A stretch of DNA of 64,000 nucleotides from IMG/VR virus record IMGVR_UViG_3300008954_000023, positions 1 to 64,000 of that record; one strand, 5' to 3'. Source of the DNA: a virus. The notes below the pieces were generated by a model, which was not told the DNA's origin, did no database searches, and saw only the letters and a list, made by a program, of their open reading frames with translations. The position numbers were made by a program, and so were the translations under genes. This document shows positions 1 to 64,000 of this stretch, in pieces (within the stretch, counting starts at the first letter, position 1; every line of letters begins with the position of its first letter).

Positions 1-1
1 C

Positions 2-340
2 CAGAACTTCACGCTCGTCGCCGACAGCCATGATCAGCACGAGCTGACCATCGCCGCCATCAAGGGTGTCCTTCTCGATAAGGGCGTTCTCACCGAGGAC
101 GAGTTCCAGGCGAAGCGGAACTACTTCCTACGGCTCATGCAGGAGGATCGAGAGCGGCGGCAGAAGGAGTTGGAGGCCAAGCTCGCAGAGGCTGAAGAGG
201 CAGAGGTAAAGGAAGAGCCCGAGGAAGACGATCCCAACAAGGATGTCGACCCCGAGCTCAAGCGGATGAAGCAGGCGGCCGTCTCAGCCGGCCAGTCCCG
301 CTCCGATCCGCCCGAAGCCACGATGTTCAGTCTGTCCTGA
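2..340 (+). CDS. 3' end of an unidentified gene (partial)
   Basis: The reading frame is open from the window edge to a TGA at 338-340, so only the last 112 residues are visible and the start lies upstream. The visible part is charged and helical: a segment with DEFQAKRNYFLRL is followed by an E/A/K-rich coiled-coil-like stretch (ELEAKLAEAEEAEVKEEPEE) and a polar tail ending MFSLS. No domain is recognisable. It is the only plus-strand gene at the left edge, and its end overlaps the end of the convergent minus gene by 14 bases. A scaffold, tail or head accessory protein would fit the composition, but that is a guess. Confidence 0.7.
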   Translation, partial: QNFTLVADSHDQHELTIAAIKGVLLDKGVLTEDEFQAKRNYFLRLMQEDRERRQKELEAKLAEAEEAEVKEEPEEDDPNKDVDPELKRMKQAAVSAGQSRSDPPEATMFSLS

Positions 341-1100
341 CATACACCCGCTGCGAGGCCAGGCGCTTCACACCGATTTGGCCGACGAACCCACAGCGGC
401 AGACAAGGAACGAAGGCAACGAAGTTGCTTGGCCTTCGGCAGGACGAAGAAGGGTGGTTGCTCTGTAGCAGTCCGGGCAAGGTCCTCCGTCATCTTGCCG
501 TGCTTCGTAGGGCTGCATCTCGCTCATTGCTTGAACTCGGGACTGCTCAGGCTGTACGTCTTGTTCGGGAGAGCCGAATGTTCTTTCCCACTCCTCCTTC
601 CATGCTTCCCCCTTTCTCGTCAGCTCCCAACCTTCGGTGATAGTGGGTCCGTTCTTTATGGTCTCAAACAGACTGAGCCGACCAAGGCGCTGGATCACCC
701 TTCGAACAACGCCTTCACCGCACTTATAGATGGCGGCGATTTGGAAGTACGAGATGTCTTCTCGACGCAGCTGCGGGCCTCGGGCCTTGTACACGTGTAA
801 GAGGAACACGGAAGCTATGCTTCGACGATGTTCTGGGGCGGCTGTGTCCCAGTACACACTCTTATTTCGAAGCTGAGTTTCGGCGAAACGTCTCTTGTCC
901 TCTTCCTCTTCCAACTGAGTTCGGAGAGTAACGCACTGTTCTGTCCAGTCAGATGCGGCCGATGCCATTGTAGGCCCGATCGATGGTTGTCCACTCTCTT
1001 CGCTGCAGATGAGCTTTGCCAGATCGTTTTCTGAGAGTCGAAGGCCTTGCGCCTTGAGGGCCGTCTTCCATTCGGTCAGGCGCTCCCCGTTAACTGTCAC
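327..1100 (-). CDS. Putative winged-helix protein with C-terminal zinc ribbon
   Basis: A 257-aa protein starting at a GTG that lies inside the end of the preceding gene (11-base overlap). The middle (about residues 90-165) reads like a helix-turn-helix or winged-helix fold: a helical stretch containing REDISYFQIAAIYKCGEGVV is followed by VRRVIQRLGRLSLFE and a basic, charged segment. The C-terminus has paired cysteines (CPDCY, then CRCGF about 23 residues later), a probable zinc ribbon. A DNA-binding or regulatory role is inferred from this arrangement only; I recognise no named family. It is last in the leftward gene string from 2461. Confidence 0.65.
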   Translation of the reverse strand: MTVNGERLTEWKTALKAQGLRLSENDLAKLICSEESGQPSIGPTMASAASDWTEQCVTLRTQLEEEEDKRRFAETQLRNKSVYWDTAAPEHRRSIASVFLLHVYKARGPQLRREDISYFQIAAIYKCGEGVVRRVIQRLGRLSLFETIKNGPTITEGWELTRKGEAWKEEWERTFGSPEQDVQPEQSRVQAMSEMQPYEARQDDGGPCPDCYRATTLLRPAEGQATSLPSFLVCRCGFVGQIGVKRLASQRVYVRTD

Positions 1101-1335
1101 TACCAGTAGTCTCCACTGTAGGTTCCTCCTCGAAGAACTCTATGAAGTTTGTGCTGTGCCCACACTCCAGGCACTTTGCCGGCGCGTTCAGGTCCATGTC
1201 CGAACTCTCGGACCGGAAGTCATCCCAGCCGTCGTCATCCACCGTAGCTGTACCGTGCATGGTGATTCCGACTGTGAAGGGGCCCTCGCTCTTGCACTTC
1301 GGGCAAGCGGCCCCCTCCAGTAAGTTGGTGTTCAT
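1090..1335 (-). CDS. Small zinc-ribbon protein
   Basis: An 81-aa acidic protein beginning MNTNLLEG. The start is chosen because its ATG overlaps the stop of the upstream gene (ATGA), the usual junction in this genome; a longer in-frame start at 1374 would run 40 bases into the neighbour. It has two cysteine pairs, CPKCKS near the N-terminus and CLECGH about 40 residues later, which make a simple zinc ribbon. The acidic C-terminus (EFFEEEPT) suggests binding to a protein rather than DNA. Function unknown. Confidence 0.7.
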   Translation of the reverse strand: MNTNLLEGAACPKCKSEGPFTVGITMHGTATVDDDGWDDFRSESSDMDLNAPAKCLECGHSTNFIEFFEEEPTVETTGSDS

Positions 1336-1745
1336 CTCTCTCCTCTGTGTAGGCGAACCCAGCACAAGGCCCACACGTCCCCGGTCTCTGGGTCACGCCG
1401 GGCGATACCGTCGTCCAGGGTCCCGTCCTTGTCCCGAACCTGAACAGTCACCAGGTCATCACTATCGGTGATTCCCTGCATCTCCATGTCATTGAGCTCA
1501 GCAGCCTCATAGACCGGCTTCAAGTCCAGAATCGTGAGGAACTCGTCCTCTGCAGCCGCTTCTTCCAGGGGCTTCCCGTCATAGTCGCAGTCGTTGCAGT
1601 GGTACGACTGCGACCCTCCAAGGTCCACCCAGTCGAATCCTTCTTCCTCAGCTCCATCCCTCATCTCATTGAGGGAGAACGAGGCACGTGCGATGACACT
1701 CACCTGAAAGCTGCCGCACTTCGCGCAGCTGAAGATGAGGCTCAC
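1332..1745 (-). CDS. Acidic zinc-ribbon protein
   Basis: A 137-aa protein with two cysteine pairs in its first 55 residues: FSCAKCGSF at about residues 6-14 and YHCNDCDYDG at about 48-57, typical zinc-ribbon knuckles. The rest is acidic with no recognised domain. It overlaps both neighbours by four bases, so it is probably co-translated with the other small zinc proteins of this string. Function unknown; phage proteins of this size and layout are often host-takeover factors or regulators. Confidence 0.65.
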   Translation of the reverse strand: MSLIFSCAKCGSFQVSVIARASFSLNEMRDGAEEEGFDWVDLGGSQSYHCNDCDYDGKPLEEAAAEDEFLTILDLKPVYEAAELNDMEMQGITDSDDLVTVQVRDKDGTLDDGIARRDPETGDVWALCWVRLHRGER

Positions 1746-1954
1746 TCCTCGATCTCGATGTACTCGCGGTACTTGTCACCGCCGTTCATCACGACCGGAA
1801 TGGCCGGGTGCAGACCCTTCAGATGCAGTGTCACAACGGTGAGCTCGAAGCTGTGGAAGGTCACTGCCTTCCCCGCAGCCCGCTCCTTGTTGGCTCGTGC
1901 GATGAGCCGTGTGGTCTTCCCGCTCTTGGCGGGACCAGTCTCTTCAACGATCAT
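1742..1954 (-). CDS. 70-aa protein with a Walker A motif
   Basis: The protein starts MIVEETGPAKSGKTTRL. Residues 7-14 (GPAKSGKT) match the Walker A pattern GxxxxGK[ST], followed by an amphipathic helix and a short strand, the usual beta1/P-loop/alpha1/beta2 order. At 70 residues there is no room for a Walker B motif or a full P-loop fold. It overlaps the upstream gene by 11 bases. Its C-terminal half contains LHLKGLHPAI, and a similar LHLKGLPEI string occurs in the gene at 2156-2461. It may be a truncated nucleotide-binding protein or a small peptide with a phosphate-binding loop. Confidence 0.6.
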   Translation of the reverse strand: MIVEETGPAKSGKTTRLIARANKERAAGKAVTFHSFELTVVTLHLKGLHPAIPVVMNGGDKYREYIEIEE

Positions 1955-2159
1955 CGGTCTTCTCCTTGAACTGCTGTGTGACGCTCGCCACAAGGGCATC
2001 GGCCGCTTCGTGGTCGAGCCAGTGCATCACAGCCTCTGTGGTCTTGTCTCGTTTTTCGTCCCAGTCCCCATGTTCCGGTTCTGGGACATCTATGACCGCC
2101 TCATAGGGGCCATAGTCCAGAGATTCGATGTGGATACTGACAACTACTTCTCTACTCAT
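1944..2159 (-). CDS. Hypothetical small acidic protein
   Basis: A 71-aa protein beginning MSREVVVSIHIES. Predicted as a short strand followed by an acidic loop (PEPEHGDWDEKRDK) and a helix (EAVMHWLDHEAADALVASV). No recognised motif. Its ATG overlaps the stop of the upstream gene by four bases, and its own end overlaps the next gene, which supports its being a real member of this translationally coupled string. Confidence 0.6.
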   Translation of the reverse strand: MSREVVVSIHIESLDYGPYEAVIDVPEPEHGDWDEKRDKTTEAVMHWLDHEAADALVASVTQQFKEKTDDR

Positions 2160-2461
2160 GGTTTCTTCTTCCTCCGCCTCTTTCGCCGTTCCAGGAACTC
2201 CTCGAGGCTGGCGTGCTCGCCTTTCTCCCGTGATTCTTCTTCGTCAGGAGACTCAACACATCCGAAGATCTTGGACTGTGGTATCTCGTAGGGCTTCGTC
2301 TCCACCAGCCTGTTGTGGAAGAGCTCCTGCTTGTGGGTGTAGCCTTTGATCTCTGGGAGCCCTTTCAGATGTAGGGCGTAGGGCTCCTCCTTGGTGTGCT
2401 CGCAGTCGCCAGGGTTCGCCTCGCAGACATCACACACGAAGGTCCCCGCAGGGACCGTCAT
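2156..2461 (-). CDS. Small zinc-knuckle protein with basic tail
   Basis: A 101-aa protein starting MTVPAGTFVCDVCEANPG. Three cysteines and a histidine at its start (CDVCEANPGDCEH) form a compact zinc knuckle. The C-terminal 20 residues are strongly basic (EFLERRKRRRKKKP), suggesting nucleic-acid contact. The centre contains LHLKGLPEI, echoing the gene two positions downstream. It is the first gene of the run from 2461 to 327; 26 bases separate it from the gene at 2488. Function unknown. Confidence 0.65.
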   Translation of the reverse strand: MTVPAGTFVCDVCEANPGDCEHTKEEPYALHLKGLPEIKGYTHKQELFHNRLVETKPYEIPQSKIFGCVESPDEEESREKGEHASLEEFLERRKRRRKKKP

Positions 2462-2487
2462 CGGTGCAGTAGGGCCTCAGTCCCGGC

Positions 2488-2766
2488 TCATGCCCAAGTC
2501 TCCTCATCGGGGTCGTTGATGTTGGGGACGTTCTTCTCACCCCAAAACCTACGACAGTCCTTCCGAACAAAGAGACGGTTCTTCCGGAGCTTCAACATGC
2601 AGTAGAGCTCACGGCCCTCTTCAATGTCGCTGCGGATGCCTTCTTCCGTGATCCAGGATCTCCAGCCCGCGAACGATGCAACGTCCTGCCAGCCCTCCGA
2701 GCTGAGCCAATCCAGTTCAGGAAAGACTCGCTTCAGCTCTTGAAGCTCAGCCTCAGTCAGAGGCAT
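2488..2766 (-). CDS. Hypothetical protein following the ligase gene
   Basis: A 92-aa protein beginning MPLTEAELQELKRVF; the ATG overlaps the last base of the ligase stop. The N-terminal helix ELQELKRVFPELDWL is followed by a short strand/helix fold (ASFAGWRSWITEEGI) and a basic stretch (MLKLRKNRLFVRKD). No domain is recognised. The tight coupling to the DNA ligase suggests co-expression but says nothing firm about function. Confidence 0.65.
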   Translation of the reverse strand: MPLTEAELQELKRVFPELDWLSSEGWQDVASFAGWRSWITEEGIRSDIEEGRELYCMLKLRKNRLFVRKDCRRFWGEKNVPNINDPDEETWA

Positions 2767-4157
2767 CACCCTATCGGCCCCAGCTTGTCGTCTATGCACT
2801 CCTCCGGCTGCTTGTCGTCCCGGACTCTGAAGACTCGCGGGTACGTGAGCGCGTTGGTCTTGTCTCCAGAGGAGACGTAGGTCCGCTCCGTGTACTGAAC
2901 CTCGATCACCATGGGGTACTTGCCGGGAGTGGAGTACTTCGCGCGGAAGTCATCGGTGATGCCTCCGCCGCACTCACAGATGTAGACCAAGTCACCAGTC
3001 TGGTTGTACTGGTACAGAGAGACTGCTCCGACCTTGCCGCGGTTGTTGCCCTTCCCCCACTTCCCCTGCTTCCCGTTCCCCTTCGTGTTGTTGGGATCGA
3101 AGTATGCGACGAAGTCACCTTCGTAGACCGGCTTCAGCTTGCCGCAGAACGCGCCTGGCCTGTCTGGCTTCCCACGCAGATTGTAGCCGCGATCTTCGTA
3201 GACGCCGTCAGGGTCGACTACGACCCAGCCTTCCCAGCCGTTGAGCTTCGCGAAGAGCTGTGCCTGCTCTACCAGGCTCTCGGGAAGCTCCTCATCCTCA
3301 CCCAGCAGCGGCTGGAGGGCCCGTCCGAGTTGTGCATGCGGCTCCCATACGTCCACCGGGATGACCCAGCTGGAGCCATCCCACTCGCCGCCGAAGACGT
3401 CCCACAGGAGCTCGAACCGTTCCCGTACGGGAGTCTCCGTGAGAAGGTCTCGTCCTCCCCAGAACGCGATGTCCCAGCAGTAGAAGAGCAGATTTCCGCC
3501 CAACTCCTGCTTCCGAACGGCAGCGTCAGTCAGAGACTTCATGACGCTCGCCACGTCCCACCGCAGATCGTCCTCTGTGTCAGCGACGATATCTCCCAGC
3601 AGGATGGTTCCCGGAGGGATGTCCTCTCGCTTCTCGATCTCTTCTGCGATATGGACGAACCGGTCTACCCACTCCAGCTCTGTGTCCGCCTCGAGGTGAT
3701 GGGACTTGAGCATCCGACGGGAGTAGATGTCCACCCAGCCCGAGAGCTTTTTGATGATGATCATCATCTCGCCATCACGCTTCCGCCCGAGCCAGGCATG
3801 TCCGCTCTCAACCTTCTTGGTGAGCGTGGCGGAGAGGGTGTTCGCCGGCTTGTAGAAGCACAGACTCGAGGGTGTGTTCTCGAGGATGGACTGCGGTGTC
3901 CACTGTTCCAGCAGATTCCCTTCCGTGTAGCCGGCCCGTGTCTTCTTGAGGATCATCCGCTCGGCCTGGTTTTGAGCGTCGTCCTCGGCCGAGACTTCGT
4001 TCTTCCGGCCTGCGTTCTTCACGACACCGACATCAACTACGGTCTGCATCGCACCACCGAGCTCTCCGTACTCAGTGTGGATCTCGTGGCCACGCACTTC
4101 GATCTTCCAGACGCGTATCTTCCCGGTACGCGCCCACTGTCGAAACTCTCGCATCAT
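2766..4157 (-). CDS. ATP-dependent DNA ligase with N-terminal WGR-like domain
   Basis: A 463-aa protein that seals nicks in double-stranded DNA using ATP. The adenylation domain shows motif I as K126-R-D-G (K126 is the expected AMP-accepting lysine), a motif II-like LLGDI at about 186-190, motif III LLFYCWDIAFW at about 223, motif IV EGWVVV at 309-314 and motif V GKLKP at 339-343. The C-terminal 115 residues fit an OB-fold domain. Residues about 14-78 (RVWKIEVRG, then YGELGGAMQ, ending AERMILKKTRAGY) resemble a WGR domain, a DNA-end-binding module known from PARPs and some bacterial proteins. GGAGA just upstream on the minus strand is a good ribosome binding site. It probably seals Okazaki fragments and recombination nicks. 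Confidence 0.88.
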   Translation of the reverse strand: MMREFRQWARTGKIRVWKIEVRGHEIHTEYGELGGAMQTVVDVGVVKNAGRKNEVSAEDDAQNQAERMILKKTRAGYTEGNLLEQWTPQSILENTPSSLCFYKPANTLSATLTKKVESGHAWLGRKRDGEMMIIIKKLSGWVDIYSRRMLKSHHLEADTELEWVDRFVHIAEEIEKREDIPPGTILLGDIVADTEDDLRWDVASVMKSLTDAAVRKQELGGNLLFYCWDIAFWGGRDLLTETPVRERFELLWDVFGGEWDGSSWVIPVDVWEPHAQLGRALQPLLGEDEELPESLVEQAQLFAKLNGWEGWVVVDPDGVYEDRGYNLRGKPDRPGAFCGKLKPVYEGDFVAYFDPNNTKGNGKQGKWGKGNNRGKVGAVSLYQYNQTGDLVYICECGGGITDDFRAKYSTPGKYPMVIEVQYTERTYVSSGDKTNALTYPRVFRVRDDKQPEECIDDKLGPIG

Positions 4158-4171
4158 GCTATATGTTCTCC

Positions 4172-4396
4172 ATGAAAATCAACGTATCCTGCCTCCCGAC
4201 TGCAAACGCCGCAGACAAGAAGAAGGCCATCGAGGATGAGCTTCAGGCATATAACGCCTGGTTCTCCAAGCCTCGAAGTGACGGAGGAGCCGGAAACTCA
4301 CCACTCCATCCGCAGGAGGTGGTGATGATCCGGACCTATCTCACAGCCCGCTTGGGCGGCCTTTTCCCGGGTGCTGAAGGCAGTGGACAGTCTTGA
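4172..4396 (+). CDS. Small hypothetical protein, divergent to the ligase
   Basis: A 74-aa protein beginning MKINVSCLPTANAADKKK; an alternative ATG three codons upstream at 4163 is possible. The sequence looks protein-like: a helical N-terminal half (IEDELQAYNAWFSKP) followed by SPLHPQEVVMIRTYL, a loop-helix pattern I associate with small phage proteins of unknown function. No ribosome binding site is visible, which lowers confidence. It fills an otherwise empty gap between the two minus genes, and its last 61 bases overlap the 3' end of the convergent gene at 4336. Confidence 0.5.
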   Translation: MKINVSCLPTANAADKKKAIEDELQAYNAWFSKPRSDGGAGNSPLHPQEVVMIRTYLTARLGGLFPGAEGSGQS

Positions 4397-4644
4397 AGCC
4401 CTTCCCTCGTTCCTGAGTCCACGAGGGTACTCTCCAGGGTTCCGGGTATCCGCCTGTTGTCGTCATCCACTTCCCAGGAGACGTCGCAGATGTTGAAGGT
4501 AGTCCCCCTGCGTACGACGAACATCCCGGAGATGCTTCCTTCGTATTCATCTACTGAAGACAAGGTCCAGTCAGTGCAGGAGGAACAGGTGTAAACCCCA
4601 TCATCCTCATTCAGGATGTGAGAGGGGTCGATAGGACATCGCAT
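4336..4644 (-). CDS. Zinc-ribbon protein
   Basis: A 102-aa protein starting MRCPIDPSHI. Its first 25 residues carry C-x4-H and C-x2-C (CPIDPSH and CSSC), a small zinc ribbon. The middle is beta-rich with WEVDDDN; the C-terminus is basic (PGKRPPKRAVR). GAGGTG four bases before the ATG is a good ribosome binding site. A 14-base palindrome lies 23 bases upstream and may be an operator. It is the first gene of the leftward string that continues with the ligase. Function unknown. Confidence 0.6.
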   Translation of the reverse strand: MRCPIDPSHILNEDDGVYTCSSCTDWTLSSVDEYEGSISGMFVVRRGTTFNICDVSWEVDDDNRRIPGTLESTLVDSGTREGLQDCPLPSAPGKRPPKRAVR

Positions 4645-4666
4645 AAATCACCTCATCCCTAAAGAT

Positions 4667-4680
4667 CTCGTGCACACGAG
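4667..4680. promoter_or_regulatory. 14-base inverted repeat, candidate operator
   Basis: CTCGTG and CACGAG are perfect inverted arms separated by only two bases. A two-base loop is too short for a stable RNA hairpin, so a DNA operator is more likely than a terminator. It lies in the 188-base gap between genes, about 23 bases upstream of the zinc-ribbon gene that starts at 4644, a sensible place for repressor binding. No matching promoter boxes stand out. I see no second copy elsewhere. Confidence 0.3.
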
Positions 4681-4781
4681 AAGCCGGCTAACCGTCGACG
4701 CCGAAGCCCTTGGTCCTCAGTGAGTCACACACGGTGCTGAGTCCGACCGCAGCATCAACTTGTACCTCTTATGGCTAAACT

Positions 4782-4804
4782 TGGGCCTCTTTTTAGGAGG
4801 CCCA
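4782..4804 (-). terminator. Hairpin downstream of the 4833-5234 gene
   Basis: TGGGCCTC and GAGGCCCA form a perfect 8-bp stem around a 7-base loop, starting 29 bases after the stop of the minus gene at 4833. There is no U-run after the stem on either strand, so it is a weak candidate for intrinsic termination and could instead protect the 3' end or help Rho-dependent release. The remainder of 4645-4832 holds no gene or tRNA that I can see. Confidence 0.4.
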
Positions 4805-4832
4805 CCGAGGCGGGAACGGACGGGGCGAGCCT

Positions 4833-5234
4833 CTACTCGTCGGGCTCGACGTATGACGGGACCTTCGGCAAGGTCCCGTCCGGGTTTGGCGTCGGAGCCT
4901 CCGTCAGGCCCAGTAGTCTCCACCGCCGCGCCTGATCGCGGGTGGCGTGGGAGATGATGGTGTCGATGTCGTCCCAGTCGCCCAGAAGGGCCGCGGAGTC
5001 GCACCGGGCCTCCTCGTGGAACCATAGGGCAAGCCCGTAGGTCCAGGACCACGTCAAGAACCGAGCCTTCCGGCTCAGCTCCGCGGAAGGGTCGAGCCCC
5101 TTCCGCGTAGCGGCCTCGGTAACCTGCTTCCTTTTCTTCTTCTTGTCGCGCAGATCCTTCTGCGCGACGACGGTGTCGCCGATGTTGTTCAAGACCATTC
5201 CCGCCATAACGGCCGGAATGACCCCAGAAGCCAT
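4833..5234 (-). CDS. Small protein with hydrophobic N-terminus
   Basis: A 133-aa protein. Starting at the ATG at 5234, it begins MASGVIPAVMAGMVLNN, a hydrophobic stretch that could be a membrane segment, followed by a basic cluster (DKKKKRKQ) and an amphipathic, tryptophan-rich remainder. The ATG lacks a ribosome binding site. In the same frame, nine codons upstream, an ATA at 5259-5261 sits five bases after AGGAG and would add the hydrophobic residues IPIPLALVA, so the true start may be a rare ATA. It points left, away from the tape measure gene. Function unknown. Confidence 0.55.
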   Translation of the reverse strand: MASGVIPAVMAGMVLNNIGDTVVAQKDLRDKKKKRKQVTEAATRKGLDPSAELSRKARFLTWSWTYGLALWFHEEARCDSAALLGDWDDIDTIISHATRDQARRWRLLGLTEAPTPNPDGTLPKVPSYVEPDE

Positions 5235-5261
5235 GGCAACGAGAGCGAGGGGGATAGGTAT

Positions 5262-5382
5262 GAGCGCTCCTAAGCATGAATGGGGTTGTTGGGTACGATA
5301 TTCTTATGCCTGAAAACAGCCCTCAGATGGTCATTTTCGCCTAAGTCCTCCTTGGCCTGTTGAAGGGCGATAGACTGAGATC
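5262..5382. promoter_or_regulatory. Divergent intergenic region ahead of the tail block
   Basis: About 120 bases separate the leftward gene from the start of the 35-kb rightward late block, so promoters for both directions must lie here or nearby. No convincing sigma-70 pair is visible for the plus strand. GATAGACT sits 11 bases before the ATG at 5383, and a related GTTAGACT precedes the gene at 13377. This could be a phage-specific promoter element, but two instances are weak evidence. AT-richer sequence with ATATTCTTAT is found at 5298-5307. Confidence 0.3.
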
Positions 5383-8300
5383 ATGCCGTACCCTGTCCCA
5401 CAGCCCGTACCTGGTCCTTCGCAGTACCCGCCGAGCTTCCACTACGGGTACGGCCACCACCAGGCCACGCCCGCCTTCACGGATCCCGGCACAATGGCCG
5501 GAGTGGGTGTGGGAGCCGTAGGCTCCGCGCCTCAGCTTTTCATGGGGGCCGGAATGGCCGCCGGTATAGGCACCATACTGGCTCGCAACTCCGTGTTCTT
5601 GAGCAAAGCCCAGTACATGGACCCAATGGCTGCTGGGATTAACCGGATCTCTGCGCAGGGCGCAGCCGGAGCCGCTGCTGCTGGAGGTAGCTGGGGGAGT
5701 GCTGGAGGGATCGCACAAGGGATCGGAGGCATTGCTCGTGGAGCAGGGGGCTCCCTGCTGGGAGCTGGCGGGCTCATGTTGGGGGCCGGCATGGCTGCTA
5801 CGGCGGGAGCTCACTACGCCGGGCAGCGGTTCATCCGTGGCGGAGGAGAGCAGCAACAGCTCAATGCGCAGCTTTCCGGTATGGGCTTCGCCAATGCTAT
5901 GTCTCCTACAGGTCGCGGATTCGGCCATGGTGAGCTCAATCAGATCGGCTCTGCGATGCGAGAGTTCGAGGCGGCCGATCCTTTCACGACCATGCGTGAC
6001 ATGAACCAGATGATGGATCGGTTCCTTGGCATGGGGATGGAGCAGGGCGTCCAGGATGCTCGGGAGTTCAGTCAGAAGTTCACCAAGTTCACAGACGCGA
6101 TGCGTGACATCGCCACTACCCTCGGTACTACCCTCGACGATGCCTCCAAGTTCTTCGGCAGCATGCGTAGCTCTGGCTTCTACTCCTCTCGTGAGGTGAT
6201 GGGGAACGTCTTCCAGATGGAGGCCGCAGCCGGTATGGGAATGGGTCGTGAGACCTTCGTAGGGATGCAGTCCGGCGCGGCATCGGGAACCCGTCAGATG
6301 GGCATGACGGGTCGTGCAGGCGGAGCCATGTCCTCGCGCTTTGCTCGAGATCTCCTCTCAGGATCTCAGAGCGCAGAGAGTGGTGGCCTTGGATTGTTCA
6401 CAAGTGAACGGCTCATGGACATCACCGGGGCAGGTTCGGGGGCTGAAGCTGCGGCAGCTCTGGGCCAGCGATTCACTGGAGTGATGAGTCAGTTCCTGCA
6501 GTCAGAAGCCGGGCAGGCACTTGCTGCAGGTGTTGGAGAGGTGGATGAGGAGGGCAGGTTTACAGGAGGAGTAAGTGAGGCGCAGATGGCTCGCTTCGCG
6601 TCTGGAGAGCTGGGTGTCAAGGACTTTGCCAGGATCGGCTCAAAGCGTCTCAACTCCAAGAAGGGAAAAGCCTCCTTCATGACGAACCGACAGGGGATCT
6701 CATCCTCGATTATGGAGCATAAGCAGGGGCTCGATACTGTGTACGCCTCCATCGAGAAGACGGCGACGGAGCACTTCCGGGGTACCGTTGATGATGATGA
6801 CGCAGTTCAACTCTTCATGCAGCATATGTTGGGTGTGAGGGAGCACGAAGGCGAGATCATTGCTGAGATGGCCAAGGCCAGTGGTGAGCTCCGTACGAAG
6901 GCTCTTCAGCGGATGCGGGAGCAACAGTCCATCGCCAGTATGCGCCTTCGTATGCGACGAGATCACACTCTTGAAGGCTTCAAACAGAAGTACATGGGTG
7001 GCGGAGAGGACTGGGCATCCTTCATTGGGCAGGCAGGTGCAGACTTCGGCACGGGTATCGACAAGATGCAGCAGGGAGCGATGGACTCCATTCTCGGCAT
7101 CGAACGACGGAACATCACCTCGGCTTCACAACGGCACTCACTTCGCAGCCTGATGAGTGGAGAGACTACCGCGAATCTGCCGACCTTCTCTGAGGGCGAC
7201 TTCGCCAAAGGTTCCACTCTGGGAAACCTCGCACGTGGCTCTGGCTCTTCGGCCGCTACCAGCATGCTCAACGCCGCAATCATGGGCGGAGACATCGGAG
7301 GGGATCTGGGGCTGAACGAGCATCAGGGACGGATCGCGCGCCAGAGGCTGGGTGCCAAGGCCACCAAAGACGAGGGTAAGGCCATCCTCTTCAAGCTCCA
7401 GCGTGCTCGGAGCCAAGGGGATGAAGGAGCTGCGAAGACGTACTTGGAAGAGTTCAAGGCGTATACGAAGAAGACCATGCGTGGGGCCATTGTCCCGGGC
7501 AAAGAGTCTTCCGCCGCCGCCTTCTTCGCTCGGGAGCTTGGCAGCAGCGATCTTGCTCGTTCACTCATTCTTGAAGATTCGCCGGAAGGGAAGACCTTCG
7601 GCGCGGTCCAAGACATCGAAGGAGGTATCCGTGGGGTTGCCTCTGTTCTGGGTCTTGGGAAGTACGCAGACGAGCTGGTAGAAGGAGGTCCTGCGGCACA
7701 AGCTCTCGGAGAACTTGCTCGGGCGCAGCGGGAGAGCGGCGGCGCAGACATGCGTGACATCTTCGCCCAGCTGGCTCAGGAGGCCCCGGACAGCTTCATG
7801 AACCTGTCAGGAGAGGCAAGAGCACAGGCCTTGGCAAATATGTTCAATAAGCGGTTCAAGGGCGGCAAGATGACGGCCGCAGGTGTGTCGCGTGTTGAAG
7901 AGATGCTTCAGTCTGCAGGCCGTGAAGGTCGGATCAACTACACCAAAGGTCGTCGAACGGGAGAGGCCGAAGAGATCATTGGTCGATCAGGTCGTGTGAG
8001 CGGCTATCACGGTTCAGATGCGTCACTCCTTCAGATGCTCGGCTCACGCGCTGAGCAGGGCATCGTCGACACCAACGTTATGCGGATGCGGGACTCTGCT
8101 CGTGTCGCACTTGGAGCAGCACCAGAAGAGCTCCGCCGAGCTCTTGGCGACTCCTACACAGGTCTCATGGGAGCCTTCGAGAAGGACAAGCTCTCGGGCG
8201 GGGACCTCTCCGCTGCGGCCGAAGCTGTGCTTGGGCAAGTCGAGGGCGGAGCACTCAAGGGTGTAGGAGGCGGTGCGATCTTCCGTGAGGTTGCAGAGCT

Positions 8301-8673
8301 TCGCCGTCGAGGGCGCGGGGCCACATCTATTGAGGGCCTTGCCAAGGTCTTTGGTCAGTCGACAGAAGGGCTGATGGGCCTGAGTGTTGAGGGTGTGAAC
8401 CTCACGGACGGTATGTCGGCCTCGGAGAAGGAAGCACTGGTCAAGCGGCTGTCTCAGGAAGAGCTCTTGGGACAGATTACAGCAGGCACAGGTGGTGGCG
8501 TGTTCCTTCGGGGAGAAAGCAACGAGCATCGTATGCGGCTCATGCTGGACCAGACGGCCGAGAAGGTGCAGCAGATGTCGGAATCGGTGCACGGGATGAT
8601 TAGCTCCGTCAACCAGCTGCCATTCCTGTCGATGAGTGGCGGTGATGAACCGAAGAAGGATGGACCTCCCTGA
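5383..8673 (+). CDS. Probable tail tape measure protein
   Basis: A 1096-aa protein that begins the rightward tail block. Residues about 35-155 are a long Gly/Ala/Met-rich hydrophobic region with repeated AGG, GAG and GAGMAA strings, typical of the membrane-inserting parts of tape measure proteins. The rest is helical, rich in Met, Gln and Ala, with no enzymatic motif. Such proteins set tail length and enter the host membrane during DNA ejection. At roughly 1.5 angstrom per residue, a family rule of thumb, the tail would be about 160 nm. The downstream hub and baseplate genes support the call. No chaperone gene pair with a frameshift lies directly upstream, where the strand changes. Confidence 0.72.
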   Translation: MPYPVPQPVPGPSQYPPSFHYGYGHHQATPAFTDPGTMAGVGVGAVGSAPQLFMGAGMAAGIGTILARNSVFLSKAQYMDPMAAGINRISAQGAAGAAAAGGSWGSAGGIAQGIGGIARGAGGSLLGAGGLMLGAGMAATAGAHYAGQRFIRGGGEQQQLNAQLSGMGFANAMSPTGRGFGHGELNQIGSAMREFEAADPFTTMRDMNQMMDRFLGMGMEQGVQDAREFSQKFTKFTDAMRDIATTLGTTLDDASKFFGSMRSSGFYSSREVMGNVFQMEAAAGMGMGRETFVGMQSGAASGTRQMGMTGRAGGAMSSRFARDLLSGSQSAESGGLGLFTSERLMDITGAGSGAEAAAALGQRFTGVMSQFLQSEAGQALAAGVGEVDEEGRFTGGVSEAQMARFASGELGVKDFARIGSKRLNSKKGKASFMTNRQGISSSIMEHKQGLDTVYASIEKTATEHFRGTVDDDDAVQLFMQHMLGVREHEGEIIAEMAKASGELRTKALQRMREQQSIASMRLRMRRDHTLEGFKQKYMGGGEDWASFIGQAGADFGTGIDKMQQGAMDSILGIERRNITSASQRHSLRSLMSGETTANLPTFSEGDFAKGSTLGNLARGSGSSAATSMLNAAIMGGDIGGDLGLNEHQGRIARQRLGAKATKDEGKAILFKLQRARSQGDEGAAKTYLEEFKAYTKKTMRGAIVPGKESSAAAFFARELGSSDLARSLILEDSPEGKTFGAVQDIEGGIRGVASVLGLGKYADELVEGGPAAQALGELARAQRESGGADMRDIFAQLAQEAPDSFMNLSGEARAQALANMFNKRFKGGKMTAAGVSRVEEMLQSAGREGRINYTKGRRTGEAEEIIGRSGRVSGYHGSDASLLQMLGSRAEQGIVDTNVMRMRDSARVALGAAPEELRRALGDSYTGLMGAFEKDKLSGGDLSAAAEAVLGQVEGGALKGVGGGAIFREVAELRRRGRGATSIEGLAKVFGQSTEGLMGLSVEGVNLTDGMSASEKEALVKRLSQEELLGQITAGTGGGVFLRGESNEHRMRLMLDQTAEKVQQMSESVHGMISSVNQLPFLSMSGGDEPKKDGPP

Positions 8674-8885
8674 TGTCTCGAACAGAAACATCCTTCGAGA
8701 TCACGGGTCCCACGGGACGAAAGCGGAAGGTCACGCTCCTCTCGCACGTCACAGTAGATGATCTCATGCGCGTAGGCTTGAAGGCCTACATGGCGGAGGC
8801 CTATTTGGGTGATGAGTACGAATCGCCCTTCAGCCGGGAAGTGCGCGATATGATCGTTCTTTCACGGACCACGAACAGGAGTTGA
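8673..8885 (+). CDS. Small tail-block protein
   Basis: A 70-aa protein whose ATG overlaps the tape measure stop (TGATG). It begins MSRTETSFEITGPTG, a short beta-rich N-terminus, followed by a helix (VDDLMRVGLKAYMAEAYL). It sits between the tape measure and a large tail protein, so a role in tail completion or initiator assembly is plausible. No family is recognised. Confidence 0.65.
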   Translation: MSRTETSFEITGPTGRKRKVTLLSHVTVDDLMRVGLKAYMAEAYLGDEYESPFSREVRDMIVLSRTTNRS

Positions 8886-8886
8886 T

Positions 8887-10230
8887 ATGGCCTATCCTGC
8901 TATCGTTCTTGTCGAGCTGGATGCGGACTGGATCACTCAGGACGGGCGAGACACTACGTTGTCTGGTCACACCGTGTTTGATGCGGCAGAGGCATACGTC
9001 CGTCGCCCACTTCGAGGGATCCGGCTGAAGCGAGAGACTTACGCCTCGATTCGAGTAGAGGGCGGGAACTCCGTCGACATCCTCAACTCCTCGCTCCCTG
9101 CGGGGGTTACGAAGTCTTTCACCTCCAACTTCATCCTCCAGAGCGTCCAGGACTCACGGCAGGAGAAGTTCCAGCCCATCTCCACCTTCGGAGGGCCGTA
9201 CGGCTTCTTTTACGGTGAGCAGCCAAGGATGAAGGCTTTCAGGGCTGTTCTTCTCAACACGGCCGACTTCCAGTGGGAGCTCGAGTGGTGGGAGAACTAC
9301 GACAAGTTCCTCCGCGGTACCCGGCTCGTAGATCGCGGTCTTCAGGCGTACCTCAACGTCGATGACGTTGTCGTCGTCGGGTACATTGTTGCGGCCGCGA
9401 CAGACTCCGACGCTTCGCGTCCCTACATGGCAAACCTGTCTTTCACCATGTGGGTCACGGATGTCATTCCGCTCATCACCCCAGGACAGAAGATGATCGA
9501 TGCTCGGCATTGGGAGAACACCGGTGCCCTCTCGCTCGAGTTCGGGCAGATCGATGGCGTGGAGACCGAAGACTCCAGTGCGACGGCCGAAGTGCGTGCG
9601 CTCAACATCGAGTCTGTGGCCCTCACCGACGGGACAGGGTTCCTCTCGGGCATCCGCAATGCAATCTCTGAGGTGCAGGACTTCGTCGACAAGGTTGGCA
9701 ACGCCATCGACAACGCGCTGGACTGGCTCTATGGCCGGAACATGGTCATCCCTGCGGGTTTCGCCGGTTCAGAGCTGGCAGCAGGGAAGCCTATCTTCGC
9801 TTCAGGTTCAGGCTTTGAAGGCCTGTCTGGGAAGAACCTGGGCGGAGTGCTCGACGGCTCCAGCCTCAACATCTCTCTCCCCGCAGCTACGACCGGTCCT
9901 GGTCCTGCACAGCCGGCATCCCATTTCTACGACAACATCGACGAGTACCCAGCTCGTGCAGCCGATGCGTCTCTCAACGATGCTCAAGTCCAGAACATCT
10001 TGGCGGCCCATCAGAACGCACAGGACGAAGACCTGGCGTTCTATACGTCTCTGGCAGAGGAGACCTTCAGCTCCTTCGGCATCAACATCACGAGCCAGGA
10101 AGGGCAGTATCAGTCTGATCTCGTTCGTGCAGCTGGCCGTGCGAGTTTCGCTGCCCTTTCCTATGGAGCCATGACAACCGGAGCTGGCCAGGCGGCCGCC
10201 TCTCTCACAGTCATTGGTGGAACTACCTGA
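8887..10230 (+). CDS. Tail/baseplate structural protein
   Basis: A 447-aa protein. The N-terminal 190 residues are beta-rich (RRPLRGIRLKRETYASI, then PYGFFYGEQPRMKAFR, then WELEWWENYDKFLRG) and resemble the conserved structural proteins that follow the tape measure in large phages. The middle contains a helical stretch (SEVQDFVDKVGNAIDNAL); the C-terminus is Ala/Gly-rich and low in complexity. It is coupled to the next gene by a one-base overlap. Probably a hub or baseplate-centre component; no catalytic motif is visible. Confidence 0.6.
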   Translation: MAYPAIVLVELDADWITQDGRDTTLSGHTVFDAAEAYVRRPLRGIRLKRETYASIRVEGGNSVDILNSSLPAGVTKSFTSNFILQSVQDSRQEKFQPISTFGGPYGFFYGEQPRMKAFRAVLLNTADFQWELEWWENYDKFLRGTRLVDRGLQAYLNVDDVVVVGYIVAAATDSDASRPYMANLSFTMWVTDVIPLITPGQKMIDARHWENTGALSLEFGQIDGVETEDSSATAEVRALNIESVALTDGTGFLSGIRNAISEVQDFVDKVGNAIDNALDWLYGRNMVIPAGFAGSELAAGKPIFASGSGFEGLSGKNLGGVLDGSSLNISLPAATTGPGPAQPASHFYDNIDEYPARAADASLNDAQVQNILAAHQNAQDEDLAFYTSLAEETFSSFGINITSQEGQYQSDLVRAAGRASFAALSYGAMTTGAGQAAASLTVIGGTT

Positions 10231-13200
10231 TGCCTCTCGGCTCTGGTCGCGTATTACACATCCGCCTGTTCATTGAGCATGTGGAAGTGCCTGTCATCGG
10301 GGCCATGGTCTCTGGCTCTGAGGATTCTCCCGTCGCGGCACAGATCGAGGTCATTCCGTCGGATCTGGTACATCGTCTTCTTCCCCGCTCAAAGGTCGAT
10401 GTCTTCTACCTGGACTACGACGAAGACTTCGCAGCCCATCCCAACGACACACCTTCAGCGACAGACAACACGCTGGCACAGCTCTCGAAGGGCATAGGTC
10501 CAGACCATTACAAGCTGCTGTTCTCCGGTGAGCTGTTCACCATCATGTACACGAAGACGGGCTTCGGATCTCGAAGTGCGATCCTTCAGTGCCTCGACTT
10601 CAGCAACATCTGGGACACCACCTTCCTGCCGGTCCTTAACTACGGTCAGCAGCAGGGTGAGAACGTCATCGTCCAGAACAAGGCAGCCTACTATGGTCTG
10701 AACCAGGATGCCGCAGCCTTCGATGACATCATCAACTCTCCGAGTGTCGTCATCGCCAGCCTCGCCGCTCGAGGCTCTGCCCTCATCCCGGGGACGCAGA
10801 CGACCGCAGGCCTCGTAGGCGGTCTCCTGGGGGTACTGGAGCTCCTTGGTGGGGTGCCGGGGAAGTACGTCGGAGTGACGGCCTGGCACACTGTGCACGA
10901 GATGATGGTGCGGATGGGCGACCAGGTCGTCGGAGACTCCGGAGACACGGCGCAAAAGCTGTTCGACCTCTCTGTGTTCCAGAACTGGCTCACGAACTCA
11001 TTGGGTCAGGCCGGCTCAGTCATCAACTTCCGCGAGGTCATCAGCATCATTCTGCGGTACATCTACTACGCTGTAGCTCCGCAGATGGCTCCTCGGTATG
11101 TGCCTGGGAACCACGAGGTTCCTGTGTGGCCGCCGGGCCTTCTTGAAGGGACTGATGGACTACATGCTGATTTTCAGCCGCTGTTCGATAAAGTACTGAA
11201 TCTGCTGAAGACTGAAAAGGGATATAATGGGTCCTCTCTTCCGCTGGCATACCAAACTTCAGGTCGGCGGAATGCTGAGAACACCAAGAGTATTCAGAAC
11301 CGTGGCGGGGTAACAAACGAGGGATCTGCTCATAACTATGGCTTCGCAGCCGATATTTCGATTACGCCCGGAGGAGTGCAGTTCTTGAACAGCCAGTCTC
11401 CTGCAAAGACTGTGGAGGCGGCACAAGGTCTTCATCAAAAAGCCCTGACTATTGTGGCTAAAAACCACATTGCAACGCCAGAAGAGCTGTGGCTGCATCT
11501 CTCCTCAGAGGAGTATACGACTCTTACGAACATCGTCGCGTTTTACAAGGCGTACGGAGAAGTAGTTAAGGAGGTTCCTGGTGTTCGGTGGGGTGGGAAC
11601 TTCAACAAGACGGATCCTGTATGGGCCCTATGGGGTCTTGGATACGACCCCGTCCACATCGAGATGGAAGGCTGGAAGTCGCATTTGCCGGCAGGCATCC
11701 TCAATGCTGATGCTCTGGATAGTGCAGAGCTCAAGGCATTCTACAAGGATCTGTCGGAGAGGGCGAAGCTCCATACCCAGGTTTTCCGTCCAGACTGCTG
11801 GTTTGTTGCGCCCCCGGCATGCAACCTCATCTTCCCCGAAGAGCTTTCGTCCTTCACCTACACGCGGCAGATGATGCGAGAGGCCACACGGCTTCGGCTC
11901 CTGACCTTCAACACCATCATCCAAGGCGCTCTGCTGGAGCAGGGCTACTTTGCTCCGACCATCGACCAGGTGGAGTCCATCGCGGATGGAGGCTTCGGCA
12001 CAGCGGCCAAGGCCATCGTGTACCCGCACGAGAAGTTCAGCGGCATCATCCCGAAGGAGGAGCGACTCTCTGATGCGTCTATGTACGCCCGGCTGGAAGA
12101 GGACCACGTCATCACTGCGTCTGAGACTGGTGACTTGAAGGTCGAGGAGCAAGAAGGGGCTACGGCAGCAGGGAACAAGATCGACTTCTGGGCCGCACGC
12201 GCGGCCGCATTCACCTTCCTGTCCCACCGCTATGCCGCGCGGACGGCCACAGCGTCGGGCAGGTTCATGCCTCGAATCGTCCTTGGCTTCCCCGGCCTGG
12301 TCGTAGATCGTCCAGTGTCTCGAGATCCGTCTGCCTCTCGGAACGCTCTGAATCCGACTCACTTCCTGGGGATGATTCGCTCACTCTCACATTCCGTCAC
12401 ACAGGCAGGAGGCACTACCACGATCTCCCTCTCCCATGTGCGCTCCCACAAGATCGGAGACGACTCAGACGACCTCTTCGCGACATCCGTGTATGGCCGG
12501 AAGACCACGCTCGCGCAGCAGACGGATCCTGGGGTCGAGGAGACTACAGTCGTTGAGGTCCGGGTTGGGATGCCGCAGGCGGAGTACGCCTTTGCCCTGA
12601 GCCTCGCCACGGGGCTTGAGAATGGCCTGGACCCGAAGTCTCCTCCCGCGACCATGCTTGGCCCCAAGAGGAAGCCAGTGCGGTCCTTGACGCTGGAGCG
12701 GGAACTGATCCTGGGGAAGACGGATGCGGATGCAACGGCGGTGACCGTGAATGGCTCTCTCGAAGGGGAGGAGGACAACCTCCGTGCATTCCCCTTCTCG
12801 AAGGTCACTGTTGTGGAGGCAGAGTCCAACGGATTCATTCCACTCGAAGAGGCCATTCGCCCGCCCTGGTTCTCAGAAGAGTACTCCAATGCCGAGATCG
12901 GGAAGCTCTATGAAAGGCTCTTCGGCTGTAAGTCCCTCATTGACGTCATGGGCGGTCTCAGCGACCCCAAGGATGGTGGCCTTACTCCGCAGGAAGGCTA
13001 CGTCCAGGCCGGTATCTACGAGGCTGTGGAGGCTCTGGTCCGCGACTATACCTCGCAGTCAGACTCCGGCCATAGCGGCTCAGACTTCATCGTAGGGAAG
13101 ACCTCTCGGGTTCATGCCTCGATGCGTGATCTTTACGGAGATTCGCAGAACCAGGGCTTCCATACCTACGCGGCAGGGAAACGAGAGAATCTGGATGATC

Positions 13201-13346
13201 TGGGGCTGGAGCAGACCCTGCAGTCCCAGCTCCGTGCCGGAGATGACAACAGGGTAGGTCCGGAGCTTGACCCACGAATGGAGCGGTGGGAGCGTGCACG
13301 GGATTATGCTGGTGAACTCATGCGCCTCTCCGGCTTCCGGGGCTGA
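10230..13346 (+). CDS. Tail hub protein with inserted M15 peptidoglycan peptidase domain
   Basis: A 1038-aa structural protein. Residues about 312-485 carry a D-Ala-D-Ala carboxypeptidase / L-alanyl-D-glutamate peptidase domain of the M15 (VanY-like) family. The SAHNYGFAAD string gives zinc ligands H368 and D375, and DPVHIEME gives H476 with E478. This enzyme class cuts peptide bridges in bacterial cell wall. Flanking regions (1-310 and 490-1038) are unrelated, beta-rich and contiguous in composition with neighbouring tail proteins, so the peptidase appears inserted in the middle. By hand count the insert is about 49% GC over 11161-11520, against 68% in a 60-base sample at 12241. It probably opens the wall during ejection. 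Confidence 0.75.
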   Translation: MPLGSGRVLHIRLFIEHVEVPVIGAMVSGSEDSPVAAQIEVIPSDLVHRLLPRSKVDVFYLDYDEDFAAHPNDTPSATDNTLAQLSKGIGPDHYKLLFSGELFTIMYTKTGFGSRSAILQCLDFSNIWDTTFLPVLNYGQQQGENVIVQNKAAYYGLNQDAAAFDDIINSPSVVIASLAARGSALIPGTQTTAGLVGGLLGVLELLGGVPGKYVGVTAWHTVHEMMVRMGDQVVGDSGDTAQKLFDLSVFQNWLTNSLGQAGSVINFREVISIILRYIYYAVAPQMAPRYVPGNHEVPVWPPGLLEGTDGLHADFQPLFDKVLNLLKTEKGYNGSSLPLAYQTSGRRNAENTKSIQNRGGVTNEGSAHNYGFAADISITPGGVQFLNSQSPAKTVEAAQGLHQKALTIVAKNHIATPEELWLHLSSEEYTTLTNIVAFYKAYGEVVKEVPGVRWGGNFNKTDPVWALWGLGYDPVHIEMEGWKSHLPAGILNADALDSAELKAFYKDLSERAKLHTQVFRPDCWFVAPPACNLIFPEELSSFTYTRQMMREATRLRLLTFNTIIQGALLEQGYFAPTIDQVESIADGGFGTAAKAIVYPHEKFSGIIPKEERLSDASMYARLEEDHVITASETGDLKVEEQEGATAAGNKIDFWAARAAAFTFLSHRYAARTATASGRFMPRIVLGFPGLVVDRPVSRDPSASRNALNPTHFLGMIRSLSHSVTQAGGTTTISLSHVRSHKIGDDSDDLFATSVYGRKTTLAQQTDPGVEETTVVEVRVGMPQAEYAFALSLATGLENGLDPKSPPATMLGPKRKPVRSLTLERELILGKTDADATAVTVNGSLEGEEDNLRAFPFSKVTVVEAESNGFIPLEEAIRPPWFSEEYSNAEIGKLYERLFGCKSLIDVMGGLSDPKDGGLTPQEGYVQAGIYEAVEALVRDYTSQSDSGHSGSDFIVGKTSRVHASMRDLYGDSQNQGFHTYAAGKRENLDDLGLEQTLQSQLRAGDDNRVGPELDPRMERWERARDYAGELMRLSGFRG

Positions 13347-13376
13347 TGCGTTAGACTGGACCTGCAGGAGTCTGAG

Positions 13377-13595
13377 ATGCTGCTCGATCCCACTACTTTC
13401 GCTGTGTTCACCGACGAGCTGGCCAAGCTGGCGGCCTCAACCCGGACGGGCCGGGCCGTGGACAAGGTCGTGTCCAAGGTCAAGGGGCGGGATCTTGCAG
13501 CTGCCGCAGCAGGGGCTGGTACTCTCGAAGGTGCCCGTCGTGTGTGGAGCGATATGAGGACCGGGCGGCAGATGCGGAAGCAGAGGCGGTACTGA
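13377..13595 (+). CDS. Small tail-block protein
   Basis: A 72-aa basic protein beginning MLLDPTTFAVFTDELAKLAA. GGAG eight bases upstream of the ATG is a good ribosome binding site, and the 30-base gap before it contains GTTAGACT, a possible promoter element. The N-terminal F-x-x-EL-x-KLA string resembles the starts of several unrelated proteins in this genome. A short Ala/Gly segment is followed by a basic tail (RTGRQMRKQRRY). Function unknown. Confidence 0.6.
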   Translation: MLLDPTTFAVFTDELAKLAASTRTGRAVDKVVSKVKGRDLAAAAAGAGTLEGARRVWSDMRTGRQMRKQRRY

Positions 13596-14095
13596 TGTCC
13601 GAGCTCTCAGAGCGGAAGAAGAGAGCCCTCAAGGAGTACGGAGAGTGGCGGCCGCGCATTGGCCGTGGTGCGTCTTGGGCTGCGACAGCAGGTCTGCTCA
13701 CGAATCTGTCAGGGAACAGGAAGGTGTCCATCCCTGCAGCGACCGCCGCCGGCGTGGCCGGTATGGGAGACAAGATGCTTGAGGAAGAGGTCAAGAAGAG
13801 TCGGAAGCTGAAGGCCATCGTGAAGGACAGCTTCGAGCAGTCCAAGACGGCTTCGAGCATCGCCAGCAGGCCGGCCTGGGCTCAGTCCCCTCTGGCGACA
13901 GAGCTCGGCAACGTCCAGCACAATGCCGTCATCGGTACCCTGTTCTCCCGCAAGGCTCGGGTCTCCGCAGCAGCTCGGAAGCAGCTCGGGAACCTCTTCG
14001 CCAATGCTGGTGAGAACTCCTTTGGAGCAAGTCTCCAGGTGAGTGCTGACCCGCGCTCTGCCGCCAAGGCGGTGGTTCGGGTCCTCAAGGGCTGA
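13595..14095 (+). CDS. Hypothetical protein, possible internal virion protein
   Basis: A 166-aa basic protein starting MSELSERKKRALKEYG. The ATG overlaps the upstream stop (TGATG), which is why it is preferred over an in-frame start 17 codons earlier. An Ala/Gly-rich weakly hydrophobic segment (SIPAATAAGVAGMGDKML) is followed by helices ending in VRVLKG. No enzymatic motif. It is coupled to the sigma-factor gene by another TGATG overlap. Confidence 0.6.
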   Translation: MSELSERKKRALKEYGEWRPRIGRGASWAATAGLLTNLSGNRKVSIPAATAAGVAGMGDKMLEEEVKKSRKLKAIVKDSFEQSKTASSIASRPAWAQSPLATELGNVQHNAVIGTLFSRKARVSAAARKQLGNLFANAGENSFGASLQVSADPRSAAKAVVRVLKG

Positions 14096-14919
14096 TGTCC
14101 GTTGACCTCCTGGCCATGTTCCGGAAGGCGGCCTCGGAGGGGGACCCGCCGGACTTTGGCCTGCCCAAAGACTGGAGGTATCCGACAGGGGACGATGCAC
14201 GCTCTGCAGCGAAGCGCGAGGAGCTAAAGCTCTGGAGGACCTGGAAGGAGCAGGGCCATCGTCCAGAGGACATGGAGCCGCTCCTCAAGTCCCTGCGCCC
14301 GCTCGTCTATCGCTACGGGGTTCAGACCTGGAAGAACAAGGTCCCCCTTTCAGGCCAAGTGCTGAACGACGAGGCTACACGCCTCACCATCAAAGGTCTT
14401 CGGCGGTACAACCCGCGTAAGGCTCAGCTCAACACCTACGTCCGGTACCAGCTTCAGAGCATGGACAGGTTCGTCAAGAACCGACAGAACATCTCCCGCA
14501 TCACCGAGGAGAGGAACCGGCTCATCGGCCCTTACGACAAGGCCCATGCTACGCTCGTAGAGCGGCTGGATCGGGAGCCTACTACCGCAGAGATCGCTTC
14601 CGAGATGCGACGGTACGGGAAGAAGGTCTCCGTCAAGAATGTACAGAAGCTGGAGCAGGAGAGGAAGAAGGATCTCCTCGCTTCCGGAGCGATGGAGGAT
14701 CCCTTCCTGGAAGAGACTCCAAAGTCTCGGCGAGTGCTCCGCCTCATCAGATACCAGCTCAACAAGGACGAGCAGAAGGTGCTCGACCACCTCACCGGCT
14801 CGAACGGGAAGCGGCAGACCTCGAGCACCAGCACCATCGCGCGAAAAGAAGGCTGGTCTAACTCTCGGGTCTCTCAGATCAAACGAGCCATCGCCAAGAA
14901 GATGAAGCCCTACCTGTGA
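14095..14919 (+). CDS. Phage-encoded sigma-70-family RNA polymerase sigma factor
   Basis: A 274-aa protein that would direct host RNA polymerase to phage promoters. Residues about 60-135 fit region 2 (LKSLRPLVYRYGVQ, then AQLNTYVRYQLQSMDRFVK, the -10-recognition helices). Residues 154-190 fit region 3, with LDREPTTAEIASEM as in bacterial sigma factors. Residues about 216-272 fit region 4, with a helix-turn-helix at STIARKEGWSNSRVSQIKRA. There is no region 1.1. The first 30 residues, with MFRKAA, are specific to this protein. It lies within the tail gene block, so it would be made with structural proteins and could reinforce late transcription. Confidence 0.8.
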   Translation: MSVDLLAMFRKAASEGDPPDFGLPKDWRYPTGDDARSAAKREELKLWRTWKEQGHRPEDMEPLLKSLRPLVYRYGVQTWKNKVPLSGQVLNDEATRLTIKGLRRYNPRKAQLNTYVRYQLQSMDRFVKNRQNISRITEERNRLIGPYDKAHATLVERLDREPTTAEIASEMRRYGKKVSVKNVQKLEQERKKDLLASGAMEDPFLEETPKSRRVLRLIRYQLNKDEQKVLDHLTGSNGKRQTSSTSTIARKEGWSNSRVSQIKRAIAKKMKPYL

Positions 14920-15128
14920 GCTCTACAGCCCTCAACTCTCTGATCGACGAACTGGAAGATGCCCTCGATGAGGCCTTCACAGAGGAGAAGGAGCGTCTCA
15001 CAGCAGAGAGGGACTTCCTCCTTGCAGTGGTTGGAGACGAGGTAGAGATAGAGACCGCATCCACAGAGCAGGCAGCTCTGTACTTGGACTATCTCCTGCG
15101 TGAATACTTCCCCGTGGAGGACGAGTAG
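14916..15128 (+). CDS. Small acidic protein
   Basis: A 70-aa protein starting at a GTG that overlaps the sigma-factor stop (GTGA). It is highly acidic and helical (LIDELEDALDEAFTEEKERL), probably a short coiled coil, ending REYFPVEDE. No domain recognised. An anti-sigma or assembly-partner role could be imagined from its position after the sigma factor, but nothing in the sequence shows it. Confidence 0.6.
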   Translation: MSSTALNSLIDELEDALDEAFTEEKERLTAERDFLLAVVGDEVEIETASTEQAALYLDYLLREYFPVEDE

Positions 15129-15833
15129 ATGGCTACTGAGCGCTACTTCGGGGAGGAGATCACTACCACCCTCACCATCGTCGTGACGGACTCGGAAGGC
15201 ACGGAGACCGAGACTGATGCCGATGACACTCCTACGGCCATCATCTACTACGAACGGGAGGTGCATACCCAGGTCGCCGCAGAAGACGTCACTCATGCAG
15301 ATACCGGCGTCTACACCTTCACCTGGACTCCTGACTGCGTCGGCACCTACGTCTTCAAGTGGAGCTTCACCATTGGAGGCGACGACTACGATTCCGAAGA
15401 GACCATCGATATCATCGCGGTCGTTGAGGGAACCTCCGACAGCTCGGACGAGGATTCTGAGACTACTACGACCTCTACGGCGGACATCGGCAACGACAAC
15501 ATCTGCACGGTGACGGGCACGTTCTACGACGCCAGCGGCAACTACATGAACGGCGTCTTCGTCCGGTTCACTCCGTCACGGAGCACCGACGCCTTCATCA
15601 GCCAAGGGGTCATAGCCCTCGAAGCTACGGCGGAGTCGGATGAGAACGGGGCCCTGTCTCTCGAACTGATTCGAGGTGTGAAGGGAATGCTCACCATCAC
15701 CGGATTGGGCATCGTTCGAGAGGTCGAGATCCCCGACAACGGGACCATCGACATCATGGACCTGGTGGCTCTCGGGGATGACCTTCTCGAGGTCCAGAAG
15801 CCTCAGTTCGTCAAGCTGCCGCGGAGGTCGTGA
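15129..15833 (+). CDS. Ig-like beta-sandwich tail protein
   Basis: A 234-aa acidic protein. Residues about 5-100 look like an Ig-like fold (LTIVVTDSEGTE, then TGVYTFTWTPDCVGTYVFKW), followed by a Ser/Thr/Asp linker and a second beta domain (VTGTFYDASGNYMNGVFV) resembling carboxypeptidase-regulatory or transthyretin-like modules. Such domains decorate phage tails and fibres and bind surfaces or carbohydrates. The stop overlaps the next gene. Confidence 0.6.
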   Translation: MATERYFGEEITTTLTIVVTDSEGTETETDADDTPTAIIYYEREVHTQVAAEDVTHADTGVYTFTWTPDCVGTYVFKWSFTIGGDDYDSEETIDIIAVVEGTSDSSDEDSETTTTSTADIGNDNICTVTGTFYDASGNYMNGVFVRFTPSRSTDAFISQGVIALEATAESDENGALSLELIRGVKGMLTITGLGIVREVEIPDNGTIDIMDLVALGDDLLEVQKPQFVKLPRRS

Positions 15834-16753
15834 TGACCGTCTCCGTCACGTTCTCCATCACCAGCAAGATCCTGCCGGCCTATACAGGAGATGCTCTCGA
15901 AGGAGCCATCGTCCGGGTCTTCTCTGAGGATGGTGAGACCTTCGTCACGCAAGGCACTACCGACAGCGACGGGGAACTGGTCCTGGAGCTGGAAGACGAG
16001 ACTACCTACTGGGTGCGCTTCTTCAAGGCGACCTACGAGTTCCCGACTCGCCTCACCATCGACGTGGACAGCTCTGCGAGCTCCAACACCTTCGATGTTG
16101 AAGGCACCTACTTGATGGAGCATCCTCCATCGGCCAACGAGTACCTGTGTCGTATCTCTGGATACGTCCGAGGCGCGGATTGGGCACCTCGATCTGGGAT
16201 CCCCATCACCTTCAGCCTGACCGGGAAGCCACGAGTGGTGGCCGGACAGGTGATGGTGACGACAGACGTCATTGCCACTTCAGACTCCGAAGGCTGGATC
16301 GAGGTCGAGCTTGTGCGTAACGGTGCGTACGATGCCCTCATCACTGGAATGGAGGACACCACGGTCCGAGTCCTGGTGCCGGACGAACAGTCGGCCTCCA
16401 TCACAGACGTCCTCTTCCCCTATGCCCTGAAGCTGGAGTACGGGACGGATGCCGTGGAGCTTGAGGTCTTGGAAGAGGTCGCAGTAACTGCGACAGTGAC
16501 GCTCTCTTCCGGAGTCACGACACCCTTCGAGCTGGACGACAACGACACCTACACCTTGTCGCAGTGGGTCACTCTCGAAGTCTCGGACAAGGATGTGATC
16601 GAGTACGTCTTCGATGAGGACGACAATCTGGTCATCACTGGAAAGGGAGTAGGGGTAGCGACAATCACTGCAACGGCGCTTGAGACTCTTGAGGTCTCCA
16701 GAACGCCTGCTCCGACACGGTCTCTGGCCTCGCTGACGGTCACGGTGACATGA
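15833..16753 (+). CDS. Ig-like / Big-2-like tail protein
   Basis: A 306-aa acidic protein beginning MTVSVTFSITSK; the ATG overlaps the upstream stop, and a GTG one codon earlier is also possible. It contains two transthyretin-like modules (EGAIVRVFSEDGETFV, then SGIPITFSLTGK), and the last 100 residues resemble a bacterial Ig-like group 2 domain (VTATVTLSSG, then LVITGKGVGVATITATA). The composition matches the preceding gene and suggests a shared origin. Probably a tail decoration or adhesive protein. Confidence 0.6.
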   Translation: MTVSVTFSITSKILPAYTGDALEGAIVRVFSEDGETFVTQGTTDSDGELVLELEDETTYWVRFFKATYEFPTRLTIDVDSSASSNTFDVEGTYLMEHPPSANEYLCRISGYVRGADWAPRSGIPITFSLTGKPRVVAGQVMVTTDVIATSDSEGWIEVELVRNGAYDALITGMEDTTVRVLVPDEQSASITDVLFPYALKLEYGTDAVELEVLEEVAVTATVTLSSGVTTPFELDDNDTYTLSQWVTLEVSDKDVIEYVFDEDDNLVITGKGVGVATITATALETLEVSRTPAPTRSLASLTVTVT

Positions 16754-18120
16754 GCATCACGCAGGACGACATCAACCGTCTTGCGGCCGTTGTCTCGAGC
16801 GACCCTCAAACCCTCGACTACGGTGCTGGCGGGGTCTCCGATCCTTCAGGAGCGTGGGAGAGCTTCCAGCGTGCCACGGCCAAGACGCTCCTGGCAGACC
16901 CTGATGTTCTGCTGTACTTGGCATACCTCTGCAGCAACAAGACCGCCGCCGCCGCCCGGAAGATCCTCCCCACCCTCGAAGCGCTCATCAATGCTGTAGA
17001 AGGTCTGAAGTATGCCCAAAAGGCCGTGTCCTCTCCATCGAAGGTGCGGAGTCGCCTGTCCACTGCGTTGGCGGGCGAGACTGCCACCGCGTCTCAGGTC
17101 TCGACGCTTACGGCAGAAGCTGAGAAGTACATCGCTGAAGAGCTTGCGCCAGCCATCAGCTCTGGCTCCCGGCTCCAAGTCCAAGGCGACGAAGCCCGCG
17201 CACAGTACGAAGCCCAGAAGACCACACTCCTCGACGCGTGGTCCCGCCTCACTTCACTCGTAGAGCGATGCTCCGAGGCCCGCAGGTTCACGTCACGAAC
17301 CGCTCAAGAACTCACGCAGGCCTCAGCCCTTGCAGTACTGGAAGCCTCGCTGGACCAACCTCTCGAAGGGTCAACTACGGAATACACGCTTCGTCTGGCT
17401 GCCGCTACGGCAATAGTTCAGGCTTCACAGCGTGAAGTGGATTGGCGATACCGGCTAAGGATTGACACTTCTACGGTGTTTCCTTCTGGGATTACAGCAG
17501 AACTGAGCGGCACAACCCTGAATCTAAACCAAGATGCCCTCTTGCTTGGTTTCAAGAGCGGAGATCTTGTCTCCTGGGGTGGAGAGACTTCCGTTAAGGC
17601 CCTCTCTGGTACTGCTCTCACTTTGAAGGGCGCCGTGGACGGCACAGGAGTTCTTCAGGTCCGAGCGATTGCGGTGCCTGCGTGGAACACGCTCTCGGAT
17701 GGTCTAAAGGCTGTCGGGCTTCCTACGGCTGCTCAGCTCCGTATAGCTATCCAGTCTCGGGAGGGAGGCTCTGCGGGACACATACGAGACCTTGTGGTGT
17801 ACCTGGCGGAGCTGTACTCGCTGCTGGATACGGTAACGGCAGGCATCCAAGGCACTGTGTCCCGTCTCGGAGGGTCCAGTACCGCAGCAACTTCGACACT
17901 GATTGCAGTGCTGGATGCCTATGCGCCCTTCTTCCCGTCAAAGACCATCAAGGCAGGGGATGCTCTGCTCGATCGAGCAGAGTCCGGCGGCTTCGACTAT
18001 GCCGTCCGGATGCTATTGCGGGGCGACATCGATGGGGTCTTTGCCGCTGATGCTCAGGATGCGAGTCTGAGGGGACGGGTGGACAAGGCGGTTACGAACA
18101 TCGGGAGGTACACCTCGTAG
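16750..18120 (+). CDS. Helical tail/baseplate protein
   Basis: A 456-aa protein, mainly helical and Ala/Ser-rich, with heptad-like stretches (TAEAEKYIAEELAPAI, then ARAQYEAQKTTLLDAW). Residues about 255-300 contain a short beta insert with FKSGDLVSWGG, similar to the GD modules in the large baseplate proteins downstream. No enzymatic motif. A coiled-coil baseplate or fibre-attachment protein is the best guess. Confidence 0.55.
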   Translation: MSITQDDINRLAAVVSSDPQTLDYGAGGVSDPSGAWESFQRATAKTLLADPDVLLYLAYLCSNKTAAAARKILPTLEALINAVEGLKYAQKAVSSPSKVRSRLSTALAGETATASQVSTLTAEAEKYIAEELAPAISSGSRLQVQGDEARAQYEAQKTTLLDAWSRLTSLVERCSEARRFTSRTAQELTQASALAVLEASLDQPLEGSTTEYTLRLAAATAIVQASQREVDWRYRLRIDTSTVFPSGITAELSGTTLNLNQDALLLGFKSGDLVSWGGETSVKALSGTALTLKGAVDGTGVLQVRAIAVPAWNTLSDGLKAVGLPTAAQLRIAIQSREGGSAGHIRDLVVYLAELYSLLDTVTAGIQGTVSRLGGSSTAATSTLIAVLDAYAPFFPSKTIKAGDALLDRAESGGFDYAVRMLLRGDIDGVFAADAQDASLRGRVDKAVTNIGRYTS

Positions 18121-18128
18121 GAGGGCAC

Positions 18129-18449
18129 GTGAGCTGGGACGCTGTTCGTATAAGCCTGGCGGAGGGTCTGGCATGGCTCCGAGGACAGGAGGTGGCCACC
18201 AATGCGGCAGGCACAACCATCGAGCAGGCCCTCCTCGAGACCATCGTAGAGATCGATTCGGACCAGACAACAGGTCTGGTGGAGGTCAGGGATGACGGAA
18301 CGATTCGTCCTGGCCAGCTCCAGCGGGTCCAGGAGCTGAGGAACCGCTTCTTCGGCTTTACCGACGAGAACGGGAACCCGGTAAAGGGTATATTGGAGCA
18401 GGCCCGGGGACTCGAAGACCCGAACCTGGCGGTGAATCCCGAGGAGTAG
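18129..18449 (+). CDS. Small baseplate-block protein
   Basis: A 106-aa acidic protein starting at GTG (MSWDAVRISLAEGLAWL) after GGAGG seven bases upstream. It is helical (IEQALLETIVEIDSD, then QLQRVQELRNRFFGF). No recognised domain. Its position between two structural genes suggests a small baseplate component. Confidence 0.6.
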   Translation: MSWDAVRISLAEGLAWLRGQEVATNAAGTTIEQALLETIVEIDSDQTTGLVEVRDDGTIRPGQLQRVQELRNRFFGFTDENGNPVKGILEQARGLEDPNLAVNPEE

Positions 18450-19097
18450 ATGGCCACGAAGGACTACCCGGTGCTGCAGTTCCAGGACGCGGCACTCGTG
18501 CGTCAGGTCCTTGTCTACTCCCGCTCGCCTTTGGTCCTCGACCTTCGAGGGCAGCACTTCATCGGTGTGTCAGAGGTCAGGATCAATGGCAGGCCTGTGC
18601 CGGAGTTCATGGTCCTCACCCCGTCTCGTATCCTCGCACCTGTCCCGACCAGGGTGGTGGGTACGCGTATCCGCTCTGTGAGAGTCATCCTCGCTCGTGA
18701 GGGCCTCACACAGACCACCAAGATTCGCTTCAGAGCGTCGGTCCCTGGAGGACGCGGCACAGGCTTCTCGAGGCTTCTGCAGTCGTTCCTTCGTCTCCTG
18801 TTTACAGCCCCGGGGGAGGACCTCGATGACTTCACTCGTGGTGGCGGTATGGGGAAGATTGTCGGTGCTGCGGGAGATCCCGGGGCGTTGAGGTCTGGAG
18901 TAGTTCGGTCTGTACGGGATACGGAGAGTCAGATGATCCGACTCCAGGCGGGGAATACCCGGCTTCAGGATTCAGAGAAGCTCCAGTCGGCTACGGTAGT
19001 CTCTGCCGAGTTCATTCCCTCCCTTGCAGCTGTCCATCTCCAGCTCCGCCTGACCGCGATGGATGGCTCCACTCATGACCCCGTGCTGAGCATCTGA
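18450..19097 (+). CDS. Baseplate protein, possibly IPT-like N-terminus
   Basis: A 215-aa protein immediately upstream of the J-like gene. Residues 30-75 (FIGVSEVRINGRPVPEFMV, then RILAPVPTRV) resemble an IPT/TIG beta domain. The central part contains FSRLLQSFLRLLFT, and the C-terminus ends in a beta-strand pattern (AAVHLQLRLTAMDGS) like that of small baseplate wedge proteins. Its ATG directly follows the previous stop. A wedge or hub role is inferred from position. Confidence 0.55.
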   Translation: MATKDYPVLQFQDAALVRQVLVYSRSPLVLDLRGQHFIGVSEVRINGRPVPEFMVLTPSRILAPVPTRVVGTRIRSVRVILAREGLTQTTKIRFRASVPGGRGTGFSRLLQSFLRLLFTAPGEDLDDFTRGGGMGKIVGAAGDPGALRSGVVRSVRDTESQMIRLQAGNTRLQDSEKLQSATVVSAEFIPSLAAVHLQLRLTAMDGSTHDPVLSI

Positions 19098-22000
19098 TGG
19101 CCAACACCGGTTCCCAGGCCGAAGCGATTCGAGACCTCCTGGTGGAGCGTCTGGAGCTCTTCGATCCCTCTCTGGACACCTCGGAAGGCTCTCCGCTGTG
19201 GACCAAGGTCGTTGCTCCGATCTACACGGCCTTGGGCACTGACCCCTTCGACACGAACATCCGTAGCTTCCTGAAGGACCGGCTCACGCAGGAGTACCCC
19301 TCCATGGCGGCCGAGGATGGGGACTCCCTCGTCGACCTCATGATCACGCCTCTTCAGTTCTTGCTGGAACCGCTGAAGCGCGAGACCCAGATCGTCCGTC
19401 GGGGCCAGTCCGTCCGCAACGCGGACACCATGCGACTCGAGGATGCCCGGGATCATGCCGGCAACTTCTTCACGGACTGGCACTCCGGAGATCGCTCGTC
19501 AGGAGTCGTGAGGGTCTACTATGCAAACCCGACCTTCGTGAATGTCCTGCCGACGATGACGTTCTCGACCGCAGGCGGTCTGAACTACTTCCCCACTTCC
19601 GCGCAGACCATCCGGCCAGAGACCATGCTCCTGCAGAGGTCCGGTACGGAGTACTACCTCGACATCTCGCTTGTAGCGGAGGACACAGGCTCCGAGTACG
19701 ACGCGGCGGCCGGAACCGTCATTTTGGTCAAAGGCCTGTCCGGCTACACCCGGATCACCAACCTCGAAGACTTCGACGGTGGAGACCCGGCAGAGACTGG
19801 CAAAGAGCTCCTCGATCGGACGAAGACCTCGCTGAGTGAGCGAAGCCTCAACGTCCGACGAGGTATCGTCTCTCGCATCAACAATGACTTCCCCTCCATC
19901 ATCGATGTGGAGGCCGTGGGGATGGGCGATCCGGAGATGGAGCGCGACATCATCACGGGCGGAGGCCATGGAACGGTCATCGCAACCGGCACCTGCTTCA
20001 TCGTGGGCCAGTTCTGCCTGATGTTCTCGATGTTCGAGAGGCGGGGTGAGCTCGAGGATCAGCAGATCGCCGAAGGCGATGAGATCGAGCTCAACTACTG
20101 GAAGTTCCTGTACGACTCCGATGGCTCCGACGCGAACGAGTCCTTCCTCGTAGACACCATCCTCTTCGACTCTCGTACGGCCATCCCCGAGATGCCGTCA
20201 ATCCTTTTGTTCCGTATCGATGGTGTTCCCTCACACACGACACCCATCGCCGGCACCCTTCCCGGGGTTCTGCCTTCGGTGTTCTGCGTGGTCCGGTCCA
20301 CAGGGAAGATCGAAATCTCGGACATCCCCGGAGGCATCACGGAGCCCAACACGGCCCGAGGTGTCATCGAGATCGAGGATGGAGAGGTTCATATCGGAGG
20401 TCACTACGACGTTTGGGCGCGGCCCAGCTCGACGACCAGTACGACCACAGATTTCGGAACCATCCGTTCGGCTACGGCGCACATGGAAGACGCCGATCTG
20501 GTCCTCAACGGAGAGAGCACAAGCCCCACACATCTCGTCCACCGCGCCTATACCCTCACCCTTGCATCTCCTGGGGACTTCCAGACGGGAGAGACCATCA
20601 CGGGAGGGACCTCCGGAGCCGTTGCAGTCATTGCCAAGAAGACCGCGACTACGGCAGTTCTGTGGGAGATGAACGGGATTGAGTTTGAGGTTGGGGAGAC
20701 TGTGACAGGTTCCGCCTCTGAGGCGACGTCTACCATCACAGAGATCGACAGCTTCGACTGGGACTCGGAAGGCGGTGTCACCAACCAGATGGTCCTGTCG
20801 GTGACTTCAGGGTCTGAAGCCGGAGTCTACAGCATCCTGAAGATTGAGGGCCCTTTCCTCTACATCGATGTGGCCCCGACCTCGACGCAGAGGGATCTCT
20901 TCTTCCGTGTCCTCTCCGAAATCTCTGTCGACCTGTTCAATCCTCGGTCCACGCTCATCCCCTTTGGAGATGCAGCAGGCAATGATCTGCGGACGACCAT
21001 CGGCTCTACAACTCTGCGGACGGCCATCAATCTGCAGGACTACGGCGTAGAGGCCGGAGACACCATCGAGATCCTGGACGGGGACGACAAGGGCACCTTC
21101 GTCATCAAGGACTTCGACTCGGCCATCGGCGGTACGGCACCCATCGTTGTCGGATCGGGCCTTTCAGCCACGAACTCTGGCCTGTCGTACACCGTCTACC
21201 GTTCTACTACGCCGCTCAACCGGCCCTTGGTCCGCATCTCTCCTGGAGCCGTGACGCTACTCGATCCTTCAGGCCAGGACTCAGGGTACAAGGTGCCCTA
21301 TGCCCTTCCAGTAGACTCGCGAGCGCAAGGTGCATTCTCCGGTTCGAAGGCGGTAGCTGCGGGACGGAATGGCTTCGTCTTGATGGATCCGGGCGACACC
21401 TGGGCTCCGACAGAAGACTTCAAGGTCGACATCACGACGTTCGACTACGAGGCCGCCACAGGCGTCTCGGGTGAGACCTTCGAGGACTTCTACAGCGAGG
21501 AGAACTTCCGTCGCTGCTACACCGACGAGTGCCTCCCTTGTGACGGGTACATCGCCGTCATCTCCGTCTACAACGATGGGAAGATGTACCTCGATGCCAA
21601 CCTCCCTTCGGCAGTCACAGACTTCCTTCAGAGCATGAAGGATTGGTTCCTCTCCGTCATTGAGACCTTCAACTTCGGTGGTGACGAGGAAGAGCTCATC
21701 GAGGGCTTCTCTCCGATCAAGCTCGAGGCTCCGGACGAGGCTCTCTCCCTGCTCTTCCAGTTCGAGATCTGCATTCCGTTTGCAGTCTTCGACGGCTGCA
21801 ACAATGTCTTCATGGCTGTGCCGGAGTTCGACTGGGAAGCGGAGTTCGAAGACCTGGGTACCTTCGAAGAGGCCATCTCCCTCTACAACGCAGGCCTGAT
21901 GACAGGCCCGACCCCGGCCCTCCTCTCTGCCGCTGCAGGGGACGTGCTGACGGTACTCTCAGGGCCCAATGCCGGCTCGTACCTTATCGACTCCGTTCAC

Positions 22001-25000
22001 ACGTTCTACCTGGCCACCTCTGGCGATATCGAAGGCTCAGACTTCGACCTCAACAACGCCTACAAGGTAGGCCTGGTCGTCATCAAGGGTGAGTTCCCTG
22101 TCCCGGCCCTTCAAGGTCTGCCGGAGTACTTCGAGGGGACTGCTCCATCCTGGTCAGTGCCTACTCCTCCTGATCTGCGTGACCAGTTCACAGTGGAGGA
22201 CGAGAGTGGTGAGATCGTCGGATGGGCGTATGTCGAGAAGGCCCTGGCCTGGTTCTTCCAGTGGATGACGTCCCTGGGCTTCGATCTGCCTGAAGGCGTG
22301 ACCCTGGACACACCAGCTACGCTCAAGGCCTTCTGGCAGCTCCTTTTCTCCGACTACATCGTGGCGAAGCCGACCTGCGCGCAGACCGCCCGCATGCAGT
22401 TCATCTCGCCAACCTCGTGTACGGTGTACTCTCCGCAGCCCTGCACTCGGTACCAGTACGCCCTTCCTGTCCCGACTGGAGTAGCTGTCACGGGCGAGAG
22501 CATTACTCTGCCGCTACCGGATCTTGAAGGGAAGACGGTCTCTCTGACAGTGAAGCGACTTAGCGGGGACACAGACCTCTCAGCCACGCTCGAGGAAGCG
22601 GCTGGTACGGCCAGTACCATTTCCGAGCTTGCGGCGGAGCTTCAGTCGGCCCTGGACTCGAACAGCGAGTATGTGCTCTTCTCTGGTCCTGAGACGGCCA
22701 CCGGACAGCTCACTATCACCCAGGCGACAGGCGGGGTGGATGAGTGGCTGTACGTGGGCTCCACGTCTTCAGACCATGTCTTCCGGTGGCTCGGCTTCTT
22801 CGATGAGGAAGAGGGGAAATACGCCTATACCTCCGCAGTAGGAGCCGTGACGCCTTCGGCAGAGACCATCGACACGGACGCTGTAACGGCCCTCGGTTTC
22901 CTACTGAACAATCTCACGACGTCCTTGAACCGAATCACGTTCACACAGTCAGGTGCGGTCGATATGCAGATCGGCGAGATTGTGGAGGGAGATACCTCGG
23001 GCGCTCAGGGTGTGGTTTACGCCATTCTCCACGACACCTCAGGCGGTGTGTCTTCGTACATCCTCGTCGGCAACATCACAGGCGGAGCATTTCAGACGGG
23101 AGAGGCTCTGACGGGTCAGACTTCCTCTGATGAGATCACAGTGGTGAATGTCTCTCCTGACGTCATACTCGATGTAGAGCATGTCGTTGAGGAGGACCTT
23201 TCAGCCAAGCAGTCCAGCTTCGTTGAAGCTGCCGAGATCCTCTCCACGGCTCTTCGGCGGGAAATCATCGTAGAGATGCACAACGACGTAGCCTCCTCCA
23301 ACTTCGATGATCAGCGGATTGCGACTACATTCGTAGCGACTGTGACCTGGACTGAGAATGGAGATGGGACAGGGTACTTCGGGGTTACCATCGAGGATTC
23401 TGTCGATGAGTCTATCTTCACCGGTTTCACCGTAGATGATACGGGCGATGTCGCCGTCAAGGACATGGCAGGAGACTACTTCTTGTCTACGACGGGAGTT
23501 CCTCACTCTATCGTGGGCCATGTACTGACCGGGGACGACTACGACTACGACAGTCAGTCCATGACTATCGACATCGACAAAGACGGTGGTGACGTCGCAG
23601 ACATCGACTTTGCTTTGGACGGTGAGTCCGCCGTCGCCTTCAGAGACGACATTCAGAGCCTCTTGACCGCTGCCGACTACGACGGCGCAGCACAGGCCCT
23701 GAATGCAACGGAGGCGTACTACGCAGACACTACGTCCTCGGAGCGTGCCGTAGTGTGGGTAGGAGGAGGAAGCCTCACGCTTCGTTCTCTCTCGGGAGGA
23801 AGTGCCACAAGCATGACGTTGGTAGGAGCTGACATCGTCGGACTCTCTGACGTGACGGCTACAGGCTCCAATGTCGATGGTAACTCCATCGTGCAAGGCA
23901 CTACGGTTCCTGACGAGACCGTCACAACCTATGCCACACCTCCGGAGCCGACGCTCTTCGTGGCCGCTGCTGGGGCTGCTGAGCTTCTCTTCACAGTGTC
24001 GCCAGAGGAAGACGCCTTCCAGGTGTTCCCCGGCCAGACAGAGGACGGCAACGTCCCTGTCACAGAGCTGCCGCGCGACATCCGCATTGGCACTCCGTAC
24101 GACGACCAAATCACTACAGAGCTGGCCTTTGACGATGCTGCCTACGGAGCTCCTGTAGAGCTTGGCATCACAGATGGCCTCGATGTTCTCCACCTCCATG
24201 AGCACAGGACGCTCCTGGAGCACATCATCGAGGAGGCAGACGCGGCCATCTCGCGGGATCGAGTCGTTGCGGTGGCTACTACCTTTGGCTCGACGACCAT
24301 CGAGCTTCTCGACTTCGACTCCCCAGAGTACACCTTCCTTGCACCGAACTCTGGACTGGACTCTGATGAGATTCAGGTCGGTGACATCGTGTTCATCGAA
24401 GAAGGCGAGGACAAGGCGGGGTACACCGTCACGGCCCGGACTGCGACGTCTCTCACGCTCGATACGTCGCTGTCGCTGTCCACGGCGAAGATCTACAAGT
24501 TCGGCAACGACGGTGTGATTGAGCCGGATGAGTCTGACGCCCTCTTCACCTCGATCACCGGTTCCTTCACCTCCGACGACATCGGGCGGTACCTGACGAT
24601 CTTCTCCAGCAACAGGGAGGAGTACGACGGGAGCTACAAGATCACGGCGGTAGAGGCGGACGGCTCTGGCTGCACCCTCGATACGGATGTCTTCCTGTTT
24701 ACGGAGACTGACATTCACTGGGCAGTGGTTCAGGCCCCGACCGAGGATCTCGCGGACTCCAGTATTGGAGGCCGAACTGCGCTTCACGGCGTGAGGCCGA
24801 TTCGCATCTATGCGGGGACAGCCTCAGAGTGGCGGGTTGCTCGAGTCACTCCGGACCTTGATCGAGCCTTGACCAGGGTGTTCGTCGCACACGGATCGAG
24901 TGCATCTCCTCCGGAGCAAGGTGTGAAGCAGCCCTACCGGTTCGTCCGAGAGGGTACGCATCGCATTTCGTCTACGAGGATGTCGGAGCAGAGGGACAAG

Positions 25001-25738
25001 GAGTACTACTACTTCGACGTTCTCGCGCAGTCCTTGGGCGGTGACGCTCTCTACAACGTGGAGAAGTACACGAAGCTCGAGCCGGTCTTCGGCACCTTCG
25101 ACTCCGATGGCTTCCGTCTGGAGACAGACGATCCCCGTCTGACCTTCTCGCCACGAGAGGAGACCAGCATGGTCCTCTCTCCCTCGTTCCTCCCTGTAGG
25201 CTTCGATGATCACCCCGTGAACCATGTCGATCTGGAAGGCAGGGCTCTGCGAGTCGGGTACGAGCATGCGCCTACGCTGGGACAGATCCAGCGACTGCTT
25301 TCCTCAGAGACGGACCGGGTACTCTGCGCCAATACGCTCGTCCGGCACTTCCTGCCGTCCTTCGTGAGTCTGGACCTGACCTACGACGGAGGCAACACTG
25401 CCTCGAAGATCGCCGGTGAGCTCAAGGCATACATCGACAGCCTCTCCTCTACCGACGAGATCGACGTCTCGAAGCTCGAGAAGATCTTCCACGCCAATGC
25501 GGTGTCCCGCTACGACCACCCCTTCGTCGTTCGCTCCGTCACCCATGACCTCGACAGGCGGCTTGTGGGTAGTCGTTCCGAGAACCGGCTCACGGATGAC
25601 GACATCGAGTACAACGGAACCAACAGGACTACGTTCTTCATCGCCGGAAGCGACCACTCCTCCGTAGAGGAGGCAGATCTTCCCGAAGGTGAGCGCATCC
25701 GTCTGACGCGAGGAGTCGTCCCGACTACCGTGAGATGA
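19097..25738 (+). CDS. Baseplate J-like (wedge) protein, very large
   Basis: A 2213-aa acidic protein. The N-terminal 300 residues show the J-like pattern: GSPLWTKVVAPIYTALG, then FLKDRLTQEYP, then ELLDRTKTSLSERSLNVR and INNDFPSIIDVEAVG, as in gp6-like wedge proteins of contractile tails. The remainder is an expansion of beta-rich inserts, including at least three GD modules (near residues 650, 945 and 1759) and two pairs of F-x-x-GE modules (near 494/530 and 1290/1331). A cysteine cluster (CYTDECLPCDGY) lies near residue 810. J-like proteins are usually a few hundred residues, so this is unusually long. It forms the baseplate ring that triggers contraction. Confidence 0.78.
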   Translation: MANTGSQAEAIRDLLVERLELFDPSLDTSEGSPLWTKVVAPIYTALGTDPFDTNIRSFLKDRLTQEYPSMAAEDGDSLVDLMITPLQFLLEPLKRETQIVRRGQSVRNADTMRLEDARDHAGNFFTDWHSGDRSSGVVRVYYANPTFVNVLPTMTFSTAGGLNYFPTSAQTIRPETMLLQRSGTEYYLDISLVAEDTGSEYDAAAGTVILVKGLSGYTRITNLEDFDGGDPAETGKELLDRTKTSLSERSLNVRRGIVSRINNDFPSIIDVEAVGMGDPEMERDIITGGGHGTVIATGTCFIVGQFCLMFSMFERRGELEDQQIAEGDEIELNYWKFLYDSDGSDANESFLVDTILFDSRTAIPEMPSILLFRIDGVPSHTTPIAGTLPGVLPSVFCVVRSTGKIEISDIPGGITEPNTARGVIEIEDGEVHIGGHYDVWARPSSTTSTTTDFGTIRSATAHMEDADLVLNGESTSPTHLVHRAYTLTLASPGDFQTGETITGGTSGAVAVIAKKTATTAVLWEMNGIEFEVGETVTGSASEATSTITEIDSFDWDSEGGVTNQMVLSVTSGSEAGVYSILKIEGPFLYIDVAPTSTQRDLFFRVLSEISVDLFNPRSTLIPFGDAAGNDLRTTIGSTTLRTAINLQDYGVEAGDTIEILDGDDKGTFVIKDFDSAIGGTAPIVVGSGLSATNSGLSYTVYRSTTPLNRPLVRISPGAVTLLDPSGQDSGYKVPYALPVDSRAQGAFSGSKAVAAGRNGFVLMDPGDTWAPTEDFKVDITTFDYEAATGVSGETFEDFYSEENFRRCYTDECLPCDGYIAVISVYNDGKMYLDANLPSAVTDFLQSMKDWFLSVIETFNFGGDEEELIEGFSPIKLEAPDEALSLLFQFEICIPFAVFDGCNNVFMAVPEFDWEAEFEDLGTFEEAISLYNAGLMTGPTPALLSAAAGDVLTVLSGPNAGSYLIDSVHTFYLATSGDIEGSDFDLNNAYKVGLVVIKGEFPVPALQGLPEYFEGTAPSWSVPTPPDLRDQFTVEDESGEIVGWAYVEKALAWFFQWMTSLGFDLPEGVTLDTPATLKAFWQLLFSDYIVAKPTCAQTARMQFISPTSCTVYSPQPCTRYQYALPVPTGVAVTGESITLPLPDLEGKTVSLTVKRLSGDTDLSATLEEAAGTASTISELAAELQSALDSNSEYVLFSGPETATGQLTITQATGGVDEWLYVGSTSSDHVFRWLGFFDEEEGKYAYTSAVGAVTPSAETIDTDAVTALGFLLNNLTTSLNRITFTQSGAVDMQIGEIVEGDTSGAQGVVYAILHDTSGGVSSYILVGNITGGAFQTGEALTGQTSSDEITVVNVSPDVILDVEHVVEEDLSAKQSSFVEAAEILSTALRREIIVEMHNDVASSNFDDQRIATTFVATVTWTENGDGTGYFGVTIEDSVDESIFTGFTVDDTGDVAVKDMAGDYFLSTTGVPHSIVGHVLTGDDYDYDSQSMTIDIDKDGGDVADIDFALDGESAVAFRDDIQSLLTAADYDGAAQALNATEAYYADTTSSERAVVWVGGGSLTLRSLSGGSATSMTLVGADIVGLSDVTATGSNVDGNSIVQGTTVPDETVTTYATPPEPTLFVAAAGAAELLFTVSPEEDAFQVFPGQTEDGNVPVTELPRDIRIGTPYDDQITTELAFDDAAYGAPVELGITDGLDVLHLHEHRTLLEHIIEEADAAISRDRVVAVATTFGSTTIELLDFDSPEYTFLAPNSGLDSDEIQVGDIVFIEEGEDKAGYTVTARTATSLTLDTSLSLSTAKIYKFGNDGVIEPDESDALFTSITGSFTSDDIGRYLTIFSSNREEYDGSYKITAVEADGSGCTLDTDVFLFTETDIHWAVVQAPTEDLADSSIGGRTALHGVRPIRIYAGTASEWRVARVTPDLDRALTRVFVAHGSSASPPEQGVKQPYRFVREGTHRISSTRMSEQRDKEYYYFDVLAQSLGGDALYNVEKYTKLEPVFGTFDSDGFRLETDDPRLTFSPREETSMVLSPSFLPVGFDDHPVNHVDLEGRALRVGYEHAPTLGQIQRLLSSETDRVLCANTLVRHFLPSFVSLDLTYDGGNTASKIAGELKAYIDSLSSTDEIDVSKLEKIFHANAVSRYDHPFVVRSVTHDLDRRLVGSRSENRLTDDDIEYNGTNRTTFFIAGSDHSSVEEADLPEGERIRLTRGVVPTTVR

Positions 25739-25970
25739 CCCCATGCTCGGGGCATACCGCATCGTAGTTGAAGGACGTGCCGCGGAAGATGCGGGCCGGA
25801 TCACGAGGCAGGCGTGGCACCAGGCTCTCGCCGCACTCAGGACAGGTCATCGAGGCGATGTCTTCTCGCTTGTCCGTGTCCTTCTCCTGCATCTGAGGGA
25901 TGACAGATTCCCGGCCGGATAGGATGCTAAGAACGGCATCCTGATCCATCTCCTGGTAAGGCTTCGACAT
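25725..25970 (-). CDS. Antisense zinc-ribbon protein
   Basis: An 81-aa protein read against the tail block, starting MSKPYQEMDQDAVLSI. It fills the only gap over 200 bases in the plus block. It has a zinc-binding pattern: CPECGESL at about residues 44-51 and CPEHG near the C-terminus. Its 3' end overlaps the J-like gene by 14 bases. Its ATG and the ATG of the next plus gene share the same CATG tetranucleotide on opposite strands. No strong ribosome binding site is visible. If real, it needs its own promoter inside the following tail gene. Confidence 0.5.
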   Translation of the reverse strand: MSKPYQEMDQDAVLSILSGRESVIPQMQEKDTDKREDIASMTCPECGESLVPRLPRDPARIFRGTSFNYDAVCPEHGVISR

Positions 25971-28236
25971 GGCAAACCCCGTAGTCGTGAATCGCCGCCC
26001 AGCCCCTGGAGAGGCTGATGTGTCCATCGAGACCCCGTTCCGTTTCGGGGTCCGGGACCTGGATACCAGGGTATCCCTTTCCACCATCTACGCCTCCATC
26101 TCCTTTGGTCGGTCGGTCTATGTGCCTACCGAGAGTACCCTGCCTTCGCAGGACGACACGCTGAAGGAAGAGGGCGTGGATGTGTACCTGTCCACGTTCG
26201 ACGATGCCTCCGGCACGACACACGCTGAAGACGACTCGCAGCAGACGTCTGTGGCAGGGATCTACACCATCACCAAGGACACCTCCGGTCCGGAGAACGG
26301 TGTTCTCTTCCTCACGTTGCCGGCACAGGCCTCACAGAAGCCCTACGAGTTCCAGGCGGCTCTGGACCTCTCAAACGTCTCCACAGGCACCAAGGACTAC
26401 ACCGACTTCTCGGACTACGCGGGGGTCGTCCTTGGTATCGCCTACTGGCCCGAGAACACCGGTGTCTTCCTGTTCTTCAGGGGTGATGGTCTCGCAGGAG
26501 GTACCGGAAGTGTGACCGTGGCCGGGCCTTCGGATGATGGAACAGGCACCCGCCCTATGGCTCAGACGACGGCTCTGGAGTGGAAGGAAGACTCCTACAC
26601 CTTCACCATCAACGTCGACCCTTCTCCACAGAGGAGGAAGGTGCTGGTCTTCGCCACAGACTCCAACGGCGACGAGACCTCATTGGCGGAGTTCGAACTC
26701 AACGACTTCAACGAGTTCCTCCCTTCGGTTCGCATGGGAACACTTCTGGCTGAGGACGAGCCCACAGACAAGGTCACGTTCATCGCGGGACTCGATGGCT
26801 TCGTTGCCGGGGAGTACATCGACGTCTACAGCCTGGCCATGCTCGCCAACGGCCATGTGCTCGTAGTGGATGGGCTTCACACAGGGTCTTCCACTCTCAA
26901 GGTTGACCCGACCGAGTCTCAGCTCATTGTTGGTCCAGAAGGGGCCGGTGAGTGGATTGAAGAAGGCGACGACGGGTCATCGCAGACTACGGAGTTCGCT
27001 CTCCAGATCACGGCATCCTCTGGCCCGTATCGCTTCCACCGGGACGAGCCTGACCTCGGGGACAAGGAGTGGATGATTCTCGGCCGCTTCGCCGGCGATG
27101 AGTCCGTCCATGAGGGCATCTACCACACAGGTATGGGCATCACGGTCTCCGACGGTACCTCTGCCTTCAAGCTCCACCTGCTCGATGACTTCTCTCGTCG
27201 AACCATTGGCATCTCTCTGCCTGGTGCCGCAGACGACACAGTCATCGAAGACTACAAGCTCCCTGAAGAAAATGTGGAGTGGGATGGGACGGAGGTGGAC
27301 TTCATCCTCCTTGGCTCCGGCACGAAGAACCTCCTACGGCTCTACACCTCCGACACCGATTTGGTCATCGACCATATCTACGCGGATAGTTACCCGCTTG
27401 AGCCCTCGACAGAGGTAGCTTTTGGCTTCACCGAGGATGGGGAGTTTTCGGGGGAGTTCCATCTCTACAGGCTCTGGCTTTTTACGAACTGCACGTTCTA
27501 TGAGCCGACGGTCACGCCGTACCCTCCGACTGCGCAAGGCTGGGGAAAGGTCTCGAACGGCCTGGCAGAGGTCTTCGACGGCACTACTCTTGAGGTGGAT
27601 GCTACCGCCTCAGGAGCCTACGGTATCTACCACATCGACGAAGCAGACCATGATGAGACCTCCGGTGCTGCTCTCTTCTTTCGGATGGAGCTGGAGTCTT
27701 GGAGGGACTCCGCCGGAGCTGTGAAGCCGACAAGGAAGGAGTTCGGTCCTGTAGCCGCGATCAGGACCTCATCCCTTGCGACCCAGCTTCACTTCGTGCA
27801 GACCGTGGATGGGGTGTTTTACGCCTACTTCTCCAACGACACTTCCGACGTCACAGAGGTTCTCAAGCAGTCGGACGAGGGTCGGCTCATCTCGGCCGAG
27901 GTGGATCTCTCCGAGGCTCGGACTTTCCTCCTCGATGTGAAGCCGCGGCAGTGGATCCGACTGTACGTCGACAACGACACCACTCCCGTCATTGAAATCG
28001 ACTGGGACTCAGAGCATGAAGGCGCGCTTCGAAGTCTGCCCACGAACATGCCAGTAGATGCGGTCGTGGCCTTCGGCTCTCTTGGAGAGGATTCAGGGGT
28101 GAAGGCCAAGTACAGCTTCGCCCGAGCATCTCTCGGTCGGGGATATGACCTGACCACATCTCCTGTCATCTCAGACTCGGAGCCACTGTACGGCGCTCAG
28201 GTTAGTCTGCTCATCGATGTGCAGGACGAGGATTAG
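25969..28236 (+). CDS. Tail protein with LamG/concanavalin-like regions
   Basis: A 755-aa acidic, beta-rich protein beginning MANPVVVNRRPAPGEADVS. The opening has the form of a fibronectin/Ig linker (PAPGEADVSIETPFRFGV) seen at the start of many phage surface proteins. Two or three later stretches have concanavalin-like jelly-roll character (EWMILGRFAGDESVHEGIY; ALFFRMELESWRDS, then VFYAYFSNDTSD). These folds often bind glycans, so receptor or surface binding is likely. It sits between the J-like protein and the zincin-like gene. No catalytic motif seen. Confidence 0.6.
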   Translation: MANPVVVNRRPAPGEADVSIETPFRFGVRDLDTRVSLSTIYASISFGRSVYVPTESTLPSQDDTLKEEGVDVYLSTFDDASGTTHAEDDSQQTSVAGIYTITKDTSGPENGVLFLTLPAQASQKPYEFQAALDLSNVSTGTKDYTDFSDYAGVVLGIAYWPENTGVFLFFRGDGLAGGTGSVTVAGPSDDGTGTRPMAQTTALEWKEDSYTFTINVDPSPQRRKVLVFATDSNGDETSLAEFELNDFNEFLPSVRMGTLLAEDEPTDKVTFIAGLDGFVAGEYIDVYSLAMLANGHVLVVDGLHTGSSTLKVDPTESQLIVGPEGAGEWIEEGDDGSSQTTEFALQITASSGPYRFHRDEPDLGDKEWMILGRFAGDESVHEGIYHTGMGITVSDGTSAFKLHLLDDFSRRTIGISLPGAADDTVIEDYKLPEENVEWDGTEVDFILLGSGTKNLLRLYTSDTDLVIDHIYADSYPLEPSTEVAFGFTEDGEFSGEFHLYRLWLFTNCTFYEPTVTPYPPTAQGWGKVSNGLAEVFDGTTLEVDATASGAYGIYHIDEADHDETSGAALFFRMELESWRDSAGAVKPTRKEFGPVAAIRTSSLATQLHFVQTVDGVFYAYFSNDTSDVTEVLKQSDEGRLISAEVDLSEARTFLLDVKPRQWIRLYVDNDTTPVIEIDWDSEHEGALRSLPTNMPVDAVVAFGSLGEDSGVKAKYSFARASLGRGYDLTTSPVISDSEPLYGAQVSLLIDVQDED

Positions 28237-28237
28237 G

Positions 28238-28981
28238 ATGGACTCTCAGACCTTCTCGAAGTTCGCAGCCAATATGCGTGCCAACATCTCGTCTGAAGCT
28301 CTTGGTATTGGCGCTCTCAGTGCTGTGAGCGGTGTAGGAGCTGTCTATGACACCTACAAAGCTCGTGGCCTGTCTTCGGATATGAAAGAGCTTCAGGCAG
28401 CTCTCAAAGGTGAAAGCGGGCATGAGATGGTCAACCTTCGGGCCTACCTGAAGAAGCGAGACCCTGCCGTGACGGTGGTGGACACGCCGAAGAAGGTGGA
28501 TGCCTTCCTCGAGCGGGAAGGTATCCGCGGGTTCAAGAAGCTCATGAACCGCGCAGCCCTACGGAGCATGGTTGAGCAGGGGAGCAACGCTGCTGCTTAT
28601 CGGGGACAGCACGGAGAGTACATCTTCGGCCGTGGCAAGCTGCCGAAGGCTGTGGCTGACCATGAGCATGGTCATATCCTCGACTTCCGGGCCAAAGGCA
28701 TCAAGCTCGATGGCTCCCCTCGTATGGGCGAGTACGTCAAGGGTTACATCGACAGCTTCATCCAGTCCAAGTCCAAGGACCGGTTCATGAAGGGCCGCTA
28801 CAAGGCCGAGACGGAGGCTTGGAGGCATGCGGCTGTAAAGGGGAAGAAGAACAAGGACTTGGAGGACAAGGCCTTGGGCTCCTACGAGAAGGGTTTCCAT
28901 GTGCAGCGCGGCATAAGTCGAGGAGCTACCGGCCTGATCGCTCTTCAGAGCCTTGCCAACACTACTCGTTTGCGTCGGTAA
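28238..28981 (+). CDS. Putative zincin-type metalloprotease
   Basis: A 247-aa protein starting MDSQTFSKFAANMRANI, two bases after the previous stop. Residues 142-146 are HEHGH within VADHEHGHILDF, a match to the zinc-protease signature HExxH; ETEAW at 191-195 is a candidate for the third zinc ligand (E191 or E193). The N-terminal part has a weak hydrophobic helix (IGALSAVSGVGAVYDTY). It could process virion proteins, act on the host envelope during ejection, or be injected. The HExxH motif is short and can occur by chance, but the hydrophobic context and downstream Glu favour a real site. Confidence 0.6.
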   Translation: MDSQTFSKFAANMRANISSEALGIGALSAVSGVGAVYDTYKARGLSSDMKELQAALKGESGHEMVNLRAYLKKRDPAVTVVDTPKKVDAFLEREGIRGFKKLMNRAALRSMVEQGSNAAAYRGQHGEYIFGRGKLPKAVADHEHGHILDFRAKGIKLDGSPRMGEYVKGYIDSFIQSKSKDRFMKGRYKAETEAWRHAAVKGKKNKDLEDKALGSYEKGFHVQRGISRGATGLIALQSLANTTRLRR

Positions 28982-29637
28982 TGAAGTCTCTCCTCAAGAT
29001 GGCCGGGCATGTAGAGAACCGTGCCCGTGAGCGTACCGACATCTCTCATGCTGAGATCGCCGCTCTGCGGCAACATTTACAGGGCCTGAAGCTCCGGCCG
29101 GGAAAGACCTATCACCACACCTGGCCAGGCCGAGGCCATGCCATCATCGGCTCCGTAGGACCAAAGAAGCGGCACGTCGTGAAGACCATCCTCGGTCCCG
29201 ACATGCCTCCAAGGATGCACAGCCGGCCCTTGCCGGGCATGGTTACTCCGAAGGACATCCATCGTCTGGCTGATCACGTAGGCGTCAAGTGGGATAATGA
29301 GCCCTCGTTCTTGGCTCTCAGCAAGAAGGTGACTGGTGTATCGCATCTCGATCACATGAACCCGACCCAGCTCCGGGCCATGAGGGATGAGCTGCAGAAG
29401 CTGGGTGACCGGAAGTTGGAGCCAGGCTCTGATGCTCACATCAGGAATCTGGCGATGGGCCGGGGTATCGGTGCTGGCGGTTTGACCTTCATGGCGGCAG
29501 CTCCTGTTGCCGGTCTGGTTTCTGGAGCGACAGGGAAGAAGGGCCTTCTTGCCGCCCCTGCGGTAGCAGGGCTGGCGACAGGTGAGATCGCTCGGCGACG
29601 ACACCTGAAGCGCCTGAGGAAGTACCACAACAAGTGA
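28981..29637 (+). CDS. Basic protein with C-terminal hydrophobic segment
   Basis: A 218-aa His-rich basic protein beginning MKSLLKMAGHVENRARER. The ATG overlaps the TAA of the zincin-like gene (TAATG), so the two are translationally coupled. Residues about 160-205 are a Gly/Ala-rich hydrophobic stretch (LTFMAAAPVAGLVSGATG, then LLAAPAVAGLATG) that could span a membrane as a hairpin, followed by a basic tail (RRRHLKRLRKYHNK). Possible roles are a pilot protein or a partner of the protease. Confidence 0.6.
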   Translation: MKSLLKMAGHVENRARERTDISHAEIAALRQHLQGLKLRPGKTYHHTWPGRGHAIIGSVGPKKRHVVKTILGPDMPPRMHSRPLPGMVTPKDIHRLADHVGVKWDNEPSFLALSKKVTGVSHLDHMNPTQLRAMRDELQKLGDRKLEPGSDAHIRNLAMGRGIGAGGLTFMAAAPVAGLVSGATGKKGLLAAPAVAGLATGEIARRRHLKRLRKYHNK

Positions 29638-29651
29638 GATAGTAGAGGGGC

Positions 29652-32600
29652 ATGCCTTCCCGCTCGCTCCAGCTCCATGGCTTCACGGTAGAGCCCTCTC
29701 GCTCTACCCCTGTGGCTGTTCTGTCCCCAGGCACCCTCTCGAAGGTCGTAGGGGCTGTCATCCAGCTGGATGGTCGTGGGTCGTACGACCCTGATGGCTC
29801 CGATCTGACATACACCTGGAGCTTCGAAGAGACTCCTCTCGGCTCTACGACGGATACGTTCCTGGAGACCGAGACCGACGGCTCTGTGGTCACTTTTGTC
29901 CCTGACATAGTAGGTCGCTACATCGTCGGCCTGAAGGTCTCGACTCCGTACCGTACCAGCGAGATGGTGCTGGCCACTGTCGATCTGACGCCCATCAACA
30001 CTCCGTTCCTCCTCCGGACCACTCCGGACGGGGACATCATGTTTCGCCTCATCTCTTCCTTCTGGCAGATGGTCGAGGAGAAGGCGGCCTTTAGTGCTTT
30101 GTGGTCTGGCTACATGCAGATCGCGGCCGCAGAGCTCCTTCGACTCTTCCAGGTCGACTACGCGAAGTCCATCAGGAACATCCAGCCGATGTTCCAACGA
30201 CGATGGATCGCCTACGAGCCTACGCTCAAGCTGGACCCTGCCCTCCATACTGGCGTCTTCGGGCACCACCAAAGCGGAAGCTCCGCCTTTACCGCAGCCG
30301 GAGCCGCCTCCGTCGTCGGCATCATCATCTCCGATCAGGAGATCCTCCTCCGTGACGGCTCCCCTTCCTTGGATGCCGTAGGCACAGAGCTGACCATCTA
30401 CTCCTCGGGTGGAGACCCAGGGAACATCGGCGACTACACCATTAATCGTATCAACAACGATACGACAGGGTACATCGTCTCGGCCTCTACACCCTTCCCT
30501 TCCCCGGAAGAGGAGGTGCTGACCACTGGTACGGACCTCGTGACCTTCCAGCTCGAGGATGAGGTCTACGTCGCTGACACAGGCGTTGACTTCTCCGCCC
30601 TGGAAGTGCAGAAGGGCGACATCCTCAAGATCTCGCAGGGGTACTTCAAGATCACGGGAGTAGGAACGGCCGATGGCCTTCTCAATGAGAGGACACTGAA
30701 GCTCGAGTCCTCTCCCTCCAAGACAGGTTCCGGCAACAGCTACATCATCTTCAAGGCCTTGCGGATTCTGGCTCGCAGGTCGGCGAAGCCCACCACGAAC
30801 ACTGTCTTCATTCCTGAGGATGAGGCAGATCTCTCCCTGTTCTCCTCCTCGGAGTTTTCCGGTACAGGCACAGTTCAAGGCACGCTCGAAATCAGAGTCG
30901 AGAGCCGGCACATCTTCCCGTCACTTGTCGGCCAGGCCATCACCATCACGTCTGGTGACGATGCTGGAACGACGTACACCATCGCCAGTCTGAACGAGGC
31001 ACAGAACGGCTACTACGTCAGCACCGAGTTCTCGACGACGGAGTTCCCCCAGACAGTCACGTACACCATCCCCCTGGTCTCGGACATCTCCAGCCGACTT
31101 CTCATCCTGGATGGCCGAGCCTACGAAATCACAGCCGCATACCTCGATGAGACTGGTATCTCCGTAGAGGATGGAGGCTTTGGACCGGTATGGGTCATCA
31201 CTCTCAAGGAAACAGCCGCACCTTCAAGCCGTGAAGGCATGGGATGGCGCATTCCTGCCGTCATCGAGTCTTCAGAGCATGAAGACCTGGAGGCAGAAGG
31301 TGTTTCCGCTGGAGACCTTCTGGTCTTGGACGTCCGTCGGGAGGACAACAGCACTATTGGCCGGCTGAAGTGCCTCGTTCTCGGCGCTGCAGGGACCAAG
31401 ATCGCCTTTGACCTTGGGCTGTCATCGTTGGATGCTGGAGAGAATGGGGCCATCCCAAACTCCGAGCTCCTGGAGCTCTCCGAAGCTCTTCGCGTTGCAT
31501 CTGTGGTCGTAGACGAGTTCGACGAGGGTGAGCTGGTCATCGCGCTGATGGCGGCTGAGATCGAGTCGTACTTGCAGAGTAGGGAGTTCCAGTCCTCGAT
31601 CTACAACCTCCCTCTCAACCCGTCTTCCTCGGTGAGTGTGGGACCTTTCACGGTCCGGTTCCGTGTCCGTCACATCATAAGGAACTGCCGTATTCCGGTA
31701 GATCCTTCTCTGTCTTCAGTCCCGGTCCTCATTGAGTACATCGACGAGCCTGTGGTCGGAGAGGATGAAGATGGACAGATCATCCATGTTGCGAAGGATG
31801 GTACGCAGACCGTCCTTGACCGTGAGCCGTTGGAGCTGATCGAGAACCGTGACTTCACAGTTGCGGCCGATGAGAACCTTACTGGGACGAACCTGGAGAC
31901 TACGGCAGACTCGGGACTTCTCACCATCCCTGGCGGGGATCTCATCGATAGGGATGTTCGTGTTGGTGACTTCATCGACATCAAGTCGGGCTTCGATCAG
32001 AGGCGGTACATCATCCTGTCGGTGGTGGACTCAGAGACAATAGACGCCATCTCCGAGGACCGTGAGGTCCCGGGCACGACGGCCACAGGCCTGAGCTACA
32101 CCCTCGTCCGCCGGACCCCGGGGAACTTCGTCCGCTTCGTGTCCGGGATGTTCACAGCAGCTCTCCCAGCTCCGGAGCGACTGTGGGCGCAGGTCAGCTT
32201 GTACGACAACTCTGAGCTCATCGAAGACAACTTCGGTGTCATGGTCGGGGTGACTCGAGAGCAGCTCGACGAGTACGGAAGTAGTCAGATCTCGTACAAG
32301 GGTGCTGTGACCGGCCTCATGTACGCCTGGACCAGTGGACCTACGGTTCGCAACGTGTCCATCGGTAGTCACATCCTGGTTGGTCTTCCTGTGACAGAGG
32401 TGGCAGGCCAGATCGTACAGATCGATGACACCTACGACACGGAGAACGGTGTTGGTCGGGTGCTGATCGAAGATCATGATCCACAGGGCAACAGCACTGG
32501 CCTGGTCAGGATTTACTACTACAACACCGCCGATGACGACACACTCAACGAGTTCGCCGGCCTGGCCACGAACCCGCTGACGGGCGCGACATACGACATC

Positions 32601-34421
32601 CTCGACATCGTTTCGGCCTTTGCTCCTTTGTCGAAGGGGGTGGTGGTTGCCGACTACCTGACGGAGCCGAAGTGGTGGGCCACGAACAGTACAGGAGCCT
32701 CAGAGCTTCGGAAGTACCACACCTGGCAGGTCCGACTCGATGCGGCACAGGTGGACTCCCGAGACATCCCTCTCATCCATGACTTCGTTTTCGGGATTCG
32801 GCCCATCTACACAGAGCCGGAAGTCGTTCTCGTCTTGTACCTGACGGATGACATCACCATCGAAGATGAGCTCGGTCTCGAAGGAGACCTTCTCCTCGCT
32901 GATGACATCGGGCAGTCCATCGAAGCTACGAGGATGACGGACTCCTACAATGGGAGCTCACTCACTCACCGTCTGTTCGACCACCCGTCCCTCAACACAC
33001 GGACCTTCTTCGAAGGCCGGGACCTGGTCACGACGGAGGGCTCTTCGACGGTGACTTCCGTTCGGGGAGGCTTCACCACGGATGGCACGCTCTCGGGAAT
33101 CAATGAGTGGTTCGAGGATGACGTCGAAGTCCGTGGTCCCGCTATCGTGCGGGTGGGAGACATCCTCTTCATCCGTGAGGGCGTGAACCGTGGCCGGTAC
33201 CGAGTCACGGCTGTGACCGACGACAACACTCTGGAGATTGAGCAGCTCACAGGCTGGCCGCCGAGGTCGATCCCTACGGATCAGATCGCTGCCCTGACAG
33301 GGCAGGTCTTCCAGCTTCAGCGACAGGATACTGAGGACCTGGTCTCTGTGTCTGACGTGACGGTGGTGTCCTACGACGCGGCCACCGATACGACCCAGAT
33401 CACGAGTCCGACGGCGAACTTCCGCTGGAACGGCTGTGCGGTCAACGACACCCTCGTAGTCGAGGATGGCGCAGACTACGGCCTCCATGAGGTTTTGCAG
33501 GTCGGGTACATCGACGGCTTCGGCGACCTGCAGAGTTTGGATACCATTCTTACCATTGATGGCGAGCTCACCGAGGCTGGGAGCTTCTCCATCACTGTCC
33601 GTCGAGATCGTCTCCGGACAAATCCTCTTGTTTCCCGTACTGATGGAATCACAACGGCGGCCTCTTCGTCCGTCGCACTGCCGTCAGGTGCGCTGTTGCT
33701 GGGACTGCAGTACGGGGATCTTCTCACGCCGCAGACCGGTGCCGATGCTGGCAAGGTCTTCAAGGTCATCGACGTTCCAGATGACACAACCATCTTCACG
33801 GACCAGGACTTCTCTGCCACGGAAGTCTCAGTTGAGTTCGAGGTCACACGCCCCTCACTCTTCGATGACTCTGGCACCTCGGACTCGGACGAGGAGCTCA
33901 CGCCCTTCGCTCCAGAGGACAAGGTCACCTTCACAGTCCTGGAGCCTCTGACCCAGCTCCTGGCCCTCACAGACCTGACCTTGACAGGAAACACCGCAGA
34001 GTCTCAGGCCACTGTCCTGCAGGGGACCGTGTCTGCTGGAGACAAGCTCACTGTCCCGTTCACCTCTGAGAACTCGGGAGTCTTCGAAGTCACGGACGTC
34101 TCGGGCAACATCGCGACAGTGGAGCACTCATGGCACACCGATGAGGGCCCATTCTCGGCCTCAGGCATCTTCCACACACTCGCAGCAGACTGGGAGGTCC
34201 ACGGCATCATTGTGACCCTGGTGGGAGCTACAGCTGCCGCTATGACAGGGGCCGGGCTCACCCTCTTCGACTTCGCGAAGCCAGGGGATGTGCTCGAAGT
34301 CGATGGTGTGGGTACACTGGTGATCGCCGAGGTGACCTCGAACTTCGTCCTGACGTTCACGAAGCAGAGCGGAGTGAACCCGGCGACCAACTATACTGGT
34401 AGGCTGAAGCGGGAGGCGTGA
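29652..34421 (+). CDS. Large baseplate/tail protein with PKD-like N-terminus and repeated GD modules
   Basis: A 1589-aa acidic protein. Residues about 20-115 resemble a PKD domain (IQLDGRGSYDPDGSDLTYTW). They are followed by a helical stretch with a tail-protein-I-like look (FWQMVEEKAAFSALW, then RNIQPMFQRRWIAYEP). The rest is built from a recurring beta module with the core V-x-x-GD-x-L-x-I-x-x-G, near residues 318, 551, 770, 1166, 1261, 1351, 1460 and 1541. Similar modules occur in the J-like protein. The likely location is the baseplate periphery linking to fibres. No catalytic residues recognised. Confidence 0.65.
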   Translation: MPSRSLQLHGFTVEPSRSTPVAVLSPGTLSKVVGAVIQLDGRGSYDPDGSDLTYTWSFEETPLGSTTDTFLETETDGSVVTFVPDIVGRYIVGLKVSTPYRTSEMVLATVDLTPINTPFLLRTTPDGDIMFRLISSFWQMVEEKAAFSALWSGYMQIAAAELLRLFQVDYAKSIRNIQPMFQRRWIAYEPTLKLDPALHTGVFGHHQSGSSAFTAAGAASVVGIIISDQEILLRDGSPSLDAVGTELTIYSSGGDPGNIGDYTINRINNDTTGYIVSASTPFPSPEEEVLTTGTDLVTFQLEDEVYVADTGVDFSALEVQKGDILKISQGYFKITGVGTADGLLNERTLKLESSPSKTGSGNSYIIFKALRILARRSAKPTTNTVFIPEDEADLSLFSSSEFSGTGTVQGTLEIRVESRHIFPSLVGQAITITSGDDAGTTYTIASLNEAQNGYYVSTEFSTTEFPQTVTYTIPLVSDISSRLLILDGRAYEITAAYLDETGISVEDGGFGPVWVITLKETAAPSSREGMGWRIPAVIESSEHEDLEAEGVSAGDLLVLDVRREDNSTIGRLKCLVLGAAGTKIAFDLGLSSLDAGENGAIPNSELLELSEALRVASVVVDEFDEGELVIALMAAEIESYLQSREFQSSIYNLPLNPSSSVSVGPFTVRFRVRHIIRNCRIPVDPSLSSVPVLIEYIDEPVVGEDEDGQIIHVAKDGTQTVLDREPLELIENRDFTVAADENLTGTNLETTADSGLLTIPGGDLIDRDVRVGDFIDIKSGFDQRRYIILSVVDSETIDAISEDREVPGTTATGLSYTLVRRTPGNFVRFVSGMFTAALPAPERLWAQVSLYDNSELIEDNFGVMVGVTREQLDEYGSSQISYKGAVTGLMYAWTSGPTVRNVSIGSHILVGLPVTEVAGQIVQIDDTYDTENGVGRVLIEDHDPQGNSTGLVRIYYYNTADDDTLNEFAGLATNPLTGATYDILDIVSAFAPLSKGVVVADYLTEPKWWATNSTGASELRKYHTWQVRLDAAQVDSRDIPLIHDFVFGIRPIYTEPEVVLVLYLTDDITIEDELGLEGDLLLADDIGQSIEATRMTDSYNGSSLTHRLFDHPSLNTRTFFEGRDLVTTEGSSTVTSVRGGFTTDGTLSGINEWFEDDVEVRGPAIVRVGDILFIREGVNRGRYRVTAVTDDNTLEIEQLTGWPPRSIPTDQIAALTGQVFQLQRQDTEDLVSVSDVTVVSYDAATDTTQITSPTANFRWNGCAVNDTLVVEDGADYGLHEVLQVGYIDGFGDLQSLDTILTIDGELTEAGSFSITVRRDRLRTNPLVSRTDGITTAASSSVALPSGALLLGLQYGDLLTPQTGADAGKVFKVIDVPDDTTIFTDQDFSATEVSVEFEVTRPSLFDDSGTSDSDEELTPFAPEDKVTFTVLEPLTQLLALTDLTLTGNTAESQATVLQGTVSAGDKLTVPFTSENSGVFEVTDVSGNIATVEHSWHTDEGPFSASGIFHTLAADWEVHGIIVTLVGATAAAMTGAGLTLFDFAKPGDVLEVDGVGTLVIAEVTSNFVLTFTKQSGVNPATNYTGRLKREA

Positions 34422-34627
34422 TGCTCCAGCGAGTCAAGAAGCGGCTTGGGTTCAAGGATAAGGCCAAGATCTTTGACCGCCTCCGTGTCACGGGAGGCGG
34501 CGAGAAGCCGGGTTACAGAGGGATCCGGATGTCTGACGGCTCACAGGTGCCGCTGGAGACGATCATGACGCAGTTCGGTGTAGATCGTGAACGGGCCCTG
34601 AAGATCCAGAAGAGGATGACCAGGTGA
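34421..34627 (+). CDS. Small basic tail-block protein
   Basis: A 68-aa basic protein starting MLQRVKKRLGFKDKAKIF; the ATG overlaps the upstream stop, and a GTG one codon earlier is possible. The C-terminal half (PLETIMTQFGVDRERALKIQKR) could be a small helix-turn-helix. It is coupled at both ends, so co-expression with the flanking tail genes is very likely. Function unknown. Confidence 0.55.
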   Translation: MLQRVKKRLGFKDKAKIFDRLRVTGGGEKPGYRGIRMSDGSQVPLETIMTQFGVDRERALKIQKRMTR

Positions 34628-35250
34628 TTGGATTCCTGCGAAGGCTGGCCCCTCTGCGGTGGTGGCAGCACGCCCTGAAGCACAACCCCGAGATCCGGGG
34701 ACATCTGCGCCTGGAGATGCGGGAGCGCGGGAAGCTCGTGGGTGTCCGCGAGGGTGACAATATTTGGACCCTCACGGGCCGGGAGTTCATCGCTGAGCTC
34801 ATTGCCATCAAGGCCACCAACCCCTCCAGGACCACCTTCCGTGATGACCGTGTCGGCTACATCGGCCTCGGTTCCGGATCTCAGAGCGAGGTCTCGAACA
34901 TCGAGAGCCTGGTGGACCCGGTCCCTTACAAGACGAACCTGTTCCTGGCGGCCCTCAACGCGCCGGCCACCTTCCCGACGTCGGGAAGCACGACGACGAA
35001 CACTGTGGCCCGCTTCATGCGGGAGTTCAGCACGAGCGAGATCTCTCTCGGCTACAACGTGGTGTTGACCGAGGCCGGCCTCTTCACGGACGGGAATCCC
35101 GATGATGACTGGAACATCGACCCGGACGACTTCCCTGTGAGCTGGAATGATGCCGCGGGCCGTGCTCCCATGGCCTACAAGACGTTTGAGCCCATCACGA
35201 AGACGACGCAGTTCAACCTGCGCGCCGTGTGGGATGTGAGGGTCGTGTGA
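34624..35250 (+). CDS. Tail fibre-associated protein
   Basis: A 208-aa protein starting at GTG (MIGFLRRLAPLRWW). After a basic N-terminus, residues 45-205 follow a pattern common in phage fibre/baseplate proteins: a helix (TGREFIAELIAI), then VGYIGLGSGSQSEVS, a LVDPVPYKTNLF segment, a MREFSTSEISLGYNVVLTEAGLF strand pair and a final beta-strand ending WDVRVV. It lies just upstream of the giant fibre gene and probably links it to the baseplate. Confidence 0.6.
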   Translation: MIGFLRRLAPLRWWQHALKHNPEIRGHLRLEMRERGKLVGVREGDNIWTLTGREFIAELIAIKATNPSRTTFRDDRVGYIGLGSGSQSEVSNIESLVDPVPYKTNLFLAALNAPATFPTSGSTTTNTVARFMREFSTSEISLGYNVVLTEAGLFTDGNPDDDWNIDPDDFPVSWNDAAGRAPMAYKTFEPITKTTQFNLRAVWDVRVV

Positions 35251-38200
35251 CCTATCGCCGTCATCCCTTCCTTCAGGGCAACACCGCTTCGGCAGTGTTG
35301 AACCAGCCAGAGATTCGCGGAGCTGTCTCCAAGGACTCTGATGGCAACTTCGCTCTCCCGGCCCCGACAGCCTCCGAGCTGGTCATCGAGACGGAAGACG
35401 CGGCGACTTCCGGCGGGATCTCGGCGGTCTTCTCGTCTGCCACCGACACATCTATCGAGTACGTCCTCTCGCAGATCAACACGACCCTCTCTGGCTACGC
35501 CACGGCCGTAGAGTACGAAGGCTGCATCGTCATCAGGAGTGTTGGTGTGGGCGGAGACGCCTACGTCCGTATCCTCCAGCCCATCTCTGGCTTCGAGGAT
35601 GCTGCCTCGGTTCTCGGATTCCCTGTGCATCCGAACCCGACGGCGACCGTCACAGCCGGAGACGAGCTGGACACACCCGTGCGGCCGCTGCAGCAGAGCA
35701 ACCCCGTCGGCACCAAGATGCTGGCTACCGGCGAGGATCGTGTCGGTCATGCCTACAACCGCATCCTCCGTGTTCTCGCCTCGAACATGGACACGCTCCA
35801 CAGCTGGTTGCGACGGTACATCGCCGTTCCGTTGATGGTGGAGATCGACGAGACTACGCACTCAGCCTACATCTCGAAGGATGCGACGACAGGAGACATC
35901 GAGCAGATCAACCTGGCTGCTGTAACGGCCATCACGCCGGACTCACTCGGCCGCTTCTTCATCGGAGGCTTGACTCGGGACTCCAGTCTGAGTGACATCG
36001 CGTCCATCATCGTGGTCACCGATCGTGACGACAACGAGCTACTGGCAGGTGACTCTGTCGTCCGCATCGGAGCCGTGACACGCGGTCAGCGAACGACGAC
36101 GATGCCGACGTTCGCCGATGACTACGCGGCCGCAGGCACGCCGCTCCCGGACACAACGGGGGTCTCCACCGACGGGTGGAACGCTCTTGGTGTGGAGAGG
36201 GTGAAGTCTACGATCTCCATCTCTGAGATTCGGCAGCGGACTGAGGTGGTGTGCACGGGTGCGACCTTCATCAGTGATGGAGTCGTCGCCGGCGACGTAG
36301 GCACCATCACGGGTGCCACAGTCTCCATGCCATTCAACCACAATGGTGCCTACGTCGTGGATGTCGTGGTCTCGGAAGAGATTCTCATTCTGCGGCCGTT
36401 CCCTGGCGGAGCGCATGTTCGGGAGCTCAACCCCGACGATTCGGGAGTCTTGGGCACTCTCACGGTTCGCTCCAGCGGGAACTTCGAGACGGACCTGTGG
36501 ATCTCGTTCTCTCCCGCACTCCCTCGCTTCCCCGAGGATGGGAAGATCCGGCTGCGTCTCGGTTACCGTCAGGAGCTGGGAGCTCTGGACGATGACGACA
36601 TCCTGCACTCCCTCCGGAACTCGGAGGAGGCGGATGGATGGACGCTCCTGAGCCTGTACCGTGCCCTCACCCTCGAGGGTGCGTACGCCGGCATGGGCAA
36701 GGGTGGAGGCTTCCAGGCGAGCATCACGCACAAGCCTGCAATCTTCGTAGGGAAGCAGGCGGATGGTCAAACCGCAGGGACGTCGGAGCGGAGCTCTTCC
36801 GACACGGCGACCCTCAACCTGGTCAACTTCCGCCTGACCATCGACGGGAACACAGACAGGTTCTACCTCGAGGATGTTGGCAGGGTCATCTGGCTGAACG
36901 CTACAGGGCTTCTCGTCAACGAGCCCTGGACGGTCATCAAGCTCATCGATGGTCGTACCGTAGAGCTGGCACCTCCGCTGCACAAGGTCGGCTCAGAGGC
37001 TACCTCAGGCGTCTTGAGTATCGACTCGTGGGAGCTCCGGGAGGAGGCCCGCAACGACCTTCAGTCTGTGCTGCAGGTGCTGTCGCCAGAGTACTTCAGC
37101 GAGTCCACCACACGGACACCGGGTCTTGGCTACGTCTTTGTTCGTGAGCAGCGTGACGAAGCCTCGACAGATGCCTCTATCCCTGGTCTCCTGTCCTATA
37201 TGGACCTGGAGAAGATCCGGCTCCATCGAGATGGTACGAACATCACCATCTCTGTGTCGCCCAGTGTGTCGGGGGACACGGTCGAACTTCCGTTCGATCC
37301 TGAGGACAGTTCCAACTTCTTTGCTCAGAATGCGGATACCAAGACGTTTGGTCTGCATGGATCGTTGACTTTTTGCCGTATCCTTCATGGCGAGAGTGCC
37401 GGTTTCTACCGTGTACAGGAGCTTACCTCTGCCGGAGGATCAGGTACGAATGCTGTAGTCCTTCGGACGCTGAAGGGAGCTACGCCGTCATTCGCTTCTG
37501 AGACGGACGTCTCGGTATCGTTCTACAACGCGCACTTCATGGTCGGAGCACCCATCTCTGGTGGACCAGAGAGTCTGGTGTGGACCTATGCGGCCTTGTC
37601 GTTGTATGCCGATTCGATCGATAACGATGCGTCGAGCGGGTGGTGTGCTCGTTTGGCGTGGCGTGGTGTGGGTGGAGGCATCTACGCCCACGTTAACGAC
37701 GCAGAGTTCGTAGCTTACGAAGCCGGGGATGCGGCGAATGGGCCTGCCATTCAGCTCTACCTGCACGCCCCGGCGGATGGGATTGATGTCCGCATTATCG
37801 GGTCTGACACTGGGGATGATGAGCGTCGTCAAGGCTTTGGTCATCGTATCGGGGCATACACGAATCTTCACGATCTGAACATCAATGCTCCTGTGGCAGA
37901 AGGCTCGGAGTTTGGTGAGTCCTTCGGTCTCGGTGTTCATCAGTCTGGTAAGGATCCTGCACAAGTCATCACCAAGACCGATGGTGATTCTTCGGAGCAG
38001 CATGCCGATACCGGCTACTCACGACTCACACCCAGTGCAGCCCTTCTCCTCGGCCGCGCAGGTACTCCGACGACGGCAACTGACTGGGCTGACGGAGTTA
38101 CGGGCCGCGGATCGGCGGCAGAGCTCCGAGGATCTGTTTGGATCTACTCTGACTTTGGCGCAGTGGAGACTGGCCGACCGGGTTGGAGTGGTGGTGGCCT

Positions 38201-40775
38201 GTTCGTCGAAGATGTCATCGGAGCGGGCCGGCATCTGTATCCGAGTCTGGGTATCTACAATCCCGAGGATTACCCGTACTACGGGGTAAGTCCGTTTGCA
38301 GGGTGGCAGCTTCCAACCCAGTTGGGCAGTCCCGGGCAGGTGCTCCCTGTCTCCGGATCTGATCTGACGGGAGAGTTGGAGCTTCCGGACTACGGCCTGT
38401 TCAACATGCCGCATGATGCGGTTCTTCGTATCGACGACATCAGCGCAGCAGGCCTGGATAAGCCGTATGCGCGCCTCATTGGCCATACGGTCTTGATTAC
38501 CGATCACGATCCAGGCACCTACACTGATGTTCGGTACGTGATTCAGGCGGTTCGGCTTGTCAGTGTCAACGAGATTGTCTTCTCCTTGGCACGCGAGAGT
38601 ACTACCCCTATCGTAGACCCCGGGAGCGTAGACTTCCGGATTTTGGGGAATCGGTGGTGGTGGTCGTACATCGATATCGCCGACTATATGCACCTCGGAA
38701 CGGCCGTCGAAACGGATGAGCGGTGGAAGCTCCCGACACTGTCCATCGGTCGTACGATGGACCAGTACCAGGACAAGAAGGATCTCACGTCCGGCAACAT
38801 TCAGGCATCAGAAGGCCAGCACTCGATTCCAGAGCTCAACCCCTCACAGGCGGGTGCAGGTATCGGGGATACGCAGGCCCTGACCTCCATGACCACGTTC
38901 TACGCCCTCTCTGGAATGGGTGGAGGATCGTGGGACCCTTCGAAGACTACGTCGGCAGATGTAGGAGCTCCAGGAGAGGTGTACTTCACCCAGGAATGGG
39001 GCGCAGATAATCGAGAAGCCTGTAAGCCCTTCCCCAACATGGGAATCGTTGCCTCGACAGAGCGGGACGCTACAGCTCTCGATTCGGCCTATCTGTCTGT
39101 GAGCAACCCCGGTTCTCTGCTCGCAGGGGACTGGACGCTGGAGCACGTGTCTCAGGGGACCGGGAACGGAGTGGTAGCACACTACCATCGACGGCTGGGC
39201 GGGGCGCTTCGCGTCATTACCCACGCTTCAAACACTGGCTCTGAGACTGACTCGATCCGCCTCTGGCGGAGGCCGTTCAGGGGCTCGAGTTCACTTATCT
39301 ACGGTTTCCGTGTTCGTGTCATCTATGAGATGAGTAGTACGGAGGCTCCAGGCTTTACAGCCGCCATCCGACGAGAGGACGGCACAGTTCTGGCTTCGAC
39401 CTCAGTGTCTGGGACAGACCAGCTGGTAGAGCTGGATTGGACTGTCAGCAAGTACGACCTTGAAGAGGCTCGAAGGACTGAGTTCTTTGGAAGTATCTTC
39501 AGCGGCGAAGGTCTCTACCTCACTATCGATATCGATGTGGAAGCTGGTGCGGGCCAGATCTGGTACTTCCATTCGATTCGTGTCGAATCGCTTACGCGCG
39601 CAGCCCGGGTCCATGCTCCTCTGGTCGTAGCAGGACCCATCACCTCGACAGGTCTACGGTATAGCAGTCCGGTCAAAGGCTACTGCACACGAGGCCCTTC
39701 GGATTCACAGTTCCTACATCCGGCTCCCTACGGCCGGAATGAAGCGAATGACGGGGATGGGTGGACCTCAGGTACTGGTCGAGCCTACGGGCATCAGGAG
39801 GGTCACGGTGTGGGCTCCTGGTATGACGAGTTCGATACTGTGTGGCGTCAGCCGGTGTTCCGTAGCTCAGATGTCTTCCGCGTAGGGATTCACAGTGCCG
39901 CGGTTCGCGGGGCCTATCCATACTTCGATCCGCTGTACTACGCGCAGGCGAGTGCTCGTGTGACGGCGGCGGGTGGAGATGTAGACTCCACGTACATGCA
40001 GCTTCCAGGTCGGACTGGTTTTCTGATCCCGTTCGATCCTCCGCATGGCGCTCGGATCTCCACACTGGACGTGGCCGTCAGCTCCCTTCCTCGGTGGGAT
40101 CCAGATCACGTCACCAAGCCGCTGTTCTGGGGGAACTGGCACTCTTACCCGACGCAGTTGGGGGCCGGAGCCTTCGAGACAGACGTCTCGGTCTGGAAGT
40201 CCGCCTCTAACTGGGATGATGCGGCAGGTGTGAAGGTTGTTCTTTGGCGCTACAACACCCTCCCGACTCACTCGTCCATGCCGCTCCACAGCGCAGAACG
40301 GACACAGGCCACAAATGTCGGGTTCGCGGAAGCAATCCTCTCACAGACGATTCCCTTCACCGATGACGATCTTCCAGATGTAGGAGATCATGTTGGTACA
40401 GGGACCGGAGCCACCCTTCTATCGGAGGCATCCTTCGTCCGGAACTGGGACCTCACCAAAATCGTAGAGGAAGAGGGCGGAGGTGTTCAGCTTCTTACCG
40501 TGGATCGTCGACAGTACTCCTACTTCTTGACGATCGAGTTCTGGATCGGCCCCCGACCTCGATCTCTGGCGAACTACTCCTACGGTGATGACGATGATCT
40601 GAACCAGCAGAACACAGATCACGAGGACTCCATTACTCAGGCATGGTTCGTCCCGACAATCACGCCTGACTTCCCACTGTCGACGGTGGGAATGCGAACT
40701 CCGCCTGTAGTGAAGTTCCGCGGTGCACGCCTCGGCTACGTCACTGACAGAGCCTCGCATGGTGGATGGTCATGA
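35247..40775 (+). CDS. Giant tail fibre / receptor-binding protein
   Basis: An 1842-aa protein. A GTG at 35247 overlapping the preceding stop (GTGA), after GAGGG, is the best start (MTYRRHPFLQG). The N-terminal 400 residues are compact and GC-rich and include a beta domain ending in DAASVLGFPVHPNP and a coiled-coil-like helix. Beyond about residue 690 the base composition shifts (more T at third positions), and the sequence becomes rich in Gly, Trp, Tyr and His (WNWHS-like, GGGIYAHVN, YFDPLYYAQA), typical of a variable receptor-binding half. It is the penultimate gene of the late block. No chaperone or depolymerase motif recognised. Confidence 0.65.
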   Translation: MTYRRHPFLQGNTASAVLNQPEIRGAVSKDSDGNFALPAPTASELVIETEDAATSGGISAVFSSATDTSIEYVLSQINTTLSGYATAVEYEGCIVIRSVGVGGDAYVRILQPISGFEDAASVLGFPVHPNPTATVTAGDELDTPVRPLQQSNPVGTKMLATGEDRVGHAYNRILRVLASNMDTLHSWLRRYIAVPLMVEIDETTHSAYISKDATTGDIEQINLAAVTAITPDSLGRFFIGGLTRDSSLSDIASIIVVTDRDDNELLAGDSVVRIGAVTRGQRTTTMPTFADDYAAAGTPLPDTTGVSTDGWNALGVERVKSTISISEIRQRTEVVCTGATFISDGVVAGDVGTITGATVSMPFNHNGAYVVDVVVSEEILILRPFPGGAHVRELNPDDSGVLGTLTVRSSGNFETDLWISFSPALPRFPEDGKIRLRLGYRQELGALDDDDILHSLRNSEEADGWTLLSLYRALTLEGAYAGMGKGGGFQASITHKPAIFVGKQADGQTAGTSERSSSDTATLNLVNFRLTIDGNTDRFYLEDVGRVIWLNATGLLVNEPWTVIKLIDGRTVELAPPLHKVGSEATSGVLSIDSWELREEARNDLQSVLQVLSPEYFSESTTRTPGLGYVFVREQRDEASTDASIPGLLSYMDLEKIRLHRDGTNITISVSPSVSGDTVELPFDPEDSSNFFAQNADTKTFGLHGSLTFCRILHGESAGFYRVQELTSAGGSGTNAVVLRTLKGATPSFASETDVSVSFYNAHFMVGAPISGGPESLVWTYAALSLYADSIDNDASSGWCARLAWRGVGGGIYAHVNDAEFVAYEAGDAANGPAIQLYLHAPADGIDVRIIGSDTGDDERRQGFGHRIGAYTNLHDLNINAPVAEGSEFGESFGLGVHQSGKDPAQVITKTDGDSSEQHADTGYSRLTPSAALLLGRAGTPTTATDWADGVTGRGSAAELRGSVWIYSDFGAVETGRPGWSGGGLFVEDVIGAGRHLYPSLGIYNPEDYPYYGVSPFAGWQLPTQLGSPGQVLPVSGSDLTGELELPDYGLFNMPHDAVLRIDDISAAGLDKPYARLIGHTVLITDHDPGTYTDVRYVIQAVRLVSVNEIVFSLARESTTPIVDPGSVDFRILGNRWWWSYIDIADYMHLGTAVETDERWKLPTLSIGRTMDQYQDKKDLTSGNIQASEGQHSIPELNPSQAGAGIGDTQALTSMTTFYALSGMGGGSWDPSKTTSADVGAPGEVYFTQEWGADNREACKPFPNMGIVASTERDATALDSAYLSVSNPGSLLAGDWTLEHVSQGTGNGVVAHYHRRLGGALRVITHASNTGSETDSIRLWRRPFRGSSSLIYGFRVRVIYEMSSTEAPGFTAAIRREDGTVLASTSVSGTDQLVELDWTVSKYDLEEARRTEFFGSIFSGEGLYLTIDIDVEAGAGQIWYFHSIRVESLTRAARVHAPLVVAGPITSTGLRYSSPVKGYCTRGPSDSQFLHPAPYGRNEANDGDGWTSGTGRAYGHQEGHGVGSWYDEFDTVWRQPVFRSSDVFRVGIHSAAVRGAYPYFDPLYYAQASARVTAAGGDVDSTYMQLPGRTGFLIPFDPPHGARISTLDVAVSSLPRWDPDHVTKPLFWGNWHSYPTQLGAGAFETDVSVWKSASNWDDAAGVKVVLWRYNTLPTHSSMPLHSAERTQATNVGFAEAILSQTIPFTDDDLPDVGDHVGTGTGATLLSEASFVRNWDLTKIVEEEGGGVQLLTVDRRQYSYFLTIEFWIGPRPRSLANYSYGDDDDLNQQNTDHEDSITQAWFVPTITPDFPLSTVGMRTPPVVKFRGARLGYVTDRASHGGWS

Positions 40776-40981
40776 GTGCCCTCAAGCGGGTCAACCCTCG
40801 CTTGAGAAAGGGACTCTCTGAGCATGCTGTACGGCTACTTCTGAAAGAACCCGCCCCAAAACGGCCAGTCCTTACGGTGAAGAAGCGCATCGAAGTACCT
40901 GAAGACGTTCTGCTTCAGGCCACTCAGTCACAGCTTCGCCGTAGGCTTCAAGGCGCGAAGAAGTCACGACGTAGGGGCTAA
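40772..40981 (+). CDS. Small basic protein ending the tail block
   Basis: A 69-aa very basic protein starting MSALKRVNPRLRKGL; its ATG overlaps the fibre stop (ATGA). The tail ends LQGAKKSRRRG. No recognised domain. It could be a small fibre-assembly or nucleic-acid-binding protein. Its stop lies ten bases before a strong hairpin that separates the rightward tail block from the leftward replication block. Confidence 0.55.
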   Translation: MSALKRVNPRLRKGLSEHAVRLLLKEPAPKRPVLTVKKRIEVPEDVLLQATQSQLRRRLQGAKKSRRRG

Positions 40982-41015
40982 AGTAGAAACCCCGTATAGC
41001 TGTTGCTACACGGGA
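40981..41015 (-). terminator. Hairpin terminator between convergent blocks
   Basis: A 10-bp stem (40991-41000 with 41005-41014) closes a four-base loop. Read as minus-strand RNA all ten pairs form, one as G-U, and the stem is followed by GTTTCTACTT, a U-rich tail; read as plus-strand RNA there is one A-C mismatch and no U-run. So it is primarily the terminator of the leftward replication block, though it also lies ten bases past the last tail gene. Its position seven bases after the TAG at 41022 suggests that the reading frame ending there is translated. Confidence 0.6.
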
Positions 41016-41021
41016 TTCCTA

Positions 41022-41198
41022 CTACAGAGCGATCCGAAGGAGTTGGCCCACGAGGCCGGGGACGTCGAGGTAGACACCGAGGTGAAGACCGAGTTCGTCT
41101 TCGGCCCACCCCAGGAGCTCCTCGCGCGTCATCGCGAGGAGCTTCTCTTCATCTACCTCGAGGACGGTAGGGCCGGGAGAGTCCCCGTCCCCGACTAC
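41022..41198 (-). other. Probable -1 frameshift extension of the 41195-42265 gene (SAP/HeH-like)
   Basis: After the zero-frame TAG at 41195-41197, the -1 frame stays open for 58 codons to a TAG at 41022, directly before the terminator. There is no ATG, GTG or TTG between the stop and an internal ATG at 41132, which lacks a good ribosome binding site and would give only 36 residues. The last zero-frame codons are GAG GGG TAG, and the GGGG run lets the P-site tRNA re-pair after slipping back one base. About five bases later GGGGACGG can pair with CCGTCCTC (8 bp, one G-U). The product contains EEKLLAMTREELLGWAEDE, like a SAP/HeH helix-extension-helix. Confidence 0.5.
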
Positions 41199-42265
41199 CC
41201 CTCCAGCAGGTCCTCGATGTTCTCGAGGGCGTCATCCTCCTCGAAGACCTGGGTGTTGAGGAGCTCCACCAGGCCGGCAGCGATGGCCTCCTGCCGGGTG
41301 TTCATGCTCTCGACGATGGACGTCAGAGCCTCCACGGCACCCTGCAGCTCGATGAGCGCCTTGCCGCGCTTGTTCGCAGCGGTCTGCATCTTCTTCTGCC
41401 GAGTGGACAGATCGTCGGCGATGCCTCCGATAGTGTCCAGGCGCTCCAGCACGGGGGTGAGGTCCACCTCGGCCGGCGCAGGGGTAGCAGCAGGGGCAGC
41501 AGGAGCGGCTGCCGCAGCGGGCTTGCGCTTCCGGCGGCGACGAGTCGCCGGAGCCGGTTCTTCGGCCGGCGCAGCCGGGGTCTCATCTGCGGGTGGCGTC
41601 TCCGTCGAGGTCTCGGCTGGAGTCTCCGCCGGAGTCTCCGCCTTCGGCTTCGGCTTGGCACGCCGCTTCCGGCGGGTCTTCGGCTTCGGCGGGTCTTCGG
41701 CCGCGGTCTCGGCTGGCGTCTCCGGCTCGGCCGGCGTCTCGGGTTCGGCGGGCGGGGCCTCGTCCTTGGAGGTCTCCGGCTTCCGCTTCCGCACGCGCCG
41801 CTTCCGGGCCTTTGGCTTCGGCTCCTCCGGGGCATCGCCGTTCTCGGCAGCGGGTGCATCCGGTTCGTTCTCGATGACGACGATGAGCTCCTTGACCTCG
41901 TCGTCGTCCATGTCCTCGATGTCCGGCCAGCGCTCCTGGAGGACGTTGATGAAGTCAGCGGCCCCCAACGAGAAGGCGGCGCGGTTGTTCTCCACCAGCT
42001 TGGCGGCGATGGCCAGCTTTCGGAGGAGGGGTCGTTTTGCAGGCATGCGTACAGGCTCCACAGGGAGTTTGGGGTTTGGGTTGGGCAGGAGCGCACCGGC
42101 TCCGAACTGCATCATGATGCGAAGCCTTGCGGCTTCAGTGCCGGGCTCTGCCGACTCGAAGAGTTCACAGTCGTCGTCCGTGACAATCATGAACTCGGTC
42201 ACTCGCTTGCACTTCTTCAGCTTCTCACAGCCGATGCAAGTGTGTGTCTGATCAGACCATGTCAT
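41195..42265 (-). CDS. Histone-H1-like basic protein with PAE-rich linkers
   Basis: A 356-aa protein in the zero frame. The N-terminus has a zinc-knuckle-like CIGCEKLKKC (residues 10-19). Residues about 85-135 are helical. The centre alternates strongly basic patches (KARKRRVRKRKP; KTRRKRRAKPKPK; TRRRRKRKPAAAA) with acidic Pro/Ala/Glu/Thr repeats (ETPAETPAE). The C-terminal 90 residues are a predicted coiled coil (LERLDTIGGIADDL, then KALIELQGAVEALT). This layout recalls H1-like DNA-compacting proteins. A -1 frameshift at its stop would add a DNA-binding SAP/HeH-like domain, giving 414 residues. It is the last gene of the replication block. Confidence 0.65.
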   Translation of the reverse strand: MTWSDQTHTCIGCEKLKKCKRVTEFMIVTDDDCELFESAEPGTEAARLRIMMQFGAGALLPNPNPKLPVEPVRMPAKRPLLRKLAIAAKLVENNRAAFSLGAADFINVLQERWPDIEDMDDDEVKELIVVIENEPDAPAAENGDAPEEPKPKARKRRVRKRKPETSKDEAPPAEPETPAEPETPAETAAEDPPKPKTRRKRRAKPKPKAETPAETPAETSTETPPADETPAAPAEEPAPATRRRRKRKPAAAAAPAAPAATPAPAEVDLTPVLERLDTIGGIADDLSTRQKKMQTAANKRGKALIELQGAVEALTSIVESMNTRQEAIAAGLVELLNTQVFEEDDALENIEDLLEG

Positions 42266-42554
42266 TCTTGAACCCCCGCCAACAGCGCGTCACGATCACA
42301 TCCGGGCATCCGAAGGTCGTGCACTTTCCATCGCAGCCAGGAAGCTGGGACAGAAGCCGGCGACGGTTCTGATCTATATGTCTCTCCATAAGGATACGCC
42401 ACTTTTCCAGTGGTCCTTCCGGTATATCCTCTTCTTCCTCCAGGATCCGAATCAAGGTCTCTCGGTCGAGGTCTGCTCCGACGTTGCCGAGACCCGCGTC
42501 ACGGCAGAGCTGCCGTAGTTCGGTCTGGTTCATACGACTAAGGATGTCGCTCAT
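42252..42554 (-). CDS. SAP-like / cysteine-rich small protein
   Basis: A 100-aa protein beginning MSDILSRMNQTELRQLC; its ATG overlaps the resolvase stop. Residues 5-38 (LSRMNQTELRQLCRDAGLG, then DLDRETLIRIL) have the helix-extension-helix pattern of SAP/HeH-type DNA-binding modules. The C-terminal third has four cysteines (GCDGKCTTFGCPD, then TRC), perhaps a metal site. It overlaps the downstream gene by 14 bases. A role in handling recombination DNA is plausible from its neighbours. Confidence 0.6.
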   Translation of the reverse strand: MSDILSRMNQTELRQLCRDAGLGNVGADLDRETLIRILEEEEDIPEGPLEKWRILMERHIDQNRRRLLSQLPGCDGKCTTFGCPDVIVTRCWRGFKNDMV

Positions 42555-43093
42555 TCTGGCCAATACCCCTCGGGAATGCCATAGGTGCGTGGGTCTTCTT
42601 CCTCGAGGAAGATCGTCACTCCGACCTGGTCCTCATTGGCTACTACGACTTTCGCCCCGTCATCTCCCCAGAACAAAGAGTCGTCGATTCCTACCGCTTC
42701 AGCCACAGCGTCCGTGACTAACTTCTTACGGTTAGGGCTATCGAGTATCTTATACGGGTTTTTCGCCTTCCTTTGCCCGGCCTTGGCTCCGCGTTTCCAC
42801 TTCTGGAGCCACCCCGCCACCAGTAGCTTCTCTGGCGGGAACCAGAACGTCAGGCCGATGCTGTAGATCATGCCGGGCTTGTGGCCAGCGGAGAATCGCA
42901 TGATTTTTGCCATGTTCTCAGAAACCAGCTCTTGAGCCATGAGCCGTTTGTACTGCTCTGCCTCGTCGGAGTAGCCGATGACCTGGATACGCTTGAACCC
43001 ACCCCCTCGCTTCGGACGCATCGAATGTTTGATGATCCGAATCTTGTTGTCCGAAGGGGGGAGTTTTGGGTAGTGGAGGTGGATACTTCTCAC
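42551..43093 (-). CDS. RusA-like Holliday junction resolvase
   Basis: A 180-aa protein of the RusA type, which cuts four-way junctions symmetrically. The family's acidic core is visible: D118-S-P-N-R-K-K-L-V-T-D128, then GIDDSLFWGDD with D137/D138, matching the D-x-x-N-x-x-K-x-x-x-D ... DD arrangement. The N-terminus has PPSDNKIRI and basic stretches suited to DNA binding. RusA is usually about 120 aa; the extra length is a 25-aa insert before the core and a short C-terminal tail. It lies in a recombination cluster with the RecB-like nuclease and RecA, fitting junction resolution before packaging. Confidence 0.72.
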   Translation of the reverse strand: MRSIHLHYPKLPPSDNKIRIIKHSMRPKRGGGFKRIQVIGYSDEAEQYKRLMAQELVSENMAKIMRFSAGHKPGMIYSIGLTFWFPPEKLLVAGWLQKWKRGAKAGQRKAKNPYKILDSPNRKKLVTDAVAEAVGIDDSLFWGDDGAKVVVANEDQVGVTIFLEEEDPRTYGIPEGYWPE

Positions 43094-43662
43094 TTCCGCT
43101 TATAGGCGCGAGTGCCTCTCCCGCGACTCATGCTCTCGCCGCGACGATTGCCCTCAATCTCCATCTTCTTCGCCTCGTAGAGGCGAGAGACGAAGGCTGT
43201 GTCGCGGGATGCTGCCTTAGCGATACCCTCCAGCAGCTCGACCACGACTCGTGCCTCGATGTAGGCCGTGTTCTGCTGGATGTAGCGGTCATCGACGAGG
43301 GTGTTGTCAGCCTTCTGCGGCGCGTTCCCGGTCTTCGTCTTCCGAACAGCGGCTTTGACGTAGGCCAACTTCTCCTTCGCAGTCTCGAGTGCTGCGCGTC
43401 CCATCACCAGCTGCTCGTTCACGTAGTCGGCGTGAACGATCAACAGGTTGTGGTAGGTCGTGATGTCGCCCATCTGTAACGAAGCCAGGTTCGACGGGAT
43501 GCGGCCGTCGAACAGCCTCCCATCGTCCCATCGTGCAGGCTCCGCATTGAGCCCCAGCCCCTTCGCTGCGATGGAGTTGATGGCGTTCGCCTCTGCTTGG
43601 TCGTACCGATCCAATCCCTCATCGATGGGGACTGAGTAGTCCGCACGAGTGTCTCGGCTCAT
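43090..43662 (-). CDS. Hypothetical recombination-block protein
   Basis: A 190-aa protein starting MSRDTRADYSVPIDEGL; the ATG overlaps the nuclease stop (ATGA), so this start is preferred over one 26 codons upstream. It is mainly helical (YHNLLIVHADYVNEQLVM, then IEARVVVELLEGIAKAA), with a basic C-terminus (RRGESMSRGRGTRAYKRK). It may be a coiled-coil accessory factor of the nuclease or RecA. No recognised family. Confidence 0.6.
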   Translation of the reverse strand: MSRDTRADYSVPIDEGLDRYDQAEANAINSIAAKGLGLNAEPARWDDGRLFDGRIPSNLASLQMGDITTYHNLLIVHADYVNEQLVMGRAALETAKEKLAYVKAAVRKTKTGNAPQKADNTLVDDRYIQQNTAYIEARVVVELLEGIAKAASRDTAFVSRLYEAKKMEIEGNRRGESMSRGRGTRAYKRK

Positions 43663-44549
43663 GCTTTCCTCTGGAATGCTCGAAGGCCCCGCTCCGCCAG
43701 GGATTGGGGACAGTTCTTGTTGTAGGGACACTGACGGCACTCGCCAGGAGTCGCGTCAGCAACAGGAGCCTGCTCGTCTTCCACAGCCTCCTTGACCTGC
43801 TTCCCCTTGAGTCTCCACCAGCCTTTGTAGACTGACGGATCGTAGGGGACTACCAGCTCCTTGATGGGATGCGGGTGTAGCTTATACACGTACAGATATA
43901 CCATGAACGGAAGATCCAACCCGGTCGAATACAGTCCGCCAGCCTGGATTCTGTGATCCTTCGGAGGTGTCAGCCGTACGTTGTTCCACATCGACTCACC
44001 GGCCGATTTGATCTCGATTCCAGCACGTACCCAGGGGAACTCCAGGACACCGTCCGTGTTTCCTTGGATAAGCCCGCTTTCCATGCTCACTCGTGCTTCT
44101 GCCTCGAACCGGGCGGACTTTAAGGGTGCATACGTGGGGTCTTCCGTCGCCCCCTGCAGCCCATCTTGAAGCTGCACATGGAGAGAATGCCCAATCCCGA
44201 AGGTGAGTAGCTCTGCCATGGTGTTCTTCTTGGGTTCCCGATTCTTCTCGCCAGTGACGTCGTAGTACAGCGCGAGGGTGCACTTATTCGCACTCGATGG
44301 ATGGATGACTCCTTGCTTCCTCGGAAGCGGAGTGAGTACCTCACCCCAGCCGTCACACTTGGGGCAGTCCATAGAAGTCTGCTCAGCGACCAGCCGGTGG
44401 TATTCCTTCCGTGAGGGCCGCCGGCGTGAGCGGGTCTCCATCCATTCCTTGATCCACTTCCGGATGGTCAAGGCCTTCATGACAGCTTCGACTTCAGACT
44501 CTGAAGCTGCTGCGAGGTCAGCTCGCGTAAGGATTGGGGTTAATCGCAC
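43659..44549 (-). CDS. PD-(D/E)XK nuclease, Cas4/RecB-like with Fe-S cysteines
   Basis: A 296-aa exonuclease-type protein. The RecB-family residues are present: H121 (GIGHSLH), D166 (QGNTDGVLEF), E179-I-K181 (GIEIKSAG) and Q202 (IQAGGLYS). C90 (SSANKC) together with C271, C274 and C280 (CRQCPYNKNC) forms the four-cysteine iron-sulfur set of Cas4/AddB-like enzymes. An extra CPKCDGW near residue 62 may bind zinc. These enzymes resect DNA ends to give ssDNA for recombination. Its position with RecA and the resolvase fits that. A true CRISPR Cas4 role is unlikely, as no array or cas1/cas2 is present. Confidence 0.8.
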   Translation of the reverse strand: MRLTPILTRADLAAASESEVEAVMKALTIRKWIKEWMETRSRRRPSRKEYHRLVAEQTSMDCPKCDGWGEVLTPLPRKQGVIHPSSANKCTLALYYDVTGEKNREPKKNTMAELLTFGIGHSLHVQLQDGLQGATEDPTYAPLKSARFEAEARVSMESGLIQGNTDGVLEFPWVRAGIEIKSAGESMWNNVRLTPPKDHRIQAGGLYSTGLDLPFMVYLYVYKLHPHPIKELVVPYDPSVYKGWWRLKGKQVKEAVEDEQAPVADATPGECRQCPYNKNCPQSLAERGLRAFQRKA

Positions 44550-44995
44550 CTATCCTCCTTGTACAGTTCCAGGAGCTCCAGGAACCAGTCGTTTGAGATG
44601 ACACGGTACTGCTTCCGCAGGTCGTCCTCGAAGGAGACTGTCAGTACCGGGATTTCGCCGTCTTCTGCCTCACCGGCGACCTTCTGCAGGTCCGCGAGTT
44701 TGAGCACGAAGCTCTTGGCCTTGGTCGTCTTGTTCTCGTCACGGAGGATGCCCTTGATCCGGACGTCCGCCTTCTCGTCACCAGCACCGGAGTTCGAGGT
44801 CACCCTTCCAGCAACCTTCTTGGCATTGTGCTTCTCCTGCCGAGTAGCGCGGCCGCGGGTCGTCCTCGACTTCCCACGAACATGCTTCTTGGCAGGCTCG
44901 ACTTCCCATCGCTTCCAGACCTTGTTGCACTTTCGGCAGTAGAGGAGCTTCCAGGTCTGTTGTACGAGCGCCTGTATACAGGTTGGACAGTTCAC
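44540..44995 (-). CDS. Zinc-ribbon protein downstream of RecA
   Basis: A 151-aa protein starting at the GTG that overlaps the RecA stop (GTGA), giving MNCPTCIQAL; a longer ATG frame would run 75 bases back into recA. The N-terminal zinc ribbon is CPTC...CRKC. It is followed by a very basic linker (KKHVRGKSRTTRGRATRQ), then a strand-helix domain (FVLKLADLQKVAGEAE, then RKQYRVISNDWFLELLELY) that reminds me of small phage endonuclease or resolvase domains, without the catalytic residues being clear. Probably a DNA-binding recombination accessory. Confidence 0.6.
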   Translation of the reverse strand: MNCPTCIQALVQQTWKLLYCRKCNKVWKRWEVEPAKKHVRGKSRTTRGRATRQEKHNAKKVAGRVTSNSGAGDEKADVRIKGILRDENKTTKAKSFVLKLADLQKVAGEAEDGEIPVLTVSFEDDLRKQYRVISNDWFLELLELYKEDRCD

Positions 44996-46155
44996 AGTCG
45001 ACAACGAACCCCAGAGGCTTTGTAGATCCTCGCCTCCATTTCTTTGAGGAGGTCTGCCTTCAGCAACCATTCGCCGGCCTTGTCCTCTCCCTGGCCCATA
45101 CGCTCATCCGTCTCGGCCACGGCGTACCAGCTACCAGACTTGACGATGAGTCCATGCTGCACACCCAGGCGAACAGCCAGCGCGGCCCGGTTGAAGCTCA
45201 TGTCCTTCCAGTAGTAGTTGTACTTTCCTTTCCCTCCTTCGTGTCCTCCGGCCTTCTGCTTGAGGATCTCCCATTTCATCTCCTTACCGATGTGGACCTT
45301 CTTGGAGGTCTTCACGGCACCGATGCGGGTGAGGTTCAGGGTGACGAAGCGGCCATGCTTCAGGGCCCACCCACCGCTCTCCTTCGTCATCGGAGAGTAC
45401 GGCGTGGCCCGCTGCATGTTGTCTCGAACCTGGTTCACGCCCAGGAAGGCCGTGAGATTGGGATTCCCGGCTGTATCAGGTGAGAAGGCCGAACAGAGCT
45501 TCCCCATGAGCCGGGTGTTGAGGCTCGCAGCTCCGCCGACCCGGGCATTGTCCGTGAGGTCCTTGTCTTCCTCTGCCTGAGGAAGGATGGATCCGAAGGA
45601 ATCCAGAGCGACGATGTCGAACTCACCGGAGCGGACCAGGTCGATGGCGATGTCGAAGCATTCCTCTGCCGAGGTTGGCGGAACCACCAGGAACTCGCCG
45701 ATGCCTGTCGTTCTCCACTCGAGGTCTTCAGGTGTGACTTCGATCCCCAGGTACTCACACTCTTCGACGTAGGCGTCAACTTCTAGACCAGACATCGGCA
45801 CCCGCACGCCGCAACCATGAGCCTGCGTCTTGTCGTACGCAAGCTCAGTTCCGATCACGGCGATGGCAGCATCTTCGCCTCGCTGTTCCTGACAGATGCG
45901 GATGGCCTGGTTGATGAGCCAGTTCTTCCCACTTCCGGGCTTCCCTGTGATGATTGACATCCCTCCACCAGGGAAGCCGCCGTTCATGGCGAGATCGAGC
46001 TCGATGAGGCCCGTAGGGAGGCGACGAAGCGCCCAGGCCATGGTGTAGTCCTCGCCTCGGAACACCTTGCCTGGGTACCGTTTCTGGAGGTCGGCAACGA
46101 GAGCCTTCCGTCGGTCCTGGGACGACAGTGCCTCCTTCTTCTTCCTACCGGCCAC
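44992..46155 (-). CDS. RecA-like recombinase
   Basis: A 387-aa strand-exchange ATPase. The start is the GTG at 46155, which overlaps the upstream gene by 11 bases and has GGAAG in front. The RecA core is visible: Walker A GKPGSGKN at 71-78, the catalytic-Glu region GTELAYDKTQAHGCG, Walker B FDIVALDSFGSILP, a loop with AEEDKDLTDNARVGG, and FLGVNQVRDNM. Walker A ends in Asn where Thr or Ser is normal, which should affect the magnesium contact. It forms filaments on ssDNA produced by the neighbouring nuclease. Alternatives such as UvsX or DnaB paralogues fit less well. Confidence 0.82.
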   Translation of the reverse strand: MAGRKKKEALSSQDRRKALVADLQKRYPGKVFRGEDYTMAWALRRLPTGLIELDLAMNGGFPGGGMSIITGKPGSGKNWLINQAIRICQEQRGEDAAIAVIGTELAYDKTQAHGCGVRVPMSGLEVDAYVEECEYLGIEVTPEDLEWRTTGIGEFLVVPPTSAEECFDIAIDLVRSGEFDIVALDSFGSILPQAEEDKDLTDNARVGGAASLNTRLMGKLCSAFSPDTAGNPNLTAFLGVNQVRDNMQRATPYSPMTKESGGWALKHGRFVTLNLTRIGAVKTSKKVHIGKEMKWEILKQKAGGHEGGKGKYNYYWKDMSFNRAALAVRLGVQHGLIVKSGSWYAVAETDERMGQGEDKAGEWLLKADLLKEMEARIYKASGVRCRL

Positions 46156-46318
46156 GCGGCTTCCTCCGAGGCTCGAACGGCTCCGTGCCGCAGCGGGCAC
46201 AGTTCGGGGTGTGGCCCTTCCAGTTCACGTTCGTACCTCCGCAGCCGGGGCACGCCTTGTTCTGGCTGGCCGTCTTGTTGTGATTGGGATCGATCTGGAC
46301 CCCATACTTCTCCATCAT
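46145..46318 (-). CDS. 57-aa zinc-ribbon protein
   Basis: A small protein starting MMEKYGVQIDPNHN, with GGGAG seven bases before the ATG. It has a compact zinc ribbon, CPGCGGTN and CARCGTE, separated by about 16 residues, and a basic end (EPRRKPRGR). It lies between the HU-like gene and recA and overlaps recA by 11 bases. Similar one-ribbon peptides elsewhere in this genome suggest a shared regulatory or structural job. Function unknown. Confidence 0.6.
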   Translation of the reverse strand: MMEKYGVQIDPNHNKTASQNKACPGCGGTNVNWKGHTPNCARCGTEPFEPRRKPRGR

Positions 46319-46319
46319 G

Positions 46320-46607
46320 TCAGCTCCCGTCGGGAATGATGATTGTGCGAAGTTCCTCGCGGAACTTCCGCGATGTCCTGGCCGACACTCTGATCGTCGG
46401 CACACCTTGTTCGCTTGTGGTCGGTGTCCGAGCCCGCAAGACATGCGGGGTGAGGTGCAGGAACCCTGTGATCCTAACCTCTCCTTGGCCTCGGATCTCT
46501 TCCTTCATCACCTCTACGGCCTTGTTCCAAACGAGCCGGACGACTCGTTCGGGAAGGCCTGTCTTCCGGCTCACCTTCTTGATGATCCGGCTCGAGGTGA
46601 GGATCAC
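46320..46607 (-). CDS. HU/IHF-like DNA-binding protein
   Basis: A 95-aa protein starting at GTG overlapping the polymerase stop (GTGA). It follows the HU/IHF pattern: two N-terminal helices (IIKKVSRKTGLPERVVRLV), a helix (AVEVMKEEIRG), strands GEVRITGFLHLTPH, then an arm with ARTPTTSEQGVPTIRVSA and a final helix (SRKFREELRTI). HU-like proteins bend DNA and compact it, and help replication and recombination complexes. The GF following the beta-strand is typical of the family. No unusual features. Confidence 0.68.
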   Translation of the reverse strand: MILTSSRIIKKVSRKTGLPERVVRLVWNKAVEVMKEEIRGQGEVRITGFLHLTPHVLRARTPTTSEQGVPTIRVSARTSRKFREELRTIIIPDGS

Positions 46608-47557
46608 GCCTTCGCCCCGTCCCAGTTGTACCCTGTGTCCATGTCGATCTCGATGGCTACTCTCATCGGGAACGGGTTCTCCATGTTGGCCCTGATTCGA
46701 CGTTCTGCGACGGCGATGTACTCTGGATGGTCAGGAACTTCGAACATCAGTTCGTCATGAACCTGTAGGAGCATCCGTGCCCCGCAAGCGCGAAGCTCCG
46801 GATCTCGCTCGCAACGGAGCATGGCCTCATTGACGATATCGGCACCTCCTCCCTGCGGGATGACGTTTGGAGCTTGCCGCTCTGCCTGAGAACGCAGCAT
46901 GCCGTCGTTGGAGTTGATGTCCGGAAGCCGACGAGGATGTCCGCGAAGGGTGTAGACCACCTCTTCGTCGCGACACTTGTCCTTCGTGTCCTCGATCCAC
47001 CGACCCACGCCTGGGTAGATGTTCCAGAGATAGTCGTCGATGAGCTTCTCGGCCTCGGGACACCGCTCTCGCATACGTCCCCACTTGTTCCGCTCCTTGA
47101 TGATCTTCAGCCCAAGCTGGAGTCCCAGCTTCAAGGCTCCGATGCCGTAGACAATGCCGAAGCCGGTCGCCTTGAGCTTGCTTCGCTGCTCGACGAGTGC
47201 CTTCTGCTCCTCCGTAGGGTTCTTCGCCTTCTTGGCTGCGAGGGCGATGTCGTAGGTGATCCCTGACTCGATTGCTCCGATCTCTGAGGCGATTGCAACC
47301 GTCTGACAGTGGATGTCCCGACCGAGCTTGATGGCTTCGATCATTCCCTCATCACGAGAGTGATGGGCGATCATCCGCATCTCCAGATTGCGATAGTCCG
47401 CGACCTTGAGAATCATTGGGTAGTCGTCAGGAAGGTACGGTAGCTGTACATCTACGACCTCAGGCAAACACAGCGAATGATCTACATCACCCCATAGGCC
47501 TGCGATGAAGATGGCCCGAAGCCGATGGCCCCAATCTCCTCGAGAGGGGATGTTTTG
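46604..47557 (-). CDS. DNA polymerase, family A: exon 2 (polymerase domain)
   Basis: The second exon supplies 317 residues, for 826 aa once joined to exon 1. It begins QNIPSRGDWGHRLRAIF, the continuation of the conserved SRNPNL-QNIP motif. Motif A is KVADYRNLEMRM (catalytic D563 in the joined protein), motif B is RSKLKATGFGIVYG, and motif C is QVHDELMFEVP with the second catalytic Asp. The open frame extends 300 codons upstream through the intron, but that part is not polymerase-like. It should be the phage replicative polymerase. Confidence 0.85.
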   Translation of the reverse strand, partial: QNIPSRGDWGHRLRAIFIAGLWGDVDHSLCLPEVVDVQLPYLPDDYPMILKVADYRNLEMRMIAHHSRDEGMIEAIKLGRDIHCQTVAIASEIGAIESGITYDIALAAKKAKNPTEEQKALVEQRSKLKATGFGIVYGIGALKLGLQLGLKIIKERNKWGRMRERCPEAEKLIDDYLWNIYPGVGRWIEDTKDKCRDEEVVYTLRGHPRRLPDINSNDGMLRSQAERQAPNVIPQGGGADIVNEAMLRCERDPELRACGARMLLQVHDELMFEVPDHPEYIAVAERRIRANMENPFPMRVAIEIDMDTGYNWDGAKA

Positions 47558-48484
47558 CCTTGATGTTACAGGATAGCCGCTTTTGCTACCCTTCCTTGAG
47601 TCTCCCCAAGGAGCAGACCATATCATCATCACCTTTTGGCAATGTCCCGCGCTTCGACCTCGCTCGAGGTCTACTTGCTTACGCAATGGTCGTTGAACCT
47701 TCACCACATAGGAGTCTTGTACAGCATGGATGCCGGAGAGATTCTCCGAGCGTGTGCAAAGATTTGCACTGCTACAGGCTTCGGAATGCGCCAGATCTTG
47801 TTCTTGTCTGATGCGCGGCTGTTGTTCTTCCCCGTACTTCCGGGGCGAGCCGTTCCGAAATAGCGCTCTGCCCATGCCAGGATGAACCCTGGTTGAGAGC
47901 TGAGTTCTGGTCCGAGGGACATAGTGACCTTGTACGACCCCCGTGTGTTGTCCTTTCGTAGGACAGCACAGCCATCGTCCAGGTACCACATCCCTATGTC
48001 TCTGTCCGACAACAGACTCACTGCGTCGAAGCATGTGAGTTGCTGGTGTGCGGCTGTGATAAGAGGATGGACTTTTGATGTAGCGGTCCAGATCGGCTTG
48101 GCATTCGAGAAGGTTTGATCCGAAGATCGATCCCGTCGATGTACCGAGCCTTGGAGTTCTGTCGGTAGAAGCGTTTTCTGCTTCCACCGGACCCACTCTT
48201 CGTGGACCGAACTCCATACGATCTTGCTGTTCTTGCACTCTGGATGCCTCCAGAAGTGCCCGTCTCCGAGCCGCGCGTTGACAACGGCTTCGGTCAGACT
48301 CCCGTAGGTGCTTGGCTGCTGATTGCCCATTTCCACATCCCCAATGGGATAGATATCCCAAAAGGCATGTTTCATACCACCACTTTTTTGCCCGTCGCGC
48401 TTGCCGTTTCCAGCTACGCTGTGGGGTGGTGGTCTTTCGGGTGTTCCAGCAGTTCACGGGATTTTACAACCTCCATTAGTTCCA
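47558..48484 (-). mobile_element. Group I intron in the DNA polymerase gene
   Basis: A 927-base intervening sequence. Removing it joins the Leu codon CTT to CAA AAC ATC and restores the NPNLQNIP motif in frame. The 5' exon ends in T and the intron ends in G, as group I introns require. The exon end CAACCTT pairs with an internal guide, GAGGTTG, 14 bases into the intron, with the U-G wobble at the splice site (P1). Near the 3' end GACCAT (47686-47691) and ATGGTC (47616-47621) form P7 in the usual contexts TTCAACGACC and GATATGGTC. The loop region encodes a homing endonuclease. Confidence 0.88.
47701..48375 (-). CDS. LAGLIDADG-type homing endonuclease in the intron
   Basis: A 224-aa protein lying wholly inside the intron, starting MKHAFWDIYPIGDVEMG and ending immediately before the P7 region. 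Two degenerate LAGLIDADG-type helices are visible: TEAVVNARLGDGHF and DIGMWYLDDGCAV; the latter resembles the second motif of LAGLIDADG_2 intron endonucleases. It would cut intron-less polymerase alleles near the insertion site and promote intron spread. It is the only large ORF in the intron, and its position in a peripheral loop is typical. It does not depend on the polymerase frame. Confidence 0.78.
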   Translation of the reverse strand: MKHAFWDIYPIGDVEMGNQQPSTYGSLTEAVVNARLGDGHFWRHPECKNSKIVWSSVHEEWVRWKQKTLLPTELQGSVHRRDRSSDQTFSNAKPIWTATSKVHPLITAAHQQLTCFDAVSLLSDRDIGMWYLDDGCAVLRKDNTRGSYKVTMSLGPELSSQPGFILAWAERYFGTARPGSTGKNNSRASDKNKIWRIPKPVAVQIFAHARRISPASMLYKTPMW

Positions 48485-50011
48485 AAGGTTGGGATTTCGA
48501 CTGGCCAGCCGCCATGTACGAGTGCCATGGGACAGGAGGCTGGTATGGACGCGGTCGTTCGCATCCGCCTTCTGCGGCAAGCTGATGAGGTAGTCGCCGT
48601 AGAGCTTCGAGAGCTTCCGGTGCTTCATCAGCTCCACTGCCAGAGGCTCACCACGGTCCGAGAAGTACTCAAGCACGTCCTTGTCCGTACTCGGCTGCTT
48701 CACGCCTGAAGATCCACCCTTGGTCATCTTGAAGGGCTTGTTCCCGAGGATGTCCTTGTACGTGCCGTCGGGCTGCTCGACGTAGAAGTACTCCCTTAGG
48801 TGCTTCGTGCTCTTGGGGTTGAACTCCAGACTGCCCGTGATGCGAACAATCTCTCGTTCAAGGTCTGCCAAGTCCTTGGCCATCGCCTCGGCGTACTCGT
48901 AGCACTGGCCGACATCGATCTTGACCCCACGACGTTCCATGAGCCACAAAGTCTTGATGAACGGAACCCGTACTTTCTCCGAGTGCTCCAAGAGTGTGAC
49001 AGGGACATCCTCTCCAGCATCCACACCCTCGGTGATCATGTCTTCGAGGTCGAGCTTGTCGCGGAGGTCATCGACCAGGGCATACGAAGCCCAGGCGTCC
49101 AGACTCGCGTAGTCCATCACCCGCGTCCGAAGGTACTCCACCGGATCGCCAGTGAGGCCCATCAGGTCCATCAGCAGTTCCCACGTGACTTCGTGAGCTT
49201 CGCGAAGCAGAGCTTGATCTTCGAGGACAGAGACCCAGCCGGTCCGGACCTTGTGATTCCGAATGGGCTCTCCACCCAGAAGCTGGATGTAGTCGGAGAT
49301 GTACCCTTTTGGCCCGTAGGTCTTCGTGGCCTGTCCGTGTTTCCGGGCGATGGCCAGGACCTGTCGTGCCTTCAGAGCAAGCCCAGCCCTCAGAGAGAGA
49401 TCGAGTTTCTTCAGATCCTTGATGAGATCCTCTGCCCCATGTACGGCTCCCAGACGGATCAGTACTTTTTTGGCCAGTTCATCGGCCAAAGCCGGATTGT
49501 GGCCGGTGTCCTTCAACTCCAGGATGTCGTGGACTTCGCACATGAGCTTGACCTGTGCGTCCATGTTGCCTGGGTCTCCGAAGACCTCCTTGAAGGAGGT
49601 CATCGTCAGGCCGAGATGATCGTAGGCCGTCTCCTTCAGACCGTGACGACCCTGCCGGTTCTCGTCGTAGAGGTGGTCCTGATCGATAGAGTCCTGGATG
49701 TGCCCCTGAATCCAGATGTCGTGGTTCATCGTCAGGTGCATGTCGTACTTCGCATTCGACATACGCTTCTCGACGTCAGGACTCTCAAGCACCTCTGCGA
49801 AGTACGGCAGCAGCCGGACAGGAGCACAGATGCGAGACTCGTCGCACGCGAAGGAGAAGAACCTGACTCGATCGTTGAGAAGGTCGAGACCTGTGGTCTC
49901 GGTGTCGTAGCCGCAGACTCCCTTCTCCATGTAGTGGGAGTTCCAAAGGACGGCTTCTGCGACAGTGTTGATGTACGTCGGGAAAGGTGTCCTCACAATG
50001 GTAAAGGACAT
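48485..50011 (-). CDS. DNA polymerase, family A: exon 1 (exonuclease and start of polymerase)
   Basis: This exon encodes residues 1-509. GGAGG five bases before the ATG is a strong ribosome binding site. It contains a 3'-5' exonuclease domain with ExoI D36-T-E38 (GYDTETTGLDLL), ExoII SNAKYDMHLTM and ExoIII MDYASLDAWAS, so proofreading is probably active. The thumb and palm then start (FIKTLWLMERRGVKIDVG, then SLEFNPKSTKHL, and TRTWRLASRNPNL). In the unspliced message the frame runs two codons into the intron (W-N) and stops. No 5'-3' exonuclease domain is present, as in most phage family A enzymes. Confidence 0.87.
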
Positions 50012-50028
50012 TGATCCTCCAGTATGAT

Positions 50029-50051
50029 GAGGGGCCCAAAACGGGCCCCTC
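50029..50051. terminator. Perfect GC hairpin between the ssDNA-binding and polymerase genes
   Basis: GAGGGGCCC and GGGCCCCTC form a perfect 9-bp stem with a five-base loop. It lies 27 bases after the stop of the 50078-51409 gene and 18 bases ahead of the polymerase ATG. No U-run follows on the minus strand, so it may be a partial terminator or an mRNA-stabilising element that lowers polymerase expression relative to upstream genes. Confidence 0.5.
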
Positions 50052-50077
50052 TTGATGTAGCGCGGCCGTAGCCGGGC

Positions 50078-51409
50078 CTACTCCCGGCGACGCCGACGGC
50101 GACGACCCGTCTTCCGGGCCGGCTTCCGGCTTGCGGTCTCCTGCCGCTCTGCCCGCTCCTGCGGCTCCTCGTCGCTGCGAGGTGCACCGCCACTGCTTCC
50201 ACCGCGGTAGTTGCGGTAGCGGCCGCCAGAGGGCGACGAGAAGCTGTGGTTGGTGAAGTCTCGCGGCACGTCGACGTTGAGCTTCCGGGAGTGGAAGGCG
50301 TGGTCACGCGGCTTGTGGATGCTGTTGAAGTCCCACTGCGAGGTGATGGCCTTCCGGATGCCGTTCTCCTCCGTCCACACATAGTTGCCGTCGTCGTCCT
50401 CGCACGGAACCATGTTGTCGTCGTCCTCTTCGTCCTCCTCCCAGTCGATGAGGCTGCTCCCATCGGCGAGCTCGAACTCGGTGACCGGGATGACCTCCTT
50501 CACGACGATGTGCGTCCCCGTGCTCTCGCCCTCCTTCTTGACGAAGGCCACGACCTCGAAGGCCGAGAGGGCCTCGGGCTCGTCGCAGTCGCTGCAGGCC
50601 GACTCGAAGTCGGGGAAGCCGGTGTGTCCGCAGTGGGAGCAGGTCTGCCGTTCATCGCGGAACTTCGACACCTCCGACGCCTTCATGTCATCGAGGTCTG
50701 CGCTGCTGAGCACCTCGCTCTCGCACTCCTCACAGACGAAGCACACAGGCGTCAGATCACCACCGCAGCGGCAGAACTTCGCAGCCTCGTCGGCGATGCG
50801 CGCGAGGTCGTCGCGGTGGTTGGCCCCGACCTCGAGGTACTTCTTCTTGAAGAGGGCGACCTCCTTCTGCTCCAGCTTGTTGCCGATGCCCTCCCTGATC
50901 TCTCGGATCTCGCGAGGCGTCTCCACGACCTGCAGGGAGCGGATCGGATCACCCCGACGCGCGGTCTCCGTGTCTCGCTCGTACCGCTTCACACGGCCAT
51001 CCCGGTCGAGAACCTCCTTCTTCGCGTACAGGGCCAGGTGGAGGATGTTGAAGCTGAAGTTGTCGTTGAGACCGACACGACGATCCCCGCGGTCCTTCGC
51101 GAAGCACGGCAGGCAGTCCACTTCGCCGTAGTCCAGTGCACAGCGATCCGAGTAGAACGACCCGGCTCCCTTGGGGGCGAGACGCATCTTGTGCATCTTG
51201 CAGGTGTGGAAGTAGAACTTGTCCTTGCTGTCGTCCGGGGCCGGGTAGTCCCCGTCGGTCAGCAGGATCGGGGTGAGCTCGTCCCGGGGGATGTTGAAGC
51301 GGTCCTTCCAGTTGCCGCGCCATCCGCCTCCGCCCTTTCCCTTTCGAGACCTTCTTCCCCGTAGCGTGGACTGTCGCAGTCCGACCTTGCGGCCTTCTGA
51401 GCTACTCAT
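50078..51409 (-). CDS. Probable ssDNA-binding protein with zinc-binding cysteines
   Basis: A 443-aa protein between primase and polymerase. A basic N-terminus (RGRRSRKGKGGGGWRG) is followed by a possible binding core (KFYFHTCKMHKMRLAPKG, with GEVDCLPCFAKD as a zinc site, and FSFNILHLALYAKKEV). Around residues 215-285 are further cysteine pairs (CRCG, CFVCEEC, CSHCGH, CSDC). Then comes a strongly acidic block (DWEEDEEDDDN) and a Gly/Arg-rich C-terminus ending RRRRRRRE. The layout resembles gp32-like proteins that coat ssDNA and bind partners through charged tails. The exact family is not recognised. Confidence 0.5.
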   Translation of the reverse strand: MSSSEGRKVGLRQSTLRGRRSRKGKGGGGWRGNWKDRFNIPRDELTPILLTDGDYPAPDDSKDKFYFHTCKMHKMRLAPKGAGSFYSDRCALDYGEVDCLPCFAKDRGDRRVGLNDNFSFNILHLALYAKKEVLDRDGRVKRYERDTETARRGDPIRSLQVVETPREIREIREGIGNKLEQKEVALFKKKYLEVGANHRDDLARIADEAAKFCRCGGDLTPVCFVCEECESEVLSSADLDDMKASEVSKFRDERQTCSHCGHTGFPDFESACSDCDEPEALSAFEVVAFVKKEGESTGTHIVVKEVIPVTEFELADGSSLIDWEEDEEDDDNMVPCEDDDGNYVWTEENGIRKAITSQWDFNSIHKPRDHAFHSRKLNVDVPRDFTNHSFSSPSGGRYRNYRGGSSGGAPRSDEEPQERAERQETASRKPARKTGRRRRRRRE

Positions 51410-52481
51410 TCGATCGTCTCCATTGACGTAGAGTGTATGGATTGTTGGTTGATTCGTAGAGCTCGTCTCCAGTCAGCGCATCTGGCTGGACCCCTACGAA
51501 ACGATAAGGATACCGGGCTACCAGCACCCTTAAAGCTCTGAGCTTATGGCCTATTCTAACCGTTCCTTTACGACCGGGCTCGTCGTCGTCCAGACACAAA
51601 ATGACCGTACAGCCGATTCTTTCGAGAAACGTCTGCTGAGCCACACTCAGACTTGTGCCCATGAGCGCACAGGTGTTCTCGAAGCCGTGCTGGACCATCC
51701 AGAGACACGCTTTGTATCCTTCCGTCAGGTACAGAACACCGCCCGATCCCCCGTAAAGCCGGTCATAGATTCGGTCCCATCGCCACAAGTAGTCCTTGTT
51801 GCTGAAATGGTACCCGGGGAACCCCATGTCGCGGAGCTCCTTCTCGTAGACCCTGTACTTTCCTCCCCTCCCATGATCCGGCTTTCCCGCAAATCCTGCG
51901 AGAGTGCCATACAGATCTCGGATGGGGTAGATCACACGGCCACGCGCGATGTCGTAGCCGATGTCGTGGTCCCGAAGCACATCCTCATCGAACCCCTCAT
52001 ACAGTAGAGATTCGGGAGCGAACTCGAAGAGGCCCAGGACTTTCTCTGGGAGTGGGTACGAGGTCTCGAACAGCTTCGCAGAACGACTACCAGGCTTCTT
52101 CCTCTCGGTCGGTACGAGATGGGGCTTCAATCTTTGAAGAGTACTCTTCACGTACTCTTGAGATCTTCCGAGCTTCTTCAGGAGGGAGCCGAGGCCTCCG
52201 CCTCCGCAACCTGCGAAGCAGTTCCACTGCCCTGTGGCAGCATTGAAGGAGAAGGATGGCTTAGATTTCCCCCGTTCCTCGCCGTGAATGGGACAGAAAC
52301 CAATCCAGTTTGAGCCGCCGCTCGGTCTTAGACCCTCGATGTAGCGATGGGCCAGTTCGAGAGCGGCACTATTCCCAGAGCCCGGGAGGGAGCCTCGTCG
52401 GGCTTCTTTCCCTCTTTCCCTTCTTGCGGTGGCTCTTTCCTCCGCCTCCTCCGCTGTTCGTATTCTCCTCTTTCGAGTCAT
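51402..52481 (-). CDS. DnaG-like primase
   Basis: A 359-aa primase. The zinc domain is C63-x2-H66 ... C88-x3-C92 (GFCPIHGEER; WNCFAGCGGG). The TOPRIM catalytic core has the acidic residues E254 (YLTEGYKACL) and D298-D300 (ILCLDDDEPG), with ALMGTSLS between. It makes RNA primers for the fork and probably works with the helicase encoded just upstream. The ATG lies 113 bases inside the 3' end of the helicase gene; no later in-frame start is available, so a long overlap is needed. The C-terminal helicase-binding domain of cellular DnaG is absent. Confidence 0.82.
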   Translation of the reverse strand: MTRKRRIRTAEEAEERATARRERGKEARRGSLPGSGNSAALELAHRYIEGLRPSGGSNWIGFCPIHGEERGKSKPSFSFNAATGQWNCFAGCGGGGLGSLLKKLGRSQEYVKSTLQRLKPHLVPTERKKPGSRSAKLFETSYPLPEKVLGLFEFAPESLLYEGFDEDVLRDHDIGYDIARGRVIYPIRDLYGTLAGFAGKPDHGRGGKYRVYEKELRDMGFPGYHFSNKDYLWRWDRIYDRLYGGSGGVLYLTEGYKACLWMVQHGFENTCALMGTSLSVAQQTFLERIGCTVILCLDDDEPGRKGTVRIGHKLRALRVLVARYPYRFVGVQPDALTGDELYESTNNPYTLRQWRRSNE

Positions 52482-55038
52482 CGACCTTGTTGTCCTTCAG
52501 GAATGCCTCCACGTTTGCGTTCTCCATCCTCAGCGAGAAGTCTGCGCCAGGCCATGCGTTGACGATCATCGGATTCAACAGCGCATCCCGAACTCCGGGG
52601 AAGACCAGGAGTAGTGCTGGCTTACCAGTCACAGGGTCTCTACCCTTGAAGATGCGGATGACCAGGTCAGCATCCTGTCCGATGGCATCTGCAAAGGCCA
52701 GCTCTCCCAGGTCATCACCACGGCCCTTGGCGGCTCCGCGGTTTGCCTGAGTGGTTCCGATTACTGGAACGGAGAGCTGCTGGCCCATGTTTTTCAGGTC
52801 CGCACTGATGTTCGAGATCTGCTTCCAATCCCGGCTCGTCACCCGTGTTCGGCCATCGCGCATCAGGTAGAACCCGTCCACGAGGATGAGGTCTGGCTCG
52901 AACTTCTCTGCCTCTGCCATGATGACGTCGACCGTCGCGCCTTTCCTCCCCTTGAGATTCTTGTCGCTCAGGAAGCTCATTGCAGCCTGACGCTTGGTGT
53001 CCGGGTTGATCTCCTTGTCCCAGTGCTCGAACGAGTCGAGCATGTCGAAGTAATGCTCCCGATTGATGTCGCTCAGAGTCCCTGTCTTGATCTCGTGGTA
53101 GTCAAGACCTGCCAGGATGGAAGCAACTCGACGGGCCATCTGCTTGTCTGACATCTCCTTCGAGTAGATGAGTACCCGTCGTCCGTTGAGGTAAGCATCT
53201 GCGCATATGGCAAGGGCCAGCCAGGTGTTGTGGACTACGAAGCCTTCAACAACGAAGTTTGGATCCTGTCCGTCCTCAATGATCAGATCCCAGCACTCCC
53301 TCTTCCCAATAGGGGTGATGTCCTTGATCTGCTCCCACATCAAGTCCTGAGCTGCGATCTTCCGTAGCGGTTCAGAGTCCCATGCGTTCGCGATCTTCTT
53401 CAGCAGACGACGACTGATCTTCCCTGTCCGTCTAAAGAGCTTGCTTCGATCCAGATAGGATTGGCCCATCTTTGGCCATTCCTTTGTACCTTTCTCACGA
53501 AGGATGAGGGACATCAGCTCTTCGGAGTATGGCACTCCATCTACGTTCCGTTTGGTGGCTCGTGGCTCTGCCAGCTTCTCCAGCCCTTCTCTCTTCCTGG
53601 GACACTTCACATATGGGAGCATCTCACGTGCCAGAGCCTGATGCGGACCCAGCCCGTAGGCTGAGACAGACCATTGTCCGCTATGGCTATTGGAGGCAAA
53701 CGAGAGTTGCGCAGCAGTGCCCAGCCTCTTGAGCAGGTGATGGATTCCTCGAGCCAGCTTCTCACTGGCTGTGTACCATGCCACTTTGTAGGGCTTCTTT
53801 GTCCATACGGTCCCGTCGGTATCGAGGAGGCCTGCCAGGAAGGCTGCTACGGATGCCGGGCTGGAGGTGAAGATCCACTCAGGGACTTCCTTATCCACGG
53901 CCTTCTTGCCGTGGATACCCATACTTCGAAGTGCTCGAAGTGCGTGGTTGGTCCCAGGAACCTCAGAGATGATCCGGTACTCATGAGCGCGATACGCCGC
54001 AACAACTTTGCAGCGATACAGCTCCCGACAGATCCGGTCTACCTCATCGACGATCTCTGTATCGACGTTCGTGAACTGAAGCTCATTGCGGGTGTAGTTC
54101 CCATCACCAATCAATGCCCCGATGACCCATGCCTCTTCCGGATGGTCAATGACCCACTCCCACTCTGGAACTGCTCGGGTCGTAGCGATCCAGTCTCCTA
54201 CCTCCAGGTTGCAAATCCTCTCGTAGACATCCTCAAAGGATCCTTCAGGAACCATGAAGAGATGTTCGGTGCTGGTCTCCACGACATGCCCGGACATCGT
54301 AGTGACCCGGACACACTCCTTGTCTCCACTCGGAACCTTTCTTGCCTGTGCCCAGCGGAGCTTCTCCGTGCTCTTGGTGTAGGACGCCACTTCGTTGTGG
54401 TCGGCCAGTTCTTCAATAGGGACGAGATGTCCGGACGGGACCATGATCTTTTGTCCCGCCACGACGCACTTCATAGATTTCGGACGAGCGTAGATGACGA
54501 TGAAGTCCTCGGGGTGCATCCCTCCTGTGCCTCTGTTGAGAGGGGCCCAGGGGAAAGGGAGACCGGTGATCCCCCCGGTCTCCATCATCGTCGTGTAGTC
54601 GCCCTTCAGCAGCGGAGCCGCACTGGCCATCAGAAGGTGGTTGCTCTTCCCGCCTGAGACGTTGAGATCCTTCAGACGAGGAAGCAGTGCCTGCAGCACC
54701 AGACTCGGATCGAGGCCATCAAGAAGGAGCTTCTCTGTCTCGTCGAGAGCATCCTTCATACCGGCAGTCAGGCGACGGTCTTCCAGCTCTGTAATGAGCG
54801 AGTCGACCGAGTCTCGGCTCGTGACCGGCTTGAAGTTGCCGAACCTGCGGCAGACTTTCCCGAAGTCCGGGACCTCTCCCAGATGCTGCGGATGGTTGAA
54901 GTGCTCGTGCATCCACTGGAAGATCTCTCGAGCCTCCCCCGTAAGGAAAAGGTCCGGGGTCACTCCGCGTTGCCGTATCTGCGTAAAGCTACCAGATCGG
55001 ATGATGGCAGACAGGAGTGCCAGCTCAGGATTGGCCAT
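52369..55038 (-). CDS. DnaB-like replicative helicase interrupted by an intein
   Basis: The 889-aa precursor yields a 475-aa helicase after removal of a 414-aa intein (residues 191-604). The N-terminal domain (ALLSAIIRSGSFTQIRQRG, then PDLFLTGEAREIFQWM) matches DnaB-N. The RecA-like core has Walker A ARPKSMK|TWLAL split by the intein, YSKEMSDKQMARRV, Walker B FEPDLILVDGFYLM and a motif IV-like VIGTTQANRG. The Walker A lacks the usual Gly before Lys. It unwinds the fork 5'-3' and pairs with the primase. The C-terminal tail is Gly-rich and basic. The ATG overlaps the previous stop (TGATG). Confidence 0.85.
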   Translation of the reverse strand: MANPELALLSAIIRSGSFTQIRQRGVTPDLFLTGEAREIFQWMHEHFNHPQHLGEVPDFGKVCRRFGNFKPVTSRDSVDSLITELEDRRLTAGMKDALDETEKLLLDGLDPSLVLQALLPRLKDLNVSGGKSNHLLMASAAPLLKGDYTTMMETGGITGLPFPWAPLNRGTGGMHPEDFIVIYARPKSMKCVVAGQKIMVPSGHLVPIEELADHNEVASYTKSTEKLRWAQARKVPSGDKECVRVTTMSGHVVETSTEHLFMVPEGSFEDVYERICNLEVGDWIATTRAVPEWEWVIDHPEEAWVIGALIGDGNYTRNELQFTNVDTEIVDEVDRICRELYRCKVVAAYRAHEYRIISEVPGTNHALRALRSMGIHGKKAVDKEVPEWIFTSSPASVAAFLAGLLDTDGTVWTKKPYKVAWYTASEKLARGIHHLLKRLGTAAQLSFASNSHSGQWSVSAYGLGPHQALAREMLPYVKCPRKREGLEKLAEPRATKRNVDGVPYSEELMSLILREKGTKEWPKMGQSYLDRSKLFRRTGKISRRLLKKIANAWDSEPLRKIAAQDLMWEQIKDITPIGKRECWDLIIEDGQDPNFVVEGFVVHNTWLALAICADAYLNGRRVLIYSKEMSDKQMARRVASILAGLDYHEIKTGTLSDINREHYFDMLDSFEHWDKEINPDTKRQAAMSFLSDKNLKGRKGATVDVIMAEAEKFEPDLILVDGFYLMRDGRTRVTSRDWKQISNISADLKNMGQQLSVPVIGTTQANRGAAKGRGDDLGELAFADAIGQDADLVIRIFKGRDPVTGKPALLLVFPGVRDALLNPMIVNAWPGADFSLRMENANVEAFLKDNKVDDSKEENTNSGGGGGKSHRKKGKRERSPTRLPPGLWE
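53227..54468 (-). mobile_element. LAGLIDADG intein in the helicase Walker A motif
   Basis: An in-frame 414-aa insertion starting with Cys (CVVAGQKIMVPSG, block A) and ending VEGFVVHN before a +1 Thr, the classical splice junction. Block B is HVVETSTEHLFMV with H259. The LAGLIDADG helices are VIGALIGDGNY (about 305-315) and FLAGLLDTDGTV (400-411), so the endonuclease is probably active. Block F is ECWDLIIEDG. Exteins rejoin as ARPKSMK-TWLAL. The site lies between the Lys and Thr of the P-loop, a place favoured by inteins. Insertion in an essential gene keeps loss under selection. Confidence 0.88.
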
Positions 55039-55337
55039 CAGAGCTCCGGGTCGTCATCGTCGAGGGTGACCGTCTCATCGTCATCGTCGACGAGAGGTTC
55101 CTCTTCGCGTGTGCCTCCCGCACTTAACCCGATCGTAGCCATCAGGTCGCTCACCAGCTGGTCTGTCCCGCGTTTGAACACTTCCCACACATCGTCCTTG
55201 ACAGTAACGATGGTCTCCTGTTTCGACGCAATCAGATGCTCTTCGTCACCGTTCGAGAAGTAGATGTTGGAGGTGAGGATGGCCACCCTTTGTGGGATGA
55301 CCAACTCCACCTTCAACACGTCGTGCCGGATGCTCAC
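55038..55337 (-). CDS. Hypothetical protein upstream of the helicase
   Basis: A 99-aa acidic protein starting at the GTG that overlaps the upstream stop (GTGA): MSIRHDVLKVELVIP. The N-terminal half is beta-rich (VAILTSNIYFSN, then QETIVTVKDDVWEVF), and the C-terminus is a run of Asp/Glu (EEEPLVDDDDETVTL). The stop overlaps the helicase ATG. A helper for helicase loading is imaginable, but nothing in the sequence shows it. Confidence 0.6.
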   Translation of the reverse strand: MSIRHDVLKVELVIPQRVAILTSNIYFSNGDEEHLIASKQETIVTVKDDVWEVFKRGTDQLVSDLMATIGLSAGGTREEEPLVDDDDETVTLDDDDPEL

Positions 55338-55672
55338 CCAGACACCCACTCCTCGAAGAGTGTCCGAGCCTTCTCGAAGACGTCGGGCAAGTTCTCTTCT
55401 GCGACGGCGGCGGCTGCTGCCAACGCGTCAGAGACGGCCTCTTCATCCTGGGCACAGGTCAGAGCGACGGAGACGTGCGCGCCGTAGCCCTTCCCGTAGT
55501 TGTTGTCCTTCATGTCCATCGATGCCGTCACACGGGCTTCCGTCCCGTTGAGCATCAAGGCACGAAGTGGATCGATCGTCGGCATCTTCACCTCCTGGGT
55601 GTGTTGGCCGTGGTAGGTCTTGACCTCGCCGTCGTTGACGAGGGTGATTGTCAGTGTGACCGCTGCTTTCAC
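55334..55672 (-). CDS. Hypothetical replication-block protein
   Basis: A 112-aa protein starting at GTG overlapping the previous stop. The N-terminal 75 residues are beta-rich (VTLTITLVNDGEVKTYHG, then RVTASMDMKDNNYGKGYG), with one cysteine (ALTCAQDEE), followed by an Ala-rich helix (AVSDALAAAAAVAEENL) and an acidic tail. Coupled to both neighbours. No family recognised. Confidence 0.6.
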   Translation of the reverse strand: MKAAVTLTITLVNDGEVKTYHGQHTQEVKMPTIDPLRALMLNGTEARVTASMDMKDNNYGKGYGAHVSVALTCAQDEEAVSDALAAAAAVAEENLPDVFEKARTLFEEWVSG

Positions 55673-56082
55673 TTGAATCTCACCGAGGCCGCCCGCTGCT
55701 TGGTTCGGACGAACTCCTTGTACACCGCCTCAAGCTCTGCCGGAAGACGGAGGATCTGATGTGCGGCTGCGGTGTACTGCAGCACTCCCATTCGGATCAG
55801 AAGGTCGACGTCGCCCCGGGCCTGGGCCTCTTCCAGCAGACCTTCGAGGTCGACTTCGGCCTGCAGCTTGGAGGTGCTCACAGTGATCATGATGGGGCCG
55901 AGCTCGTGCTTCCCTGGTCCCAGCTTCCGAGCCGCTTCCTTGGCCGCCTTCTCTGCCTTTGGAAGCTCAACCTCGAGATCTCTGTACGCCTCCCACAGCT
56001 CTGGCTCTGCCTCGCCAATGGCGGCTTGAAGCTCCTCCATGTCCTCTCGAATGGTCTGAAGGGCTGCGAGCGGGTCAGCCAT
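55669..56082 (-). CDS. Hypothetical coiled-coil protein
   Basis: A 137-aa Ala/Glu-rich protein beginning MADPLAALQTIREDMEEL. The first 55 residues are a probable coiled coil (EAYRDLEVELPKAEKAAKEA). They are followed by a short beta region (GPIMITVSTSKLQAEV) and more helix. It overlaps the uracil-DNA glycosylase gene by eight bases. A tethering or clamp-loader-like helper is possible, but there is no evidence. Confidence 0.6.
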   Translation of the reverse strand: MADPLAALQTIREDMEELQAAIGEAEPELWEAYRDLEVELPKAEKAAKEAARKLGPGKHELGPIMITVSTSKLQAEVDLEGLLEEAQARGDVDLLIRMGVLQYTAAAHQILRLPAELEAVYKEFVRTKQRAASVRFK

Positions 56083-56842
56083 CGTCGCTCAGGAGCAGGG
56101 ACTCGCCATGCACCTTGTGGCCCAGCTCCTCCACCAGGGAGAGGGCGTACCGTAGGTCTTCCATGATGGCGTAGGTGACCCCTCGCTTCTTCTTGATCTG
56201 CGCAGCATCTCCTTTCCGAAGCGCGTAGCTCGGATCGAGTAGAGCCATCATCGGGTAGCGAACAGCCACGCCTGTGGGAGGAGAGGGGACAGAGATGTCG
56301 AAGATCCTGCCGCGCTTATGGGTAATCGGCACCATCTTGCCGACCAGGGCACTCGCTGCCGTCTTTCCTGTGGCGATGATGAGCTTCGGGTCCACCGCAT
56401 AGATGGCTCGCTGGAGCCGTTCCCTGCACGCCTTCACTTCATTCCTCGAAGGCGACCTGTTGTCCTCTGGGAAGCACATCACGATATTCGTCCAGTAGAT
56501 GTACTCGTCGAGCAGGTCTCTGGCGGCATCGAAGTATTCGGCCTCGTTCTCGATCTCCCTGATCGACTCAACGACCTCTCGGTCGGGCCACACATTGAGA
56601 ATGAGATCCATGAGGAGCTCTCCGGCGGGCCCTCGGAAGGACTCTCCCATCCCATCTCCAATAGATCCCGGAGCCTGACCGATCACCATTAGCGAAGCCG
56701 AGGCACTTCCACTGCCGAAGACGATCTGGTTTCGGTTGGCACAGAGCGAAGGACACTTCTGACAGTCCCGGTACTCGTCTCGCAGGCTCACCAAGGCCGG
56801 GAGCCCGACAGACGGAGCGAAATGGGCGAGGGCGGAGCTCAT
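56075..56842 (-). CDS. Family-4-like uracil-DNA glycosylase, altered motifs
   Basis: A 255-aa protein matching iron-sulfur UDGs. The four cluster cysteines are present: C27 and C30 (CQKCPSLC), C123 (NIVMCFPEDN) and C139 (VKACRERL). LMVIGQAPGSIGDGMGESF at 51-69 replaces the usual G-E-x-P-G, with Gln at 56 in place of Glu. Near the C-terminus LLDPSYALRKG has Asp in place of the His of the HPSxxL motif. Both changes hit residues around the uracil pocket. The protein may recognise a different base or lack excision activity; otherwise it would remove uracil from phage DNA before replication. Overlaps neighbours by 4-8 bases. Confidence 0.75.
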   Translation of the reverse strand: MSSALAHFAPSVGLPALVSLRDEYRDCQKCPSLCANRNQIVFGSGSASASLMVIGQAPGSIGDGMGESFRGPAGELLMDLILNVWPDREVVESIREIENEAEYFDAARDLLDEYIYWTNIVMCFPEDNRSPSRNEVKACRERLQRAIYAVDPKLIIATGKTAASALVGKMVPITHKRGRIFDISVPSPPTGVAVRYPMMALLDPSYALRKGDAAQIKKKRGVTYAIMEDLRYALSLVEELGHKVHGESLLLSDDG

Positions 56843-57285
56843 CGAGTTGGGTCGATGTTGACGAAGTGCCCAGCGGTCCAGCGGTTGGTAGGCTCGTTGC
56901 GTACTCGTGTCCCAGGCGGTGGCCGAAGGATGGGTGACTCACGGGCCGGCTTCTCTGCTCGACGAGGCGGCTTCTCGATGCACGTCTTGTAGAGTCCGCA
57001 GATGCTCTCGTTCCGCCTCAGGTCAAGGAAGATGTCCGCGTTGACGGGCAAATCCGTAGGACCGGCCATCGGCGGGATGGGGATGGGGTGGATGTTCGTC
57101 TTGATGGTCCCCTTGTCAGGGACGTGCTGCACGATGAGCTCCAAGGCATCCACCAGCTCAACGCACGCACCTTCCCGGAAGTTCTTCCGCTGCCGCTTGA
57201 AGTCTCCCTTCGCTTTCCCGATGTAGTAGTACGCGCCCACGCGCACACCGATCAGGTCTTCCATGTAGTTCTCGTTCTTCTCCAT
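56839..57285 (-). CDS. Hypothetical protein coupled to the glycosylase
   Basis: A 148-aa protein; the ATG at 57285 (MEKNENYMEDLIGVRVG) follows GGGAG with five-base spacing and overlaps the end of the SF2 helicase by 34 bases. The N-terminal half is beta-rich (AYYYIGKAKGDFKRQ, then ACVELVDALELIVQHV). The middle has Pro-rich HPIPIPPMAGPTDLPV and SICGLYKTCIEKPPRR. The C-terminus is basic and Pro-rich. No recognised family. Confidence 0.6.
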   Translation of the reverse strand: MEKNENYMEDLIGVRVGAYYYIGKAKGDFKRQRKNFREGACVELVDALELIVQHVPDKGTIKTNIHPIPIPPMAGPTDLPVNADIFLDLRRNESICGLYKTCIEKPPRRAEKPARESPILRPPPGTRVRNEPTNRWTAGHFVNIDPTR

Positions 57286-58649
57286 CGGTCTCCCTTCTCC
57301 GGCCACTTGTGTTGCCGGCACCATGCGAGAACCGAGTAGGTAAGTCCTCGGCTCTGGTTGGTATTGCTGTCCATGAACAGGTCGATGACAGGATCCTTCT
57401 TCCCTGTCATGGGCCTAAGAATCCTGCCTGCGGCCTGAATCCACTCTGTAGCTGCGTGGTTGTCCGCCCCTATGGGCGAGGCCATCACCAATGCACTCAG
57501 AGCCTTCCGGTTGTATGCCTCCTTCCCCAGATGAACCGTAGTGGCCGTCACCTCGGCCAGGTTCAGCTGCCGAAGTCGCTCCTCGGCTCCCTGCTCTCGC
57601 TGGATGTGCCCCACACCCACACCATGCTCTCGCAGCATCCTGACTAAGAGATCAAGATGCTCACGGATATGACTGAGCAGGTAGACCTTGTGCCCCTCTT
57701 TGAGGCGCTTTCGTATCTGTCCGACGATCTGCGTGTTCCGACGCGACATCTCGCCGAGCCGGCTTCGAAGTCGTGAGACATTGGGTTGACCCAGACAGTC
57801 CAGGATCTCAGGATCGTCTGTGAGGTCTATCCCTGTCTCCCACACCCACACTTCAGGGATGAGGGCATCTTCGGCAGGATCGTCGTAGACCACAGGGCCG
57901 ATGTGAGCTGTCACGATGCCCTCGCATCGGTCCCTACGCTTCAAGGTCGCCGTTAGACCGAGTCGTCGCCCACTGGTGACGTTGCTCCCTACGCAGAACC
58001 ACTTCGCAGCTTGGTGATGCACCTCATCGAAGATGATGAGCCCAAAGCGACGAGCGAAGCCCGGAGGCAGGGCCCCAGCCTGAGCCCTCTTCGCCAAGGT
58101 CTGAATGGTGCACAGCACAACCCCGCACTTCCAGTCCATCTTGTCCTTGTCGATCCAGCCGACCTTCCCTCGATAGTCGAACCACTCTCGAAGCTCGATG
58201 GTCCAGTTCTCCAGGTGGGCGGCCTGTGCGGACACCACAAGGGTCGGACCAGGTGTCTCGCACGAGAGTCTCCAGCCCATGATGGTCTTCCCTCGGCCTG
58301 TGTCCAGACGGAGAGTGAGATCCTCATCCCATGCGACCATCGCTGCCCAGGCCGGGATCTGGTGCTGGAGTAGTGTGAAACCGGCCTTCGGTTTCATGTC
58401 TACCGGTGCGAACCGCTGCGGTCGAAGATCTACGAGCTCGACCTTCATCTGCTCGATAATCTCGGCTCTTACGGAGTTCCTCGGCACTTCCAGGTGGTGT
58501 TTGTGCTCTACCAGAAGTACTCGATCTTCTCCTTGGAAGTCAGGGAAGGTCAGCATCCTCTGGAGAGGAGCCCGCCCGAAAGCTGACTTCGGGAGGTAAA
58601 GGTCGTTCCCGATGTAGGCCTTGTCAGATTCCAGGCGGGCCAGCCTCAT
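57252..58649 (-). CDS. SF2 DEAD-box-like helicase (UvsW/RecQ-like)
   Basis: A 465-aa ATPase beginning MRLARLESDKAYIGND; the ATG overlaps the previous stop (ATGA), and the frame upstream of it is not coding. Motif I is TGRGKT (117-122), motif II D208-EVH (LIIFDEVHHQ), motif III GLTATL and motif VI QAAGRILRP. The N-terminal part carries a short Q-motif-like FTLLQHQIPAW. Such enzymes remodel forks and Holliday junctions and unwind R-loops, as UvsW does in T4. With RecA, RecB-like nuclease and RusA it suggests recombination-driven replication. Confidence 0.8.
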   Translation of the reverse strand: MRLARLESDKAYIGNDLYLPKSAFGRAPLQRMLTFPDFQGEDRVLLVEHKHHLEVPRNSVRAEIIEQMKVELVDLRPQRFAPVDMKPKAGFTLLQHQIPAWAAMVAWDEDLTLRLDTGRGKTIMGWRLSCETPGPTLVVSAQAAHLENWTIELREWFDYRGKVGWIDKDKMDWKCGVVLCTIQTLAKRAQAGALPPGFARRFGLIIFDEVHHQAAKWFCVGSNVTSGRRLGLTATLKRRDRCEGIVTAHIGPVVYDDPAEDALIPEVWVWETGIDLTDDPEILDCLGQPNVSRLRSRLGEMSRRNTQIVGQIRKRLKEGHKVYLLSHIREHLDLLVRMLREHGVGVGHIQREQGAEERLRQLNLAEVTATTVHLGKEAYNRKALSALVMASPIGADNHAATEWIQAAGRILRPMTGKKDPVIDLFMDSNTNQSRGLTYSVLAWCRQHKWPEKGDRWRRTRTTWKT

Positions 58650-59116
58650 TCCTCTTGTGCCCTCTTCTTTCCTCGCCGGATCGCAGCAGCGAGGGGGTCG
58701 GGGTAGGCCACGCGCGGAATGCTGTCGACGGCATACTGCGCCTCCTTCAGTCCTGCGCCGACGGAGGAGAGTCCTGCGTTGATGGCCAGTGCCCCGAAGA
58801 AGGACACATCCTCGCCGTGGTCTACTTCCTCTAAGGCCGTAGACGTCGTGTGTCTTCTCGCAGGGAGTTGCCGGCCACTTGTTGTCCGGGACGACCCTCG
58901 ATTCCCTCGATTGGGCCGATTCGTGGTCTTCTGCGTCCGCTGCCGCTCTGCAGCCTTCCTCCGATCCCGTTGGGCCGTCAGGACCTTGCATCCGCGCCGC
59001 ACAGGGCATGCGAGGCAGTCCGGATGATCTTCTTCGTACTCATCCCCGAAGCACGGGGGCTTCTCCTGTCTGGTGGTGGTAGTTCTGTTGCTTCCGAAGC
59101 GCTCGTCATAGCTCAA
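58646..59116 (-). CDS. Cysteine-cluster protein at the start of the replication block
   Basis: A 156-aa protein most likely starting at TTG 59116 (MSYDERFGSNRTTTT), nine bases after AGGAGG. The much longer frame upstream to 60217 is antisense to a plus gene and is rejected. A zinc or iron knuckle is visible: CFGDEYEEDHPDCLACPVRRGC (split here as CFGDEYEE and HPDCLACPVRRGC) at about residues 22-43. A basic, Asn/Arg/Thr-rich linker follows (KTTNRPNRGNRGSSRTT), then a helical C-terminus with an Ala-rich stretch (ALAINAGLSSVGAGL). Function unknown; position suggests first gene of the leftward block. Confidence 0.6.
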   Translation of the reverse strand: MSYDERFGSNRTTTTRQEKPPCFGDEYEEDHPDCLACPVRRGCKVLTAQRDRRKAAERQRTQKTTNRPNRGNRGSSRTTSGRQLPARRHTTSTALEEVDHGEDVSFFGALAINAGLSSVGAGLKEAQYAVDSIPRVAYPDPLAAAIRRGKKRAQEE

Positions 59117-59194
59117 CGCTAAAGCCCTCCTTTGGTTGGCAGCGCGCTTATGACGGAGTTGCGGACGATATGTTAGGTTCAACACGAGGTGCCC
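59117..59194. promoter_or_regulatory. Divergent intergenic region before the head block
   Basis: This 78-base region separates the leftward replication block from the rightward head genes, so at least one promoter for each is expected here. TTGGCA (59136-59141) is a fair -35 box on the plus strand, but no -10 follows at normal spacing. TATGTTAGG lies about 25 bases ahead of the plus ATG and resembles the TAG-containing elements seen before 5383 and 13377. No terminator hairpin seen. Confidence 0.3.
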
Positions 59195-60226
59195 ATGCCT
59201 GTTCTCGACTTCGCTGACGATCACGGCCAGAGCCTGATGACTGCCCTGGGAGCTCCGCCGGAGTTCCTCAAGACGGCCGCCTGGGTGGAGCCCGCCGAGG
59301 CCTTGGACCGCGACTTCGCTCTCATCCTGCGAGATCCCAAGAGCGGAGAGGAGGTACGCAAGTACGCTTCTCACGATGCCGGGAACACCGCGGTCTCGAT
59401 GTTCTACCTGACGCAGGCTCAGGGGTTCCTGGGCGCGGCCGCGCTCAAGACCGCTGCTGTGAACCTTCGCCACTCGGCCGCCTACCAAGGCGTACCCATC
59501 CCTGATGAAGTTTCGAAGCTCGCGTCGCTCGAGCTCATCTCCAACAAGGACGTCATCGATGAGCGACGGGTCTACCACCGGCCCCCTCGGCGCTCTGTGA
59601 CTTCGCCTGTGGCGGCGAAGCTGGCCGGCTTCAACCTTTTGTCTTCGGCGAAGGAGAAGTGGCCGGATCTCCAGCCGCACGAGAAGCGGGCCATGGCCCT
59701 TCGGATCTCGAAGACGGCCGAGTTCATCCCGACCATGCAGGTTCCGCGACACATTCACAGGTACACAGGTACCCAGCTCAGTGAGAAGTTCGCCTCTCAC
59801 ATGAAGCGACGACTCGACTACGTCCGAGGGGAGGAGCTGCGAACGGAGTACCAGCGCCTCGCCAAGGTCGCCTCTGCGCTTCATCCCGATGAGGTCGCCC
59901 GTCTCGTCTTCCAGCTCGATGCGAATGCGGGGCTGCGGTGGCGGGGTGGTGATCGCTACGGCGAGAAGCTCGCGGACCCCTACCTGTGCGTCTACGATGC
60001 TCCGCCGAAGGAGGCGGAGTGGAGCTGGACTTCGGGCGCGGACTACACGAATGCGACCCAGCTGGAGATGCTCGCAGCGAATCCAGAGGCCAGAGAGATC
60101 TTCACGTCCACCTTCACCGATGAGCTGTGGCAGAAGTTCAAGGCAGGCCCGGTGGAGACCTTCACGAGCCAGCCGGAGCACAGCCAGCGCCTGATGGCTC
60201 GGATGGCCAACCGGCACGACGGGTAG
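59195..60226 (+). CDS. Head-block protein of unknown function
   Basis: A 343-aa protein starting MPVLDFADDHGQSLMTAL; the ATG follows GAGGTG with three-base spacing, and a GTG two codons earlier is less likely. It is mostly helical, with an N-terminal FLKTAAWVEP segment and a basic middle (HEKRAMALRISKTAEF, then HMKRRLDYVRGEEL). The C-terminal half has WSWTSGADYTNATQLEML. It lies three genes upstream of the head genes and is coupled to them by position. It may be an internal head or ejection protein. No recognised family. Confidence 0.65.
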   Translation: MPVLDFADDHGQSLMTALGAPPEFLKTAAWVEPAEALDRDFALILRDPKSGEEVRKYASHDAGNTAVSMFYLTQAQGFLGAAALKTAAVNLRHSAAYQGVPIPDEVSKLASLELISNKDVIDERRVYHRPPRRSVTSPVAAKLAGFNLLSSAKEKWPDLQPHEKRAMALRISKTAEFIPTMQVPRHIHRYTGTQLSEKFASHMKRRLDYVRGEELRTEYQRLAKVASALHPDEVARLVFQLDANAGLRWRGGDRYGEKLADPYLCVYDAPPKEAEWSWTSGADYTNATQLEMLAANPEAREIFTSTFTDELWQKFKAGPVETFTSQPEHSQRLMARMANRHDG

Positions 60227-60231
60227 TCAGT

Positions 60232-61764
60232 ATGGCCACCCCCCTCCCAGAGCTGCTGGGAGATGAGCAGGCTCATCCGCTTGCTCTCTTCGCAGGACTC
60301 TCACGCCGCTACGGCATGAGCTGGGTGGAGTGGTCTGCCTCTACGCTCCGCATCTCACTGGAACAGCTGCTTGTAGGGAGTGGGCAGGAGCTCGTAGAGA
60401 TCAACCTCCATAAGGCCCTTGCCGCCGCCGCCCTCTCGAACTCTGATGGGTTCTGGAGGGACTGGCCGACGTTCCACTTCCTCTGCAATCCCCTCAACAA
60501 CAACATCCCGAACCCTTCGGCGCATCAGGATCTGACTGTTGCTCAGATGATGGTTGCGGTAGATATCGCCATATCCTTGCGGAAGCTCCTGAAGAAAGTG
60601 CACCAAAACCCCTCATTCTCCGAGGAGGTTGCACGGTACGTGGCTGCGCAGGCACTGACCCAGGGCGTGTGGTACCTTCCGGGTGCGCTTGCCTTCGCAG
60701 CTCAGTTCGCAGAAGGACGGAACTACAAGTGCAAGGATTGTGGCAACGAAGCTGAGATCATCTTCGATGACGCGACCTGTGACGTCTGCACTGAACGGTG
60801 GGACGCTACGAGTTTGGGATCGTGGAAGCCGAACCCGGACCTGGTGAAGAAGTGGGGTAAAAACCTACGATTCTTTTCCAAGAACCCGACGGATCGGGTC
60901 GAAGCGCGGCTGGAACAGGTACTCGGCAACCCGACCATCGTGCTTCGTGAGAGCCAGACAGATCGCTGTGTGGCACACATCCTCGTAGCTCTACAGTATG
61001 TCGGGTACCGGCGAGAGCAGTACAAGGTTCAGACTTCGAAGATGCTTCCTGAGGCTGAGAAGGTGGCCTTCTTCTCTCCTCGTCGGATGGGCCAGCAGGT
61101 GAAGTGGATGGGTCAGCAGATGGCCTCTCCCAAGAAGTGGCCTGAGAACATCCGCAAGGGCTTCAAGGCGACGACGAATATGGGTGGGGACATCCACACC
61201 ACTACCTCTGCGGGAGGACGGGAGCGCATCTTCAAAGGCTCCAAGAACGATCTCAAAGAGCGGGTACAGGAGCACGCAACGGGAACGGGTGATCGGGACG
61301 CGCTCGAGTTCCTTCGGGGGAAGAAGAAGGGCAAGCACAAGTACACCGCCGACTTCCACACTGGAACCCGTCTACGGGACAAGGCCCGCCGTGCAGGACT
61401 CCTCTCCAACGTGGCGAAGTACGAAGGACCAGACAAGGTCCGGAAGACCTTCAACACTCTCAACCGTGCCCGCCCAGGCACCATGGCCGTAGCGGCCCCT
61501 CTTACAGCCGTCAGTGCTCGGGAGAACCTGAAGAAGGAAGACCCCCACACCGGAAGGCAGCGGTCTAAGCTCGAGCGGGCAGGGAGAGCTGTAGGCGGGG
61601 CTGCTGCAGATGTTGCCGGTATGCGGGTGGGTATGACGGCAGGCATGCTTGCCTCGATGGCAGGAGAGTCCGCAGGAGGCGCAGCGGGACGAGGTGTTAG
61701 CGGTACAGGGAAGGCTGTGAAGTCTGGGGTTGAGAAGTTCAGGGCCCGCAAGAAGGCTGAGTGA
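60232..61764 (+). CDS. Zinc-ribbon protein preceding the portal
   Basis: A 510-aa protein starting MATPLPELLGDEQAHPLA five bases after the previous stop; the in-frame extension to 60127 lies inside the upstream gene and is rejected. The N-terminal 150 residues are helical. A zinc ribbon sits at C167/C170 and C183/C186 (KCKDCGN; CDVCTERW). A basic middle (KKGKHKYTADFHTGTR) is followed by an Ala/Gly-rich hydrophobic C-terminus (VGMTAGMLASMAGESAGGAAG), possibly a membrane-active end. It may enter the cell with DNA. The stop overlaps the portal ATG. Confidence 0.6.
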   Translation: MATPLPELLGDEQAHPLALFAGLSRRYGMSWVEWSASTLRISLEQLLVGSGQELVEINLHKALAAAALSNSDGFWRDWPTFHFLCNPLNNNIPNPSAHQDLTVAQMMVAVDIAISLRKLLKKVHQNPSFSEEVARYVAAQALTQGVWYLPGALAFAAQFAEGRNYKCKDCGNEAEIIFDDATCDVCTERWDATSLGSWKPNPDLVKKWGKNLRFFSKNPTDRVEARLEQVLGNPTIVLRESQTDRCVAHILVALQYVGYRREQYKVQTSKMLPEAEKVAFFSPRRMGQQVKWMGQQMASPKKWPENIRKGFKATTNMGGDIHTTTSAGGRERIFKGSKNDLKERVQEHATGTGDRDALEFLRGKKKGKHKYTADFHTGTRLRDKARRAGLLSNVAKYEGPDKVRKTFNTLNRARPGTMAVAAPLTAVSARENLKKEDPHTGRQRSKLERAGRAVGGAAADVAGMRVGMTAGMLASMAGESAGGAAGRGVSGTGKAVKSGVEKFRARKKAE

Positions 61765-63815
61765 TGGGTACGCATTTCCTCTCCGGAGCACAGCAGAACC
61801 GCTACAACCAGCGGCCCTCAACCAACTTCCTTGGCTCTCGTGGCTTTGGGATTCGCTACCCATCCCCCTTCTTCGATGTCGCGCAGCAGTTCCTTCCCGA
61901 GAACGTACATCAGCTTCAAATCTGGTGTCGCTTCTACTTCCTGACGAACCCAGTGGTGAACGTCGGCTGCAGGAAGATGTCGGAGTACTCGGTCACGCCC
62001 ATCATCTGGCAGACCGAGGATGAGCAGGTCCTCCGGCTCTACAAGGATGTGGAGCGTAGGCTCCGGTTCCGGCAGTTCCAGGTCGAGACAGGTCTCGACT
62101 ACAACGTCTACGGCAACTCCTTCACCTCAGTCCTCTTCGGACTGGAGAAGTACCTGGGCTGCCGCAAGTGCGACATGCAGTTCCGTGCCCGTACCAACCG
62201 CAGCCTCTACAAGTGGCGGTCAGGCCGCTTCCATCTTCGTTGTACCAGCTGCCGGTATGTCGGCCCGGCCAAGCAGCACGATTACTACCCTCGAAGCGTT
62301 CGCCGTATCCGAATCGTCAGGTGGAATCCTGAGAACATCGACATCAAGCACAACGATGTCACCGGGGCCAACAGGTACTACTACCGCCTGCCTCGTCGTA
62401 TCCGGAATGACATCAAGCTCGGGGACAGGGAGACCATCGAAACGCTTCCGGCTCCGTTCCTGGAGGCCGCCCGTCGAGGGAAGGCGCTTCTCTTCAAGGA
62501 TGGGAGCATCTTCCATCTGAAGCGTCCCACTGTGGCCACCAAGGACATGGGCTGGGGATCGCCCCTCATTTACCCACTCCTCAAGGATGCGTTCTACCTT
62601 CAGGTCCTGAAGAAGGCACAGGAAGCTCTGATGATGGAGCATACGGTGCCCCTTCGGATGATCTTCCCCGGCCCCTCCACAGGCGGGAACGACAAGCCGT
62701 ACAGTGCCTACAACCTGGGAGCGTGGAAGTCGAAGATCGATGCCGAGATCAATGTCTGGCGGCGTGACCCGAACTACATCCCCATCCTGCCGGTCAACAT
62801 GGGGTACCAGCAGCTTGGCGGCACAGCCAAGGCTCTCATCCTCCATCACGAGTTCCGCCTCTTCGCCGAGCAGATGCTCAGCGGTATGGGGATCCCGCCA
62901 GAGTTCGTCATGGGCGGTCTGCAGTGGTCGGCTTCGAACACAGCTCTGCGCGGCCTGGAGAACACCTTCCTCGGCTACAACGAGGATCGCTACGGCCTGA
63001 TGGACTGGGTGGTGGAGAAGCTCTCCTCCCATATGCAGTGGCCCAAGGTGCCGTTCGCCTTCGGCAAGTTCAAGATGGCCGACGACCTGCAGCGGTCGAT
63101 GTTCCTCTTCCAGCTCAACCAGGCACAGAAGATCTCCGACCGACGTCTCCTCGAAGATATCGGGGAAGACTTCGACCTCGAGAACAAGAGGATGGGCGAG
63201 GAGCTCAACAAGCAGATCGACACGCAGCGGAAGATGCAGCTCGCGGCCGCAGACGTGCAGGGCGCAGCACAGCTCCGGACAGGGAGGTACCAGGCCAAGG
63301 TCCAGGAGCTCCAGATGGCCGCACAGATGCGTGCCCAGATGGAAGCTCAGATGGCACAGCAGCAGGGCGCTGGGGGCGCTCCTGGGCAGGAACAGCAGCC
63401 GCAGCAGGGACAAGAGGCCCAACCCCAGCAAGGCCAGGAGCAGGGCCAGGAGCAGCCTGCTGGAGCCTCCGAAGGCTCTGTGAATGCCGAGAATGCTCAG
63501 GCTCCGAACGAGTCGGCCGTGCCTACGGCCATGGCCGGGATGGAGTCTCCCATCAATGCGGGCCAGCAAGGCGGCTTCGACCTCACCTATGTGGCACAGC
63601 GCGCAGCTTCGTACCTGCGGCAGGTGAAGGAAGAGGGCGGGGAGCAGGCGATGTATCAGGAGATGCAGCGCATGCAGATGGAAAACCCCAACCTGTATCG
63701 CCTCGTTGTTCAGCTCATGAACGATCAAGGCGCGAACACCGATCCCATGAACGCGAATCAGATGCCGCAGCCTTCGCAGCGTGCGCAACGGCGTGATCCT
63801 GCACGGCAAACTTGA
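61764..63815 (+). CDS. Portal protein with an inserted zinc ribbon
   Basis: A 683-aa dodecamer-forming vertex protein. Starting at the ATG at 61764 (MGTHFLSGAQQNRYN), which overlaps the upstream stop, it shows large-phage portal features: KDVERRLRFRQFQVE, then WNPENIDIKHNDV, MMEHTVPLRMIFPGPS, then GMGIPPEFVMGG and NTALRGLENTFLG. An extra module near residues 133-163 has C133, C136, C160 and C163 (LGCRKCDMQF; CTSCRYVG), a zinc ribbon not usual in portals. The C-terminus (about 490-640) is Gln/Ala/Met-rich, with a low-complexity QQPQQGQEAQPQQGQEQ run. Head packaging starts here; capsid and protease genes should follow beyond the window. Confidence 0.78.
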   Translation: MGTHFLSGAQQNRYNQRPSTNFLGSRGFGIRYPSPFFDVAQQFLPENVHQLQIWCRFYFLTNPVVNVGCRKMSEYSVTPIIWQTEDEQVLRLYKDVERRLRFRQFQVETGLDYNVYGNSFTSVLFGLEKYLGCRKCDMQFRARTNRSLYKWRSGRFHLRCTSCRYVGPAKQHDYYPRSVRRIRIVRWNPENIDIKHNDVTGANRYYYRLPRRIRNDIKLGDRETIETLPAPFLEAARRGKALLFKDGSIFHLKRPTVATKDMGWGSPLIYPLLKDAFYLQVLKKAQEALMMEHTVPLRMIFPGPSTGGNDKPYSAYNLGAWKSKIDAEINVWRRDPNYIPILPVNMGYQQLGGTAKALILHHEFRLFAEQMLSGMGIPPEFVMGGLQWSASNTALRGLENTFLGYNEDRYGLMDWVVEKLSSHMQWPKVPFAFGKFKMADDLQRSMFLFQLNQAQKISDRRLLEDIGEDFDLENKRMGEELNKQIDTQRKMQLAAADVQGAAQLRTGRYQAKVQELQMAAQMRAQMEAQMAQQQGAGGAPGQEQQPQQGQEAQPQQGQEQGQEQPAGASEGSVNAENAQAPNESAVPTAMAGMESPINAGQQGGFDLTYVAQRAASYLRQVKEEGGEQAMYQEMQRMQMENPNLYRLVVQLMNDQGANTDPMNANQMPQPSQRAQRRDPARQT

Positions 63816-63822
63816 GAGAACC

Positions 63823-64000
63823 ATGCACTACAAGTCTGCGGAATACATCTACGACCTGTACGAGAAGGTGGCAGGACGGGCATACCTCAAGAACCTGCGC
63901 CGGCTCGCGCGTCGAGGAGATATCGCAGCCATAGAGCGTGAAGTTGCCCGACTTCATGCGGCCGGGAAGCTCAAGATCTCTCCACAAGGAACTCAGATCC
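63823..64000 (+). CDS. 5' part of the gene following the portal (partial)
   Basis: It starts MHYKSAEYIYDLYEKVAGRAY eight bases after the portal stop, with GAGAG just upstream, and runs off the window. The 59 visible residues are helical and basic (YLKNLRRLARRGDIAAIERE). Typical successors to a portal are a head protease, scaffold or capsid protein, but this fragment does not identify one. The LYEKVA near the start echoes a recurring N-terminal pattern in this genome. Confidence 0.65.
   Translation, partial: MHYKSAEYIYDLYEKVAGRAYLKNLRRLARRGDIAAIEREVARLHAAGKLKISPQGTQI

What the first reader, a model, noticed from the sequence alone, without database searches (positions are those of the whole stretch)
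28661..28823. HExxH zincin-like protein inside the tail gene block
HEHGH with a hydrophobic flank and a downstream ETEAW Glu gives a plausible metalloprotease in the tail operon, coupled to a small protein with a membrane-hairpin-like end. It could mature virion proteins or act on host envelope proteins at infection. I know no standard phage tail gene of this description.
Basis: partly seen in the sequence, partly recalled or inferred. Interest (0 to 1): 0.52.

Follow-up and report, generated by a model that had tools for sequence, protein, structure and literature searches.

The report
Phage late-gene zinc protease relative
A small protein encoded among the tail-fibre genes of a large environmental phage looks like a zinc-dependent protease distantly related to a bacterial membrane protease, and similar genes recur, mostly unnamed, in many large phages, where they may be carried in the virus particle and act when a cell is infected.

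Summary
The 247-aa protein at 28238-28981 (P0001) has HEHGH and a downstream E-T-E-A-W. Two relatives, found by whole-sequence similarity in other phages of the same portal clade (29% and 28% identical), keep H142, E143, G145, H146, E191, A194 and W195. A 12-sequence AlphaFold2 model predicts a zincin core: helix, three strands, HExxH helix, Glu helix. Profile comparison links the P0001 family to a larger phage family of YugP-like (Pfam Zn_peptidase_2) metallopeptidases, found at 37 loci in one viral-contig scan. Both types can occupy the same gene slot near spike and terminase genes. P0001 alone shows no significant similarity to any library, lacks the hydrophobic hairpin of several YugP-like proteins, and has no confident fold match, so I call it a diverged relative, not a member. 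Most likely it is a solo gluzincin-type protease made late and carried or used with the virion, like the zincin domains of injected 'polyvalent' phage proteins. Virion location, substrate and activity are inferred. A short N-terminal tag on several family members and on other effector-type phage proteins is the most interesting lead.

The parts
28238..28981 (+). P0001: predicted gluzincin-type metalloprotease, 247 aa
   Evidence: family; model
28661..28675 (+). HEHGH active-site motif (H142, E143, H146)
   Evidence: invariant in 3 of 3 P0001-type members and 12 of 12 rows (the other 9 rows were chosen by HExGH or by profile)
28808..28822 (+). E191-T-E-A-W195: predicted third zinc ligand (E191) and flanking conserved A194, W195
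28286..28342 (+). weakly hydrophobic N-terminal segment, residues 17-35
   Evidence: mean hydropathy 1.26; low-confidence helix in the model
28981..29637 (+). gene B, 218 aa, overlapping start; ~75-aa domain shared with helicase/HNH-type proteins plus a C-terminal hydrophobic hairpin
25969..28236 (+). upstream 755-aa protein (fibre-like by position; no Pfam match)
29652..34421 (+). downstream 1589-aa protein with a weak PKD-like N-terminal match (fibre-like by position)
19097..25738 (+). 2213-aa baseplate protein, N-terminal region similar to Arash gp13 and to phage G gp188 (baseplate wedge)
61761..63815 (+). portal protein used to place the phage in its clade

Best explanation
P0001 is a solo zinc metalloprotease of the gluzincin kind. 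H142 and H146 on one helix and E191 on a later helix hold Zn2+, and E143 activates water. It is a diverged relative of a phage family of YugP-like (Zn_peptidase_2) membrane metallopeptidases. It is made late, with its start next to the stop of a virion fibre-like gene, and most likely travels in or on the particle and acts at a membrane at the start of infection, on an injected phage protein or a host protein, as proposed for the zincin domains of 'polyvalent' injected phage proteins. Shown here: the conserved motif set, the predicted fold, the profile link, and shared gene slots in relatives. Inferred: zinc binding, catalysis, virion location, membrane contact, time of action, substrate.
For: Two relatives found by whole-sequence similarity keep the putative zinc ligands and general base. 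The model with 12 sequences has mean pLDDT 64 and pTM 0.65, with residues 51-160 at 70-93 in ten-residue means and the Glu helix at about 70-78, and the order helix, 3 strands, HExxH helix (137-153), Glu helix (177-197); this fits the MPTase core described in PMC5512222 (passages). hhalign of the P0001 family against the YugP-like phage protein L314: probability 94.9, score 57.4 over 89 columns, against maxima of 24.9 in 600 random ORFs and 36.1 in 100 shuffles that kept HELGHA. Against 30 YugP-like proteins: probability 94.7 over 119 columns. L314 exceeds the Pfam cut-off for PF04298 (28.5 vs 27 bits), and 10 of 30 YugP-like proteins match PF04298 at E<=0.05. P0001-like L276:1413-2144 and YugP-like L272/L278 lie in the same slot before spike-p676-preTerL-TerL; P0001-like L237 and YugP-like L245, L249, L321, L345 lie upstream of TerL. 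Three of 30 YugP-like proteins also carry the InPase domain, which PMC5512222 describes as mainly in phage polyvalent proteins likely packaged in virions.
Against: P0001 alone scores nothing against the YugP-like profile (probability 0.6, score 15.6); the link runs through its two relatives and L314, and against the 34-sequence profile it covers only 24 columns. Another zincin, in a 1274-aa protein (L094), scores 47.0, so the YugP branch is not singled out. The single-sequence model failed (pLDDT 36); the better model used rows aligned to YugP-like proteins, so it is not independent. Foldseek found nothing at E<=0.001 in PDB or viral models and the best VIA Z is 4.1. No Arash or D69 homologue was found, so no proteomics supports virion location. 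P0001 has at most a degenerate form of the N-terminal tag, and sits in a different slot from its relatives.
Confidence: 0.55

Rival explanations
1. Virion maturation protease: P0001 cleaves phage structural or ejected proteins during assembly, before the particle leaves the cell.
For: Late structural-gene position. PMC7824862 (passages) proposes such a role for a conserved zincin-like peptidase of group 1 jumbo phages. PMC5512222 discusses autoprocessing by MPTase domains.
Against: Patchy presence (3 P0001-type records; the YugP-like type also patchy; many records are fragments) is unlike an essential maturation protease; relatives occupy several gene positions.
Confidence: 0.2
2. Late membrane protease acting inside the infected cell (lysis, membrane-protein turnover), not carried in the particle.
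For: YugP is a putative membrane-associated metalloprotease of the B. subtilis inner spore membrane (PMC13393411 passages). The two P0001-type relatives have hydrophobic N- and C-terminal segments.
Against: P0001 itself is only weakly hydrophobic; tight packing between fibre-like genes; InPase-fused relatives point to packaged effectors.
Confidence: 0.13
3. A zincin-fold protein that has lost protease activity and serves as a structural or membrane-contact part of the tail.
For: Activity is untested; the other 11 rows are only 13-27% identical to P0001, so little outside the motifs is held.
Against: Ligands and general base are intact in 3 of 3 P0001-type members.
Confidence: 0.08
4. HEHGH is a chance motif in an unrelated fold.
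For: HExxH arises in about 1% of shuffles; weak structure matches.
Against: Conservation with E191 in relatives found without using the motif; 0 of 20,000 shuffles with both motifs.
Confidence: 0.04

Closest known systems
YugP / Pfam PF04298 Zn_peptidase_2
   Same: HExGH, later invariant Glu followed by A at +3, [ST]Y further on; intermediate phage proteins match PF04298 and the P0001 family profile
   Different: P0001 itself has no PF04298 match; no hydrophobic hairpin between HExxH and Glu; it has HEHGH and ETEAW where most relatives have HE[LI]GHA and E..AS
Zincin-like MPTase domains of polyvalent proteins (Iyer et al. 2017, PMC5512222; Pfam PF18818)
   Same: predicted core of helix, three strands, HExxH helix, Glu helix with a variable insert; likely delivery with phage DNA
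   Different: P0001 is a solo 247-aa protein, not multidomain; no PF18818 match
HExxH (C1) domain of the coliphage N4 virion RNA polymerase (PMC12633501)
   Same: HExxH domain in a phage protein ejected into the host; relatives of the window phage encode their own multisubunit RNA polymerase near this family
   Different: no sequence comparison made; P0001 is not fused to a polymerase
Peptidase M48 / BlaR1 (M56) and ACE-type gluzincins
   Same: top VIA alignment is BlaR1 (Z 4.1, rmsd 5.6, 142 aligned); one P0001-type relative has a sub-threshold M48 match (E 0.32)
   Different: all below the level at which a fold match means kinship

Membership tests
Zincin (gluzincin-type) metallopeptidases | HExxH zinc motif, conserved among relatives | tested here: met
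   (3 of 3 P0001-type members, found without using the motif)
Zincin (gluzincin-type) metallopeptidases | third ligand Glu on a following helix | tested here: met
   E191 invariant in 12 of 12 rows; helix 177-197 in the model. Zinc contact itself not measured
Zincin (gluzincin-type) metallopeptidases | zincin core fold | tested here: inconclusive
   order of elements fits, but the model depends on the alignment; no confident match
Zincin (gluzincin-type) metallopeptidases | binds zinc and cleaves peptide bonds | not testable with these tools
   needs biochemistry
Pfam PF04298 Zn_peptidase_2 (YugP) | match to the family model above its cut-off | tested here: not met
   no PF04298 match for P0001, nor for L090 or L091, nor anywhere in G000
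Pfam PF04298 Zn_peptidase_2 (YugP) | hydrophobic hairpin between HExxH and the Glu (seen in several phage YugP-like members, e.g. L314) | tested here: not met
   no 19-residue stretch with mean hydropathy of 1.0 or more there in P0001
Pfam PF04298 Zn_peptidase_2 (YugP) | homology through intermediates | tested here: inconclusive
   94-95% probability for the family profile with controls, but 0.6% for P0001 alone
Polyvalent-protein MPTase (PF18818) | match to the family model | tested here: not met
   none for P0001; L314 only E 0.063
Polyvalent-protein MPTase (PF18818) | fusion to other effector domains | tested here: not met
   P0001 is a 247-aa protein without another domain match; fusions are seen only in YugP-like relatives
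Virion protein | present in purified particles | not testable with these tools
   no homologue found in Arash, whose record names many 'structural proteins'

The most novel reading that the evidence does not exclude
Large phages of this portal clade carry a set of separate early-action enzymes (YugP-like proteases, InPase, Nudix, SNF2-type helicases, a papain-like amidase), several of them marked by a short N-terminal tag (consensus AFxDEFxKxA) that sends them into the virion for ejection, a modular counterpart of multidomain polyvalent proteins; P0001 is the protease of its phage's set, with a worn-down tag.
Probability: 0.22. Interest if true: 0.75.

Novelty: new variant of a known kind. Interest (0 to 1): 0.47.

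Why it matters
If right, a widespread but unnamed phage protease family is now definable (HExGH ... P.L..E..A[SW] ... [ST]Y) and its members can be tested for packaging, ejection and substrates. The tag, if it works like the N-terminal capsid-targeting sequences known for T4 internal proteins and P1 DarB (PMC3012670, PMC9024508), would allow ejected effectors of large phages to be listed from sequence and offers a handle for cargo loading. By itself P0001 is a sound but modest annotation gain.

Tried and rejected
Rejected: a direct family name for P0001. Pfam, PHROGs, NCBIfam, PDB sequences and 50,697 phage records gave nothing meaningful. The early hit L002 does not follow the reading frame of the long gene there and is treated as chance. 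The G020 match (E 0.003) falls to E 0.07 and was dropped. The genome-contig scans gave no confirmed relatives. Re-scanning with L091 first added nothing. In the VIA list, 24 of 49 rows are by title BlaR1, ACE/ACE2, anthrax lethal factor or fungal M36 entries; that these are gluzincins is recalled, one of them (1pwv) aligns outside the catalytic domain (recalled), and all Z values are low, so this is only weak support. A reading of gene B as a protease inhibitor or chaperone was considered and has no evidence.

Rows dropped before counts: identical and near-duplicate (over 85% identity) sequences (42 to 37 to 34). Two of the 37 loci (L353, L355) gave no ORF and do not enter later counts. Of the 43 tagged genes, 31 chosen by hand, plus the G045 helicase, make the 32 proteins scanned. 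The YugP-like set was picked by HExGH and partly by a P.L..E..A pattern, so its conservation of those residues is not independent.

Full report
What is there. The window is part of a 94,150-base virus record. Its portal (61761-63815) is about 32% identical to that of Salmonella phage Arash and Vibrio phage D69 and 20% to that of Bacillus phage G, and 80 portal relatives were fetched from viral contigs. Genes on the + strand from 5383 to about 40.8 kb follow the Arash order of large structural protein, hydrolase, sigma factor and baseplate protein; that the window's own ORF at 14095 is a sigma factor rests on position and reading, since Pfam gave no match. Between two fibre-like genes lies P0001 (28238-28981), followed by gene B (28981-29637) with overlapping stop and start.

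The motif is real and conserved. P0001 alone matches nothing useful in Pfam, PHROGs, NCBIfam or PDB sequences, and tblastn finds no relative in 50,697 phage records. Searching 50 records that carry related portals found two homologues, in G039 (243 aa, E 1.8e-7) and G032 (223 aa, E 3.5e-4). The three-row alignment has 26 invariant columns, among them H142, E143, G145, H146, I147, E191, A194, W195, S215, Y216, H221 and R224. A profile of the three found, besides its own rows and a dropped match in G020, only one further match worth keeping, L314 in G116 (1 of 50 records), and none in 29 other records.

A larger family around it. ORF scans of the same phages turned up small proteins with HE[LI]GHA, a hydrophobic stretch, then P.L..E..A[SW] and later [ST]Y. 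L314 exceeds the Pfam cut-off for Zn_peptidase_2 (28.5 vs 27 bits), and L116 matches it at E 3.3e-5, below the cut-off. A scan with three of them found 37 loci in viral contigs. In a 30-row alignment H, E, G, H, E and A are invariant (selection by HExGH and partly by the second motif makes this partly circular), and 10 of 30 match PF04298 at E<=0.05, best 2.5e-8. PF04298 rang in 3 of 43 clade records, 1 above the cut-off, and not in the window's record.

Is P0001 part of it? hhalign of the P0001 family against L314 gives probability 94.9 and score 57.4 over 89 columns. Controls: 600 random ORFs reach at most 24.9; 100 full shuffles 20.6; 100 shuffles that keep HELGHA in place 36.1. But a zincin in an unrelated 1274-aa protein (L094) reaches 47.0, over 19 columns, and the other eight YugP-like proteins taken singly score only 26-34, within the range of the motif-keeping shuffles. 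Against 34 YugP-like sequences the score is 51.9 over 24 columns, against at most 36.9 in 60 column-shuffled controls; P0001 without its two relatives scores 15.6. Against the 30-row alignment the match runs over 119 columns from the N-terminus (probability 94.7). I read this as probable homology, not proof.

Gene position agrees. In G039 the P0001-type gene (L276:1413-2144) lies before spike, p676, preTerL and TerL at about 4.1, 6.0, 8.4 and 9.8 kb. In L272 and L278 a YugP-like gene lies at 0.5-2.4 kb with the same genes at about 4.0, 6.1, 8.5 and 9.8 kb. In G032 (L237) the P0001-type gene is directly upstream of TerL, as are, at various distances, the YugP-like genes of L245, L249, L321 and L345. 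Anchors of this kind were found in 13 of the 43 loci scanned; the other 30 showed none of the probe genes within the DNA held. In the window phage the gene sits elsewhere, among fibre-like genes.

Structure. Folding P0001 alone failed (pLDDT 36). With 12 aligned sequences mean pLDDT is 64 and pTM 0.65; ten-residue means are 70-93 for residues 51-160, 56-57 for 161-180, 70-78 for 181-210, and below 50 for 1-45 and 218-247. The elements are helix 98-114, strands 119-122, 127-130 and 134-136, helix 137-153 with HEHGH, helix 161-175, and helix 177-197 with E191. PMC5512222 (abstract and passages read) describes the polyvalent-protein MPTase core as a three-stranded sheet with one N-terminal and two C-terminal helices, HExxH in the first and a Glu in the second. 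Foldseek found no match at E<=0.001 in PDB (best 1.3) or in viral models (best 0.23; a Marseillevirus M48 peptidase at 0.78 and a PolyVal metallopeptidase at 1.1). VIA's best row is BlaR1, Z 4.1, too low to rely on. A profile search of PDB sequences with the YugP-like alignment lists IrrE proteins first (E 0.01 and 0.05); with the 12-row alignment nothing is below E 0.06.

What it probably does. Late gene position between fibre-like genes suggests a virion or assembly role. Three of 30 YugP-like proteins carry the InPase domain, which PMC5512222 describes as mainly in phage polyvalent proteins likely packaged into the virion. By reading, L343 carries a SWIM-like zinc motif and a papain-like stretch, and L331 a P-loop kinase-like stretch (not tested). 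N4's ejected virion RNA polymerase has an HExxH domain (PMC12633501, abstract and passages). YugP of B. subtilis is a putative metalloprotease of the inner spore membrane (PMC13393411, passages). Solo zincins with patchy distribution in jumbo phages were proposed to target host proteins, and a conserved one to act in maturation (PMC7824862, passages). I therefore favour action at infection over maturation, at 0.55 for the whole explanation; the identity as a zincin I would put near 0.85.

The tag. The regex [FY].{2,3}[GEDKQ][FILMY].[KR].A occurs in the first 40 residues of 43 of 2,773 greedily chosen genes in 19 phage sets, in 10 mid-protein windows and in 5 shuffled N-termini. By offset it is 15.5 per thousand in the first 40 residues and 0-5.8 per thousand in later windows. 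A looser regex used first gave a smaller contrast and caught little in Arash or D69. Some hits look like chance or wrong frames. In 32 tagged proteins the consensus is AFxDEFxKxA, and the Pfam matches include InPase in 4, SNF2/helicase in 2, NUDIX in 1 and a papain-like amidase in 1; one further tagged protein matches PHROG 'minor head protein and DNA pilot'. Among 37 distinct P0001-type and YugP-like proteins 9 have the strict tag and 14 a looser one; P0001 has neither. N-terminal capsid-targeting sequences are established for T4 internal proteins (PMC3012670, passages) and P1 DarB, whose first 30 residues send a reporter into the capsid (PMC9024508, passages). Whether this tag does the same is untested.

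Verdict. It is a diverged relative of a recurrent phage YugP-like family, a new variant of a known kind. Literature searched for the family; no paper naming a phage YugP-like family appeared in those listings.

Noticed in passing
L090:1402-1470, L116:8141-8215, and N-termini in L136, L143, L150, L161, L225, L227 and others: Short N-terminal tag (AFxDEFxKxA-like) on unrelated proteins of these phages, including YugP-like proteases, InPase, Nudix and helicase proteins; enriched only in the first 40 residues (43 of 2,773 genes).
   Followed up: partly
L092:4292-6199: A second protein next to the G039 P0001-type gene has HHEGFH followed by SSEILAHAYGG, another zincin-like motif pair.
   Followed up: no
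window 28981-29637: Gene B shares a ~75-aa domain (GHV..R..ER ... GKTYH ... RGyAVIG ... HVVKT) with L223, L227 and L109 proteins; in L109 and L223, by reading, it sits beside SWIM- and HNH-like stretches, and the L109 protein has helicase matches.
   Followed up: partly
window 52369-55038 (-): DnaB-like helicase interrupted by an intein with a LAGLIDADG endonuclease.
   Followed up: partly
window 46604-50011 (-): Family A DNA polymerase split in two ORFs, with a weak LAGLIDADG endonuclease match in an ORF (47701-48375) overlapping the second part in another frame; no Rfam match in the window.
   Followed up: partly
L324, L325, L330, L331, L343: YugP-like domain fused to InPase (three of 30 scanned) and, by reading, to P-loop, SWIM and papain-like stretches, i.e. 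polyvalent-type architectures.
   Followed up: partly
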